Part shown: positions 1-64,000 of the stretch, in pieces
How positions within the stretch are numbered: position 1 is the first letter of the stretch
Layout: each line of letters begins with the position of its first letter
Origin: Pagrus major
Taxonomy: Eukaryota; Chordata; Actinopteri; Spariformes; Sparidae
Reading direction: 5' to 3'
Assembly (NCBI RefSeq): GCF_040436345.1
Contig: NC_133224.1
Location: 7,060,741 to 7,124,740, forward strand
DNA length: 64,000 bases
Position numbers and translations under genes: made by a program
The notes under the pieces: model-generated
The model's database searches: none
Told to the model about the DNA's origin: nothing
The model's input: the letters and a program-made list of their open reading frames with translations, nothing else

Positions 1-593
1 ATAAGCAGTCAAAACAGACCGGGTCAATTTGACCCGAGAGGACAAAAGGTGCATAGTAAATGGGAAGACAATACGAGGGTTAAATAGACAGGCACATACT
101 CCCCTGGTGCGTGCTATTGCTTGTTAGCTTACAGCTAGTGTACAATAAAACTTTGAGTTTTTATCGCAAAGCAAATGATAACGCAAATGAACAAGAATGA
201 TCACATGGTCTAACTTGCACGAGTAAAAACCTGGTGGTAGAAAAACACCAAATACTGATAAAAACCTGCCTTGACTCAGGAAAAAGTCTCTATTGACGAA
301 GTAATGTATTAAAATTGTATTCACATTATGCTAAGTCTTGTTCGCTGACTTCCTTGCTCGCTCTTTCATTCTTCCCTAAAGTTATATCAACAGGCATGCA
401 AATGAAACACACTGCTACCTGGAGTAAATTTGTGGGTTTGGAAACATTTGGAATAACATAAATACACAAATCAACAAAATATATAAACAATAAGACATTT
501 TCATGCAGAAATCATGCATATCCTATATTTAAGTGGTCTAAAATAGCTGTAAAAGAAAAAGAAAAAGCAAACAGGATTGGATAGAGGACTGAC

Positions 594-3589
594 CGTGGAG
601 GAGAGAGGAGTACACTTGCTCTTGAGTTTCAGCTGGGTTGACCTGGGTTTGAGACTGGATGTGCCTGAAGCATGAAGTTAAGCATGTATATTTGCAAAAA
701 AGAAAACAACGGTTAAAAATAGTGTATGTAAGACAAATCAGTAAAGAACAGTTACAGGATTAACAGGATATTTTTGCTTTTAAGTAGTAGATGAAAGTGT
801 CCCAACCTGCTACAACAGCGGCCTGTGAAAAAGAAAAGACGTCACACGCAAATGAAACCACTGCTCTGTTTCACGACGTCAGTATCATTTAGTGATTGTG
901 AGTGTTACCCATCAACATTGGCAAGAGGAGGACTTACCCTTTGACTTTGTGTAGCAAAGCAGTGAGAGTAGCAGTACAATACTCAGCAAAATTCCAATAA
1001 CCACTCCAATGATCAGTGGTACAATACATGACATGAACTCTGCAATAATGAATAATAATTATATCAGTTAACTGTAATGCTATACAGTCTTAGAATTTGG
1101 ATATCACCTTATCATGATATGGCATACATGTGGTCTTTTCCTGGTTTTAAAGACTCCATTAAAGTAAATTGATCATCAATTTCAAAACTTACTAGACTGT
1201 TATACATGTTCTAATTCCACTTAGTCATTATATCCACATTACTGATGATTATTTATCAAAAATCTCATCGTGTAAATATTTTGTGAAAATACCAACAGTC
1301 ATCCCTGCAATATTGTCACAGTATCAGTCGACGTTGAGGTATTTGGTCAAAATCATTGTGATAGATTAGTAGTATGCATAAAAGTAAGGCAGTACTTTCT
1401 CTTCGATGAACATACCTTTTGTAGCGTTACTGCACTTCACAGTTTGGGACGCCGACATCTCAGTGAATAAATTGTATATCGTGCAGGTGAATTCTATGTC
1501 TCCGTCCTGCGCCCTGATGATGTACTGCAGCCTGGACCCACTTCTGGTTTTGTTCCTCACGGTCCAATTGTAGTTGACACCGCTGTAAGAGGTCACACTG
1601 CACTCCAGAAAAACTGTGCAGGATTCATTCAATGGGTGCCAGATGGAATTGGAAGTCAGGCTGGGCTGTTTAGTAATGGGCTCTAATGAGGCAGTGGACA
1701 GAGAGAGAATAAAAACAATAATCATCGTGGAGTAACACAACCTTCTGAAAATGTTGGGTTTAACTATTAATTGATTCTTGTTTTGGGAATAAATCAGTCC
1801 AGTTACAAGAGTGAAATATTGGCATTTTATGTTTTTCTGCAAACCATGAATACATTCAAATTTCGTACTATATCAATATTTTCACAATAGGTGTTATTAT
1901 TACTATTACTGTTACTATTATTAGCCTTCCATCACAGGATGGTGATGGGATGATGGTGGTGTTACAGGTCAGCAAGAACGCTGCCAATCCAGAGGCAAAA
2001 GATCGAGACGGCATTTCAATATTTGTAAGTGTCACACCGCTGGACAATGAAGCAATTTCCAGCTGTGTTAGAGGCAACATGACTGGATGTTTTTGAGGAG
2101 ACTTTGAGATAATTGCCGGTCGTGTTTGTGGCAACTAAACCAGGTATTTTAAGTCAAATCATGATTCCTGTGCCTAAACCTAACCAGACCAAAAGCACAC
2201 CAAAAATAAAATTGAACCATAAAGAAACATAAAGCTACAACATAAAGAAACTAAAAGTTTCAACATATTCGTGATTTGCAGAAATGTACACTGCCATCAT
2301 TTATTCTGGTGATTAATTCTACATATTCTTCACTCTAGTAAAACCCTACATTACCTAACCAACAATGACAACTGACCACTGACAAAGATTAAGGTGTGTT
2401 ATGCTCATATAGTCATAGTGGGGTTTTTTGTTTGTTTGTTTGTTTTGATTTTTTAACTCACAATGTTTGACAAAAAAAAGGGGGAATCCTACCATGAACT
2501 TGTAGAGAGATGGTGACTGTTTCCCTTTGTCTGTCATTCACATCTGAGACAAAACTGAAGTTACCAGAGTCTTGGAGAGTCAGTCCTCTCACTGTTAAAC
2601 TAAAGTTTTTGGAGTTTAGCTCTAATCTGCCCTTAAACTGTTTTTCAGAAACATTCCCATCTCTCTCTGCAATTTTTATCCATCCATATCTCCACACTGC
2701 CATAGTGACCCCATCAGTTGGTAAGCATGACGGAAGCTCCACAGTGTCTCCAACTTTTTTATGGATGACACGTTGACAGCTGGAAGCCTCCACATCTGAA
2801 ACGCAGAAGCAAACAACAGAGTGAGTGTCATCTTTTTGAGACTTCCAAATAGATCTTGATTATCACAGCTGACGGTTATCACTGTTTACAGAGAGAGAAA
2901 CAAAATAGACAGAAAGATAGATTACATATTGTTTTGGGGGATAGAACATTTATTCGTCATTTGCTCTGAATCATGGGGGTTTCCTTGTGACCTGTTCCCC
3001 CAGCAGCCCTGTGGTCAGGAGCCTCTGCACATAAAGACATTGCTGCCGGATGTGGTCACTTGTGAAACTGAATTTCAAACTTTCAGCCAGACAGTGCAGG
3101 AAGATAATGCCTTTTAACTGGGTATTAAGTTACTCTTTAATTGTATTTCAACTATAATTGGCCAACATTTTGCTTTCAAGATGACAGCTAAAATCAAATT
3201 TGGATTTCCGGCTGCATTTCTCTGCAGTTTTGTTCACAAAAACTACATAAAAACAAGAAAAGCACAGAGGCAATGCTTTACACAAGGTAAGGAAATGCAA
3301 CAATATTTGAAAATACATTCAAAAGTAAACTTAACTATTATGTTATTCTAAACACACAATACCCAGATAATATGCAGACATCCAGGAAGTATTGTAAGCT
3401 TGGCCCACATACTTCAGCTGTGCAATTTCAAGCTCATGCAAGAGTCAGCCTAACAAATCGCTCTCACCACATTAAAACCACGCAGCCTCACTGAGTCGAG
3501 GTATGCTTACCATTGATGGAGAGCCCAAGCAGCAGCAGAGCACTGCTTGTAAAGTAGCAGGTCGAGTATCGGAGGCAACCACCAGCCAT
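594..3589 (-). CDS. SLAM-family-like receptor (V + C2 Ig domains), 3' end unresolved
   Basis: Exons read on the minus strand: 3589-3511 (signal peptide, starts MAGGCLRYSTCYF), 2795-2493 (V-like domain), 1682-1416 (C2 domain), 1039-938 (transmembrane), 822-807 (16 nt) and 664-594 (cytoplasmic). All junctions are GT-AG and phases agree, giving 279 codons plus 1 nt so far. The V domain has GDTVELPSC and LQDSGNFSF but lacks the usual second cysteine; the C2 domain has extra cysteines (CTVFLEC, EFTCTIYN, TVKC). This V-without-disulphide plus cysteine-rich C2 plan is typical of the CD48/CD244/SLAM family. The tail contains QVYSSLLHG, a tyrosine motif with Q at -2, so it is not a strict ITIM or ITSM. 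The frame is open at the 594 donor and I could not find the last exon, which may lie at 1-590 or outside the window. Family call good; member not assignable. Confidence 0.72.
1890..2150. repeat. probable interspersed repeat fossil in SLAM-like gene intron
   Basis: Intronic sequence between the V and C2 exons that has no Ig similarity and contains broken reading frames on both strands. Its texture differs from the AT-rich intron around it, which suggests an old mobile-element copy. I cannot assign a family without a repeat library. Confidence 0.3.
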
Positions 3590-4291
3590 CTTTGAAAGGA
3601 ACAACGCCTCTTCCTCTTCTGGTCAAACTCTGTTGCGGTGAATTAGAGAGAAGGGAAACGAGAAGACACAGCAGAAGGGGGCAGTCTGAAAAACAAATTG
3701 AAAGTCTGCATTAGCTGACCTTGGAGCATGAAGAACTTTACCACATCCTATCATCAGACATTCCTACACTCTTGCATGTAATTCTGTGTTACTGTCATTT
3801 CTGTCTCTTTGCAGGAGTGGCCTGTGTGATATTCACACCTCACAAGTTCTGGACGGTATTAATCACTCTCTCCTGGGCCGTGCACGAACCATGCCGGTTT
3901 GTGATGTTTCCACTCAGAATGAGTTCCTTAGACCATATTCACATGGTGGCCATTCAAACTATGGGCCACTCAGGCAAGAACACAACCTCTGCATATTGGG
4001 CACTTTGGGAAATTTTAACATGTATTTTCTGTCAAACTGGCTGAGAAAGTCTGACACAGTTTCTCCGGCAGTTAACCTGTGCCCTTTAACTACCTGATGA
4101 GGAACAACCCTGGCACAACTGAAGGCCTTAACATTTATAAATGAGAGGGGTTGTAATTGTTCGACATATTTATAAAAAAAAAACATTCAGACACTGCTAC
4201 TGGTGTCATCAGTAGTCCAACCATGTGAAGTTTGGAAAAGTGAGGAGATCATCAGAATCATCAGCCTTGTGCTTTATCCACGGCACCATGG

Positions 4292-4395
4292 AGCAGCAGT
4301 AGTTATAGTAGTTTAGCAGTAGCATAAGTAGCAGTAGTAGTAGTAGTAATATAAAGGCTGTAGTAGTAGTGGTGGTAGTGGTAGTAGCAATAGTC
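4292..4395. repeat. imperfect (AGT)n microsatellite
   Basis: Runs of AGT/AGC/GGT trinucleotides over about 100 bp. The reverse-strand translation is a meaningless leucine/threonine run. Confidence 0.85.
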
Positions 4396-4856
4396 ATGTT
4401 AAAACTTGTAGTTGTAGCCGGTGGCAGAATTTAAACCACCAACCTTGTGGTGGTGTGCCTCCCACTCATTCTCTGCGGCAAAATTTTGTTACAAAAAAGC
4501 TAATATTTTAGTACAGAAGGTATAAAGCATTGAAATACAAGCACACTTTTGATATTTGAATGGTTTCTGTCGCTGGAAGCAAGTGGGAGTTGAAACAGGC
4601 CAAAACTCAAAATGGAGTCAAAAGATCAACACTAATTCAAGTGCTGTATACAGACAGCACGCACCTCATCGCAATACAGGCACCGGGGAGGTGCAAGAGC
4701 AGAGGGCATAACATGCATATGTGAACACAGTGTGTTGTTAGTTTGTATATAATGTGATGTGATTCAATAATAATAATTACTTTTTGTACTTTTTTATCTT
4801 AAGGGACCAGGCACACACCTTTTGCATTAGAGACAAGCTTATAAGTCGTTGCAGTG

Positions 4857-4870
4857 GGCAGGAAGTGTAA
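4857..4870 (+). promoter_or_regulatory. Ets/PU.1-like element upstream of gene A
   Basis: The sequence GGCAGGAAGTGTAA contains an AGGAAGTG core about 150 bp upstream of the gene A start codon. It lies in a block, followed by TATGCTGCGGCCAAAGCC, that aligns with the upstream regions of B, D, E and F. PU.1/Ets sites of this form are common in leukocyte promoters; activity here is inferred only. Confidence 0.4.
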
Positions 4871-5015
4871 ACACGTCAAAGTATGCTGCGGCCAAAGCCA
4901 CAAGTGAAGGTGTTTGAGTTAGGTGTAAAAGGAGAGGAATATCTCTGCTTCCTGTATAAATACTAATGCAAAGTAGAACTTTTTCTCAGAAGCAGATCAA
5001 CAGTTGGAGGTGAAC

Positions 5016-8000
5016 ATGGGGCACACATGGCTCTCTGTGCTGGGGTTATTCTGTGAGTACATTGCTGACTTTCAGAGGCAGACTCATGTTTGTTATCATT
5101 ATAGGCATTATTTTTTGTGGAGAATTATGTTTAATATACTACTTGACTGGTTATTTTTACACTGGCTTTTGCACACATATTTGCACAGTGAATGTACGGC
5201 ATATGGTCCAAAGGTATGGTTATGTATATATCTTTGGAATTCAATTTATTGTGTGTTTATTTGTGTCCTCTCTCTGTAGCTCTGTAGCAGAATATCATCA
5301 CAGAAATGTGTGATGCTGTTTATAGCTGGATTTTAAATGCCGGTGATTATTGTCTAATGAAGTTTTAATCTTTGTTTAGTGCTGAATACACTCCTCTACG
5401 GACATGCTGAAGGTGACCAACTGTCTTTTCTCTGTTGTCAATTTCAATGATATACAAAATCATTATTTGTTATTACTGAATTATTGCATTTGATGAAAAA
5501 AACACAACAAAACATGATATTGGCATTATATATCAGCCATCGGCCGCCCTGCTCTCAAAATAAGGGCATTAAAAAACCCTGTCTGTCGATCACTAGTCTG
5601 AAACATGCTGCATAAACACGACATAAAACTTGATGATGGCAGCGTCATATTTAACAAATTATTGTCGCTTCCTGATCCATTTGCATGTTCTTATAGAGCT
5701 CTCTGAAGTTTGATAATAGTTTTGATTAATGTGTCGAAATGAGGAAAATATTTCATGTTACAAAAAACAGCTTGCTTGATGCAAATTTGATGAATTATTC
5801 TCCTGGATGGTTACAGCTCAGATACAGACACTATATGGCTATGACATACAACAGAGGCCACTTGTATTCAGTATGTATGAATTTAATTTAGTGTTAATAT
5901 TAATATTATCACTTAAGGCAAGTTTAAGAAGTCTAAAGATTTGAAATTTACTTGACTTTGTGGGCTGCTATATTTACATTGGACTGAATCACAGAGACAT
6001 TAATTTAACGTTTAGTGTCTTTGTTCTAAATCAAACAGCAAACAGACCAAAGGCTGAATTGAGGGCTGATGACAGAGACATTCCTGTAGGGGGCAGTGTG
6101 ACCCTGACCTGCTCTGTGAACCCATCATCATCTGGTTGGAAATACTTCTGGTACAGAGGAGAGAAAACATCTGAACATCTGACCACTCAACTCTCAGCTG
6201 GACGAATCAATGTCTCAGAGGAAGGAGTCTACTGGTGCAGAGGAGGAAGAGGAGAGCCAGTTAACTACACAGAGTACAGTGATCCAATCACTATCAGCAA
6301 AAATGGTGAGTTTGACATTTGTTTTGGAAACAGGATAAAAATATATGTTTTATTTATTGATTGAAAAACATTGTATGTTTGATGAAGATTTAACTCTTTG
6401 TCATTTTTGTTTCCTTACTGTGAATTCTTGAACATGAACAGTTCACAACAAGGCTGTTGTGACTCTGCAGCCAAACTGGCCTGAAATATACAGAGGAGAG
6501 ACGATCACTCTCAGATGTGAGATCAAAGATGGAGGAGACACTGAGTGGGAGTATGAATGGAAAACAACCAGCTCAGAAAAACCTTCAAATCAAAATGAAC
6601 ACAGAATTAAATTTGATTCTGCATCCCACAGAGGAGACTACAGGTGTAAGGGCAGAAAAAAAAGTGAAAAGTCTTCAACAGATTGGAGTGATCCCATCAA
6701 ACTGACAGTATCAGACAGTAAGTCACATCACATTTCTTTCAAAGTGAAGATTATACAGCTCATTAAAAGGCTGTTTTGGTTCATATACAGTGTATTTTAA
6801 ATGTAAATATTCAGGTTTGTATGTACTGATTGTGCACGTTGTATTTGATCAACATGCTTTCGTATCGATAACTCATTTTCCAACAGAACCCCGGCCTGTC
6901 CTCACTGTGTCTCCATCATGGCTGAGTGCTGGAGCCTCAGTAACTCTGACCTGCAGTGTTAAAGATCAATCTGCAGGATGGAGGTTCTACTGGTATACGT
7001 CTGATCCTGATCAATCAGACATCTTCTACGGCTATGAGCTGCTACCTGGCAGCAGCAGTGGGACTGAACAGGATTCCTACATTGTTCATGGACAGACACG
7101 CTTAGCAGGATATGTGTGCAGAGCTGGAAGAGGAGATCCAGTGTCTTACACTGATTATAGCAAATCTAAATTAGTCTGGTATGAAGGTCAGTCTGTTTCT
7201 CTCTCTCAAAAAGCACCTCTGTTTATCTTTTACATGTCTGTGTCAAACATAAATAGCTCCCTCCCAATAATTGTTATTATTTTGACATAAGTAATTGTTT
7301 CGCTTGCTGGCTGCTTGTAAATTATATAGCATATGTGGAGTATAAAGGACACATGCACACACTTAGATAAGCACACACACTTAGGTGCATATGTATTGTA
7401 CATATCATGTGTTGGATTTAAGTCGAATGTGTTATCTAGAAAGCTGTCAGAAGCATGGATAGCACTGTGACAGTCAAAGTGCTAAAATGTGACAATGAGC
7501 ACCTGAGAGCAGAGCAGCTGTCCATTTCACTGTGGTGCTGAAATGAATGTGGACTTAAAAAGAAAAGCCGTTTTAGCCGCAGACAGTGTGGCTGCACTGC
7601 CAGGCGGTAAAATCATCATTGGAGTTTTGCAGACTGTGCGGGCCTGGCCAGTTTTCAGGACATGATGTGGTTTGTTGTCAAATATTGCTGCTCTTTAGTT
7701 CTCTTCTTTCCATAATCTCTCACTTCTACATCAAATAGGAGTGCACTCATGAGGTAACTGTACTAAAATTGTCTTTGTTAAAGTCTGCTTGTTGTTACAT
7801 GTTGTTTTTCAGATTTTCACTCATCAGCGTCTCTCACAGTGACTCCTGACAGAGCTCAACACTTCACCTCTGACTCTGTCTCACTTACCTGTGAGGGAAA
7901 CTCTGCTGAGTGGAGAGTGAGGAGATTAACCATGGACAGCCACCTGTCAACCTGCCCCTACTGGGGGACAATGATTCGATCCACATGCAGCCTACGCACT

Positions 8001-10800
8001 TTCTGGCGCAGTTCTGCAGTGTACTGGTGTGAGTCTGGATCAGGAGAGTTCAGCAACGCGGTCAACATCACTATACAGGGTATGATTTCACTTAATCACT
8101 ACATCACACCTCCATTTATTTGTTTCAACACATATTTTATGTTGATCACATCTACATGGAAGAGTTCAGTACACTGACATCTTAATAGTTTGGCCCATTA
8201 CTGCCACATGGTATCTTAAGTAATGGCGGGTAACTAAATTACCCAACATTTTTCTTTAATTTGACTTAAGTAGGTTCATCCTTTGTTATGATATTTGAAT
8301 GTGAATTTTTATCATTAGTAAATCAACATTTAGCAGCATCTTAGCACACATAACAAGTTACACCAAAACCTTTGCCAGAAACAAATGTCACCTATCTTTC
8401 AGATTTAGAATTTTTTAACAAAACAAACAAAAAGCTCAAGATTAATATATCATTGAATTATTGTATTATTATCCAAAAACTACTGTGCAGTCGGGTTGAA
8501 AATCATTAGTCCTCTGCACAGCAGTATAATTCAGTTGGGTACTGGTTAAATACAGGCAATGCCAAAGAATCTATATTGAATGAACGGCTAGCTGCACACC
8601 AGAAAACTCAGCTCTGCACCAACTTCCTCGGTTATCATTAAAAAAACTGCAAATAAGACAACCCCCTATATCTGCAGCTGTTTGAATGAAAACATATGAA
8701 AAACCAGAGCTGAGTTTTCTGGTGTGCAGCAAGCCCTTAAAACAAAACACTCTATTTTGTGGCAGTAACCTTCCACTATTTGTTTCCTATGGTATCTACA
8801 CAAGATCAACTGTCAGATTTTATAATGTCACAGAGTACAGCTTCTGCACACCTTATGATCGAAAGGTACGCACCTGAGATGGAGATGACAGAAGGCCGAC
8901 AAAATCAGGAAAAAGACTCGCACGCTCTCCAATTTCACTTGCAAATAAGTTTAATGACAACGTTTTGGTACTTAGACCTTCATCAGGTTTATCTAGATAG
9001 ATCTAGATCTATATAGATAGATAGATCTATTTAGAGTCTTTTTCCTGATTTTAAAGTAAGTTTTTAAGTGTGATGTTTAACGACTGTGCGACTGTTTAAC
9101 AGATGGAGATATGATCCTGCTGAGTCCTGCCCGTCCTGTGACTGAGGGAGAGTCTGTTAGTCTGAGCTGCAAAGTAAGAAGCCAAACATTTGACTCCACT
9201 GTGTTTTTCTATCACAATGAGAAACTGATTCAAAGTGACACCAGATGGGAGTTAAATATCTCTGCAGTGTCAAAGTCAGATGAAGGATTCTACAAGTGTC
9301 AACACTCAGGACGAGAGTCAGCACAGAGCTGGATGTCAGTTCAGGGTGAGTAGGAAACTGAAAGCAAAATATGGTCAAACACTTAACTGAATTTGAAGGA
9401 GCGTTGGCTTCAGATGACTTTGCCTGTTGGATTCAGTAAATAACAATTCTTCATTTTGAGCTGAAGAGTCTGCATCAGTGGTTGTGACAGTCAGGATTTA
9501 TTGTGAACAGCTGATTTCCACATTGTATTCTGACATTTTCATGTATATATTTTATTACTGTCTGTGTATTAACTTGTGTATCACAATATGGATGGTATTA
9601 AAACATGATGCTTTGCATGTATGTACATACGTGTTGTTTATATCTCTGGTCATCTGCATCTTTTTTACCCTTTGTAAATTAAGTTTCAGAACAGTACAAG
9701 TTTACTGACAGGTATTATTTGTTATTTATCACAACAGTGTCCAGGCATGAAAGCTTTTCATTTCCAGTACGGATGATTGTTGGGCTGATTTGTGGACTCG
9801 TTCTTATTCTTCTTCTGCTCCTGCTGTTTCGCTATAAAGCTTCCAAGGGTGAGACCTTCTTCTTCTATTATTAGATGTTGTGTTTGAATTGTCCAAAAAC
9901 ACAGAGGTATTCTGATTGCATATCAGAGGAATAGCAATATAACTTTGTAATAATAATAATGATATAATAATATTACATTACAAAATGTAACTGAGAATGA
10001 CTTTTTCACAGATTCATCCTTCATCAGGTAGGTGCAACACTTTCTCATCTCATTTTGAACTTAACATCAACACATGTTTATGTTCCTATTTAAATGTATT
10101 GTATCTGATACGTGTTGTAGACCAGTCCAGTCTGAGAGCGCCAACACAGATCGTGTGGTCTACGAGAATGATAATTACTCTGCTCTTCTCCATGGTAAGC
10201 AGTTAAACTAATCTTTATATTTCAGATAATTTAAAAACCTGAGGATGTTCAATTAGTATCATAAACTGAGCTTGTCTTGATTTTCTTTTCTCTGTAGGCG
10301 ATGTTTTTCTCTATGAACCAATCAGTGGCCCTGGAGAAGCTGGACATGGTACAAATTGACAATCCTTTAAGTTTTACATTTCAAATTCACATTACATTTA
10401 CATGTCTGATTAATCCAAGAATGTCACATATTCTTTGATTGATCTTACTGCTAAGAAGAGTGAGTACTTTAGAAGTGCCTATAGTGTAGATACTTTTGTA
10501 GACAAGCAGTGTCTAAATGAAGTACAGAAAATTGTTCTGATGAATTCATCTGATTCTTCTAGCAGTGGCGAACAATGAACCAGAAGAGGATGCTGTTTAC
10601 GCAGAGATGGAAGAGATGGAATCAGCTGCAGGTACAGTCAAGTACAACAGACACTGAACAAAATATAGATATGTCACTGAAATATTATTTCCTGTTTTAA
10701 AGAAATAACAGAACAAAAAAATAAAGAAGTAAAGCACCCTTAATCCTTATATAACCCCTAATCTTTTCTTTTTCTCTTTGGTTTTCTTTCAGGTCAATAA
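5016..10800 (+). CDS. FCRL-like receptor gene A (5 Ig domains, ITAM-like tail)
   Basis: Thirteen exons: 5016-5052 and 5380-5412 (split signal peptide, MGHTWLSVLGLF then LLNTLLYGHAE), Ig exons 6039-6305 (IV), 6442-6717 (V), 6887-7186 (VI), 7813-8079 (VII), 9103-9345 (VIII), transmembrane 9738-9848, then 10012-10027, 10121-10194, 10298-10348, 10566-10631 and stop exon 10793-10800. Joined frame is 582 aa, type I membrane protein. Each Ig exon is phase 1-1 with a Cys pair and a YxC motif; type VII has an extra Cys pair (STC and SDC/STC-type positions). Transmembrane segment lies in residues about 486-508. Tail has Y531, an ITAM-like Y536-SAL-x7-Y547-EPI, and Y570 (AVYAEM). FcR-like Ig domains with this order are typical of teleost FCRL/LITR-type leukocyte receptors. 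Ligand unknown. Only gene with FLYEPI instead of CLYETI. Confidence 0.85.
8592..8729. repeat. inverted repeat in gene A intron VII-VIII
   Basis: CTGCACACCAGAAAACTCAG near 8592-8611 is reverse-complementary to the sequence ending near 8729, with roughly 90 bp between the arms. Genes C and D keep only the left arm in the equivalent intron. Confidence 0.7.
8901..9052. repeat. small element bounded by a perfect 19-bp inverted repeat
   Basis: AAAATCAGGAAAAAGACTC at 8901-8919 is the exact reverse complement of 9034-9052. The interior includes a stretch of the form CTTCATCAGG and an imperfect TAGATC repeat. The block is absent from the same intron of genes C, D and E, so it looks like a gene-A-specific insertion. 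Confidence 0.65.
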
Positions 10801-12238
10801 AGAAATCTGCATCAACTAAACCAATGGAGTGGATGACGACATGAAAAACGACATGTATTGTATATTGTATTGTATGTATACACGACGTGTATTTTTGCAG
10901 CTTTTATATAATCACTGTGTGCAACTGTGCTGTCCAAATATCAGACAGTATTTTGTAAAGTTAATCTAATAGCAGGTCATATAAGAAAAATATATCATAT
11001 GGTTTGAATCTTCTTCAGATGTCATATATAATTATTCATACAAATGTTTATGCTCTGTATTTTTTCTTTGGTGTATCATACTGACACTTTTAATTTTTTT
11101 AAAACTCCTGTAGACACCTTTGTTGTTTGTTGTTCCAAAAAACAGATGTTATGCACCTCGATACTCTGTAAGAGGTGATTGTGCACAGAATCACAAACAT
11201 GACGTGCAACTTTAGAGTCAGCATCTTTTGTAGTTTTTGATTTAAAAAGGTTTAAACATTTACAACATTTAACATATTATATGTGAAAATCACATCCTGT
11301 TACACAAGTTTTCTTCTGACATTATAAAAATGGTTTGATAATCTATTCTGTATTTTATGTAGGTTTTATGCATCAATAAACTTCTTCCAGCAATAATTTG
11401 TCAGCAGTGTTCCTCATAGATTTAAGGGGGGAAACAGGAATATAACTGTAGTTACTTAAGGGTTAGTCTCTTTTTTATTTTATGTCACTTCTTAGTGTAC
11501 ACGGTGTTTATTAGAGTCAAACCCGATCATGTTTCCGTCCCATCAGGCATATGTTGTGCTGCATGTCAATTATCTTCACATCTCAACATGATGCTTCATA
11601 CTGTGGAATTGTTTTATATGTCATTTACATTTCCTTTTTTTTTAAATTACTAAACTGGCACCAGAGGTAGTTTCAAAACCTAAGTCAAGTGACTAAATTA
11701 ATTTGTCAATTGTTATGGCTCTTGTATTATACATATATCATTATCATTGTATCATTACCATTTCCGAGAGTGCCCTCTTGTGTTCTAAACTATTACATCA
11801 CCCCAATTGTTTTGGCTCTTAGAGCGATAAGAAGGCAACAACACGTTTGTACTTCAGGTATTGTTTGTTGAACAGATGAAAGAAAATCGAATCACCAAAG
11901 AAAAGTTCTGATCTCATTTTATTTTAAATTTAGTTCAGAGAGTATGAAGCACACACGTACAGGATGTACAGGCCTACACAGTATAATCATACAACAATAT
12001 AACATGCACAAATGAACTCGATGAAATGTTAGTGAGTATATGATATGATTAGATGTAATGGTACTATAGTGTACAAGAAATGATTTCATATATCTTTGCA
12101 GTGGAGGAGGTGGCAACATGTCACAGTATGCAGCGGTCAAAGCCACAAGTGTAGTAACTTCTCTATTTGCTGCGTTTTTATTGTTGCAAAGAACATTTTC
12201 CCACACACAAAGCGACAGTGTCTTTGATGGATGTGAGG
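10801..12238. other. gene A 3'UTR and gene A-B intergenic region
   Basis: Gene A 3'UTR is inferred to run to just after an AATAAA at 11375-11380. The rest is the upstream region of gene B, sharing long stretches with the regions upstream of D (from about 30196) and E (from about 40035), including TAGAGCGATAAGAAGGCAAC. No further exon seen. Confidence 0.6.
11375..11380 (+). terminator. polyadenylation signal, gene A
   Basis: AATAAA in the context CATCAATAAACTTCTTCC, 575 bp after the gene A stop. The same context recurs after genes C, D and E. Confidence 0.65.
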
Positions 12239-15200
12239 ATGGAGCACACTTTGCTCGGTGTGCTCGGGTTGTTCTGTGAGTACATCTCTGACTTTCTCAT
12301 GCTGTGACTTTCAGTGGCAGACTCATGTTTTTCATCAACATGGTCATTTTGTACACATGATCTCTGTTGCTGATTTGACTTTTGCACAATCTATGTACAG
12401 TATATAGTCTAAGATAATGTAATGAATAGTTTTTGTGATTTCATTTATGGGTCATTTTACTTTATATACTGTACTGTATTCCATCTTCAAGAGTTTCTCT
12501 TACTTGTTTCCTCTTTCTGTTGCTCTGCAGTAGAATATCATCACAGAAATGTGTGATGCTGTTGATTGATAAGAAGTTGTTGTCACTGATGAAACTCCAG
12601 CTGGATTTTAAATGTTTATGATTATTGTCTAATCAAGTTTTAATCTTTATTTTAGTGCTGAATACACTCCTCTACGGACATGCTGAAGGTGACCAACTGT
12701 CTTTGCTTCTGCTTTTTATATATTTAGTCATTGATTCATACCGTATCATCTACTGTATCACTCCTGATCACTTCCTCTTTTTCTTTTTCTTTTTTTCCAC
12801 GTATCATAATGACATGTTTCAATATAAATTAATGTCTAGATTAGTGCCCAGTGTTTGGGAAGATACAAGCTACAAATTATTGGACATGGAGAGAAGTTAA
12901 GGTACAGCAAAGATCCCCTCGGGAGAAATCTAGTTTGGTTCAGTCAAGCTAAAAAAGATACCGAACAGAACAAGTACACGTGATATTAAATCATGGCAGA
13001 AGAGAAAACAAAAAGTCACATGGCAGCACAACATGCATCTTGAGTTTAATCCTGAAACTTATTCACCGGTCATACATAAACACTTACTGATATGTTGCAA
13101 TGGCTGCCACACAGAGATGCAGGAAGTGAGTCACAGTTGGCAGTACTGAGGAATCAGTCTGTGTAATGACTTCGTAGTAAATGGTGGGTGACATTCATGT
13201 CTTTTGTATTAGTGTGAATGAAACTTTAACACCAACATATTATAGGTCAAAGTGGCCACATCAACTACACTCAACAACAGCAAGAAGACGAAGAGGGAGG
13301 GGAAACCCCCCAGTCTCCCTTATAAGATTGCTCAATTTTGTGAGTTGTTGAGTCAGGAGAAACTTTATAAACTTTGTGATTCACTGTTTCTGAAAAATTC
13401 TTGAATATTTAGGCCTTCTTGTAAATTCATCATATAATATAGCCTCTCTTTAAGGGGTGCTGGAGCCCCCTTAGCACCCCTAGTTCCTGCATCTTTAATT
13501 ATTATTAAAAACAGTCAGAGAAAGAAAATCAGAAAAAGAAGCAAAGAAGGGAAGAGTTTAACTGTTCACATCAGGAGATTAATACAAATTACAACCCATC
13601 CTCTATCTACCCTGTAAGAGCAACATTATTATAACTGTTGAGCAAGAAAACAGGGCAGGCAGGTATGAAGCTGTTTCTAAGAAATTAGTAAATGTACTAA
13701 TGTAGAATTATTGATACAGTTTAAGAACATATTGAGCAGAAATATAATATCACAGCTAATCATATGTAGTCAGATAAATCATATGTTCATTTGATTGAAC
13801 GTATTAATAAAACATCTCTCTACCTCTGTTACATAGGTGCTGATGCAGTCCTGGAAATTCCTGAATTCACTTTTTTTGAAGGAGATCGATTGACTCTGTA
13901 CTGTAAGAATCGTACTTCAGGAAGTACAATGACAGCTACCTTTTTCAAAGATGGATCACTTATTAAAATGGACAGAAACCATCGGTTATCCAGAACAGGG
14001 GAAATTACCATTTATCCAGTGTCAGTGTCAGATGTGGGCTGGTACAAGTGTAAGTTTGATGATGGGACAGAATCTGCAGACAGAGAGCTGAGAGTGAAAG
14101 GTAAGAAGCTGTCTCACTGTGATGAACAAACATTAATATTGTTTTCAATGCTGCACCAAGAATCCAAAGAACAGGTCACAAAATATTCAACTAACAAACA
14201 CTCAATAGCTTCTGATGAGCTTTCAGCTGCATTTACTGTCTTCATTCAGTAAAGATTTGTTTTGTCTTGCAGTAATTTCTACATGAAGTATTCATACTTC
14301 TCAAAACAACTACTAACAAGTGCTGAACTACAAGTGAATCTTTTTCTGTGCCTTCACCAAACCACTCACTAAATATCCTTGATTTCTTTGTTTTATTGTT
14401 TTTCTAAACTAAACAGCAGGTAGACGTACAGTCACACTGACAGCAGACAGGACAATCATACCACTGGGGGGCAGTGTGACACTGACATGTTATGTGGAGG
14501 GTCCTGCTGGCTTCAAATATGACTGGTACAGAGAGACGTCGGATACTGGAACTTTTCTTCAGACTGAAAATGTTCATGAATCAGACAGAGTTATCTCACA
14601 AGGAGGCAAATACACCTGCAGAGGATGGAGAAGTGAACCAGATGTCCTCACACCTGATAGTGATGCAGTCGTCATTCATAGTGGTGAGTATATACATTTC
14701 TAATGGAATAAACAACCTGCAGTCTTTATGTTCTTAAACAATGTCCACAGTGTGAAGGGAAAGTGATTGTTAGTAAGAGGAAAAAGAAAAACCCTCATGA
14801 ATCAAAGATGTTAGCCCAGTACCTCTTACTTCTCTGCAGAAAATGTATTTATATCCTTTGTCATGTAAAGGACGAGCTATTTGTTGACCTTCTTCAGTTT
14901 GGGAACAGATGCTGACGAGGAGCTGAGGACGCTTCTTTAATGCTGCTCAGTTTTACTCATAAATATCTGGAATCTGGTAAAAGACACAACGATTGATGAT
15001 TATGTCAAATCAGCATCTGTCCTCTTTTAGCTCCCTTTTTGTATCTGGTTCAAGATCTTTTTTGAAACTCCTGTTCAGAAGGAAATCAGTGGACAAATTG
15101 TTGAAATGTCTCTGGATTTATTGATGAAAAAATTGTCCTGAAGCCACACATGAATGTTATTAATGCCAAATCACAACATGCTTATTTTATCAAGATTTGA

Positions 15201-18200
15201 AGTGGTATAAACAGTTTTTGTACATTTCAAATCCAGCCTGCAGATCAACTAATCATTAGACACAAGACTTACAAAGGAGGATTATCAAAATGTTCTTCAG
15301 GAAAACAGTCTCTGTACTAAATGCTTGCTATGGACGGCTACTAGTATTTGATATTTCATGAAATCGTTGTTACCCTCTGTACGCTCTTTTATTCCTTCAG
15401 CAGCTGCTACTGTTATGGTCTTTGAGGAGTTTCTAAAGCTGTTGAATTGTTTGTGAACGTTTTTGAAAATGTTGCATCCAAATAACTAATGTAAGGATTA
15501 TAGCAGAAACTCATTATGTTTAATCTCTATCATTTTGAATCCTGTGTATTTTATTTTTATGTCAACAGTTTCCAACAGGGCCACTTTGACCCTTCAACCC
15601 AACTGGCCTCAGATATTCAGTAGTGAGACAATCACCCTCAGATGTGAGATCAAAGATGGAGGAGACACTGAGTGGACGTATGAATGGTCACCAGACAACT
15701 TGAACACACCTGCAACTCACAATGAATCCAGGATTATCAGTGCTACTGAGGCTCACAGTGGAGAACACAGGTGTAAAGGAAGAAGAGACTCATATTCCTC
15801 AACAGAGTGGAGCGACGCCATCAAACTGACTGTATCATGTAAGTTGGACTATCTGTCATTCATACTGAAAATGTCATGTTTTAATGTTTTCATTAATCTA
15901 AATTAAACAGCAGGAAACATTTCTCTCCAACAATAATGATGTCTCTTAAATGAGGAGGAAAAAATAAGTTAAGTTTCTTTTAGCATTGGAACAAAATAAC
16001 TGAAAAGCAGCCAGTAATCAGATTACTGCATCTTTTGAAATATAACCACTAACAGGGAAATGTACAGAAATTAACAAAGACTATCAAGTTACTTTTAGGA
16101 CGGACCAACGGTGCAGTTTTACACTGTTCCCACACACTCAGAAGCTTCTTGGTGCCAACTTGACATTTGGTTGAGTCAACTCACCGGTTAAGTTAATCAG
16201 TGGTTGGGTCACTTTATTGAATCGCCTAATTGGCTCTGCAGTGTAAGTGATAGTGTCAATGGTTGTATTAAGAGTTAACCCTGTGATAGACTGACAACCT
16301 GTTCGGGACGTAACCTTGCTCTCATCAAATGTGAGCTGTGTTAGGATCATTGATCCAGTGTCCAATGTTATGTCTTTGTTCTAAATCAAACAGCAAACAG
16401 ACCAAAGGCTGAACTGAGGGCTGATGACAGAGACATTCCTGTAGGGGGCAGTGTGACCCTGACCTGCTCTGTGAACCCATCATCATCTGGTTGGAAATAC
16501 TTCTGGTACAGAGGAGAGAAAACATCTGAACATCTGACCACTCAACTTTCAGCTGTACGAAGAAGTGTCTCAGAGGAAGGAGTCTACTGGTGCAGAGGAG
16601 GAAGAGGAGAGCCAGTTTACTACACAGAGTACAGTGATCCAATCACTATCAGCAAAAAGGGTGAGTTTGACATTTGTTTTTTAGACAGAATAAAAATATA
16701 TGTTGTATTCATAGTTACTGATTGATAACGCTTAAGTCATTATGTTTTGTTGTAGATTCAACTCTTTGTCATTTTTGTTTCCTCACTGTGAATTCTTGAA
16801 CATGAGCAGTTCACAACAAGGCTGTTGTGACTCTGCAGCCAAACTGGTCTGAAATATACAGAGGAGAGACGATCACTCTCAGATGTGAGATCAAAGATGG
16901 AGGAGACACTGAGTGGGAGTATGAATGGAAAACAACCAGCTCAGAAAAACCTTCAAATCAAAATGAACACAGTATTAGATTTGCTACTGAATCCCACAGT
17001 GGAGACTACAGGTGTAAGGGCAGAAAGAAAAGTGAAAAGTCTTCAACAGATTGGAGTGATCTCATCAAACTGACAGTATCAGACAGTAAGTCACATCACA
17101 TTTCTTTCAAAGTGAAGATTATACAGCTCATTAAAAGGCTGTTTTGGTTCACATATATTTTAAATGGAAATGTTCCAGTTTGTATTTTGTTCAGGATGTA
17201 TTTGATTTGTTCATGTTAACATGCATGTTTGTATTTCAAAAAATCATTTTCCAACAGAACCCCGGCCTGTCCTCACTGTGTCTACATCATGGCTGAGTGC
17301 TGGAGCCTCAGTAACTCTGACCTGCAGTGTTGAAGATCAATCTGCAGGATGGAGGTTCTACTGGTATAAGACTGCTCCTAAACTATCAAAAAAAGTCTAC
17401 AGCGTCAAGCTGCTACCTGGCAGCAGCAGTGGGACTGAACAAGATTCCTACATTGTTCATGGACAGACACACACAGCAGGATATGTGTGTAAAGCTGGAA
17501 GAGGAGATCCAGTGTATAAAACTCGTTACAGTACATCTAAGTTCGTCTGGTCTGGAGGTCAGTCTTTTTCCTGTTATGTCATCAACTCTGTAATTAACAT
17601 ACAGTAACTTGGCGGTTGACAAATAACTGGCTGTGTATGTTCATACTGCTCATATGATCTTTACTGTCTCAGTAGCATCAAGTCAAACTTTCTCTTTTCC
17701 ACCTTACTGGGTGATTTTACAGACTGGATGGGACAGAATCTCCTTTTTTCTTTTGTCCTCTTCTTTTGACTTTTATAGAGTACTTTTACTTTGGATACTG
17801 ATTGCTTTTACTTACACAACAGGCAGGACATGTAGGGTCAAACCAGATTTGGTTAGTGGTCATGTAGGTGTTGAGACAGACAAAACTGTCAAATTCAGGA
17901 AATGAAAAACCAAAGAAGTAAACCATATTTTAAGTTTCAAGATAAAAATCATAATTTCACCAAAACTGCAGCTTGTTTCAATGTTTGCACTAATCCTCAG
18001 CAAATGAATATTTGAATTGTGGAGTTTATAATCTAAAGATCTCTGTTTGACCTCTTATCACATGTTGTTTTTCAGATTTTCACTCATCAGCGTCTCTCAC
18101 AGTGAGTCCTGACAGAGCTCAACACTTCACCTCTGACTCTGTCTCACTGAGCTGTGAGGGAAACTCTACTGAGTGGAGAGTGAGGAGGTTAATTGAGGGC

Positions 18201-19609
18201 CACCCCGCATCAGACTGCTCCTACTGGGGGACAATGAATGGATCAACATGCAACATAGACACCGACAGGCCCAGTGATGCAGTGTACTGGTGTGAGTCTG
18301 GATCTGGAGAGTTCAGCAACGCAGTCAACATCACTATACAGAGTATGATTTCACTACATTTGTTTTTTCTAATATCAATGATCCCATTGTGTGTTGAGGA
18401 GTACAAGACACTGACATATAAAGAGTTTTGTCCAACACTCTGCTTCATGATTTCTCAAGTAATAAAATGTTTTCAATTAATAAACACAGTTAGAATTCAA
18501 AGTAGTTTTAGTTTCAGACAACTTCACCTGTTGGATTCAGCGCTTTGTAAATTCAGTTTTAGAAACATGCCGTGATACAAGTTCATTAACACTTCATTTT
18601 TACTATTTATTGCAACAGGGCCTGAAAGATTTGCTGTACCGTTGGTTGTTGGGCTGGTTTGTGGAATCGTTCTCGTTATGCCTCTGCTCGTTTTGTTTTG
18701 CTACAGAGCGTCCAATGGTGAGACCTTCTTCTTCTATTATTAGATGATTTTTAATTATTCAAATACACACACATACTCTGATCTCATGAGATAGAAAAGC
18801 AGTATAACAACCATCTAACAACAAATGTCTTTTTCACAGATTCATGCTTTGTCAGGTAGGTGCAACACTCTCTCATCTCATTTTGAACATAACATCAACA
18901 CATCTTTATGTTCCTATTTAAATGTATTGCATTTGATATGTGTTGTAGACCAGTCCGGTCTGAGAGCACCAACACAGATCGTGTGGACTACGAGAATGAT
19001 AATTACTCTGCTCTTCTCCATGGTAAGCAGTTAAACTAATCTTTATTTTTTAGATAATTTATTTTGAATAATCAAAACATCTGAGGATGTTTAATTAGTA
19101 TCACAAATTTACCTTGTCTTGATTTTTATTTCTCTGTAGGTGATGTTTGTCTGTATGAAACAATCAGAGGCCGTCAAGAAGCTGAACATGGTACAACTGA
19201 TGCCTTGACAATCCATTAAGTTTCAAAATATATTTACATTTCAAATTGGACCAATGATGTTTCATATTCTTTGATTGATCTTTTTAAAAAAAACTGCTAA
19301 AAACAGTGAGTACTTTATTTTGTGTGGTGAGAATTACATGCAATAGTTGAGAACTCTTTGTAGGCCAGCAGTGTCTAAACAAAGTACAGGAAGTTGTTTT
19401 TCATGCATTCATCTGATTTTTTCTACAGTGGCAGATGATGAACCAGAAGACAGCGCTGTTTACATGAATGTACAGATGAGATCAGCTGCAGGTACAGTCA
19501 AGTACAACAGACAGTACTAAATGTAAATATAATACTACTGTGATAGTTGTATTCAAACAATTCAAACTCAAAATTGTTTTTTCCTTTGCTTTTTCTTTCA
19601 GGTCAATAA
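12239..19609 (+). CDS. FCRL-like receptor gene B (7 Ig domains, ITAM-like tail)
   Basis: Exons: 12239-12275 and 12656-12688 (signal), Ig 13837-14100 (I), 14420-14683 (II), 15569-15838 (III), 16394-16660 (IV), 16810-17085 (V), 17258-17557 (VI), 18076-18342 (VII), transmembrane 18619-18717, then 18840-18855, 18949-19022, 19140-19190, 19429-19491, stop exon 19602-19609. Frame of 762 aa. An in-frame ATG four codons upstream (12227) is possible; 12239 matches the paralogues. It is the only complete gene with Ig type I and the only one without juxtamembrane type VIII: the VII-to-TM intron is just 276 bp. The tail has Y712, ITAM-like Y717-SAL-x7-Y728-ETI and Y751 (AVYMNV, which also fits a Grb2-type YxN). 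Family FCRL/LITR-type; ligand unknown. Confidence 0.85.
13341..13440. repeat. copy of an unnamed dispersed repeat (gene B intron)
   Basis: The block around GGAGAAACTTTATAAACTTT and GGCCTTCTTGTAAATTC recurs near 31932-32030, 41869-41970, 53262-53360 and 53600-53710, and inverted near 50540-50700 and 50760-50870. The intergenic copies are more diverged than the three intronic ones. Confidence 0.6.
16200..16370. repeat. decayed SINE-type fragment in gene B intron III-IV
   Basis: The stretch with CCCTGTGATAGACTGACAAC followed by CTGTTCGGGACGTAACC resembles the widespread fish repeat tail of the form 'gatagactggcgacctgtcc'. An almost identical block lies in gene E at about 44158-44328 and none in gene D, which has gene-A-like sequence there. 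Confidence 0.5.
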
Positions 19610-20875
19610 AGAAATCTGTATCAACAAAACCAATTTAGCTGACAACAACATGAATAATGACATCTGTGAATTTGCAGCTTCTAATGTAATCACTGTGTGC
19701 AACAGTGCTGTTCAAATATCAGACAGTATTTTGTAAAGTCAGTCTAATAGCAGGTCATTTAAGAGAAATATATCATATGGTTTGATTTTTCAACAGATGA
19801 CATATATAATAATTAGTACAAGTGTTTGTGTTCTGTGTTTTTCTTTGGTGTATCATACTGTCACTTTATTTCTTTTTTCAAAACTCCTGTAGACACTGTT
19901 ATGCAACTATAAACTCACCATCTTTTGTAGTTTTTGATTGATTGAAGGTTTAAACATTTATAACATTTAATATTATATATATTTAATAGTTTTGTTTAAT
20001 CCGGATGGATTTATGTTTTGTTGTATATTTTTTAACAGTTTGGTTGACCACTTTATGCATCTGTAGCAGAACATGTTATCATTTTGATCTTATGAAACTC
20101 AAACTCTGCTTCAAAAGCTGCTCATTTACAGGATTCCGCTCTGCTATCTGATGAGCTTTGGTGATAACTTTTTTAAGATAATGATAGAAGGAAATGCACG
20201 TACTACATGAGTGTACATCCACTCTTGTAATGAATATGTTTAGTGCTCCTTATTTATCATCCATGTCACTGAGTACAATAAATATCAAATTAAGTTGTTT
20301 GTATTTGTGTTTTCTTTTAGGACAGAGGTGGAGGTCAATGTCATCAGAATTTACAACCTTCAGATGTATGACTGATTCATTTGATGTGAATAATTTTCCT
20401 CTGAATTGATGAATCAGTTGATGAGTTAATTGATGGAGGTGTTGACCTTTCTAACAAGAGATTAATTATATCTATATCTATATACTTTGTGCTGAGAACG
20501 CTAAAAAGGGAATGTAACTATGATATAACTTAAAGTTGAAGAGTGTCTACATATTTGTGTCACAACTTACTGTACATAATGGAGGGGGTCCCTGTGTCCC
20601 CATACCAGGTGTCGTTCTTTCCTATTTCACCGATTCTTATACCATATTTTAATGTAACATTTTATCCTCAACACAAACTTTTGCACGGAAATGAGTTGAT
20701 ATGTCTTGCAATTGGCAGGAAGTGTAAGCGTATTTTAAGAGTTACGCGGAAAAACGGAAGGAAGATACAACACTTTATCAGATGATGAAGTTGAAGAAAA
20801 ATTCTGTTTTCATTAACTTCTCTATTTGAAGAAGATATTTCTATCAGAAGCAGACTGTTTGCCCCAGATGTGAAG
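19610..20875. other. gene B 3'UTR and gene B-C intergenic region
   Basis: No exon detected. A candidate AATAAA is at 20277-20282, 668 bp after the stop, with weaker context than in the other genes. An Ets-like element upstream of gene C is at 20714-20727. Confidence 0.5.
20714..20727 (+). promoter_or_regulatory. Ets/PU.1-like element upstream of gene C
   Basis: GGCAGGAAGTGTAA, identical over 14 bp to the element before gene A and about 150 bp upstream of the gene C start. Function inferred from conservation between two paralogues only. Confidence 0.4.
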
Positions 20876-23631
20876 ATGGGGCACATTTTGCTCTGTGCGC
20901 TGGGGTTATTCTGTGAGTACATCTGTCACTTTTTTCACTTTTTGACTTTCAGTGTCAGACTCATTAACATGTTTGTTTTACACATATGAGCTCTGTTGCA
21001 ATGCATGTACAGTATTTAGATACAGATACAGATATTGTAATGAATATGAGAGATATTTGTTTCTTTCCTCTGTGGTAGAATATCATCACAGAAATGTGTG
21101 ATGCTTTTTAATTGTTGAGAAGTTGATGAAACTTCAGCTGGATTTTAAATACTTATGATTATTGTCTAATCAACTTTTCATCTTTATTTTAGTGCTGAGT
21201 TCACTCTTCTATGGACATGCTAAAGGTGAGCAATTGTCTTTTATCTATTTACAATTTTTTTTTTTTTCTTCCTGTTTATCACCTATTGTATCACTCTCAC
21301 TGATCAGTTCCTCTTTCTGTGTTTCTTTTTTTTCTTTTTAATACACATTTTGCATTTCTGGTATGCATGATTTTGTTCTAATTGTACAGATTTGTTATTA
21401 TTTCATTGTGGAGTAATATAGTTAGTAATTACACTTAACTGTCAGCATGCGGTTCCAATCATCTCTCTCACTTGAGGTCAGTGCCGGCCCTGACCAATTT
21501 GGTGCCCCTTTGCATCACAGTCAATTTCACAATCAATTTTCACACACTCACACAGAAACTACATGTATGTATTCAAGATTTTATTTCTTTTAAGTCAAAA
21601 ATATCACACCAAATAAAAACTGAAGAAAGAAACAAGTGATAAATGAAAAATACAATATAAATAAGGCATTGCACAAACATTAAAGAATATTCTATTAACA
21701 TAAGAATAAAAACAGTGAACACGAAAACAAGTGACATAAAATGAATTAAAAATACAATATAAAGAAGGTATCGCACAAACATATTAAAGAATATTGCCAC
21801 TCTGCTGTGCTGAGGTAGAGGGGAGGAGCACCTGATGTTGTGGGGTGGTGGTGAAATATTTGAAAAGAGAAGTATATGTGACCACTGGATGTTACATTTT
21901 AATAAAAAAACAGATGCTTGGTGTGTGTCAACTTTATCGTCATTGCAATGCAATACAGTCTATCAGTCTAACCAGAGTGCAAAAAGCAGTAAAGTGCGGT
22001 GAAATGTATATACATATATATATATACAGTCATGGAAAAAATTATTAGACCACCCTTGTTTTCTTCAATTTCTTGTTCATTTTAATGCCTGGTTCAACTA
22101 AAGGTACATTTGTTTGGACAAATATAATGATAACAACAAAAATAGCTCGTAAGAGTTTAATTTAAGAGCTGATATCTAGCCATTTTCCATGGTTTTCTTG
22201 ATAGTAACCAAAATCACTTAAGTTCTTACATCAATAGCTATGGCACTGTACTGCCAAAAACACTGCTTTTAAGCATTCCATGTTTTCTTTTCTGTTTGCT
22301 TTAAACACATGATACACACAGGAGTTAGTACTTGATTGCGTAACCATTGTTTTTGATGACTGAAGCCATGCGTCTTGGCATGCTCTCCACCAGCTTCTGA
22401 CATTGTTCTGCTGTCACAGCAGCCCATTCCTGTTGCACAAATTCAAACAAATTTGCTTTGTTTTTGGGCTTGTGGTTCTCTATTTTGAGTTTGATGATTT
22501 TCCATAGGTTTTCAACTGGATTCAGATCTGGTGATTGAGCAGGCCAAGGCATGGTGCGAATGTTGTGGTTCTCCATCCAGGCTTTAACTGACCTTGCTGT
22601 GTGGCAAGGGGCATTGTCTTGTTGGAAAATCCAGTCATTCGAGGCAGGAAAGAGTTTTCCAGCTGATGGAAGAAGACTGTTTTCAAGAGTAGCCCTGTAC
22701 ATGACCTGGTTCATTCGCCCTTCACACAATTGCATTTGCCCTGTTCCACTCATACTGAAACAACCCCAGATCATCACTGATCCACCCCCATGTTTTACTG
22801 TAGGGGCAAGACAGTCTGGTTTGTAGGCTTCTCCAGGCCTCCTCCTAACCAGTAAGTTAGCTGGAGTGGGCATCAACTCAAAATTGGATTCATCACTGAA
22901 GAGAACCTTAGCCCAATCATCAACAGTCCAATCCTTGTGATCCCTAGCAAAGAGTAACCGGGCCTTCCTGTGCCTTTCGTTGATGAAGGGCTTCTTCCGT
23001 GCTCTGTGTGACTTCAGACCAGCTTCAACAAGTCGGTTTCGAACTGTCCTTGCCGAACAAGTCACATTTCTCGACAGTGCCCACTCATTTTTAAGGTCCC
23101 TGGAGGTCTGACGACGATTCCTGACACAGGAACGGACGAGTGCACGGTCATCTCGTGGGGTAGAGAGACGTTTCCTGCCGTGGCCAGGTAGCAATTTGGT
23201 AGTGCCGTGTTCGGCTTGTTTTTTCTTGTTGTAATGAACAGCTGTCTTGGAGAGCTTTAGTTTTTTTGCTACCTGTCTCTCACTCATGCCAATTTCCAGC
23301 AGTGCCAAGATGGCTGCCTTTGTGGCTTCACATAATTCTTTTGTTTTAGGCATTATGTGAGAGCTGACAACTTCTAGTTGTGCTATGGCTTGAATGTAAG
23401 CAGGAAACCACTCTAAGCCTTTGCATGTGCAGTGCTGCTTATGACATGAAATGGCCTCTTATATACCCTGGGAATACAATTAAGCTTAAGAATGTCAAAT
23501 AGGACATAAAGTATTATGTGATCAGCTGCATTTTTTGTCGTGTTCATTGTATTATACCTTTAGTGGTACCAGGTATTAAAATGAACAAGAAATTGAAGAA
23601 AACAAGGGTGGTCTAATAATTTTTTCCATGA

Positions 23632-23669
<38 letters not shown>

Positions 23670-23670
23670 T

Positions 23671-23724
<54 letters not shown>

Positions 23725-26700
23725 AGCCTATGCATGATATGGGAAAGTTATGGAGTATTAGCAGTAATACACTTTAACTGCACTTTAACACTGATGTAAA
23801 CTTTAACAAACATAAACTGTGACACAATAAACCAAAGGCTTACAACTACCCTATTACTTATAAAGGGGATGGAAAACTAATAGCATTTTAACTGACATAC
23901 AAGCAGGGAAAACACAGCCAACACGTTTTTCTTCCTCTTCTTTCCTTCTTTTCCTTCCCTGGGCGCCGGATGGTTTCAATCTTTTGGAAACTGTGGTTCT
24001 GCTACAGTATCAATAAATCTCAGATTCAGGCAACTCGCAAAAGTCCAAAAGTGTCAGTGCTATAATCAAATTATAAAATATAATATTTTGCTTGTTGTGA
24101 AAGAGAGAGGGATATGTTTAAACTGATATGTATTCAGTATTCAAAAAAAATCAGTGTTAATATAAATGCAAATTTAAGTCTAACAATTCAAGTAATTCTT
24201 TCCTGTGTGGGCTGCACTACTTTATACATTTCCTTTTTTATGTCTTTGTTCTAAATCAAACAGCAAACAGACCAAAGGCTGAACTGAGGGCTGATGACAG
24301 AGACATTCCTGTAGGGGGCAGTGTGACCCTGACCTGCTCTGTGAACCCATCATCTGGTTGGAAATACTTCTGGTACAGAGGAGAGAAAACATCTGAACAT
24401 CTGACCACTCAACTCTCAGCTGGACGAATCAGAGTCTCAGAGGAAGGAGTCTACTGGTGCAGAGGAGGAAGAGGAGAGCCAGTTAACTACACAGAGTACA
24501 GTGATCTAATCACTATCAGCAAAAATGGTGAGTTTGACATTTGTTTTGTTTTTTTACACATAATTAAAAAATGAATGTTGTAAAGCTGAAAGCTGAAGAT
24601 ATTATGGGGGGGCGGCTGTAGCTCAGTGGGTAGAGCAGGTGACCAGTGACCAGAAGGTCGCTGGTTCGAACCCCAGCTCCCCTGGGCAGAACTGAGCTAC
24701 ATGCCAAAGCATCCTTGAGCAAGATACTAAACCCACACCTTGTGTGGCAGCCTCTGCCGTCAGAGGGCCCTGCGATGAGCTGGCGACTCGTCCAGGGATA
24801 TACCCTGGCCTCCACCCTATGAGAACTGGATTTGGCCCCAGTAACCCACAACCCGCAATCCCCTGAAAGGGGGGATAAAGCGGCAACATCTCCGCGACCC
24901 TCATGGAAAAGCGGTAGATAATGAACTGAACTGAACTGAAGATATTATGATTTGATGTAGATCCAACTCTTTGTCATTTTTGTTTCCTTCCTATGAATTC
25001 TTGAACATGAGCAGTTCACAACAAGGCTGTTGTGACTCTGAAGCCAAACTGGTCTGAAATATACAGAGGAGAGACGATCACTCTCAGATGTGAGATCAAA
25101 GATGGAGGAGACACTGAGTGGGAGTATGAATGGAAAACAACCAGCTCAGAAAAACCTTCAAATCAAAATGAACACAGAATAGGATTTGCTACTGAATCCC
25201 ACAGAGGAGACTACAGGTGTAAGGGCAGAAAGAAAAGTGAAAAGTCTTCAACAGATTGGAGTGATCCCTTCAAACTGACAGTATCAGACAGTAAGTCACA
25301 TCATAAAAGGCTGTTTTGGTTCATATATATTTTTAAAGTAAATCTTCAGTGTGTACTGATTATGCAGAATGTATTTAATCCACTATCAATACATGTTTTC
25401 ATTCTGAAAACTCATTTTCCAACAGAACCCCGGCCTGTCCTCACTGTGTCTCCATCATGGCTGAGTGCTGGAGCCTCAGTAACTCTGACCTGCAGTGTTA
25501 AAGATCAATCTGCAGGATGGAGGTGCTACTGGTATAAGACTGTTCCTGATATATCAAACTACTTCTACAGCTATGAGCTGCTACCTGGCAGCAGCAGTGG
25601 GACTGAACAGGCTTCCTACATTGTTCATGGACAGACACACACAGCACGATATATGTGCAGAGCTGGAAGAGGAGATCCAGCGTTGTACACTGATTACAGT
25701 AAACCTAAGTTTGTCTGGTCTGCAGGTCAGTTTGTCTCATGTTATATCATCAGCTCTGTGTATCTATTTTCTGTATGTAATGAAAATAAAGTAACTAACT
25801 TGGAAGTTGACAAATAATTATCAATAATAATAATCATAATAATGTGTATAAAGATAAAAATTATAATTTCACCAAAACTTGTACTAATCCTAAGAAAAGA
25901 AAAAAAATAAATCAAATGAATATTTGAATTGTGGAGTTTATAATCTGAAGATCTCTGTGCTCTGTTTGACCTCTTATCACATGTTGTTTTTCAGATTTTC
26001 ACTCATCAGCGTCTCTCACAGTGAGTCCTGACAGAGCTCAACACTTCGCCTCTGACTCTGTCTCACTGAGCTGTGAGGGAAACTCTACTGAGTGGAGAGT
26101 GAAGAGGTTAACTAAGAACAGATACCTGTCAGACTGCACCACCTGGAGGACAATGACTGGATCTACATGCAACATAAAAACTTACTGGCGCAGTGATGCA
26201 GTGTTCTGGTGTGAGTCTGGATCAGGAGAGTTCAGCAACGCAGTCAACATCACTATACAGGGTATGATTTCATTATATTTGTTTTTTCTTTTGATAAATT
26301 ATTTTGCACATCCCATTAGGTACTTCAACATATATCAGATGTTGTTCACACTGAGGAGTACAGTACACTGGCATTTTAAGAGTTTGGCCTACTATATTAT
26401 ACTATATATAGTATAGTATATAGTTTACTATATGTTATCTTCAGTAACTATAGGTGACCAGGATTAATCGAAATAATGTTTTCTACTCAATGTAGATTGA
26501 CTTAAATAGGTTCAGCTTCATTATAATGATTCAATCTTATTTTTTATCATTTGTAGACACCATCAACATTCAGCAGCATCTGAACACACAAAACAAGTTA
26601 CACCAAAACCTTTAAAAAAATGTCACCTTTTTTTCAAAGTAATATTTTTAATAAAACAAACAAAAAGGTTTAGATTTATATGATTGATTTATTGTTCCAC

Positions 26701-29611
26701 AAGATTATTATCCAAAAACTACTGTGCAGTCGGGTTCAAAATCATTAGTCCTCTGCACAGCAGTATAATTCAGTTGGGTACTGGTCAAACACAGGCAATG
26801 CCAAAGAATCTATATTGAATGAACGGCTATCTGCACACCAGAAAACTCAGCTCTGCACCAACTTCACACTTATTTGGTTTTCATTTAAACAACTGCGAAT
26901 ATTATATTTATATATTTGTTGAAAAAGTCATAAAACTCATTCATATAGTATCTACACAAGATCAAATGTCAGATTTTATTATGTAAAATAAATATGTGGG
27001 TGATCTATTTACATCATTGTACGCAAAGTCATTCTTAAGCTCCTCGACCAGCTGATCTCTGACTGAAACCTCGTATTCTTTGACTGTTTAACAGATAAAA
27101 ATATGATCCTGCTGAGTCCTGCCCGTCCTGTGACTGAGGGAGAGTCTGTTAGTCTGAGCTGCAAATTAAGAAGCCAAACATTTGACTCCACTGTGTTTTT
27201 CTATCACAATGAGAAACTGATTCAAAGTGACACCAGATGGGAGTTAAATATCTCTGCAGTGTCAAAGTCAGATGAAGGATTCTACAAGTGTCAACACTCA
27301 GGACGAGAGTCAGCACAGAGCTGGATGTCAGTTCAGCGTGAGTAGGATTAAAACAATTATTCCATTTTCTATATGTGAACTGTTTCTGTCTGAGAAAGAA
27401 GTTTAGCTGAATACTGAACCAAATTCAAAGTAGTTTTAGTTTCAGACACCTTCACCTGTTGGTTTCCGTTGACTCTGATTAAAGCACTTTGTAAATTCAG
27501 TTTTAGAAACATGTTCATTAATAGTTAATATTTACTATTTATTACAGCAGTGTCCAGGCCTGATAGCTCTCCATTTCCTGTACTGTTGGTTGTTGGGCTG
27601 GTTTGTGGACTCGTTCTTGTTATTCCTCTACTGGTGTTGTTTCGCTACAGAGCGTCCAAGGGTGAGACCTTCTTCTTCTATTATTATATGTTTTTTAATT
27701 ATTCAAATACACACACATACTCTGATCTCATGAGATAGAATAGCAGTATAACAATCATCTAACAACAAATGTCTTTTTCACAGATTCATGCTTTTTCAGG
27801 TAGGTGCAACACTCTCTCATCTCATTTTGAACATAACATCAACACATGTTTATGTTCCTATTTAAATGTATTGTATCTGATATGTGTTGTAGACCAGTCC
27901 AGTCTGAGAGCGCCAACGCAGATCGTGTGGACTACGAGAATGATCATTACTCTGCTCTTCTCCATGGTAAGCAGTTAAACTAATCTTTATTTTTTACATA
28001 TTATATTTTAAGTAATCTAAAAAAATCTTAGTTTGTTTAATAAGTATTGGAAACTAACCTTGGCTTGATATTTATTTCTCTGTAGGTGATGTTTGTCTCT
28101 ATGAAACAATCAGAGGCCGTCAAGAAGCTGAACATGGTACAGTTTATACCTTTTTATTTAACATGGAGCTGTTAGAAATATGAGACAATTTAATGTAACT
28201 GTAAATGACTTGTTGACAATCCTTGAGCATATTTATTTGTCTGAAATGACATATTTTAGACTGAGTTACACATCTAACAACAAATGTCTTTTTCACAGAT
28301 TCATGCTTTGTCAGGTAGGTGCAACACTCTCTCATCTCATTTTGAACATAACATCAACACATGTTTATGTTCCTATTTAAATGTATTGTATCTGATACGT
28401 GTTGTAGACCAGTCCAGCCGGAGAGCGCCAACGCAAATCGTGAGGACTACGAGAATGATCATTACTCCTCTCTTCTCCATGGTAAGCAGTTAAACTAATA
28501 TTATAAATCTAATCTTACATATTTATACAGTGGGGTCCAAAAGTCTGAGACCATTGAAATTCTCTGATATTGTCACGTAAACCAGGAAATAATCAGAAAG
28601 TGCTAAGAAAGTGTAAGTCTTCACTTCACAGAATCTGGATCAGTTGTATCCAAAGCACGATCAGACAGACTCAAAGTGGCCACACCATCAGAAGATCAAT
28701 AAATCAAGTTTGTTCTCTGAAAGATAGAAAAGCAACTTCATCACAGATTCAGAATTTGAAAAATACACACACAAGAATCCAATCAGGTGAAATCTGTCAA
28801 AGGAAAGCTGTCTTGTAGTTGTCTGGAGGACGATTAGCCATTCCTAAACCACTTCTTAGTTGGTGAAGCAAAAGACTGGAGGTGGGTTAAGAAATACCAG
28901 AATTCTTCAAAGAATCAACTTTTAACTCAAATTGTTCAGCTGATATTATCATCTGCAATAAAAAATATTATTATATACAAAACAAATGCAAAATAGAGTT
29001 GTTGCGTGGTCTCAGTCTTTTTGACTCTATAAACACATTTTAAATGATCAAAACAATCTGAGGTCTCACATGATTCATTTGTTGTTTACAGTTAAAGTGA
29101 TTAAATTAACCTTGACTTGATTTTCATTTCTCTGTAGGTGATGTTTGTGTCTATGACACAATCAGAGGCCGTCAAGAAGCTGAACATGGTACAGTTTATA
29201 CCTTTTTATTTAACATGGAGCTGTTAGAAGATGTCAGAGAGGGGGGAGAGAGAGGGGGAGGGAAAGAAAGAGGGGAAACAGGGTGAGATGAATAGGGGGG
29301 AGAGAGTGGAAGAGAAATAGGGGGAGAGGGAGAGAAAGAGAGAGGGGAGAGAAAGAGAGGGGGAGGGAGAGTAGGGGGAGGGAGAAAGCGAGAGATGGGG
29401 AGAGAGTGGAAGAGAAATATGGGGAGAGAAGGGAAGGAAAGAGAGAGGGAGTGAGGGGGAGGCAGAGATAAGGGGAGAGAAAGGGGGGAGGGGAGAAGAG
29501 AGAGGGGGAGAGAGAGAGAGAGGACAGAGTAAAATGTCACAAAGCATTTTTAATCCTGACATCAACCTCAATCTCTTTTTGTTGACTTTGCTTTTTCTTT
29601 CAGGTCAATAA
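20876..29611 (+). CDS. FCRL-like receptor gene C (5 Ig domains, doubled ITAM-like tail)
   Basis: Exons: 20876-20912 and 21193-21225 (signal, MGHILLCALGLF), Ig 24264-24527 (IV), 25015-25290 (V), 25426-25725 (VI), 25995-26261 (VII), 27095-27337 (VIII), transmembrane 27551-27661, cassette 1 27784-27799, 27893-27966, 28086-28136, cassette 2 28299-28314, 28408-28481, 29138-29188, stop exon 29604-29611. Frame of 606 aa; TM exon covers residues about 474-510. The tail carries two ITAM-like motifs: Y535-SAL-x7-Y546-ETI and Y582-SSL-x7-Y593-DTI. It lacks the separate AVYxxM/V exon of A and B. Intron 2 (about 3 kb) holds a complete Tc1-like transposon and intron IV-V holds a SINE; neither disrupts an exon. 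Same Ig order as gene A. Confidence 0.84.
22027..23634 (-). mobile_element. complete Tc1/mariner-type DNA transposon in gene C intron 2
   Basis: Inverted terminal repeats begin CAGTCATGGAAAAAATTATT at 22027 and end with its complement at 23634. The two ends match with one difference over about 66 bp and similarity continues a little further. A TA dinucleotide flanks each end, as expected of Tc1 elements. The element lies inside a (TA)n tract, runs antisense to gene C and carries one intact transposase ORF. Confidence 0.93.
22325..23353 (-). CDS. Tc1-like transposase, intact
   Basis: Single-exon 342-aa ORF, full length for the Tc1 family. It begins MPKTKELCEATKAAILALLE, with a paired-type helix-turn-helix (SERQVAKKLKLSKTAVH) and a GHGRKR AT-hook/linker at residues about 58-63. 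The catalytic triad is visible: D in LFSDESNF, D in QQDNAPCHTA and E in NPVENLW, with exactly 34 residues between the last two, giving the DD34E signature. No stop or frameshift was seen. Cut-and-paste transposition at TA sites is the family function. Possibly still active, or recently inserted. Confidence 0.95.
   Translation of the reverse strand: MPKTKELCEATKAAILALLEIGMSERQVAKKLKLSKTAVHYNKKKQAEHGTTKLLPGHGRKRLSTPRDDRALVRSCVRNRRQTSRDLKNEWALSRNVTCSARTVRNRLVEAGLKSHRARKKPFINERHRKARLLFARDHKDWTVDDWAKVLFSDESNFELMPTPANLLVRRRPGEAYKPDCLAPTVKHGGGSVMIWGCFSMSGTGQMQLCEGRMNQVMYRATLENSLLPSAGKLFPASNDWIFQQDNAPCHTARSVKAWMENHNIRTMPWPAQSPDLNPVENLWKIIKLKIENHKPKNKANLFEFVQQEWAAVTAEQCQKLVESMPRRMASVIKNNGYAIKY
23635..23720. 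repeat. (TA)n microsatellite flanking the Tc1 element
   Basis: Almost pure TA dinucleotides; a shorter TA tract lies on the left side of the transposon (about 22011-22026), so the element inserted into a TA microsatellite. Confidence 0.9.
24607..24937 (+). mobile_element. tRNA-derived SINE in gene C intron IV-V
   Basis: The 5' end has RNA polymerase III promoter boxes: A box TAGCTCAGTGG at about 24619-24629 and B box GGTTCGAACCC at about 24663-24673. A non-tRNA body and an AACTG/CTGAA repeat tail follow. The element is bounded by a perfect 12-bp direct repeat, GAAGATATTATG, at 24595-24606 and 24938-24949, the target site duplication. Absent from the same intron of A, B, D and E. Confidence 0.88.
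28528..29030. mobile_element. decayed Tc1-type MITE in gene C tail intron
   Basis: Left end CAGTGGGGTCCAAAAGTCTG and right end containing TGGTCTCAGTCTTTTTGACT form imperfect inverted repeats next to TA. There is no transposase ORF. Related copies lie at the same intron in D (38478-39012) and E (48428-48990). Confidence 0.65.
29230..29528. repeat. purine-rich (GA)n/(GGGAGA)n low-complexity tract, gene C last intron
   Basis: About 300 bp of nearly pure purine on the plus strand, directly upstream of the stop exon. A shorter version is at 39220-39368 in gene D and none is present in gene E. Serine/proline/leucine ORFs on its reverse strand are artefacts. Confidence 0.85.
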
Positions 29612-30837
29612 AGAAATCTGTATCAACTGAACCAATGGAACGGACGACAACATGAAAAACTACATCTGTGTACTTTCACAGCTTTCATGTGATCACTGTG
29701 TGCAGCTGTGCTGTCCAAATAACAAACAGTATTTGGTAAAGTGAATCTAACAGCAGGTCATTTAAAATGAATGTATCATATGGTTTTAATCTTCTGTTGT
29801 ATTTGGTATAAAGAGTTTAGATTATCGCATTTAATAATTGAAATGTTTTGTTGTTTACGTCCGGTATGTTCTGACACCTTTGTTGTTGTTGTTTGTTGTT
29901 GCAAAGAACAAATATTATGTGTCGACACTCGGTACGAGGTGATTGTGCAACTTTAAAGTCAGCATCTTTTGTAGTTTTTGATTAAAAAGAGTTAAACATT
30001 TATATCATTTAATGTATTTTATGTGAAAAAAAAAAATCCTGTTACACAAACAAGCTTTTTTCTGTCATTTTAAAAATAGCTTGATGTTCTCTATATTTTA
30101 TGTTTTCTTTTATATAAATGTATATTTTTAAAAGGTCGTTGACCATTTTTTGCATCAATAAACTTTTTCCAGCAATAAGCTGTCAGCAGTGTTCCTCATA
30201 GATTTAGAGGGGGAAAAAGGAATATAACTGTAGTTACTTCAGTTTACATTTTTTAAAAATGACTTGACATGTATTATACATATATCATTATCATTGAATC
30301 ATTACCATTTCTAAGTGCCCTCTCCTAAACTATTACATCACCCCAATTGTTATGACTCTTAGAGCGATAAGAAGGCAACAACACGTTTGTACTTCAGGTA
30401 TTCTTTGTTGAACAGATGAAAGAAAATCGACCACCAAATAAAGTTCTGACCTCATTTTATATTAAATTCAGTTTAGAGAGTATGAAGCACACACGTACAG
30501 GATGTACAGGCCTACACAGTATAATCATACAACAACAGAACATGCACAAATGAACACAATGAAATGTTAGTATATGATATGATTAGATGTAATGGTCTCA
30601 TGTTTCGTGGACGTGTTATAATGACTGATTCTTGATGTCATTTTTTATTGTTAGGGACCAGTCAGCTTTGTACAAGAAATGATTTCATATATCTCTGCAG
30701 TGGAGGAGGTGGCAACATGTCACAGTATGCAGCGGTCAAAGTCACAAGTGTAGTAACTTCTCTATTTGCTGCATTTTTATTGCTGCAAAGAACATTTTCC
30801 CACACACAAAGCGACAGTGTCTTTGCTGGACGTGAGG
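29612..30837. other. gene C 3'UTR and gene C-D intergenic region
   Basis: 3'UTR inferred to end after AATAAA at 30157-30162. From about 30196 the sequence is a near copy of the E upstream region from about 40035. The Ets-like core of gene A is altered to GGAGGT here (about 30704-30709). No exon seen. Confidence 0.6.
30157..30162 (+). terminator. polyadenylation signal, gene C
   Basis: AATAAA in the context GCATCAATAAACTTTTTCC, 546 bp after the stop codon. Confidence 0.65.
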
Positions 30838-33800
30838 ATGGAGCGCACTTTGCTCGATGTGCTCGGGTTTTTCTGTGAGTACATCTCTGACTTTCTCATG
30901 CTGTGACTTTCAGTGGCAGACTCATGTTTTTCATCAACATGGTCATTTTGTACACATGATCTCTGTTGCTGATTTGACTTTTGCACAATCTATGTACAGT
31001 ATATAGTCTAAGATAATGTAATGAATAGTTTTTGTGATTTCATTTATGGGTCATTTTACTTTATATACTGTATTCCATCTTCAAGAGTTTCTCTTACTTG
31101 TTTCCTCTCTCTGTAGCTCTGCAGTAGAATATCATCACAGAAATGTGTGATGCTGTTGATTGATAAGAAGTTGTTGTCACTGATGAAACTCCAGCTGGAT
31201 TTTAAATGCTTATGATTATTGTCTAATCAAGTTTTAATCTTTATTTTAGTGCTGAATACACTCCTCTACGGACATGCTGAAGGTGACCAACTGTCTTTGC
31301 TTCTGCTTTTTATATATTTAGTCATTGATTCATACCGTATCATCTACTGTATCACTCCTGATCACTTCCTGTTTTTCTTTTTCTTTTTTTCCACGTATCA
31401 TAATGACATGTTTCAATATAAATTAATGTCTAGATTAGTGCCCAGTGTTTGGGAAGATACAAGCTACAAATTATTGGACATGGAGAGAAGTTGAGGTACA
31501 GCAAAGATCCCCTCGGGAGAAATCTAGTTTGGTTCAGTCAAGCTAAAAAAGATACCGAACAGAACAAGTACACGTGATATTAAATCATGGCAGAAGAGAA
31601 AACAAGAAGTCACATGCCAGCACAACATGCATCTTGAGTTTAATCCTGAAACTTATTCACTGGTCATACATAAACACTTACTGATATGTTGCAATGGCTG
31701 CCACACAGAGATGCAGGAAGTGAGTCACAGTTGGCCGTACTGAGGAATCAGTCTGTGTAATGACTTCAGAGTAAATGGTGGGCGACATTCATGTCTTGTA
31801 TTAGTTTGAATGAAAACTTGAACACCAACATATTATAGGTCAAAGTGGCCACATCAACTACACTCAACAACAGCAAGAAGACGAAGAGGGAGGGGAAACC
31901 CCCCAGTCTCCCTTATAAGATTGCTCAATTTTGTGAGTTGTTGAGTCAGGAGAAACTTTATAAACTTTGTGATTCGCTGTTTCTGACAAATTCTTGACTA
32001 TTTAGGCCTTCTTGTAAATTCATCATATAATATAGCCTCTCTTTAAGGGGTGCTGGAGCCCCCTTAGCACCCCTAGTTCCTGCATTTTTAATTATTATTA
32101 AAAACAGTCAGAGAAAGAAAATCAGAAAGAATCCAAAGAACAGGTCACAAAATATTCAACGAACAAACACTCACTAGCTTCTGATGAGTTTCTAATGTGC
32201 GTGCTTTCAGAGATTGAACAACCATCAATATTAAGACAAAGACTGTCAGAGAAGTACTTGTAGTTATTAGGCTTAATCACCAGCAAATCAGTCTTAGCAG
32301 TATTAAGCATGAGAAAGTTTTGACTCATCCAGATCTTGATTCGGCTTACACATGTTTCCAGATTTTGTATTTGAGAGGGGTCATTAGGCTGTAGTGGGAT
32401 GTATAGCTGTGTGTCATCAGCATAGAAATGGAACTGTATACCATATTCGGCAATTATCCTACCCAGAGGGAGCATGTAAATACAAAACAGCAGAGGCCCC
32501 AGGACAGACCCCTGGGGCACACCAGTGGTAACTGTAGAACATTCTGACAAAGAGTTATTGAAACTAACACATTGGGTTCTACTAGATAAGTAGGACTGGA
32601 ACCATGAGAGCGCCAGCCCGTGAATACCAACGTAATGCTCCAGTCGGTGTAGAAGCACACAATGATCTACGGTATCGAAGGCCGAACTTAAGTCAAGAAT
32701 TAAAAGTACGGAGGCTGATCCAGAGTCAGCAGTGACAAGTAGGTCATTAACTACTCTAGTTAGGGCAGTCTCAGTAGAGTGGCAGGAGCGGAAACCAGAC
32801 TGAAAATTGTCAAAGAGATTATTGGTAGAAAGGTGGACAGTCAGTTGATCAGCAACAATTCTCTCAAGTATTTTAGATAAGAAAGGGAGAGTGGAGACAG
32901 GTCGATAATTGGCAAGAACCAGTGGATCGCTATTGGGTTTCTTGAGGAGTGGTTTAATGATAGCAGATTTATAGGTTAAGGGGACACACCCCTCAGAGAG
33001 GGAAGTGTTCAAGATGGCACGTATAGGGGCATTCAGAATAGGAAGGAGTTCCTTAAGGAGGTCAGAAGGGATGGGATCTAGTGAACACGTTGTTGGCTTT
33101 GAGGCGGCAACCATTGAGGCCAAGGCCTCAGCAGAAATGGGTTTGAACTGAGAGAGTGAGCTCGTGGACCAGGACACAGAGCACTGGCTGGACACGGTGC
33201 TAGAGAGCTGTTGGCTAATGATATTGTTCCTTATTTGGGAGATTTTATCAGTGAAAAAATCTAGAAAATCATTAGCTGTGAAAGAAGAGCTCAGAACCGG
33301 TGAAGAGTGTGTAAGCCTGGCCACAGTATTAAACAGGACCCGATGATTGTTCTTATTGGTTTCGATCAAATTGGAGAAATAAGAAGATCTGGCAGCAGAA
33401 AGTGCATGTTTGTAATGTTTAAAGCTAAGAGTTCAGGCAAGGCGAGAGGACTCTGATTTACAGGTGCGCCATCTGTCTTCAAGTTTACGACAAGCCCGTT
33501 TTAAAGAGCGAGTGAGGTCGGAGAACCAAGGTGCAGATTTAGTTCGAGTGCCTCTACTAGTTCTGAGAGGAGCAAAGGACTCAAGCGATTCTGACAGTGC
33601 ACTGTTTAGGCCATCTGTAAGGTTGTTGACAGACATGGACGTGTTGGAAAGTGACTCAAGTTTATCGGGCAAATGATCAGCTAGAAGGGACTTAATATGG
33701 TTGTTAATGAAACGAAAAGAATGAGGGTTAGATTCAGAGCGAATAGTCTGTGCATGCGTGAGAAGGTTAAAAAAGACACAAGAGTGATCCGAGACCGGGA

Positions 33801-36800
33801 CCTGAAAAATAGAAGGGAGGCCAGTGGTAATATCCTGGCCTCCCCGTATTATAGCAGAAACTCATTATGTTTAATCTCTATCATTTTGAATCCTGTGTAT
33901 TTTATTTTTATGTCAACAGTTTCCAACAGGACCACTTTGACCCTTCAACCCAACTGGCCTCAGATATTCAGTGGTGAGACAATCACCCTCAGATGTGATA
34001 TCAAAGATGGAGGAAACACTGAGTGGATGTATGAATGGTCACCAGACAACTTGAACACACCACCAACACACAATGAATACAGGATTATCAGTGCTACTGA
34101 GGCTCACAGTGGAGAACACAGGTGTAAAGGAAGAAGAGACTCATATTCCTCAACAGAGTGGAGTGACGCCATCGAATTGACAGTATCATGTAAGTTGGAC
34201 TATCTGTCATTCATACTGAAAATTTTATGTTTTGTTTTCATTAATCTAAATTAAACAGCAGGAAACATTTCTCTCCAACAATAATGAAGTCTCTTAAATG
34301 AGGAGGAAATTCTTTTAGCATTGGAACAAAATAACTGAAAAGCAGCCAGTAATCAGAGTACTGCATCTTTTGAAATATAACCACTAACAGGCAAATGTAC
34401 AGGAATGAACAAAGACTATCAAGTAACTTATAGGATGGGCCAACGGTGCTGCAAAATTCAGTTTGTTTGTTGCAAATTCTGTGAATTGTTTTCCTGGATG
34501 GTGATAGTAGAGATACAGACAGGACACAGAAAAAGACAGAGGGGTGTGACATGCAACAGAGGTGCTCTGTACAACTAAGTTTTAGTCTGAACATTCAAGT
34601 ATTTCTTACCCGTGAGGGTTACACTGGTCAATCTGAACTAAATCCCAGTGACATTAATTTCCTTGTTTATGTCTTTGTTCTAAATCAAACAGCAAACAGA
34701 CCAAAGGCTGAACTGAGGGCTGATGACAGAGATATTCCTGTAGGGGGCAGTGTCACCCTGACCTGCTCTGTGAACCCATCAGCTGGTTGGAAATACTTCT
34801 GGTACAGAGGAGAGAAAACATCTGAACATCTGACCACTCAACTCTCAGCTGGACAAATCAGAGTCTCAGAGGAAGGAGTCTACTGGTGCAGAGGAGGAAG
34901 AGGAGAGCCAGTTTACTACACAGAGTACAGTGATCCAATCACTATCAACAAAAAGGGTGAGTTTAACATTTGTTTTTTAGACAGAATAAAAATATATGTT
35001 TTATTTATTGATTGAAAAACATTGTATGTTTGATGAAGATTTAACTCTTTGTCATTTTTGTTTCCTCACTGTGAATTCTTGAACATGAACAGTTCACAAC
35101 AAGGCTGTTGTGACTCTGCAGCCAAACTGGTCTGAAATATACAGAGGAGAGACGATCACTCTCAGATGTGAGATCAAAGATGGAGGAGACACTGAGTGGG
35201 AGTATGAATGGAAAACGACCAGCTCAGAAAAACCTTCAAGTAAAAAAGAACTTATATTTAAGACTGAATCCCACAGTGGAGACTACAGGTGTAAGGGCAG
35301 AAACAAAAGTGAAAAGTCCTCAACAGATTGGAGTGATCCCTTCAAACTGACAGTATCAGACAGTAAGTCACATCATAAAAGGCTGTTTTGGTTTATATAT
35401 ATTATAAATGCATATCCTCAGGTTTGTATGTACTGATTGTGCAGCTTGTATTTGATTTATTATTAATACATGTTTTCATTTCAAAAAATCATTTTCCAGC
35501 ACCACCCCGGCCTGTCCTCACTGTGTCTCCATCATGGCTGAGTGCTGGAGCCTCAGTAACTCTGACCTGCAGTGTTAAAGATCAATCTGCAGGATGGAGG
35601 TTCTACTGGTATAAGACTGTTCCTGATCAAGCAAACAACTCCTACAGCTATGAGCTGCTACCTGGCAGCAGCAGTGGGACTGAACAGGATTCCTACATTG
35701 TTCATGGACAGACACACACAGCAGGATATGTGTGCAGAGCTGGAAGAGGAGATCCAGTGTTGTACACTGATTACAGTAAACCTAAGTTTGTCTGGTCTGC
35801 AGGTCAGTTTGTTTCATGTTATATCATCAGCTCTGTGTATCTATTTTCTGTATGTAATGAAAATAAAGTAACTAACTTGGAGGTTGACAAATAATTGTCA
35901 ATAATAATAACCATAATAATGTGTATAAAGATAAAAATTATAATTTCACCAAAACTTGTACTAATCCTAAGAAAAGAAAAAAAATAAAGCAAATGAATAT
36001 TTGAATTGTGGAGTTTATAATCTGAAGATCTCTGTGCTCTGTTTGACCTCTTATCACATGTTGTTTTTCAGATTTTCACTCATCAGCGTCTCTCACAGTG
36101 AGTCCTGACAGAGCTCAACACTTCACCTATGACTCTGTCTCACTGAGCTGTGAGGGAAACTCTACTAAGTGGAGAGTGAAGAGGTTAATTGAGGGCCGCG
36201 ACCTGTCATACTGCTCTGACTGGGGGACAATGTATGGATCAACATGCAAACTAAACACTTACAGGCACAGTGATGCAGTGTACTGGTGTGAGTCTGCATC
36301 AGGAGAGTTCAGCAATGCAGTCAACATCTCTATACAGTGTATGATTTCATTATATTTGTTTTTTCTTTTGATAAATTATTTTGCACATCCCGTTAGGTAT
36401 TTCAACATATATTAGATGTTGTTCACACTGAGGAGTACAGTACACTGGCATTTTAAGAGTTAGTCCAGTCCTTTACTATATGTTATCTTCAGTAACTATA
36501 GGTGACCAGGATTGATCGAAATAATGTTTTCTACTCACTGTAGATTGACTTAAATAGGTTCAGCTTCATTATAATGATTCAATCTTATTTTTTGTCATTT
36601 GTAGACACTATCCACATTCAGCAGCATCTGAGCACACAAAACAAGTTACACCAAAACCTTTGAAAAAATGTCTCCTATCTTTCAAAGTAATATTTTTAAC
36701 AAAACAAACAAAAAGGTTTATATTTATACGATTGATTCATGGAGCTGTCTGTGACAAGATTATTATCCAAAAACTACTGTGCAGTCGGGTTGAAAATCAT

Positions 36801-39452
36801 TAGTCCTCTGCACAGCAGTATAATTCAATTGGGTACTGGTCAAACACAGGCAATGCTAAAAAATCTATATTGAATGAACGGCTATCTGCACACCAGAAAA
36901 CTCAGCTCTGCACCAACTTCACACTTATTTGGTTTTCATTTAAACAACTGTGAATATTATATTTATATTTATATATTTGTTGAAAAAGTCATAAAACTCA
37001 TTCATATGGTATCTACACAAGATCAAATGTCAGATTTTATTATGTAAGATAAATATGTGGGTGATCTATTCACATCATTGTACGCAAACTCATTCTCAAG
37101 TTCCTCGACCAGCTGATCTCTGACTGAAACCTCGTATTCTTTGACTGTTTAACAGATAAAAATATTATCCTGCTGAGTCCTGCCCGTCCTGTGACTGAGG
37201 GAGAGTCTGTTAGTCTGAGCTGCAAATTAAGAAGCCGAACTTTTGGCTCCACTGTGTTTTTCTATCAGAATGAGAAACTGATTCAAAATGACACCAGATG
37301 GGAGTTAAATATCTCTGCAGTGTCAAAGTCAGATGAAGGATTCTACAAGTGTCAACACTCAGGACGAGAGTCAGCACAGAGCTGGATGTCAGTTCAGGGT
37401 GAGTAGGATTAAAACAATTGCTGCATTTTCTTTTATATGTGAACTGTTTCTGTGTGAGAAAGAAATTTAGAAGAATTCTGTTCCTATTTATTACAACAGT
37501 GTCCAGGCCTGATAGCTCTCCATTTCCTGTACTGTTGGTTGTTGGGCTGGTTTGTGGACTCGTTCTTGTTATTCCTCTGCTCGTGTTGTTTCGCTACAGA
37601 GCGTCCAAGGGTGAGACCTTCTTCTTCTATTATTAGATGTTTTTTAATTATTCAAATACACACACATACTCTGATCTCATGAGATAGAATAGCAGTATAA
37701 CAACCATCTAACAACAAATGTCTTTTTCACAGATTCATGCTTTGTCAGGTAGGTGCAACACTCTCTCATCTCATTTTGAACATAACATCAACACATGTTT
37801 ATGTTCCTATTTAAATGTATTGTATCTGATATGTGTTGTAGACCAGTCCAGTCTGAGAGCGCCGACGCAGATCGTGTGGACTACGAGAATGATCATTACT
37901 CTGCTCTTCTCCATGGTAAGCAGTTAAACTTATCTTTATTTTTTACATATTATATTTTAAGTAATCTAAAAAAATCTTAGTTTGTTTAATAAGTATTGGA
38001 AACTAACCTTGGCATGATTTTCATTTCCCTGTAGGTGATGTGTGTCTCTATGAAACAATCAGAGGCCGTCAAGAAGCTGAACATGGTACAGTTTATACCT
38101 TTTTATTTAACATGGAGCTGTTAGAAATATGAGACAATTTAATTTAACTGTAAATGACTTATTGACAATCCTTGAGCATATTTATTTGTCTGAAATAACA
38201 TATTTTAGACTGAGTTACACATTTAAAAACTAATGTCTTTTTCACAGATTCATGCTTTGTCAGGTAGGTGCAACACTCTCTCATCTCATTTTGAACATAA
38301 CATCAACACATGTTTATGTTCCTATTTAAATGTATTGTATCTGATATGTGTTGTAGACCAGTCCAGTCTGAGAGCGCCAACGCAAATCGTGAGGACTACG
38401 AGAATGATCATTACTCCTCTCTCCTCCATGGTAAGCAGTTAAACTAATATTATAAATCTAATCTTACATATTTATACAGTGGGGTCCACAAGTCTGAGAC
38501 CATTGAAAATCTCTGATATTGTCACGTAAACCTGGAAATAATCAGAAAATGCTAAGAAAGTGTGAGTCTTAGCATCAAATCATTTCCAGACTCAAGGTTT
38601 CTAAAGGGGCATTGCATGTAACAATATAAACTGTAAAACACTTCACAGAAACTGGATCAGTTGTATCCAAAGATCAATAAATCAAGTTTGTTCCCTGAAA
38701 GATAGAAAAGCAACTTCATCACAGATACAGAATTTGATAAATACACACACAAGAATCCAATCAGGTGAAGTCTGTCAAAGGAAAGCTGTCTTGTAGTTGT
38801 CTGGAGGATGATTAGCCGTTCCTAAACCACTTCTTAGTTGGTGAAGCAAGACAAAAGACTGGAGGTGGGTTAAGAAATACCAGAATTCTTCAAACAATCA
38901 ACTTTTAACTCAAATTGTTCAGCTGATATTATTATTATTAAAAAATATTATTACATTGAAAAAAAAATGCAAAATAGAGTTATTGCGTGGTCTCAGTCTT
39001 TTTGACTCTATAAACACATTTTAAATGATCAAAACAATCTGAGGTCTCACATGATTCATTTGTTGTTTACAGTTAAAGTGATTAAATTAACCTTGACTTG
39101 ATTTTCATTTCTCTGTAGGCGATGTTTGTCTCTATGACACAATCAGAGGCCGTCAAGAAGCTGAACATGGTACAGTTTATACCTTTTTATTTAACATGGA
39201 GCTGTTAGAAGATGTCAGAGAGGGGGGAGAGAGAGGGGGAGGGAAAGAAAGAGGGGGATGGATTGAGAGTGGGAGAGAGAGGGGAGAGAAAGAGAGAGGG
39301 GAAGAGAAGTAAAGGGAAGGAAAGAGAGAGGGAGTGAGGGGGAAGAGAGAGGGGGAGACAGAGGACAGAGTAAAATGTCACAAAGCATTTTTAATCCTGA
39401 CATCAACCTCAATCTCTTTTTGTTGACTTTGCTTTTTCTTTCAGGTCAATAA
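30838..39452 (+). CDS. FCRL-like receptor gene D (6 Ig domains, doubled ITAM-like tail)
   Basis: Exons: 30838-30874 and 31250-31282 (signal, MERTLLDVLGFF), Ig 33920-34189 (III), 34693-34956 (IV), 35093-35362 (V, two codons short), 35500-35802 (VI, one codon longer), 36072-36338 (VII), 37156-37398 (VIII), transmembrane 37500-37610, cassette 1 37733-37748, 37842-37915, 38035-38085, cassette 2 38248-38263, 38357-38430, 39119-39169, stop exon 39445-39452. Frame of 695 aa. ITAM-like motifs Y624/Y635 and Y671/Y682. Compared with E it lacks Ig type II: the segment that should hold it is occupied by a LINE fragment, yet splicing from exon 2 to type III keeps the frame because all these exons are phase 1-1. 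Very similar to gene E through most of its length. Confidence 0.84.
32188..33846 (-). mobile_element. non-LTR retrotransposon (LINE) fragment in gene D
   Basis: Comparison with B and E places the breakpoints near 32188 and 33846. On the minus strand it starts within the end of an APE-type endonuclease (VPVSDHSCVFF), passes a linker containing SAPWFSDLTRSLKRA and enters a reverse transcriptase. It is truncated at both ends: the 3' part of the ORF and any 3'UTR are missing, which is unusual for a simple LINE insertion. It resembles fish LINEs of the L2/CR1/Rex1 group. Confidence 0.85.
32188..33846 (-). pseudogene. LINE endonuclease-RT ORF fragment, broken
   Basis: Reverse transcriptase blocks are clear: SLDPIPSDLLKE, LANYRPVSTLPFLSKILER, FRSCHSTETAL, LDLSSAFDTVDH, GVPQGSVLGPLLF and the catalytic FYADDTQLY. 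One in-frame TGA at 33433-33435 interrupts the frame between linker and RT, and the C-terminus runs into host intron sequence below about 32188. Non-functional. A CpG-type C-to-T change could explain the stop, but the original base is not known. Confidence 0.85.
38478..39012. mobile_element. decayed Tc1-type MITE in gene D tail intron
   Basis: Same element and intron position as in gene C, with similar imperfect inverted ends; it therefore predates the split of C, D and E tails. Confidence 0.65.
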
Positions 39453-40774
39453 AGAAATCTGTATCAACTGAACCAATGGAACGGACGACAACATGAAAAA
39501 CTACATCTGTGTACTTTCACAGCTTTTATGTGATCACTGTGTGCAGCTGTGCTGTCCAAATAACAAACAGTATTTGGTAAAGTGAATCTAATAGCAGGTC
39601 ATTTAAAATGAATGTATCATATGGTTTTAATCTTCTGTTGTATTTGGTATAAAGTGTTTAGATTATCGCATTTAATACTTGAAATGTTTTGTTGTTTACG
39701 TCCGGTATGTTCTGACACCTTTGTTCTTGTTGTTTGTTGTTGCAAAGAACAAATATTATGTGTCGACACTCGGTACGAGGTGATTGTGCAACTTTAAAGT
39801 CAGCATCTTTTGTAGTTTTTGATTAAAAAGAGTTAAACATTTATATCATTTAATGTATTTGATGTGGGGGAAAAAATCCTGTTACACAAACAAGCTTTTT
39901 TCTGTCATTTTAAAAATAGCTTGATATTCTCTATATTTTATGTTTTGTTTTATATAAATGTATATTTTTAAAAGGTCATTGACCATTTTTTGCATCAATA
40001 AACTTTTTCCAGCAATAAGCTGTCAGCAGTGTTCCTCATAGATTTAGAGGGGAAAAAAGGAATATAACTGTAGTTACTTCAGTTTACATTTTTTAAAAAC
40101 ATTTTAGATAATATTAGCACAAAACTCAACAAAGTATATGAAAAAGGTTTGGTCATTTTAGACATTTTAATGTAGAAATGTTACATATTACTTCCTTGAC
40201 ATGTATTATACATATATCATTATCATTGTATCATTACCATGTCCAAGTGCCCTCTTATGTTCTAAACTATTACATCACCCCAATTGTTATGACTCTTAGA
40301 GCGATAAGACGGCAACAACACGTTTGTACTTCAGGTATTCTTTGTGGAACAGATGAAAGAAAATCGACCAACAAATAAAGTTCTGACCTCATTTTATATT
40401 AAATTCAGTTTAGAGAGTATAAAGCACACACGTACAGGATGTACAGGCCTACACAGTATAATCATACAACAACAGAACATGCACAAATGAACACAATGAA
40501 ATGTTAGTATATGATATGATTAGATGTAATGGTCTCATGTTTCGTGGACGTGTTATAATGACTGATTCTTGATGTCATTTTTTATTGTTAGGGACCAGTC
40601 AGCTTTGTACAAGAAATGATTTCATATATCTTTGCAGTGGAGGAGGTGGCAACATGTCACAGTATGCAGTGGTCAAAGCCACAAGTGTAGTAACTTCTCT
40701 ATTTGCTGCGTTATTATTGCTGCAAAGAACATTTTCCCACACACACAGCGACAGTGTCTTTGCTGGATGTGAGG
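39453..40774. other. gene D 3'UTR and gene D-E intergenic region
   Basis: AATAAA at 39997-40002 follows the stop by about 545 bp. From about 40035 the sequence repeats that upstream of gene D. The altered Ets-like core (GGAGGT) lies near 40641-40646. No exon seen. Confidence 0.6.
39997..40002 (+). terminator. polyadenylation signal, gene D
   Basis: AATAAA in the same context as gene C (GCATCAATAAACTTTTTCC). Confidence 0.65.
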
Positions 40775-43700
40775 ATGGAGCACACTTTGCTCGATGTGCT
40801 CGGGTTGTTCTGTGAGTACATCTCTGACTTTCTCATGCTGTGACTTTCAGTGGCAGACTCATGTTTTTCATCAACATGGTCATTTTCTACACATGAGCTC
40901 TGTTGCTGATTTGGCTTTTGCAAAATCTATGTACAGTATATAGTCTAAGATAATGTAATGAATATTTTTTGGTGATTTCATTTATGGGTCATTTTACTTT
41001 ATATACTGTATTCCATCTTCAAGAGTTTCTCTTACTTGTTTCCTCTTTCTGTAGCGCTGCAGTAGAATATCATCACAGAAATGTGTGATGCTGTTGATTG
41101 ATAAGAAGTTGTTGTCACTGATGAAACTCCAGCTGGATTTTAAATGCTTATGATTATTGTCTAATCAAGTTTTAATCTTTATTTTAGTGCTGAATACACT
41201 CCTCTACGGACATGCTGAAGGTGACCAACTGTCTTTGCTTCTGCTTTTTATATATTTAGTCATTGATTCATATTGTATCATCTACTGTATCACTCCTGAT
41301 CACTTCCTGTTTTTCTTTTTCTTTTTTTCCACGTATCATAATGACATATTTCAATATAAATTAATGTCTAGATTAGTGCCCAGTGTTTGGGAAGATACAA
41401 GCTACAAATTATTGGACATGGAGAGAAGTTGAGGTACAGCAAAGATCCCCTCGGGAGAAATCTAGTTTGGTTCAGTCAAGCTAAAAAAGATACCGATCAG
41501 AACAAGTACACATGATATTAAATCATGTCAGAATATAAAACAAAAAGTCACATGCCAGCATAACATGCATTTTGAGTTTAATCCTGAAACTTATTCACCG
41601 GTCATACATAAACACTTACTGATATGTTGCAATGGCTGCCACACAGAAATGCAGGAAGTGAGTCACAGTTGGCCGTACTGAGGAATCAGTCTGTGTAATG
41701 ACTTCACAGTAAATGGTGGGCGACATTCATGTCTTTTGTATTAGTTTGAATGAAACTTGAACACCAACATATTATAGGTCAAAGTGGCCACATCAACTAC
41801 ACTCAACAACAGCAAGAAGACGAAGAGGGAGGGGAAATCCCCGAGTCTCCCTTATAAGATTGCTCAATTTTGTGAGTTGTTGAGTCAGGAGAAACTTTAT
41901 AAACTTTGTGATTCGCTGTTTCTGACAAATTCTTGAATATTTAGGCCTTCTTGTAAATTCATCATATAATATAGCCTCTCTTTAAGGGGTGCTGGAGCCC
42001 CCTTAGCACCCCTAGTTCCTGCATCTTCAATTATTATTAAAAACAGTCAGAGAAAGAAAATCAGAAAGAATCCAAAGAACAGGTCACAAAATATTCAACT
42101 AACAAACACTCAATAGCTTCTGATGAGCTTTCAGCTGCATTTACTGTCCTCATCCAGTAAAGATTTGTTTTGTCGTGCAGTAATTTCTACATGAAGTATT
42201 CATACTCCTCAAATCAACTACTAACAAGTGCTGAACTACAAGTGAATCTTTTTCTGTGCCTTCACCAAACCACTCACTAAATATCTTTAATTTCTTTGTT
42301 GAATTGTTTTTCTAAACCAAACAGCAGGTAGACGTACAGTCACACTGACAGCAGACAGGACAATCATACCACTGGGGGGCAGTGTGACACTGACATGTGC
42401 TGTGGAGGATCCTGCTGGCTTTGAATATCAGTGGTTCAGACAGACGTCAGACTCTTCTGGAAAAACTCCTCTTCAGACTGAAAATGTTGAAGAATCAAAC
42501 AGAGTTATCTCACAAGGAGGCAAATACACCTGCAGAGGATGGAGAAGAGAACCATATGTCATCACACCTGATAGTGATGCAGTCGTCATCGAGGAAACTG
42601 GTGAGTTTAGTATTTTCTAATGGAATAAACAACCTACAGTCTTTATGTTCTTAAACAGTGTCCACAGTGTGAAGGGAAAGTGATTGTTAGTAATAGGAGA
42701 AAGAAAAACCCTCATGAATCAATGATGTCGGCCCAGTACCTCTTACTTCTCTGAAGAAAAGTTTAGAAAAATGTTTTACATCCTTCGTTGTGGAGAGGAT
42801 GAGCTATTTGTTGACCTCCTTCAGTTTGGGAACAGATGCTGACGAGGAGCTGAGGACGCTTCTTTAATGCTGCTCAGTTTTACTCATAAATATCTGGAAT
42901 CTGGTAAAAGACACGGCGATTGATGATTGTGTCAAATCAACATCTGTCCTCTTTTAGCTCCCTTTTTGTATCTGGTTCAAGATCGTTTTTGAAACTCCTG
43001 TTCAGAAGGAAATCAGTGGACAAATTGTTGAAATGTCTCTGGATTTATTGATGAAAATATTGTCCTGAAGGCACACATAAATGTTATTATTGCCAAATCA
43101 CAACATGTTTATTTTATCAAGATTTGAAGTGGTATAAACTTCTAATGGTAAATAAAAGGAAGTTGACTTTGATCAAAACAGTTTTTGTACATTTCAATTC
43201 CAGCCTGCAGATCAACTAATCATTAGACACAAGACTTACAAAGGAGGATTATCAAAATGTTCTTCAGGAAAACAGTCTCTGTACTAAATGCTTGCTATGG
43301 AGGGCTACAAGTATTTGATATTTCATGAAATTGTTGTTACCCTCTGTATGCTCTTTTATTCCTTCAGCTGCTACTGTTATGGTCTTTGAGGAGTTTCTAA
43401 AGCTCTTGAATTGTTTGTGAACGTTTTTGAAAATGTTGCATCCAAATAACTAATGTAAGGATTATAGCAGAAACTCATTATGTTTAATCTCTATCATTTT
43501 GAATACTGTGTATTTTATTTTTATGCCAACAGTTTCCAACAGGGCCACTTTGACCCTTCAACCCAACTGGCCTCAGATATTCAGTGGTGAGACGATCACC
43601 CTCAGATGTGAGATCAAAGATGGAGGAGACACTGAGTGGACGTATGAATGGTCACCAGACAACTTGAACACACCACCAACACCCAATGAATCCAGGATTA

Positions 43701-46700
43701 TCAGTGCTACTGAGGCTCACAGTGGAGAACACAGGTGTAAAGGAAGAAGAGACTCATATTCCTCAACAGAGTGGAGCGACGCCATCAAACCGACAGTATC
43801 ATGTAAGTTATCTGTCATTCATACTGAAAATGTCATGTTTTAATGTTTTCATTAATCTAAATTAAACAGCAGGAAACATTTCTCTCCAACAATAATGAAG
43901 TCTCTTAAATGAGGAGGAAAAAATAAGTTAAGTTTCTTTTAGCATTGGAACAAAATAACTGAAAAGCAGCCAGTAATCAGATTACTGCATCTTTTGAGAT
44001 ATAACCACTAACAGGGAAATGTACAAGAATGAACAAAGACTATCAAGTTACTTTTAGGACGGACCAACGGTGCAGTTTTACACTGTTACCACACACTCAG
44101 AAGCTTCTTGGTGCCAACTTGACATTTGGTTGAGTCAACTCACCGGTTAATTTAATCAGTGGTTGGGTCACTTTATTGAATCGCCTAATTGGCTCTGCAG
44201 TGTAAGTGATAGTGTCAATGGTTGTATTAAGTGTTAACCCTGTGATAGACCGACAACCTGTTCGGGATGTAACCTTGCTCTCATCAAATGTGAGCTGTGT
44301 TAGGATCATTGATCCAGTGTCCAATGTTATGTCTTTGTTCTAAATCAAACAGCAAACAGACCAAAGGCTGAACTGAGGGCTGATGACAGAGACATTCCTG
44401 TAGGGGGCAGTGTGACCCTGACCTGCTCTGTGAACCCATCATCTGGTTGGAAATACTTCTGGTACAGAGGAGAGAAAACCTCTGAACATCTGACCACTCA
44501 ACTCTCAGCTGGACGAAGAAGTGTCTCAGAGGAAGGAGTCTACTGGTGCAGAGGAGGAAGAGGAGAGCCAGTTTACTACACAGAGTACAGTGATCTAATC
44601 ACTATCAGCAAAAAGGGTGAGTTTGACATTTGTTTTTTAGACAGAATAAAAATATTTGTTGTATTCACAGTTACTGATTGATAACGCTTAAGTCATTATG
44701 TTTTGATGTAGATTCAACTCTTTGTCATTTTTGTTTCCTGACTGTGAATTCTTGAACATGAACAGTTCACAACAAGGCTGTTGTGACTCTGCAGCCAAAC
44801 TGGTCTGAAATATACAGAGGAGAGACGATCACTCTCAGATGTGAGATCAAAGATGGAGGAGACGCTGAGTGGGAGTATGAATGGAAAACAACCAGCTCAG
44901 AAAAACCTACAAATCAAAATGAACACAGAATATGGTTTGCTACTGAATCCCACAGAGGAGACTACAGGTGTAAGGGCAGAAAGAAAAGTGAAAAGTCTTC
45001 AACAGATTGGAGTGATCCCTTCAAACTGACAGTATCAGACAGTAAGTCACATCATAAAAGGCTGTTTGGTTTATATATATTTTTAAAGTAAATCTTCAGT
45101 GTGTACTGATTGTGCAGAATGTATTTGATCCACTATCAATACATGTTTTAATTCTGAAAAATCATTTTCCAACAGAACCCCGGCCTGTCCTCACTGTGTC
45201 TCCATCATGGCTGAGTGCTGGAGCCTCAGTAACTCTGAGCTGCAGTGTTAAAGATCAATCTGCAGGATGGAGGTTCTACTGGTATAAGACTGTTCCTGAT
45301 CAATCAGACAACTCCTACAACTATGAGCTGCTACCTGGCAGCAGCAGTGGGACTGAACAGGATTCCTACATTGTTCATGGACAGACACACACAGCAGGAT
45401 ATATGTGCAGAGCTGGAAGAGAAGATCCAGTGTTGTACACTGATTACAGTGAATCTAAGTTTGTCTGGTCTGCAGGTCAGTTTGTTTCATGTTATATCAT
45501 CAGCTCTGTGTATCTATTTTCTGTATGTAATGAACATACAGTAACTAACTTGGAGGTTGACAAATAATTGTCAATAATAATAATCGAAATAATGTGTATG
45601 AAGATAAAAATTATAATTTCACCAAAACTTGTACTAATCCTAAGAAAAGAAAAAAAATGAAGCAAATTAATATTTGAATTGTGGAGTTTATAATCTAAAG
45701 ATCTCTGTGCTCTGTTTGACCTCTTATCACATGTTGTATTTCAGATTTTCACTCATCAGCATCTCTCACAGTGAGTCCTGACAGAGCTCAACACTTCACC
45801 TCTGACTCTGTCTCGCTGAGCTGTGAGGGAAACTCTACTGAGTGGAGAGTGAAGTGGTTATCAGCTGAGGACAGATACCCGTCAGACTGCTCCACCTGGA
45901 GGACAATGACTGGATCTACATGCAACATAGACATCTACAGGCACAGTGATGCAGTGTACTGGTGTGAGTCTGGATCAGGAGAGTTCAGCAACGCAGTCAA
46001 CATCACTATACAGGGTATGATTTTATAACATTACACTTTTTTTACATATCAATTAATTGATTAATTAATTTGGAGAAAAAAAATAATATTAATTTAAAAT
46101 ACATTAATAATTATTTAAAATAAACAGTCCATTGTGTGTTGAGAAAAGTACACTGACATTTTAAGAGTTTTGCTCGTTAGCTGGCTTAATGATGTCTTAA
46201 GTAATTAATTGTTTTCAATTAATAAAAATAGTTAAGTATTCATTTAAACTGTGATTTTAAACCTGTACTACACGTTAGCAGTGCCAGCTTCACCTCACTA
46301 TGATGAGGACTGGATGCAGTATACAGCAGGTTTGTGTAGGTTTATGGGTCATCTGTACTTTAGTTTTTATGTCAGTGAACATGTTTAAAGGTCCAGTGTG
46401 TAGGATTTAGTGGCCTCTAGCAGTGAGGTTTCACATTCAACCAACTGAATACCCCTCTTCTCACTTTGTTTCCAAGTGAGTCGGAGAAAACTAGAAACAT
46501 AAAAACATGAAGGTCCTCTCTAGAGCCAGTGTTTGTTTTGTTCATTGTGATCTACTGTAGAAATATGGAGGTGTCACATGGCAGACTTAATGGAGGAGGA
46601 CCTGCTGTCTGTACAAATAAAAGACTCATTCTAAGGTGAAAGATAACATTCTTAATTCAGGTGATGCACTAATTTAAACATTATGGATATTATATCTTCC

Positions 46701-49367
46701 ATTTCTGCCAATAGATCCCCCTAAATCCTACACACTGGACCTTTAAAGCACTGTGTGGTTTGTAGGACCCTGTTGACACCTGTTGTTTATTTGGTAAAAG
46801 GTGACTTGTACAGTAGGAGACTCAAGGTGTTTGATAAAACATCAGATTTTATGATCACTCTGTTAAATCAGTGAGCAATAAGCAGAAGAAAAACCCAGTA
46901 TGTGTCTTTTCTCATCTATCTACATCCACTCATTCTCAAGTTCCTCGACCAGCTGATCTCTGACTGAAACCTCGTATTCTTTGACTGTTTAACAGATGGA
47001 GATATGATCCTGCTGAGTCCTGCCCGTCCTGTGACTGAGGGAGACTCTGTTAGTCTGAGCTGCAAATTAAGAAGCCAAACTTTTGACTCCATTGTGTTTT
47101 TCTATCACAATGAGAAACTGATTCAAAATGACACCAGATGGGAGTTAAATATCTCTGCAGTGTCAAAGTCAGATGAAGGATTCTACAAGTGTCAACACTC
47201 AGGACAAGAGTCAGCACAGAGCTGGATGTCAGTTCAGGGTGAGTAGGATTAAAACAATTATTCCATTTTCTTTAATATGTGAACTGTTTCTGTGTGAGAA
47301 AGAAGTTTAGCTGAATACTGAACTAATTTCAAAGTAGTTTTAGTTTCAGACACATTCTCCTGTTGGTTTCTGTTGACTCTGGTTAAAGCACTAATTCAGT
47401 TTTATTCATTAATAGTTAATATTTACTATTCATTACAGCAGTGTCCAGGCCTGAAAGCTCTCCATTTCCTGTACTGTTGGTTGTTGGGCTGGTTTCTGGA
47501 CTCGTTCTTGTTATTCCTCTGCTCGTGTTGTTTCGCTACAGAGCGTCCAAGGGTGAGACCTTCTTCTTCTATTATTAGATGTTGTTTAATTATTCAAATA
47601 CACACACATACTCTGATCTCATGAGATAGAATAGCAGTATAACAACCATCTAACAACAAATGTCTTTTTCACAGATTCATGCTTTGTCAGGTAGGTGCAA
47701 CATTCTCTCTCTCATCTCATTTTGAACATAACATCAACACATGTTTATGTTCCTATTTAAATGTATTTAAATGTATCTGATACGTGTTGTAGACCAGTCC
47801 AGTCTGAGAGTGCCAACGCAGATCGTGTGGACTACGAGAATGATCATTACTCTGCTCTTCTCCATGGTAAGCAGTTAAACTTATCTTTATTTTTTACATA
47901 TTATATTTTAAGTAATCTAAAAAAATCTTAGTTTGTTTAATAAGTATTGGAAACTAACCTTGGCTTGATTTTCATTTCTCTGTAGGTGATGTTTGTCTCT
48001 ATGAAACAATCAGAGGCCGTCAAGAAGCTGAACATGGTACAGTTTATACCTTTTTATTTAACATGGAGCTGTTAGAAATATGAGACAATTTAATGTAACT
48101 GTAAATGACTTGTTGACAATCCTTGAGCATATTTATTTGTCTGAATGACATATTTTAGACTGAGTTACACATCTAACAACAAATGTCTTTTTCACAGATT
48201 CAGTCTTTGTCAGGTAGGTGCAACACTCTCTCATCTCATTTTGAACATAACATCAACACATGTTTATGTTCCTATTTAAATGTATTGTATCTGATATGTG
48301 TTGTAGACCAGTCCAGTCTGAGAGCGCCAACGCAAATCGTGGGGACTACGAGAATGATCATTACTCCTCTCTCCTCCATGGTAAGCAGTTAAACTAATAT
48401 TATAAATCTAATCTTACATATTTATACAGTGGGGTCCAAAAGTCTGAGGCCATTGAAAATCTCTAATATTGTCACGTAAACCTGGAAATAATCAGAAAGT
48501 GCTAAGAAAGTGTGAGTCTTAGCATCAAATCATTTCCAGACTCAAGGTTTCTAAAGGAGCAGTGCATGTAACAATATAAACTATAAAACACTTCACAGAA
48601 ACTGGATCAGTTGTATCCAAAGACAGACCCAAAGTGGCCACACCATCAGAAGATCAATAAATCAAGCTTCGTTCCCTGAAAGATAGAAAAGCAACTTCAT
48701 CACAGATACAGAATTTGACACACACAAGAATCCAATCAGGTGAAATCTGTCAAAGGAAAGCTGTCTTGTAGTTTTCTCGAGGACGATTAGCCGTTCCTAA
48801 ACCACTTCTTAGTTGGTGAAGCAAGACAAAAGACTGGAGGTGGGTTAAGAAATACCAGAATTCTTCAAACAATCAACTTTTAACTCAAATTGTTCAGCTG
48901 ATATTATCATCTGCAATAAAAAATATTATTACATCCACAACAGTTGCAAAATAGAGTTGTTGCGTGGTCTCAGTCTTTTTGACTCTATAAACACATTTTA
49001 AATGATCAAAACAATCTGAGGTCTCACACGATTCATTTGTTGTTTACAGTTAAAGTGATTAAATTAACCTTGACTTGATTTTCATTTCTCTGTAGGTGAT
49101 GTTTGTGTCTATGACACAATCAGAGGCCGCCAAGAAGCTGAACATGGTACAGTTTATACCTTTTTTTTTAACATGGAGCTGTTAGAAAAACTGAAATAGG
49201 ACAATTAACAATAAATGGCTCATTAACAATTCTTTAAGTAAAAAAAATATTTACATTTCAAATTAATCCAATGATGGATTAACATATTATTTTATTGATT
49301 GTAAAGAATCCTGACATCAACCTCAATCTCTTTTTTGTTGACTTTGCTTTTTCTTTCAGGTCAATAA
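40775..49367 (+). CDS. FCRL-like receptor gene E (7 Ig domains, doubled ITAM-like tail)
   Basis: Exons: 40775-40811 and 41188-41220 (signal), Ig 42328-42600 (II), 43533-43802 (III), 44353-44616 (IV), 44766-45041 (V), 45176-45475 (VI), 45745-46014 (VII), 46996-47238 (VIII), transmembrane 47442-47552, cassette 1 47675-47690, 47793-47866, 47986-48036, cassette 2 48198-48213, 48307-48380, 49096-49146, stop exon 49360-49367. Frame of 788 aa, the longest of the cluster. ITAM-like motifs Y717/Y728 and Y764/Y775. Exon type I, present in B, has been removed by the same roughly 0.62-kb deletion seen in D (junction near 42066-42070). The gene combines B-like introns around types II to IV with C/D-like 3' sequence, suggesting recombination between paralogues. 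Confidence 0.85.
44158..44328. repeat. decayed SINE-type fragment in gene E intron III-IV
   Basis: Near-identical to the block at 16200-16370 of gene B. The shared insertion marks common descent of this intron in B and E. Confidence 0.5.
46384..46747. mobile_element. palindromic MITE in gene E intron VII-VIII
   Basis: Ends TTTAAAGGTCCAGTGTGTAG and its exact complement bound about 364 bp with no coding capacity. The terminal repeat is about 26 bp. The equivalent intron of A, C and D lacks it and has different sequence, so it is specific to E. It is likely a non-autonomous DNA transposon; superfamily not assigned. Confidence 0.8.
48428..48990. mobile_element. decayed Tc1-type MITE in gene E tail intron
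   Basis: Third copy of the element at the orthologous intron (see 28528-29030). Confidence 0.65.
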
Positions 49368-52017
49368 AGAAATCTGTATCAACTGAACCAATGGAGCGGA
49401 CGACAACATGAAAAACTACATCTGTGTACTTTCACAGCTTTCATGTGATCACTGTGTGCAGCTGTGCTGTCCAAATAACAAACAGTATTTGGTAAAGTGA
49501 ATCTAATAGCAGGTCATTTAAAATAAATGTATCATATGGTTTTAATCTTCTGTTGTATTTGGTATAAAGAGTTTAGATTATCACATATAATAATTGAAAT
49601 GTTTTGTTGTTTACGTCCGGTATGTTCTGACACCTTTGTTGTTGTTGTTTGTTGTTGCAAAGAACAAATATTATGTGTCGACACTCGTTGAGAGGTGATT
49701 GTGCAACTTTAAAGCCAGCATCTTTTGTAGTTTTTGATTAAAAAGAGTTAAACATTTATAACATTTAATGTATTTTATGTGAAAAAATCCTGTTACACAA
49801 AGAAGCTTTCTTCTGTCATTTTAAAAATGGCTTGATATTCTCTATATTTTATGTTTTGTTTTATATAAATGTATGTTTTTAAAAGGTGGTTGACCATTTT
49901 ATGCATCAATAAACTTGTTCCAGCAATAAGCTGTCAGCAGTGTTCCTCATAGATTTAGAGGGGAAAATGAATATAACTGTAGTTACTTCAGTTTGAAAAG
50001 TCTCTTCATATTTGTGTCACTACTCACTCTTCATAATGTGTATTAGAGTCAAGCCCATTCAGGCATATGTTGTACTGCATGTCAATTATCTTAGTGTCTC
50101 AACATGATGTAGAGATGATGCCTTGACATTGGAAGCCAACAGAACTTTATGTGCTTGTGCCGGTAGGGGTCAGCATTCAACAGCTAAGCCTAAATCTATT
50201 TACATTTTTTACATAACTTGTAGTTACATAGCAATGGCAGATAGCAGTAATACCACTGTGCTGATGTTATATGACAGTTGCTTCAAATAAGTGGGGGGTT
50301 CAAAAATAGACTGCTCTGATTATCTGACTGTGTTCTGGTTGGACTAAGTTTCCTGCAGCTTCAGAGTGAAACTAGTTGTTTATGTTGTTTACCTTCCAGC
50401 TTTCTCTCTTATGTATTGATATTTGTTTGAAGCATCAGAATTAAATCATAAAGACGGCTGCAGATGTTTCTCTTCTCTCCACAGAAGTTTGCTCTGAAGT
50501 TTTCTTTATGTTTAAATGTAACTACATGATTTTATTTGACGTATTATTTTTTACCACTATAACGTATAATGCCAAATTAACAAGAAGGCACAAATAGTTA
50601 AGAATGTGTTGTAGACCAAGTGTATACAGTTCTTCTAAACGCAACAAGTCCCAAAATTGAGTGCTTTCTTAATGGAGTCTGGTGACTTTCTCCACGGACC
50701 ACAGTTTATATTTGAAATGTTTACTGTGAAAATGTCATATTCTTAATTAGATTTGGTGTAAATGATGAAACGACGAATTTACAAGAAAGCAGCAATGACT
50801 TAGACTGTGTCGTAGCTGTTTCACAAAGTTTGTTAAGTTTCTCCTCATGAACCAATTCTTAAAATCACGTGATTTGTAAAGGGAGTCTGGTGGTATTGTC
50901 CTTACTAGTCACTTCCCCTTTAACGTTGTCCAAAGCTGTGACTTTCACCCACAGATTGAAGGACTCAGGTGAGCACTGCTCCTTCTCTTCTCCTCTGCTG
51001 GCATGGAGGGGGGGATTGAGCGGGCTCCGGGTGCCCTCTGCTGGTCAAGGTTCTCCACGACCAGGTAAGAGCAGGGTCACACAGATGGAGGTGAACTTAA
51101 ACTCTGAACAAACCATCCATGAAGTGGGAGATTATTGATGGAAAGCAGATTAAAGACAGTGACAGTTGTTCTGCTTGAAAAAAAAGGTGAAACACTTGAA
51201 CTGTCTCAGTAATAAAACAGAGCTGTGCAGTGGGTTAGTGGAGCTGTCTGTGTGAAATGATTAACTTCATAAGAAGTGCAGTCCTTCTCCTGGATTAGAC
51301 ACATTCGCCAAGTTCATTGTTACACATGATTAAAACATTCAGGTATAAAATGTTAAAATGAGTTGGAAAAGTCCCTCAAGACTGAGGATGTTAAAAGAAA
51401 AATAACATTTATCAAATATTAAGAAAAAAAGAGGGATTTTCACAAGACACACAGGAGTTGGACAGTAAAAATTTATGTTTTCGCATCATATAAAACAGTC
51501 ATATTTCATGTTTAAACACAGAGTTATGAAGTGCTTCACAGAGTCAGAAGTGATTTGCAGAAGATACAAATTCAGTTTGGTTTGAGAGATAATTTAAAAA
51601 CGATACAAACAAAGACAAATAAACATGTGAACAAAAGGTTCCAGTTTCAAGGGGTTGCCTGCTGTCAGACACATTCACATATACATGTATGATCACTTTA
51701 TTAAATATGAAATATATACAAACACTGACCACTACAGTGTACTTAGAATAATATGCAATAAAGTGAATGTTAGCAGATAAAAGTGCATGTATGGAGCACA
51801 AGCTTGTTTCAGTGCAGTTTGAGAAACAAGTTACAGAAACTTGTTAGAAATCATTAAAAACACGTTTGGCCACGGCGCTTCAGGTTTGAAGAGAGACTAA
51901 TAATTTATCGATCCTGTTTGTGTCATGGATCACACATTTGATGTTTGTCAGGTTAACAGATAATGTTTAAGCCAATAAAATCTCAGTTTGTCATCAAACT
52001 AATGAAATATCAGACTG
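49368..52017. other. gene E 3'UTR and intergenic region to the V-set gene
   Basis: AATAAA at 49908-49913 ends the gene E transcript by inference. From about 50000 on, similarity to the FCRL repeat unit stops. The stretch 50250-50870 holds sequence repeated near 54250-54420 in the same orientation and inverted copies of a dispersed repeat also found at 53262-53710. No convincing exon; the ORF near 50869-51138 has no recognisable domain. Confidence 0.5.
49908..49913 (+). terminator. polyadenylation signal, gene E
   Basis: AATAAA in the context GCATCAATAAACTTGTTCC, 541 bp after the stop codon. Confidence 0.65.
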
Positions 52018-53028
52018 TTAAAATACGTCATCATGGACACTTTTCTTAATTCCTCCACTGTACTTTTGTTTGTTAGACAGACAGTGAATAAATACCATGT
52101 AACAAACAACCAACACAAGTACCACTGCTGCTGTCAGTCCCAGTCCACAGTAGAGGCCGATCATTTCCCAACTGACCATGTTGGGTCTCTCAGGTGTGTC
52201 TGTGTTGGGTTTCTCAGGTTCTGGCCAATCCCTCGCTGCTGTAAAGAGACCAAACAACAGAACAGCTGAAGTTGTGACATATTTCTCGGATACTGTGAGA
52301 ATGAAGTGAAGGATTGTGGATTGTGGTCGTCCTCAATACTTTTCTTCAGGTTCTTATTGATCCAAAAAAGCTGCTGAAATTAACCTGTTAATAAAGTTCT
52401 ACTAACTCACCAGAGACGTTGAGCCAACATTCACCAAAGTCCACACCATAGTTTGTCCTCACATCACACAGGTACCAGCCTGAGTCCTCAGTCCTGAGTC
52501 TGGACACATTAAGTCTGAGTCGTCCGTCTCTGATGACGTCTTTGTCCCACTGGACTCGTCCTACAAACTGTTGATCTCGAGACTCTGGGACCACAACACC
52601 TCCACGTAGTTCAAACAGGACTGAGACTTTATGATCAGTTTTCATCTCACAGAAGGTAAAAAGGGACTTGGGAGAAGTATCAGTTGTGGTTGGGAACATC
52701 CATTCCAGTGTGATGTTGTGGTTCTCCTCTGCCTGATAGGAGGTCTGTGCCACATTCACTACAAATGTTCCTGTTGAGGAGACAGAGAGGGAAAGTGAGG
52801 AGCAGACACACTGACAACTTCAACATGGCAGCCTTTAAACTCCATCTACACATGTTTCTGTGGACAGTTTAGTGACGTCTCAGAGCTGCAGAGGCTCATC
52901 AACATCAACTGTTTGCTCACATGTGGGCTACTTTAACTGATTCATTGAATCACGGTGTAATAAAGTGAAGCTGTAAACTAACCACAGACACAGGTGAGGC
53001 TGATCAGCAGCAGGATCCTGCAGATCAT
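52018..53028 (-). CDS. small V-set Ig transmembrane protein
   Basis: Three exons on the minus strand: 53028-52983 (signal, MICRILLLISLTCVCG), 52770-52411 (V-set domain) and 52238-52018 (stalk, transmembrane, tail, stop). Phases agree and the frame gives 208 aa. The V domain has FTFCEM, GRVQWDKDV, RLRLNVSRLRTEDSGWYLC and several N-glycosylation sequons. The stalk is proline- and glutamate-rich, the membrane segment is about residues 162-186, and the 22-residue tail ends KKSVHDDVF with a single tyrosine and no ITIM or ITAM. The V domain looks closer to B7/butyrophilin-type V-sets of fish than to the neighbouring FCRL domains, but no specific member can be named. It sits between FCRL-like genes E and F in the opposite orientation. 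Confidence 0.78.
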
Positions 53029-53131
53029 CTTCTCCCTGTGAGAGGAGACAGAGGTGTGTTTGTTTTGTTTCATATTTAATTTAAATAACTGTTGTTTTGA
53101 AGTACTTGATCTAATTGTTGCGTCTGTGTGG

Positions 53132-53136
<5 letters not shown>

Positions 53137-53170
<34 letters not shown>

Positions 53171-53181
53171 GGTGGGTGTGT
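53137..53181. repeat. (GT)n microsatellite with GGGT tail
   Basis: GT dinucleotides followed by several GGGT units, about 110 bp upstream of the V-set gene start codon. Confidence 0.85.
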
Positions 53182-54904
53182 TTGAAACTCATGGACTCGT
53201 ACCACGCACTGAAGTAAATTTACGGCATCATCACCAGACTCCCTTAACAATCACGTGATTTTAAGAGTTGTCACATCGTGAGGAGAAACTTTAAAAACTT
53301 TGTGAAACAGCTACAATAAATTCTGAATCATTGGTGCCTTCTTGTAAATTCGGCATTAAATACAAAACATTCAGATGTTTCTTTCCCTGTAAAAAAAAGT
53401 TCTCTTTTTTAAAGTGCATCCTGTCTGCTTCTGTGTCTGAAGTGTTTTATTACCTCCCAGCAGCTGTTTGAACTCACATTTTCAACTTATTTCATCATTC
53501 ACACCAAATTGATTAAAGAATATAACATATTGATGGTAAACATGGAAAATTTAACATATCTAGTAAACACTAAAAAAGACTCGCCAGACCCCATTAAAAG
53601 ATGCTCAATTTTAAGACTTGTTGTGTTAGGAGAAACTGTATACATTTCGTGAAGCTCTGTCTATAACACATTCTTAACTATCTAGGCCAACTTGTTAATT
53701 CGGCAAACATTATACATAAAGTTTTTCCTTTCTTTGTGTAGAAGATTTGTTTTTTCCCAGTGAAATGACCTCATTTGAAACTGCTACTTCCTGCACTGTG
53801 GACCAATGTTACACATTTTAATGTGAACCTGGGTTGCTTTACACATTTAAAACTCATGTATTTCTTCTTTGCTTTTACAGAAACAGTTAAATGTTGTGCA
53901 GAGCCTCAGATGAAGACAGTGATGATGGCTGAGGACACTGGAGCCTGTGGTGACGGCTCCATTACACAACTCCCTTTTACAGTGCTGTGAGAGGGGTCTT
54001 TACATGAGAAGAATCATCCGATTCAGATGAGTAATTTTCTTCTTTCTAAACGGATGAATCCCACTCGGCCTCCTGCTTAGGAAACTTTACGCTCACGGAA
54101 ATGTCTGTGAGGATGATTTCATACGAGACGGTCTTCATATAACCTCTCACTCAATCGTCTGTATATGACTGTTTCACCGTTCAACTTCACCAAACGTGAC
54201 TGTAGGCTACATTAGCTTTTCTAGATTGACTGTACTATGCGTCATCATGACTGCAATTATACTGATCTGACTACTTCTTGACTGTGTTCTGGTGTAAAGC
54301 TTCCTGTTCAGGTTCATGATGGCAAACGCTCCACTTTTCTCCTGATCGAAAGAAGTTTGATCTGAAGTTTTCTTTATGTTTAAATGTAACTACATGATTT
54401 TATTTAAATGCTTAGGCGATCTGAGGGGGGATGAGGGAGGATGCCGTCCCGCTTGTTAGCAAAATTACCAAAAAGCATCCCCCTTGTTAACCTGCCATCA
54501 CTCTCCATCCGCTAGTAGGAGATAGTGTGTTACAATTCACACAATTCATTTTTTTATTTTGTTTATTTCATGTTTATTTTCAGTAATGTTCAAGTTTTTT
54601 CAGAGATGAGTTTTTTCTTTAATATCAATAGTAAGTTTGCTGTTTATGTTCTAAAACTAAAATGTTACTTTTTGTAAGTGTTTTTAGTGTGTCTGTTCAG
54701 AACATGGTGATGATAATTGTCACTTTTGTGCTGGTTTATAGTTTAACCATTAGTGAGGTAGCTGTTACATTTCCTGACACCAGCTGTTTTATCCCCTTTT
54801 GAAGTGCACTCTGCTGGGCAAACTATGTCATAACATCAATTTAAAATTACCCCAAGCATGTTTTTCTGCATTATAGTTTTTAAATGTAAGGTTTTCGTAT
54901 CAGT

Positions 54905-55005
54905 GCAGGTTGGACAATATAAACACCGATACTGATATATCTGTGATAGGCTAATATCGGCCGATAAAATCAGCCTACCGATAAATCGGTCGGGCTCTAC
55001 TTTTT
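54905..55005. repeat. interspersed repeat with TATCGGCCGATA palindrome
   Basis: Contains nested near-palindromes (TATCGGCCGATA and CCGATAAATCGG), a pattern seen in abundant fish repeats. Family not assigned. Confidence 0.45.
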
Positions 55006-56038
55006 TGCACAATGTTCACTGTGTGTCCTTTGGGGAATTTAGATGGTAAAAAATTCCAAGGGGTCATGTAACTTAAAATGACCTTGCTTGTAGTGTATTG
55101 TGAGAAACATGAGAAAACCCTGCCTGAATAAACTCAGTCCACTGCATACAATTTAAAGTTGTATTTACTCATTACTTTAATACAGGTATGAAAAGACAAC
55201 GGTAGTAGGGAGAGAAGGAAGATGACTGGATGAAATGGAGTTGTAGAATCAGAAATGTCACAGTTATGGTTAAGGCGTCCTGCAACAATGTCCTTTGGGA
55301 AGTGTACATAGGTGTGTCGGGGCAGGGTGGTGCTCCCATTGGGCCATCCCCCCGGTTAAAAATTAACAAATCACCTACTGGTTAAGTCCCAGGATGCCAA
55401 GTCAAGGTTACCTGTGAGCCTCATTCTCAAAAAGTTGTAGTCCTCTCTAAGTAATAACAACTTTGTCAACTTCTCTGATTTTAAACTTTTCATGTTCTTT
55501 GACTCTTTTGCAGCCAAAAATGTCACCCTGCTTTACTCAACTCAGCTTCTACCACAAGATTAGATTTTCCCTCATGATTATCCTATTTGATATCTGGACT
55601 CATTGTAGTAACATGAGGTAAAAACAAAGGCATCTCAGTTTACAGATATCTTCACTCCATCTTATAAGGCTGCAGCTCACAGGCCAGGTTACGTCTTAAA
55701 GGTTAAAAGTTGTGAAACATTGATAGCTAATGTAATACTTGTCCTTTTTTAGATTAATATCTGAGGACACCCGACTGTCAATCTTTTCTAATTTGTTAAA
55801 TTTAATTCTTTAACTGAATAAAACACAGAAAATCCACAAATATGCTATAAAATGTTAGTATATGGTCTCACATGTGCAATAATCACTGTTAATGCCACTT
55901 TTTCATTTGACATTTTTTAGGTACCAGGAAGTAACTTTTGCACAAGAGACAACTTATATAAAATTAACTAATACTGTCTATAGCTTAATAAATAAGTTTG
56001 TTGTATAATGTGTTGCTCAAGAAATCAGTAATGAGTGT

Positions 56039-56815
56039 CAGGCCTGGACAAGGAAAGAGGACTCAGGAGCAGATTTAGAGCAATACGAGCAGGTTTTTAT
56101 TTGAGATTGGATATCTTCACTTGAGCTCTTAAACCAGGTGACAAACAAACAGGCTATGAAACAATCTTATCTGAGGGCTATAAAACAAGAAACGAAACTA
56201 CAAAAAACTGGAGGCAAAACGACCTCAAAGAAAAAGACTAATGAAACAAAAAAATCACTCTTGACGAGGCACAGAAAAAGTACAAAGAACTAAACTACAC
56301 TGGCACATACGGCTATAAAAACTTATAACAAAAAAAAAAAAAAAAAAATCACTCCAATCGGAGGAAAAAGGAAAAAGGCTATAAACAAAATCTACGCTAT
56401 TGACTATCTCTGAAAACGAATAAAAACAAGAGGCACTCCACTGGAGGCAAACAACAGGCTATGAAATTATCTATGAATACTCTGAAAAAAGATTATCAAA
56501 CGAAAAGTCACTCATTTAAGAGGAAAAGTAAAAGAATACAAACTCGCAAATTTCGTGGCTTGGATCTAGGCTGTGGACGAGGGCTGGGGTGCGGGACGAA
56601 CACAAACACTCTGGCACAAGACAAAGGGAGAACGCAGACTATAAGCACATGAGGGAATTGGGGAGCAGGTGCAAACAATCAGGGCTCAGGTGAGACAATC
56701 AGACCGGTGACACATGAGAAAGGGCAAGTGACCTGAAACGAGAAGAGAGTTAGGTTTCAAAATAAAACAGGAAGTTACGAGACAAAACCCAAGACAAGAC
56801 AAACCTCACCGCGGT
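56039..56815. repeat. composite non-coding element with degenerate internal repeats
   Basis: Begins TGTCAGGCCTGGACAAGG and ends CACCGCGGTGTGACA, so the extreme ends TGTCA/TGACA are inverted. The interior repeats a loose unit containing GGCTATAAA/GGCTATGAAA and ACTCC-GGAGG. No ORF of note; the short ORF at 56461-56652 is chance. Probably a non-autonomous transposon. Confidence 0.5.
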
Positions 56816-57719
56816 GTGACAACGAGTGTTGGAGAGGTCACATGACTTGTGAGGCTGCAGAGAAAGAGAGACAGTTTCCTTCCTGACATACTGTAGATTG
56901 GATCATCCTGTAGATTATTGCTGCCTCAGTTGGGAACATTTTATCTGATAATTCTTCAGTTTTAATAACACAATTTAAAGGCAGTACTGTAGAGGAGATT
57001 GTCTCCTCCCTCCAGCACAGAATCTTTACATACATACTTTACATACATACATTTACACTTTAAGGTGGTTTTGTCACAACTTCACCCATAGGAAGTAACT
57101 GAGCTTGGAGAAAAACAGAAATAGTCTCATGAAGAGAAGTGAGCATGAAGAGAGCAGAAAGCCCTCTCTCACAGCTGCCCTCTGTTCCATTACTACTACT
57201 CTGGCTCTGACTTTACAAGTACAAAAACATTAAGAGGACCAATATCAATTTTCAAATCTGATGCACCATGAGTAAATATTAAGAAAGAACAGTCATGGAA
57301 AACCCCCTTAAATTTAAAAGACAATGGCATAACATAGGTCTACTTCAGGCAGAGACAAACATAAGTTTTAAAAAACTTCAAACATACTACAAGGAACATT
57401 TAACTGGTTATGAAACAGTGTCAGTTTAATAATGATGGCTCTATATGACCTACATACGCAAACAAGACCAGCAGTGAGAAGACGGACTGTTTCTGAATAG
57501 TTATTAGTTATTCTGAATGCAGCACAACTCAAACTGGATCAGAAATTAAATTTCTCTCTCACCATTCACTACTATACATTTTCTTTTCTGAAATAAGGTC
57601 CCATGAGGTTGACCAGAAGGGCCTGACTTCTTTCTGCTATGACATATGTTTCTTAGATGTGAAATAAGGAGGAGGAACAAACCTTTGCAAGAGAGATGAG
57701 CTAAGAGTTTATTCACAGT

Positions 57720-57734
57720 GGACAGGAAATGTAA
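57720..57734 (+). promoter_or_regulatory. Ets-like element upstream of gene F
   Basis: GGACAGGAAATGTAA aligns with GGCAGGAAGTGTAA of genes A and C and is followed by the same CATGCTGCGGTCAAA-type block. About 230 bp upstream of the start codon. Confidence 0.35.
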
Positions 57735-57952
57735 ACATGCTGCGGTCAAAACCACTGCAGGGGTTTGAGCTTTGTGTGAAAAGGAAGCAAGAACAGAGTC
57801 AGAACCGCACTCAGACGAGGAAATTGATGAAAAACTCTGCTCTCACCTTTATAACAAATTTAACTTCTCTTTTCTTTCTGCTGCGTTTATATTAATACAA
57901 AGTAGGAAGTTTGATCAGAAGCAGAGTGACAGTGTCGGTGCTGGATGTGAAG

Positions 57953-59582
57953 ATGGGTCACACTCTGCTCGGTGTGCTCGGGTTACTCTGTGAGTACATC
58001 TGACTTTCTATGTGATGTTCAGTATTTATATCAATGTAGTAGTTGCATAGGCAGGACCTTTGTTGCTGATTTGGCTTGGTTCAGATTGGAGGATTATGTC
58101 CATACCTGGACAATACATGAACAGTATATGATCTAAGGTATTATGTATATAGCTGTGGAGTTACATTTATTGCTTATTTTACTGGGCCTCTATATATTGA
58201 AGAGTTTTAAATGTGTTTCCCACCTCTGTAGCTCTGTAGCAGGATATCATCACAGACATGTGTGATACTGTTGATTGATAAACAATAGTTGCCACTGATG
58301 AAACTCCAGCTGGATTTTGTATTTGATTCTGGTCTAATGAAGTTTTCATCTTTATTTTAGTGCTGAATACACTCCTGTACGGACATGCTGAAGGTGACTA
58401 GTTATCTTTTCTATATTTACTGATCATGTTTGTCCTATCTGTCACCTACTGTGTCACTCTTGATCACTTGTTTTTGCAGTTGTGTTTTTCCATATATGTT
58501 TCATTTTACTCAGTGCACATTATGAAATGACTGGATTAGTGCTCAATTGTTAAGGGAAGCTACTTGGAAAGCGTAGCTCTGCATGATACCACTGACTTCA
58601 CACTGGAATAAGTTTAGTGTCTGTAAAGCTGCTTTAGTTTGGTTCACTGAAGCTGTGTAGAAAAAGCTGTTCAAACTGCTTTGTTAGAAAGATCAAATGA
58701 ACAAAACCTTATACAAAATTAAAACAGAATTGTTACAACCGTAGTGGTCGTATAAACATATGAGTTTACCTACACTCACGTATGAGTGAGTGTAGGTTGT
58801 CCAGGGAGCTGGTTTTGAGACTTGCTAAGTTAGTTAGCCATCTTGGGCAGGCCAGTAAAGTTTGGGTGTCTCTGCAGTTTGTTTCCCTTAGTTTTATACT
58901 TTGCACAGCAACTTGGTTTTGTGTGAGATGGCTGCTTTTGTTTTGGTCATTTTGGTGATGTGTGGCTGTAATTAACATTTTGTGTGCAGTAACTTGTAGT
59001 TTGTGACCTTTGGTTGTGGTAATTGTACTCCACTGGTGTAAGCTGACAACATTCGTGTGTAGTGGTGACTACAGAGTGACACCTTTTGTGTGGTGGTTGT
59101 TGCAGTCAACTTTTGGTGTGGTGACTCAGGTGTTACTGCTTTAGTGTACTTAATTACAGTTAGTGTGTTTGGGATGGAGTCACTCCACAGATCAGTGGAT
59201 CTTGAGTGGTGGGTGTGGCTTCCCAGTTTGTCCAGTCACTTTGTTTCTGGGTTACTATCTCCATTACAGTAACATGTGGTTGGAGACCACAAGGTGTCCA
59301 TTTTGTGTTGTGGTAGTGGCAGTTCACTTGTGTTGGATCTATGTGTGCTGCTGTTAGTGGATGGCAGAAATTCTGTAGTTTAACTACTCGTTGTGACCCT
59401 TTCGTTTTGTGGCTGTTGCCCTCCACTGTTGTGTTGGTCGCCTGTTGCTGTTTTGTGGTGAGTGTTACCACAGTAATTATGTGTTTGGTTTTAGTGGGAG
59501 TGGCACCCACTGATTTTGGTCCTGTACAAAAGATGAAGTGTCATTTTTATGTAGATTGTGGGTGGGGGGGTGGGGGGGTTAT

Positions 59583-59661
<79 letters not shown>

Positions 59662-62600
59662 CGTGCCCTCTGTGCTTAAATACTCTCTGTGCTTTAATTG
59701 CCCCTCTGTTACCTGAGTGTGTGGGTTAGGGCAAGAAGTACAGCAAGATGAGACACACAAGGGTGAAACTTCAAAGTAAAACAGGAAACAGAAACAAACA
59801 GACACAGAACCATGACACCTTTAAAAATGCTTCACTGCTGGTGGTGCTTGGGGGATGGGAAGAGGGGAGTCTCATTTTCATGTTGCGGCAGGTTTTCCCC
59901 CTGGTCGTAATAAATATTATACAAAAAGTCACAAAAATTTTGAGTTTTGCTGCAAAAAAGTCCACTTGTTCACAGGTCATACATAAAGAAAAGAACAAAA
60001 ATAATAAACCTCACTATTCATAGTGAAGTGCAGAATGTCAGTTTTGTTTTGTATCTAATGTCCAACAGACACTTGCCTTCCAAAAACTAGAGTCCAGATG
60101 AGTCATTTCTAACAACTTCTCTGACCATTTGACTCGACATTCCTTCACTGCAGTCAGGATCAAAGAAAAAGGGGAGCGGGGCTGGTGACAAGTTATAAAC
60201 CAAACTAAAGTGTCTTAAATAATCAAAGTAGTCGTAAGTCTTTGAAAACTACAAACCTCCAGAACAGTTTCAATGCTCTTTGGCATAATTTCTGTATGTC
60301 TTTAAACTTTATCACTCTATAGTCTCTATGTATGAGTAAAATAATCAAAAACATATTTAGTATTGATGTAATATAACTGCTAAAAAAAATTTATATGGTG
60401 TCAGATAAATCATACATTGTTTTGATTGAGCTTATTGAAAAATCATCTCTCTACCTCTGTTACATAGGTGATGGTGCAACCCTCGAAATTCCTGAATTCA
60501 CTTTGTTTGAAGGAGACTTGGTGATTCTGCGCTGTAAGCATCGTACTTCAAGTAACATGATGACAGCTGCCTTTTACAAAGATGGATCACCTCTTCAAGA
60601 CAGAAAGAATCTGTCATTTAGAAAAGGAGAAATGACCATTTATCATCTGTCAGTGTCAGATGAGGGCTGGTACAAGTGTGAGTTTGATGATGGGACAGAA
60701 TCTGCAGACAGTTTGCTGAGAGTGAAAGGTAAGAAGCTGTCTCACTGTGATGAAAAAACATTATTATTGTTTTCAATGCTGCACCAAGAATCCAAAGAAC
60801 AGGTCACAAAATCTCTAAACATCAAACATTCACTTATTAGCTTTTCTAAGCTTTCAGTTGCATTTCACTGTCTTCATCCAGTCGAGTTTTTTGTCTTCTT
60901 GCAGTAGATTCTACATGAAGTATTCACGATTCTCTTAAAATACTATCAAGTACTGAACAACAAGTTAAGCTTTCATCTGCCTTCAACTAACCGATCAATA
61001 AACAGCCTGACAGTCCTCAAAGTCAAGCAGCTCTTGTCACAAGAATCCTGGTGGCTGAGAGGCTGATTGCCTGATTGAATTATTTCAGATATTGGGTACA
61101 CGTACTATCAGCCTTTTACTACTAGTGGTCCCTAGAAATGTGTTTGGTATTGAAACATATTTATCTTGATGTGAACAACTTTCCTCTGTTTTCTTGTGTT
61201 TTCTGTACTTGCAGCTGTTTGTGGGGTCAAAACTGTTCAACTAATCAGTTCATTGAAACAATAAGTGTTTTCATTGTGTTATGTAAAAATGATAACATGA
61301 TGAATAACATTTTTGATGGCATGTCCATAACAGTAATTTCCTTGTTTTATTGTTTTTCTAAACCAAACAGCAGGTAGACGTACAGTCACACTGACAGCAG
61401 ACAGGACAGTCATACCACCGGGAGGCAGTGTGACACTGACATGTGCTGTGGAGGATCCTGATGGCTTCAAATATCAGTGGATCAGACAGAAGACAGACTC
61501 TTCTGGAAAAACTTCTCTTCAGCCTGTTAAAGAATCAAACAGAGTTATCTCACAAGGAGGCACATACACCTGCAGAGGATGGAGAAGTGAATCAGATGTC
61601 ATCACACCTGATAGTAATGCAGTCGTTATTGAGGAAACTGGTGAGTTTAGTATTTTCTAATGGAATAAACAACCTACAGTCTTTATGTTCTTAAACAATG
61701 TGCACAGTGTGAAGGGAAAGTGATTGTTAGTCATGTTAGCCCAGTACCTCTCACTTTACTGACAAAAATGTTTAAATATCCTTCATCAGGTCAAGAATGG
61801 GCTACTGGTTTGACCTCCTTCAATTTGTTAACAGAAACAAAGAGTTGAGGATGCTTCCTTTATGCTGTTCAGTTTAATTAATCAATATCTGGAATCAGGA
61901 TATTGTTCATGAGGAAAAGTTTACACAGTACTGCTGCTAATACTGTAGTTGTGAACAAGAGGAAGTGGAGGTGGCTGAGAAAACACACAATCAGCATGTT
62001 GTGCTGGGAGTTAACATTAATGTTATTAATGCCAAAATCACTACATGGTTTTATTTTGAGCAGATTTTAATTGGAACAAACTTTAAATCCTAATGTTATA
62101 AAGGCCTTTTACCAAACAGTTTTTAAAAAAAATGTAGAATCCAGCCTGCATGATGAACTAGATATTAGACACAAGACTAACAAAGAGGGATAATGAAAAT
62201 GTTCTTCCATATTGATGTGGTCAAAACAGTCTAGTGTCTGTACTAAATGCATCCTGTGAAAGGTTATTAACTGATAAAGCTAAACATATTGTTTGATGTC
62301 GATTAACCTTTTTGTCATTTTTACATTTTTGTCATTATCAAACTTATCCCAGGCTGAGGGACACCACTGGTTGTTGTGTATAATTTGGACACATGAAGCA
62401 GTCAGTGTGATCGCTGTGAACAGAAATACTGTGGTGGCACTTCTGCGTAATGCTGATGGATACATGGACTTTCTCTGTCCACTCACTGCTGAAGGACAAC
62501 GTGAATGGAGCAATTAATAAGTGCTTTCCAACCTCCATCTCAGACACATACAACTTGTTTTCTGTGCCAGAATTATGCAGGCCGTGACTCACTGTTCACT

Positions 62601-64000
62601 GTAGAGAACCATTGATGAGAAGGCTGATAATACACAGTATTCCACTTGTGACACTAACAGCTGATTAGTGCCAAGTATGACATATTCCTCCCCAAAAGAA
62701 ACCTGACAGTCATGTTACATAATCTGCTAACCTGTACTTGTAATAGATGCATCTTGTGTTCAGAGTGCAGAGAGCAATTAAAACTCCCCTGGAGGAACAT
62801 GGATGACTTTCATCTTATTCAGGACATGAGTAGTGGTGCACTTCAGCCTCTTGTGGTCAAAATGAGTATTAGAGAAAGAAACACTTCGAAAAATGAGCCT
62901 TAATTTCCTCTTTTCACAGACACAGAAAAAAAAAAATCCATCCTGAAAAATGTTTTCACTCCTACTCAAACATGAAAAGAAAACTACATTTTACAACTCA
63001 CACCATATAAAAAAATGTTTCACTTGCCTTTTGCACGGCTTCTGTACATTTTCTGTTTCCTTACTGTGAATTCTTAAACTTTAACAGATCCAAACAAGGC
63101 TGTTGTGACTCTGCAGCCAAACTGGTCTGAAATATACAGAGGAGAGACGATCACTCTCAGATGTGAGATCAAAGATGGAGGAGACACTGAGTGGGAGTAT
63201 GAATGGAAAACAACCAACTCAGAAAAACCTTCAAATCAAAATGAACACAGAATAAGATTTGCTACTGAATCCCACAGTGGAGACTACAGGTGTAAGGGCA
63301 GAAAGAAAAGTGAAGAGTCTTCAACAGATTGGAGTGATCCCATCAAACTGACAGTATCACACAGTAAGTCACATCACATTTCTTTCAAAGTGAAGATTAT
63401 ACAGCTCATTAAAAGGCTGTTTTGGTTCAAATATATATTTAAAGTAAATCTTCAGTATGTACTGATTGTGCAGAATGTATTTGATCCACTATCAATACAT
63501 GTTTTCATTCTGAAAATAATTTTCCAGCACCACCCCGGCCTGTCCTCACTGTGTCTCCATCATGGCTGAGTGCTGGAGCCTCAGTAACTCTGAGCTGCAG
63601 TGTTGAAGATCAATCTGCAGGATGGAGGTTCTACTGGTATAAGACTGTTCCTGATATATCAAACTACTATTACAGCTATGAGCTGCTACCTGGCAGCAGC
63701 AGTGGGACTGAACAGGATTCCTACATTGTTCATGGACAGACACACACAGCAGGATATATGTGCAGAGCTGGAAGAGGAGATCCAGTGTTGTACACTGATT
63801 GCAGTAAACCTAAGTTTGTCTGGTCTGCAGGTCAGTTTGTTTCTATCTCTTAAGAAACAGATGTTATATCAGCTCTGTTCATCTTTTTCCTAAATGATGA
63901 TAAACATACAGTATCTTGAAAAAAAGAATATTAATTTACTGTGGTCTGATGAGCTTGTCTCTCTCACTACGTCAAGCTAAACTTCATGCTTTCCACCTTA
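57953..64000 (+). CDS. FCRL-like receptor gene F, 5' part (runs off window)
   Basis: Exons seen: 57953-57989 and 58361-58393 (signal, MGHTLLGVLGLL then LLNTLLYGHAE), Ig 60468-60728 (I), 61374-61640 (II), 63088-63363 (V) and 63528-63830 (VI). Phases agree. Types III and IV are absent: the 1.45-kb gap 61641-63087 holds unrelated sequence without Ig exons. Types VII and VIII, the membrane exon and the tail should lie beyond 64000. One VI-domain change is notable: the usual TDYS is TDCS (codon near 63798-63800), adding a free cysteine. Intron 2 (58394-60467) contains a GT-rich degenerate tandem repeat and a long (TG)n tract. Same family as genes A to E. Confidence 0.82.
58860..59510. repeat. degenerate GT-rich minisatellite in gene F intron 2
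   Basis: A loose unit of about 45-50 bp recurs, recognisable as GTGACCYTTTNGTNTGTGG followed by a TTGC and TCCACT segment (for example near 59005, 59075 and 59390). Divergence is high, so the boundaries are approximate. Reverse-strand threonine-rich ORFs are artefacts. Confidence 0.55.
59587..59660. repeat. (TG)n microsatellite
   Basis: Pure TG dinucleotide tract of about 37 units. Confidence 0.95.

Follow-up and report, generated by a model that had tools for sequence, protein, structure and literature searches.

The 64-kb window, by which we mean the whole stretch of Pagrus major DNA that was analysed, contains at least five genes for Ig-type receptors, arranged in tandem on the plus strand and here called A to E, whose tail cassettes (see below) start at positions 10012, 18840, 27784, 37733 and 47675, respectively. 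A sixth family member, gene F (58361-63830), is partial and runs past the right edge of the window, with its tail lying outside. In the gene models for A to E the Ig exons (counted from the first shared one on, five each in A, C, D and E, and four in B) are followed by a transmembrane exon and then by short tail exons, and, starting at this first shared Ig exon, each model keeps an open frame up to its stop codon and has AG/GT at the junctions used. A pattern search of the genomic sequence placed a candidate second signal exon of 33 nt in all six genes (A-F). For the first signal-peptide exon, pattern matches were obtained in A, B and D only (three of the six genes), with none in C, E and F by this search, and the gene models for C and E are provisional at the 5' end. 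In genes B, D and E, additional Ig-like exons or matches precede the first shared Ig exon (at 14417, 15573, 33938, 42325 and 43537), and none was found in A and C under the same filters; the genes of the array may thus differ in ectodomain length. In gene C, a long transposon-like stretch (22000-23680), with TA repeats at its end, separates the second signal exon from the Ig exons; we take it to resemble a Tc1-type element. The exons of gene C, and the tail cassettes of the other genes, are as follows.

24264-24527, 25015-25290, 25426-25725, 25995-26261 and 27095-27337 (span 24264-27337), plus strand: five Ig-domain exons of gene C, in frame with the tail
27551-27661, plus strand: transmembrane exon of gene C, identified by eye, hydrophobic and without an acidic or basic residue
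27784-27799, plus strand: gene C copy 1, 16-nt microexon, AG/GT borders
27893-27966, plus strand: gene C copy 1, 74-nt exon (YEND, YSALL), AG/GT borders, in frame
28086-28136, plus strand: gene C copy 1, 51-nt exon (YETI), AG/GT borders, in frame
28299-28314, plus strand: gene C copy 2, 16-nt microexon, AG/GT borders, in frame
28408-28481, plus strand: gene C copy 2, 74-nt exon (YEND, YSSLL), AG/GT borders, in frame
29138-29188, plus strand: gene C copy 2, 51-nt exon (YDTI), AG/GT borders, in frame
29604-29611, plus strand: last coding bases of gene C, which complete GQ and are followed by the stop
37733-39169, plus strand: gene D cassettes, D1 (37733-37748, 37842-37915, 38035-38085) and D2 (38248-38263, 38357-38430, 39119-39169)
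47675-49146, plus strand: gene E cassettes, E1 (47675-47690, 47793-47866, 47986-48036) and E2 (48198-48213, 48307-48380, 49096-49146)
10012-10348, plus strand: single cassette of gene A (10012-10027, 10121-10194, 10298-10348)
18840-19190, plus strand: single cassette of gene B (18840-18855, 18949-19022, 19140-19190)

Among solved chains, the ectodomain of gene C is most similar to FCRL5 (E=2.7e-20) and FcgammaRI (E=1.7e-13), and the PIR-B, FCRL4 and LILR chains rank behind these two among the solved structures. The Ig-like ectodomain is thus FcR/FCRL-related. A second exon of 21 nt in a split signal peptide is described as a hallmark of the FCR/FCRL family in the accessible part of PMC10003336, and the candidate found here measures 33 nt in all six genes; for this reason we use the term FcR/FCRL-like for the genes and refrain from classing them as FCRL orthologues. 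Comparison of the gene tails with solved proteins yielded two matches, both with E > 0.5 and taken as chance, and a match of the tail to a Pfam zinc finger fell under the family cut-off and was set aside. A search for related loci in viral contigs gave nine pattern matches, none of which was confirmed.

The unit that recurs in the tails is a cassette of three exons of 16, 74 and 51 nt (141 nt in all), and these sizes are constant in the eight cassettes (A, B, C1, C2, D1, D2, E1 and E2). As the preliminary description had stated, A and B have a single set and C, D and E have two, and the interval it gave for gene C, 27784-29188, coincides to the base with the start of the 16-nt exon of copy 1 and the end of the 51-nt exon of copy 2. 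The exon lengths yield the phase series 1-2-1-1, such that a cassette both enters and leaves in phase 1 and its duplication is frame-neutral, again as had been claimed.

The ITAM consensus reads E/D-x0-2-YxxL/I-x6-8-YxxL/I in the accessible part of PMC7042247. All eight cassettes encode YSxL, seven residues and YxxI, a spacing within the 6-8 residues of the consensus, and have D at position -2 from the first tyrosine, within the three positions in which an acidic residue is expected; E copy 1, for example, translates as DSCFVRPVQSESANADRVDYENDHYSALLHGDVCLYETIRGRQEAEH. In a scan of the tails, for which a spacer of 6-12 was allowed and 7 was found, the ITAM pattern occurred twice in each of C, D and E (3/3) and once in A and B (2/2), and the ITIM pattern (S/I/V/L)xYxx(L/I/V) had no match in any of the five tails. 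The earlier wording of two ITAM-like motifs in C, D and E was right as to their number and too cautious as to their kind, as both have the full consensus, including the upstream acidic residue. Each cassette has a third tyrosine (in YEND), and the predicted tail of C, D and E comprises 96 residues, among them six tyrosines, and contains two consensus ITAMs. YSAL and YETI agree with the familiar YxxPhi motif as well, and the YxxL/YxxI motifs might then serve mainly as endocytic sorting signals, the doubling of which would boost uptake and not Syk signalling. However, the motifs are paired, with a spacer of 7 and an acidic residue upstream in agreement with the ITAM consensus in 8/8 cassettes, and we regard a mainly endocytic role as highly improbable.

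The duplicated DNA includes more than the exons. In gene C, 27756-27987 recurs at 28271-28502 (232 nt, 96%) and 28051-28177 recurs at 29103-29229 (127 nt, 95%), with a duplication period of 515 nt and with the introns copied along with the exons. Similarity over such lengths, introns included, rules out chance.

27756-28270, plus strand: copy 1 of the duplicated unit (515-nt period), of which 27756-28177 is still alignable to copy 2
28271-29229, plus strand: copy 2 of the duplicated unit, with an insert in the second intron
28503-29102, plus strand: copy-2 intron stretch with the transposon-like insert, inverted ends at 28535-28553 and 29007-29025

The inverted ends of the insert are 19 nt long and 89% complementary, which suggests a short DNA transposon. 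The counterparts of the intron stretch that holds it lie at 38452-39083 in D2 and 48402-49060 in E2, and the three inserts are 3.4-3.8% apart by substitutions. The insert occupies the same place in C2, D2 and E2, where the intron is longer by 537-596 nt (calculated from the exon positions), and is absent from A, B, C1, D1 and E1. Over 351 aligned sites, the two copies of a gene show 14 differences in C, 16 in D and 15 in E. Together with the insert and the presence of the arrangement in three genes, these 14-16 differences argue that copy 2 is not an assembly duplicate of one sequence.

For the dating of the duplication before the separation of C, D and E, which the preliminary description had proposed, the shared intron insert, a feature absent from that description, is the best evidence. 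A tree built from 348 ungapped sites unites the copy-2 sequences in one clade (99% bootstrap). An AU test of two constrained trees discarded the one with within-gene pairing (p=4.37e-5), and separate duplications in the individual genes are rejected accordingly. In the unconstrained tree, B sits within the copy-1 group at a weak support of 45-51. Six columns of the alignment are diagnostic for copy and none for gene; the four exonic ones are all derived in copy 2, with A and B having the copy-1 state. Differences summed over three pairs amount to 44/1050 between copies within a gene, 20/1050 between genes for copy 1 and 28/1050 between genes for copy 2. From the copy-2 clade, the rejected within-gene tree, the derived columns and these sums, we place the duplication before the C/D/E split, together with the insert and with the changes common to the copy-2 sequences. 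The changes are those described earlier, namely SALL to SSLL and YETI to YDTI in C2, D2 and E2, and DRV to NRE (C2, D2) or NRG (E2).

Exchange between paralogues has also occurred, as deduced from the mosaic identity of A and C, which is 99% in the Ig5 exon (9109-9345 versus 27095-27337) and 84% in the transmembrane exon; gene B gave no Ig5 match. Gene conversion may thereby have spread part of the copy-2 signature. Taken further, the mosaic structure of the paralogues and the almost identical cassette intron 1 of the six C/D/E copies could be read as a sign that the two-cassette state as a whole passed from gene to gene by unequal crossing over or gene conversion, in place of one duplication before the split. 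Such a spread is unlikely, as the similarity among C, D and E extends through the whole 3' portion of the gene and into the sequence that follows it (blocks of 91.5-96.0%, versus 83.8-87.1% for C and B) and the copy-2 clade is strong.

A and B each have an exon encoding an AVY motif, as follows.

10566-10631, plus strand: AVYAEM exon of gene A
19429-19491, plus strand: AVYMNV exon of gene B

Searches of the window with both versions (blastn, E <= 0.01; tblastn, E <= 10) found no third AVY exon, in agreement with the earlier assignment of an AVYxxM/V exon to A and B only. After copy 2, gene E has a B-like intron sequence (78 nt, 78%) that then joins the sequence preceding the last exon, and in C and D cassette 2 is followed by a GA-rich low-complexity array (29236-29516 and 39217-39364). 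Since E keeps the A/B-like intron and C and D have the GA-rich array, loss of the AVY exon once or twice would both fit. YxxM is a PI3K-type site and YxN a Grb2-type site. The predicted C/D/E tail is thus re-composed and not merely doubled, being without the YAEM/YMNV exon and having a second ITAM; the change would be one of kind, and possibly of dose too.

With respect to selection, copies within a gene differ at 29/423 coding and 15/627 non-coding sites (three pairs summed), and across the six C/D/E copies 17/141 coding columns are variable versus 11/210 in the flanking non-coding sequence (Fisher p=0.027). Variation in the copy-2 coding sequence (9/141) is similar to that in the intron insert (29/552; p=0.54), and in the copy-1 coding sequence (4/141) it is lower than in the insert, a non-significant difference (p=0.27); the column counts, other than that for the insert, are a hand tally from the alignment. 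In this small sample of sequences no constraint on copy-2 coding sequence was detected relative to the insert. The copy-2 coding sequence is without indels (P ~ 0.19), and the four core residues of the ITAM, namely both tyrosines and the residue at +3 from each, are invariant in all eight cassettes (P ~ 0.10 by chance). Taken together, these data would be compatible with constraint or with its absence, neither showing nor excluding it, and the fact that both cassettes are open in three genes mildly favours function.

These observations bear on whether one copy could mostly be skipped in the mRNA, such that the usual protein would have one ITAM and the duplication would be a neutral or isoform-making passenger. 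The similar levels of variation in copy-2 coding sequence and insert would suit this, as would the frame-neutral cassette with its homologous exons in the same phase, the 16-nt microexon with which it begins and the large insert in the copy-2 intron. On the other hand, the exon borders of copy 2 agree with those of copy 1, and the tails of C, D and E contain no stop, frameshift or lost splice dinucleotide; we consider it rather doubtful that skipping predominates. As the cassette phases match, in-frame isoforms with one cassette would be possible.

In our opinion the locus is likely to represent an FcR/FCRL-like array in which the ancestor of C, D and E duplicated an ITAM cassette, giving rise to predicted two-ITAM tails that would recruit Syk/ZAP-70. 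This ancestor gained a tandem copy of ~515 bp spanning the three exons of one ITAM, a transposon-like element next inserted into the copy-2 intron, and C, D and E descend from this state and are without the AVYAEM/AVYMNV exon. Upon clustering, both ITAMs would become substrates of Src-family kinases, and Syk/ZAP-70 could, judging from the motif alone, dock with its tandem SH2 domains on each of them, so that two kinases might be recruited per C/D/E chain without an adaptor. In contrast, A and B would combine one ITAM with a YxxM (PI3K-type) or YxN (Grb2-type) site. Inspection by eye shows no charged residue within the membrane in C, D and E; in gene A, an R lies close to the outer end of this stretch. 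Direct signalling would be expected for C, D and E from the combination of their own ITAMs with the uncharged membrane stretch.

A doubled cassette would plausibly raise the signal dose. For the TCR, ITAM multiplicity is described to amplify signals and to be dispensable for some responses (PMC4428620, accessible part), and a smaller number of ITAMs per complex can reportedly improve the response to weak antigen (PMC12832860, accessible part); the direction of an effect of ITAM number should not be assumed. More tentatively, and with a rather low probability in our estimate, the array could provide graded signalling tails on similar ectodomains (ITAM plus YxxM in A, ITAM plus YxN in B, two ITAMs in C, D and E), with copy 2 gaining residues of its own next to the unchanged ITAM core (D to N, V to E/G, A to S, E to D), such that the two ITAMs would differ in kinase preference. 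Under the favoured reading of an ancestral cassette duplication, a change in ITAM number would have been caught soon after its origin, with one- and two-ITAM genes adjacent on similar ectodomains. This would permit a natural test of ITAM number in a receptor with its own signalling motif, and would be an example of how a tail can evolve when a cassette of several exons is copied without a change of frame.

CD3-zeta has no Ig ectodomain and acts as a signalling subunit, whereas here the receptor chain itself would bear the ITAMs. FcgammaRIIA has an ITAM within the receptor chain, as here, but it is a single one with longer spacing. The likeness to CD3-zeta and the TCR lies in the presence of several ITAMs per chain (PMC4428620). 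The tail of human FCRL1, an FcR-like chain, itself contains two ITAM-like sequences (PMC10562807, accessible part), and in that respect FCRL1 resembles C, D and E, though its +3 residues deviate (S, V, A), in contrast to L/I in both motifs here, where in addition the origin by tandem copying of a three-exon cassette is visible. Teleost NILT and LITR are likewise Ig-type receptors of fish with ITAM/ITIM tails, and their genes are clustered (PMC3022915, PMC4810170). Salmon NILT differ in having V-type Ig domains and 4-5 ITIMs on one exon, and the trout entries include one ITAM or ITIM/ITAM; the accessible parts of these two papers describe no duplication of a tail cassette. CEACAM ITAM receptors undergo concerted evolution and differ in having, in the accessible part of PMC7042247, one ITAM-like motif per chain. 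Varied tail motifs of Fc receptors are documented in a survey (PMC4016189) and in a Xenopus study (PMC2413239), in the portions accessible. The Xenopus XFL are similarly a large FcR-like family, with tails containing one to three YxxL/I/V motifs (PMC2413239), and for frog FcRLs a supplementary legend gives "up to 2 consensus ITAMs" and the main text 2 consensus ITIMs (PMC4016189); an exon-cassette duplication is not described for XFL in the accessible text of either paper. The accessible parts of PMC9699129, PMC8718553 and PMC13278318 contain nothing on a duplicated ITAM cassette, and within the open-licence literature, as far as accessible, no report was found of such a cassette in a fish FcR-like gene, which is weak evidence of absence. 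Multi-ITAM chains are already known (CD3-zeta, FCRL1), and a tandem ITAM exon cassette is a modest variation on them.

Cassette intron 1 (93 nt, e.g., 27800-27892) shows 0-1 substitutions per 93 sites in each of the C/D/E comparisons, with two short insertions besides in E1. The adjacent 74-nt exon has 6/74 differences between the copies in each of the three genes. The near-identity of intron 1 could result from a constraint imposed by microexon splicing or from homogenisation.
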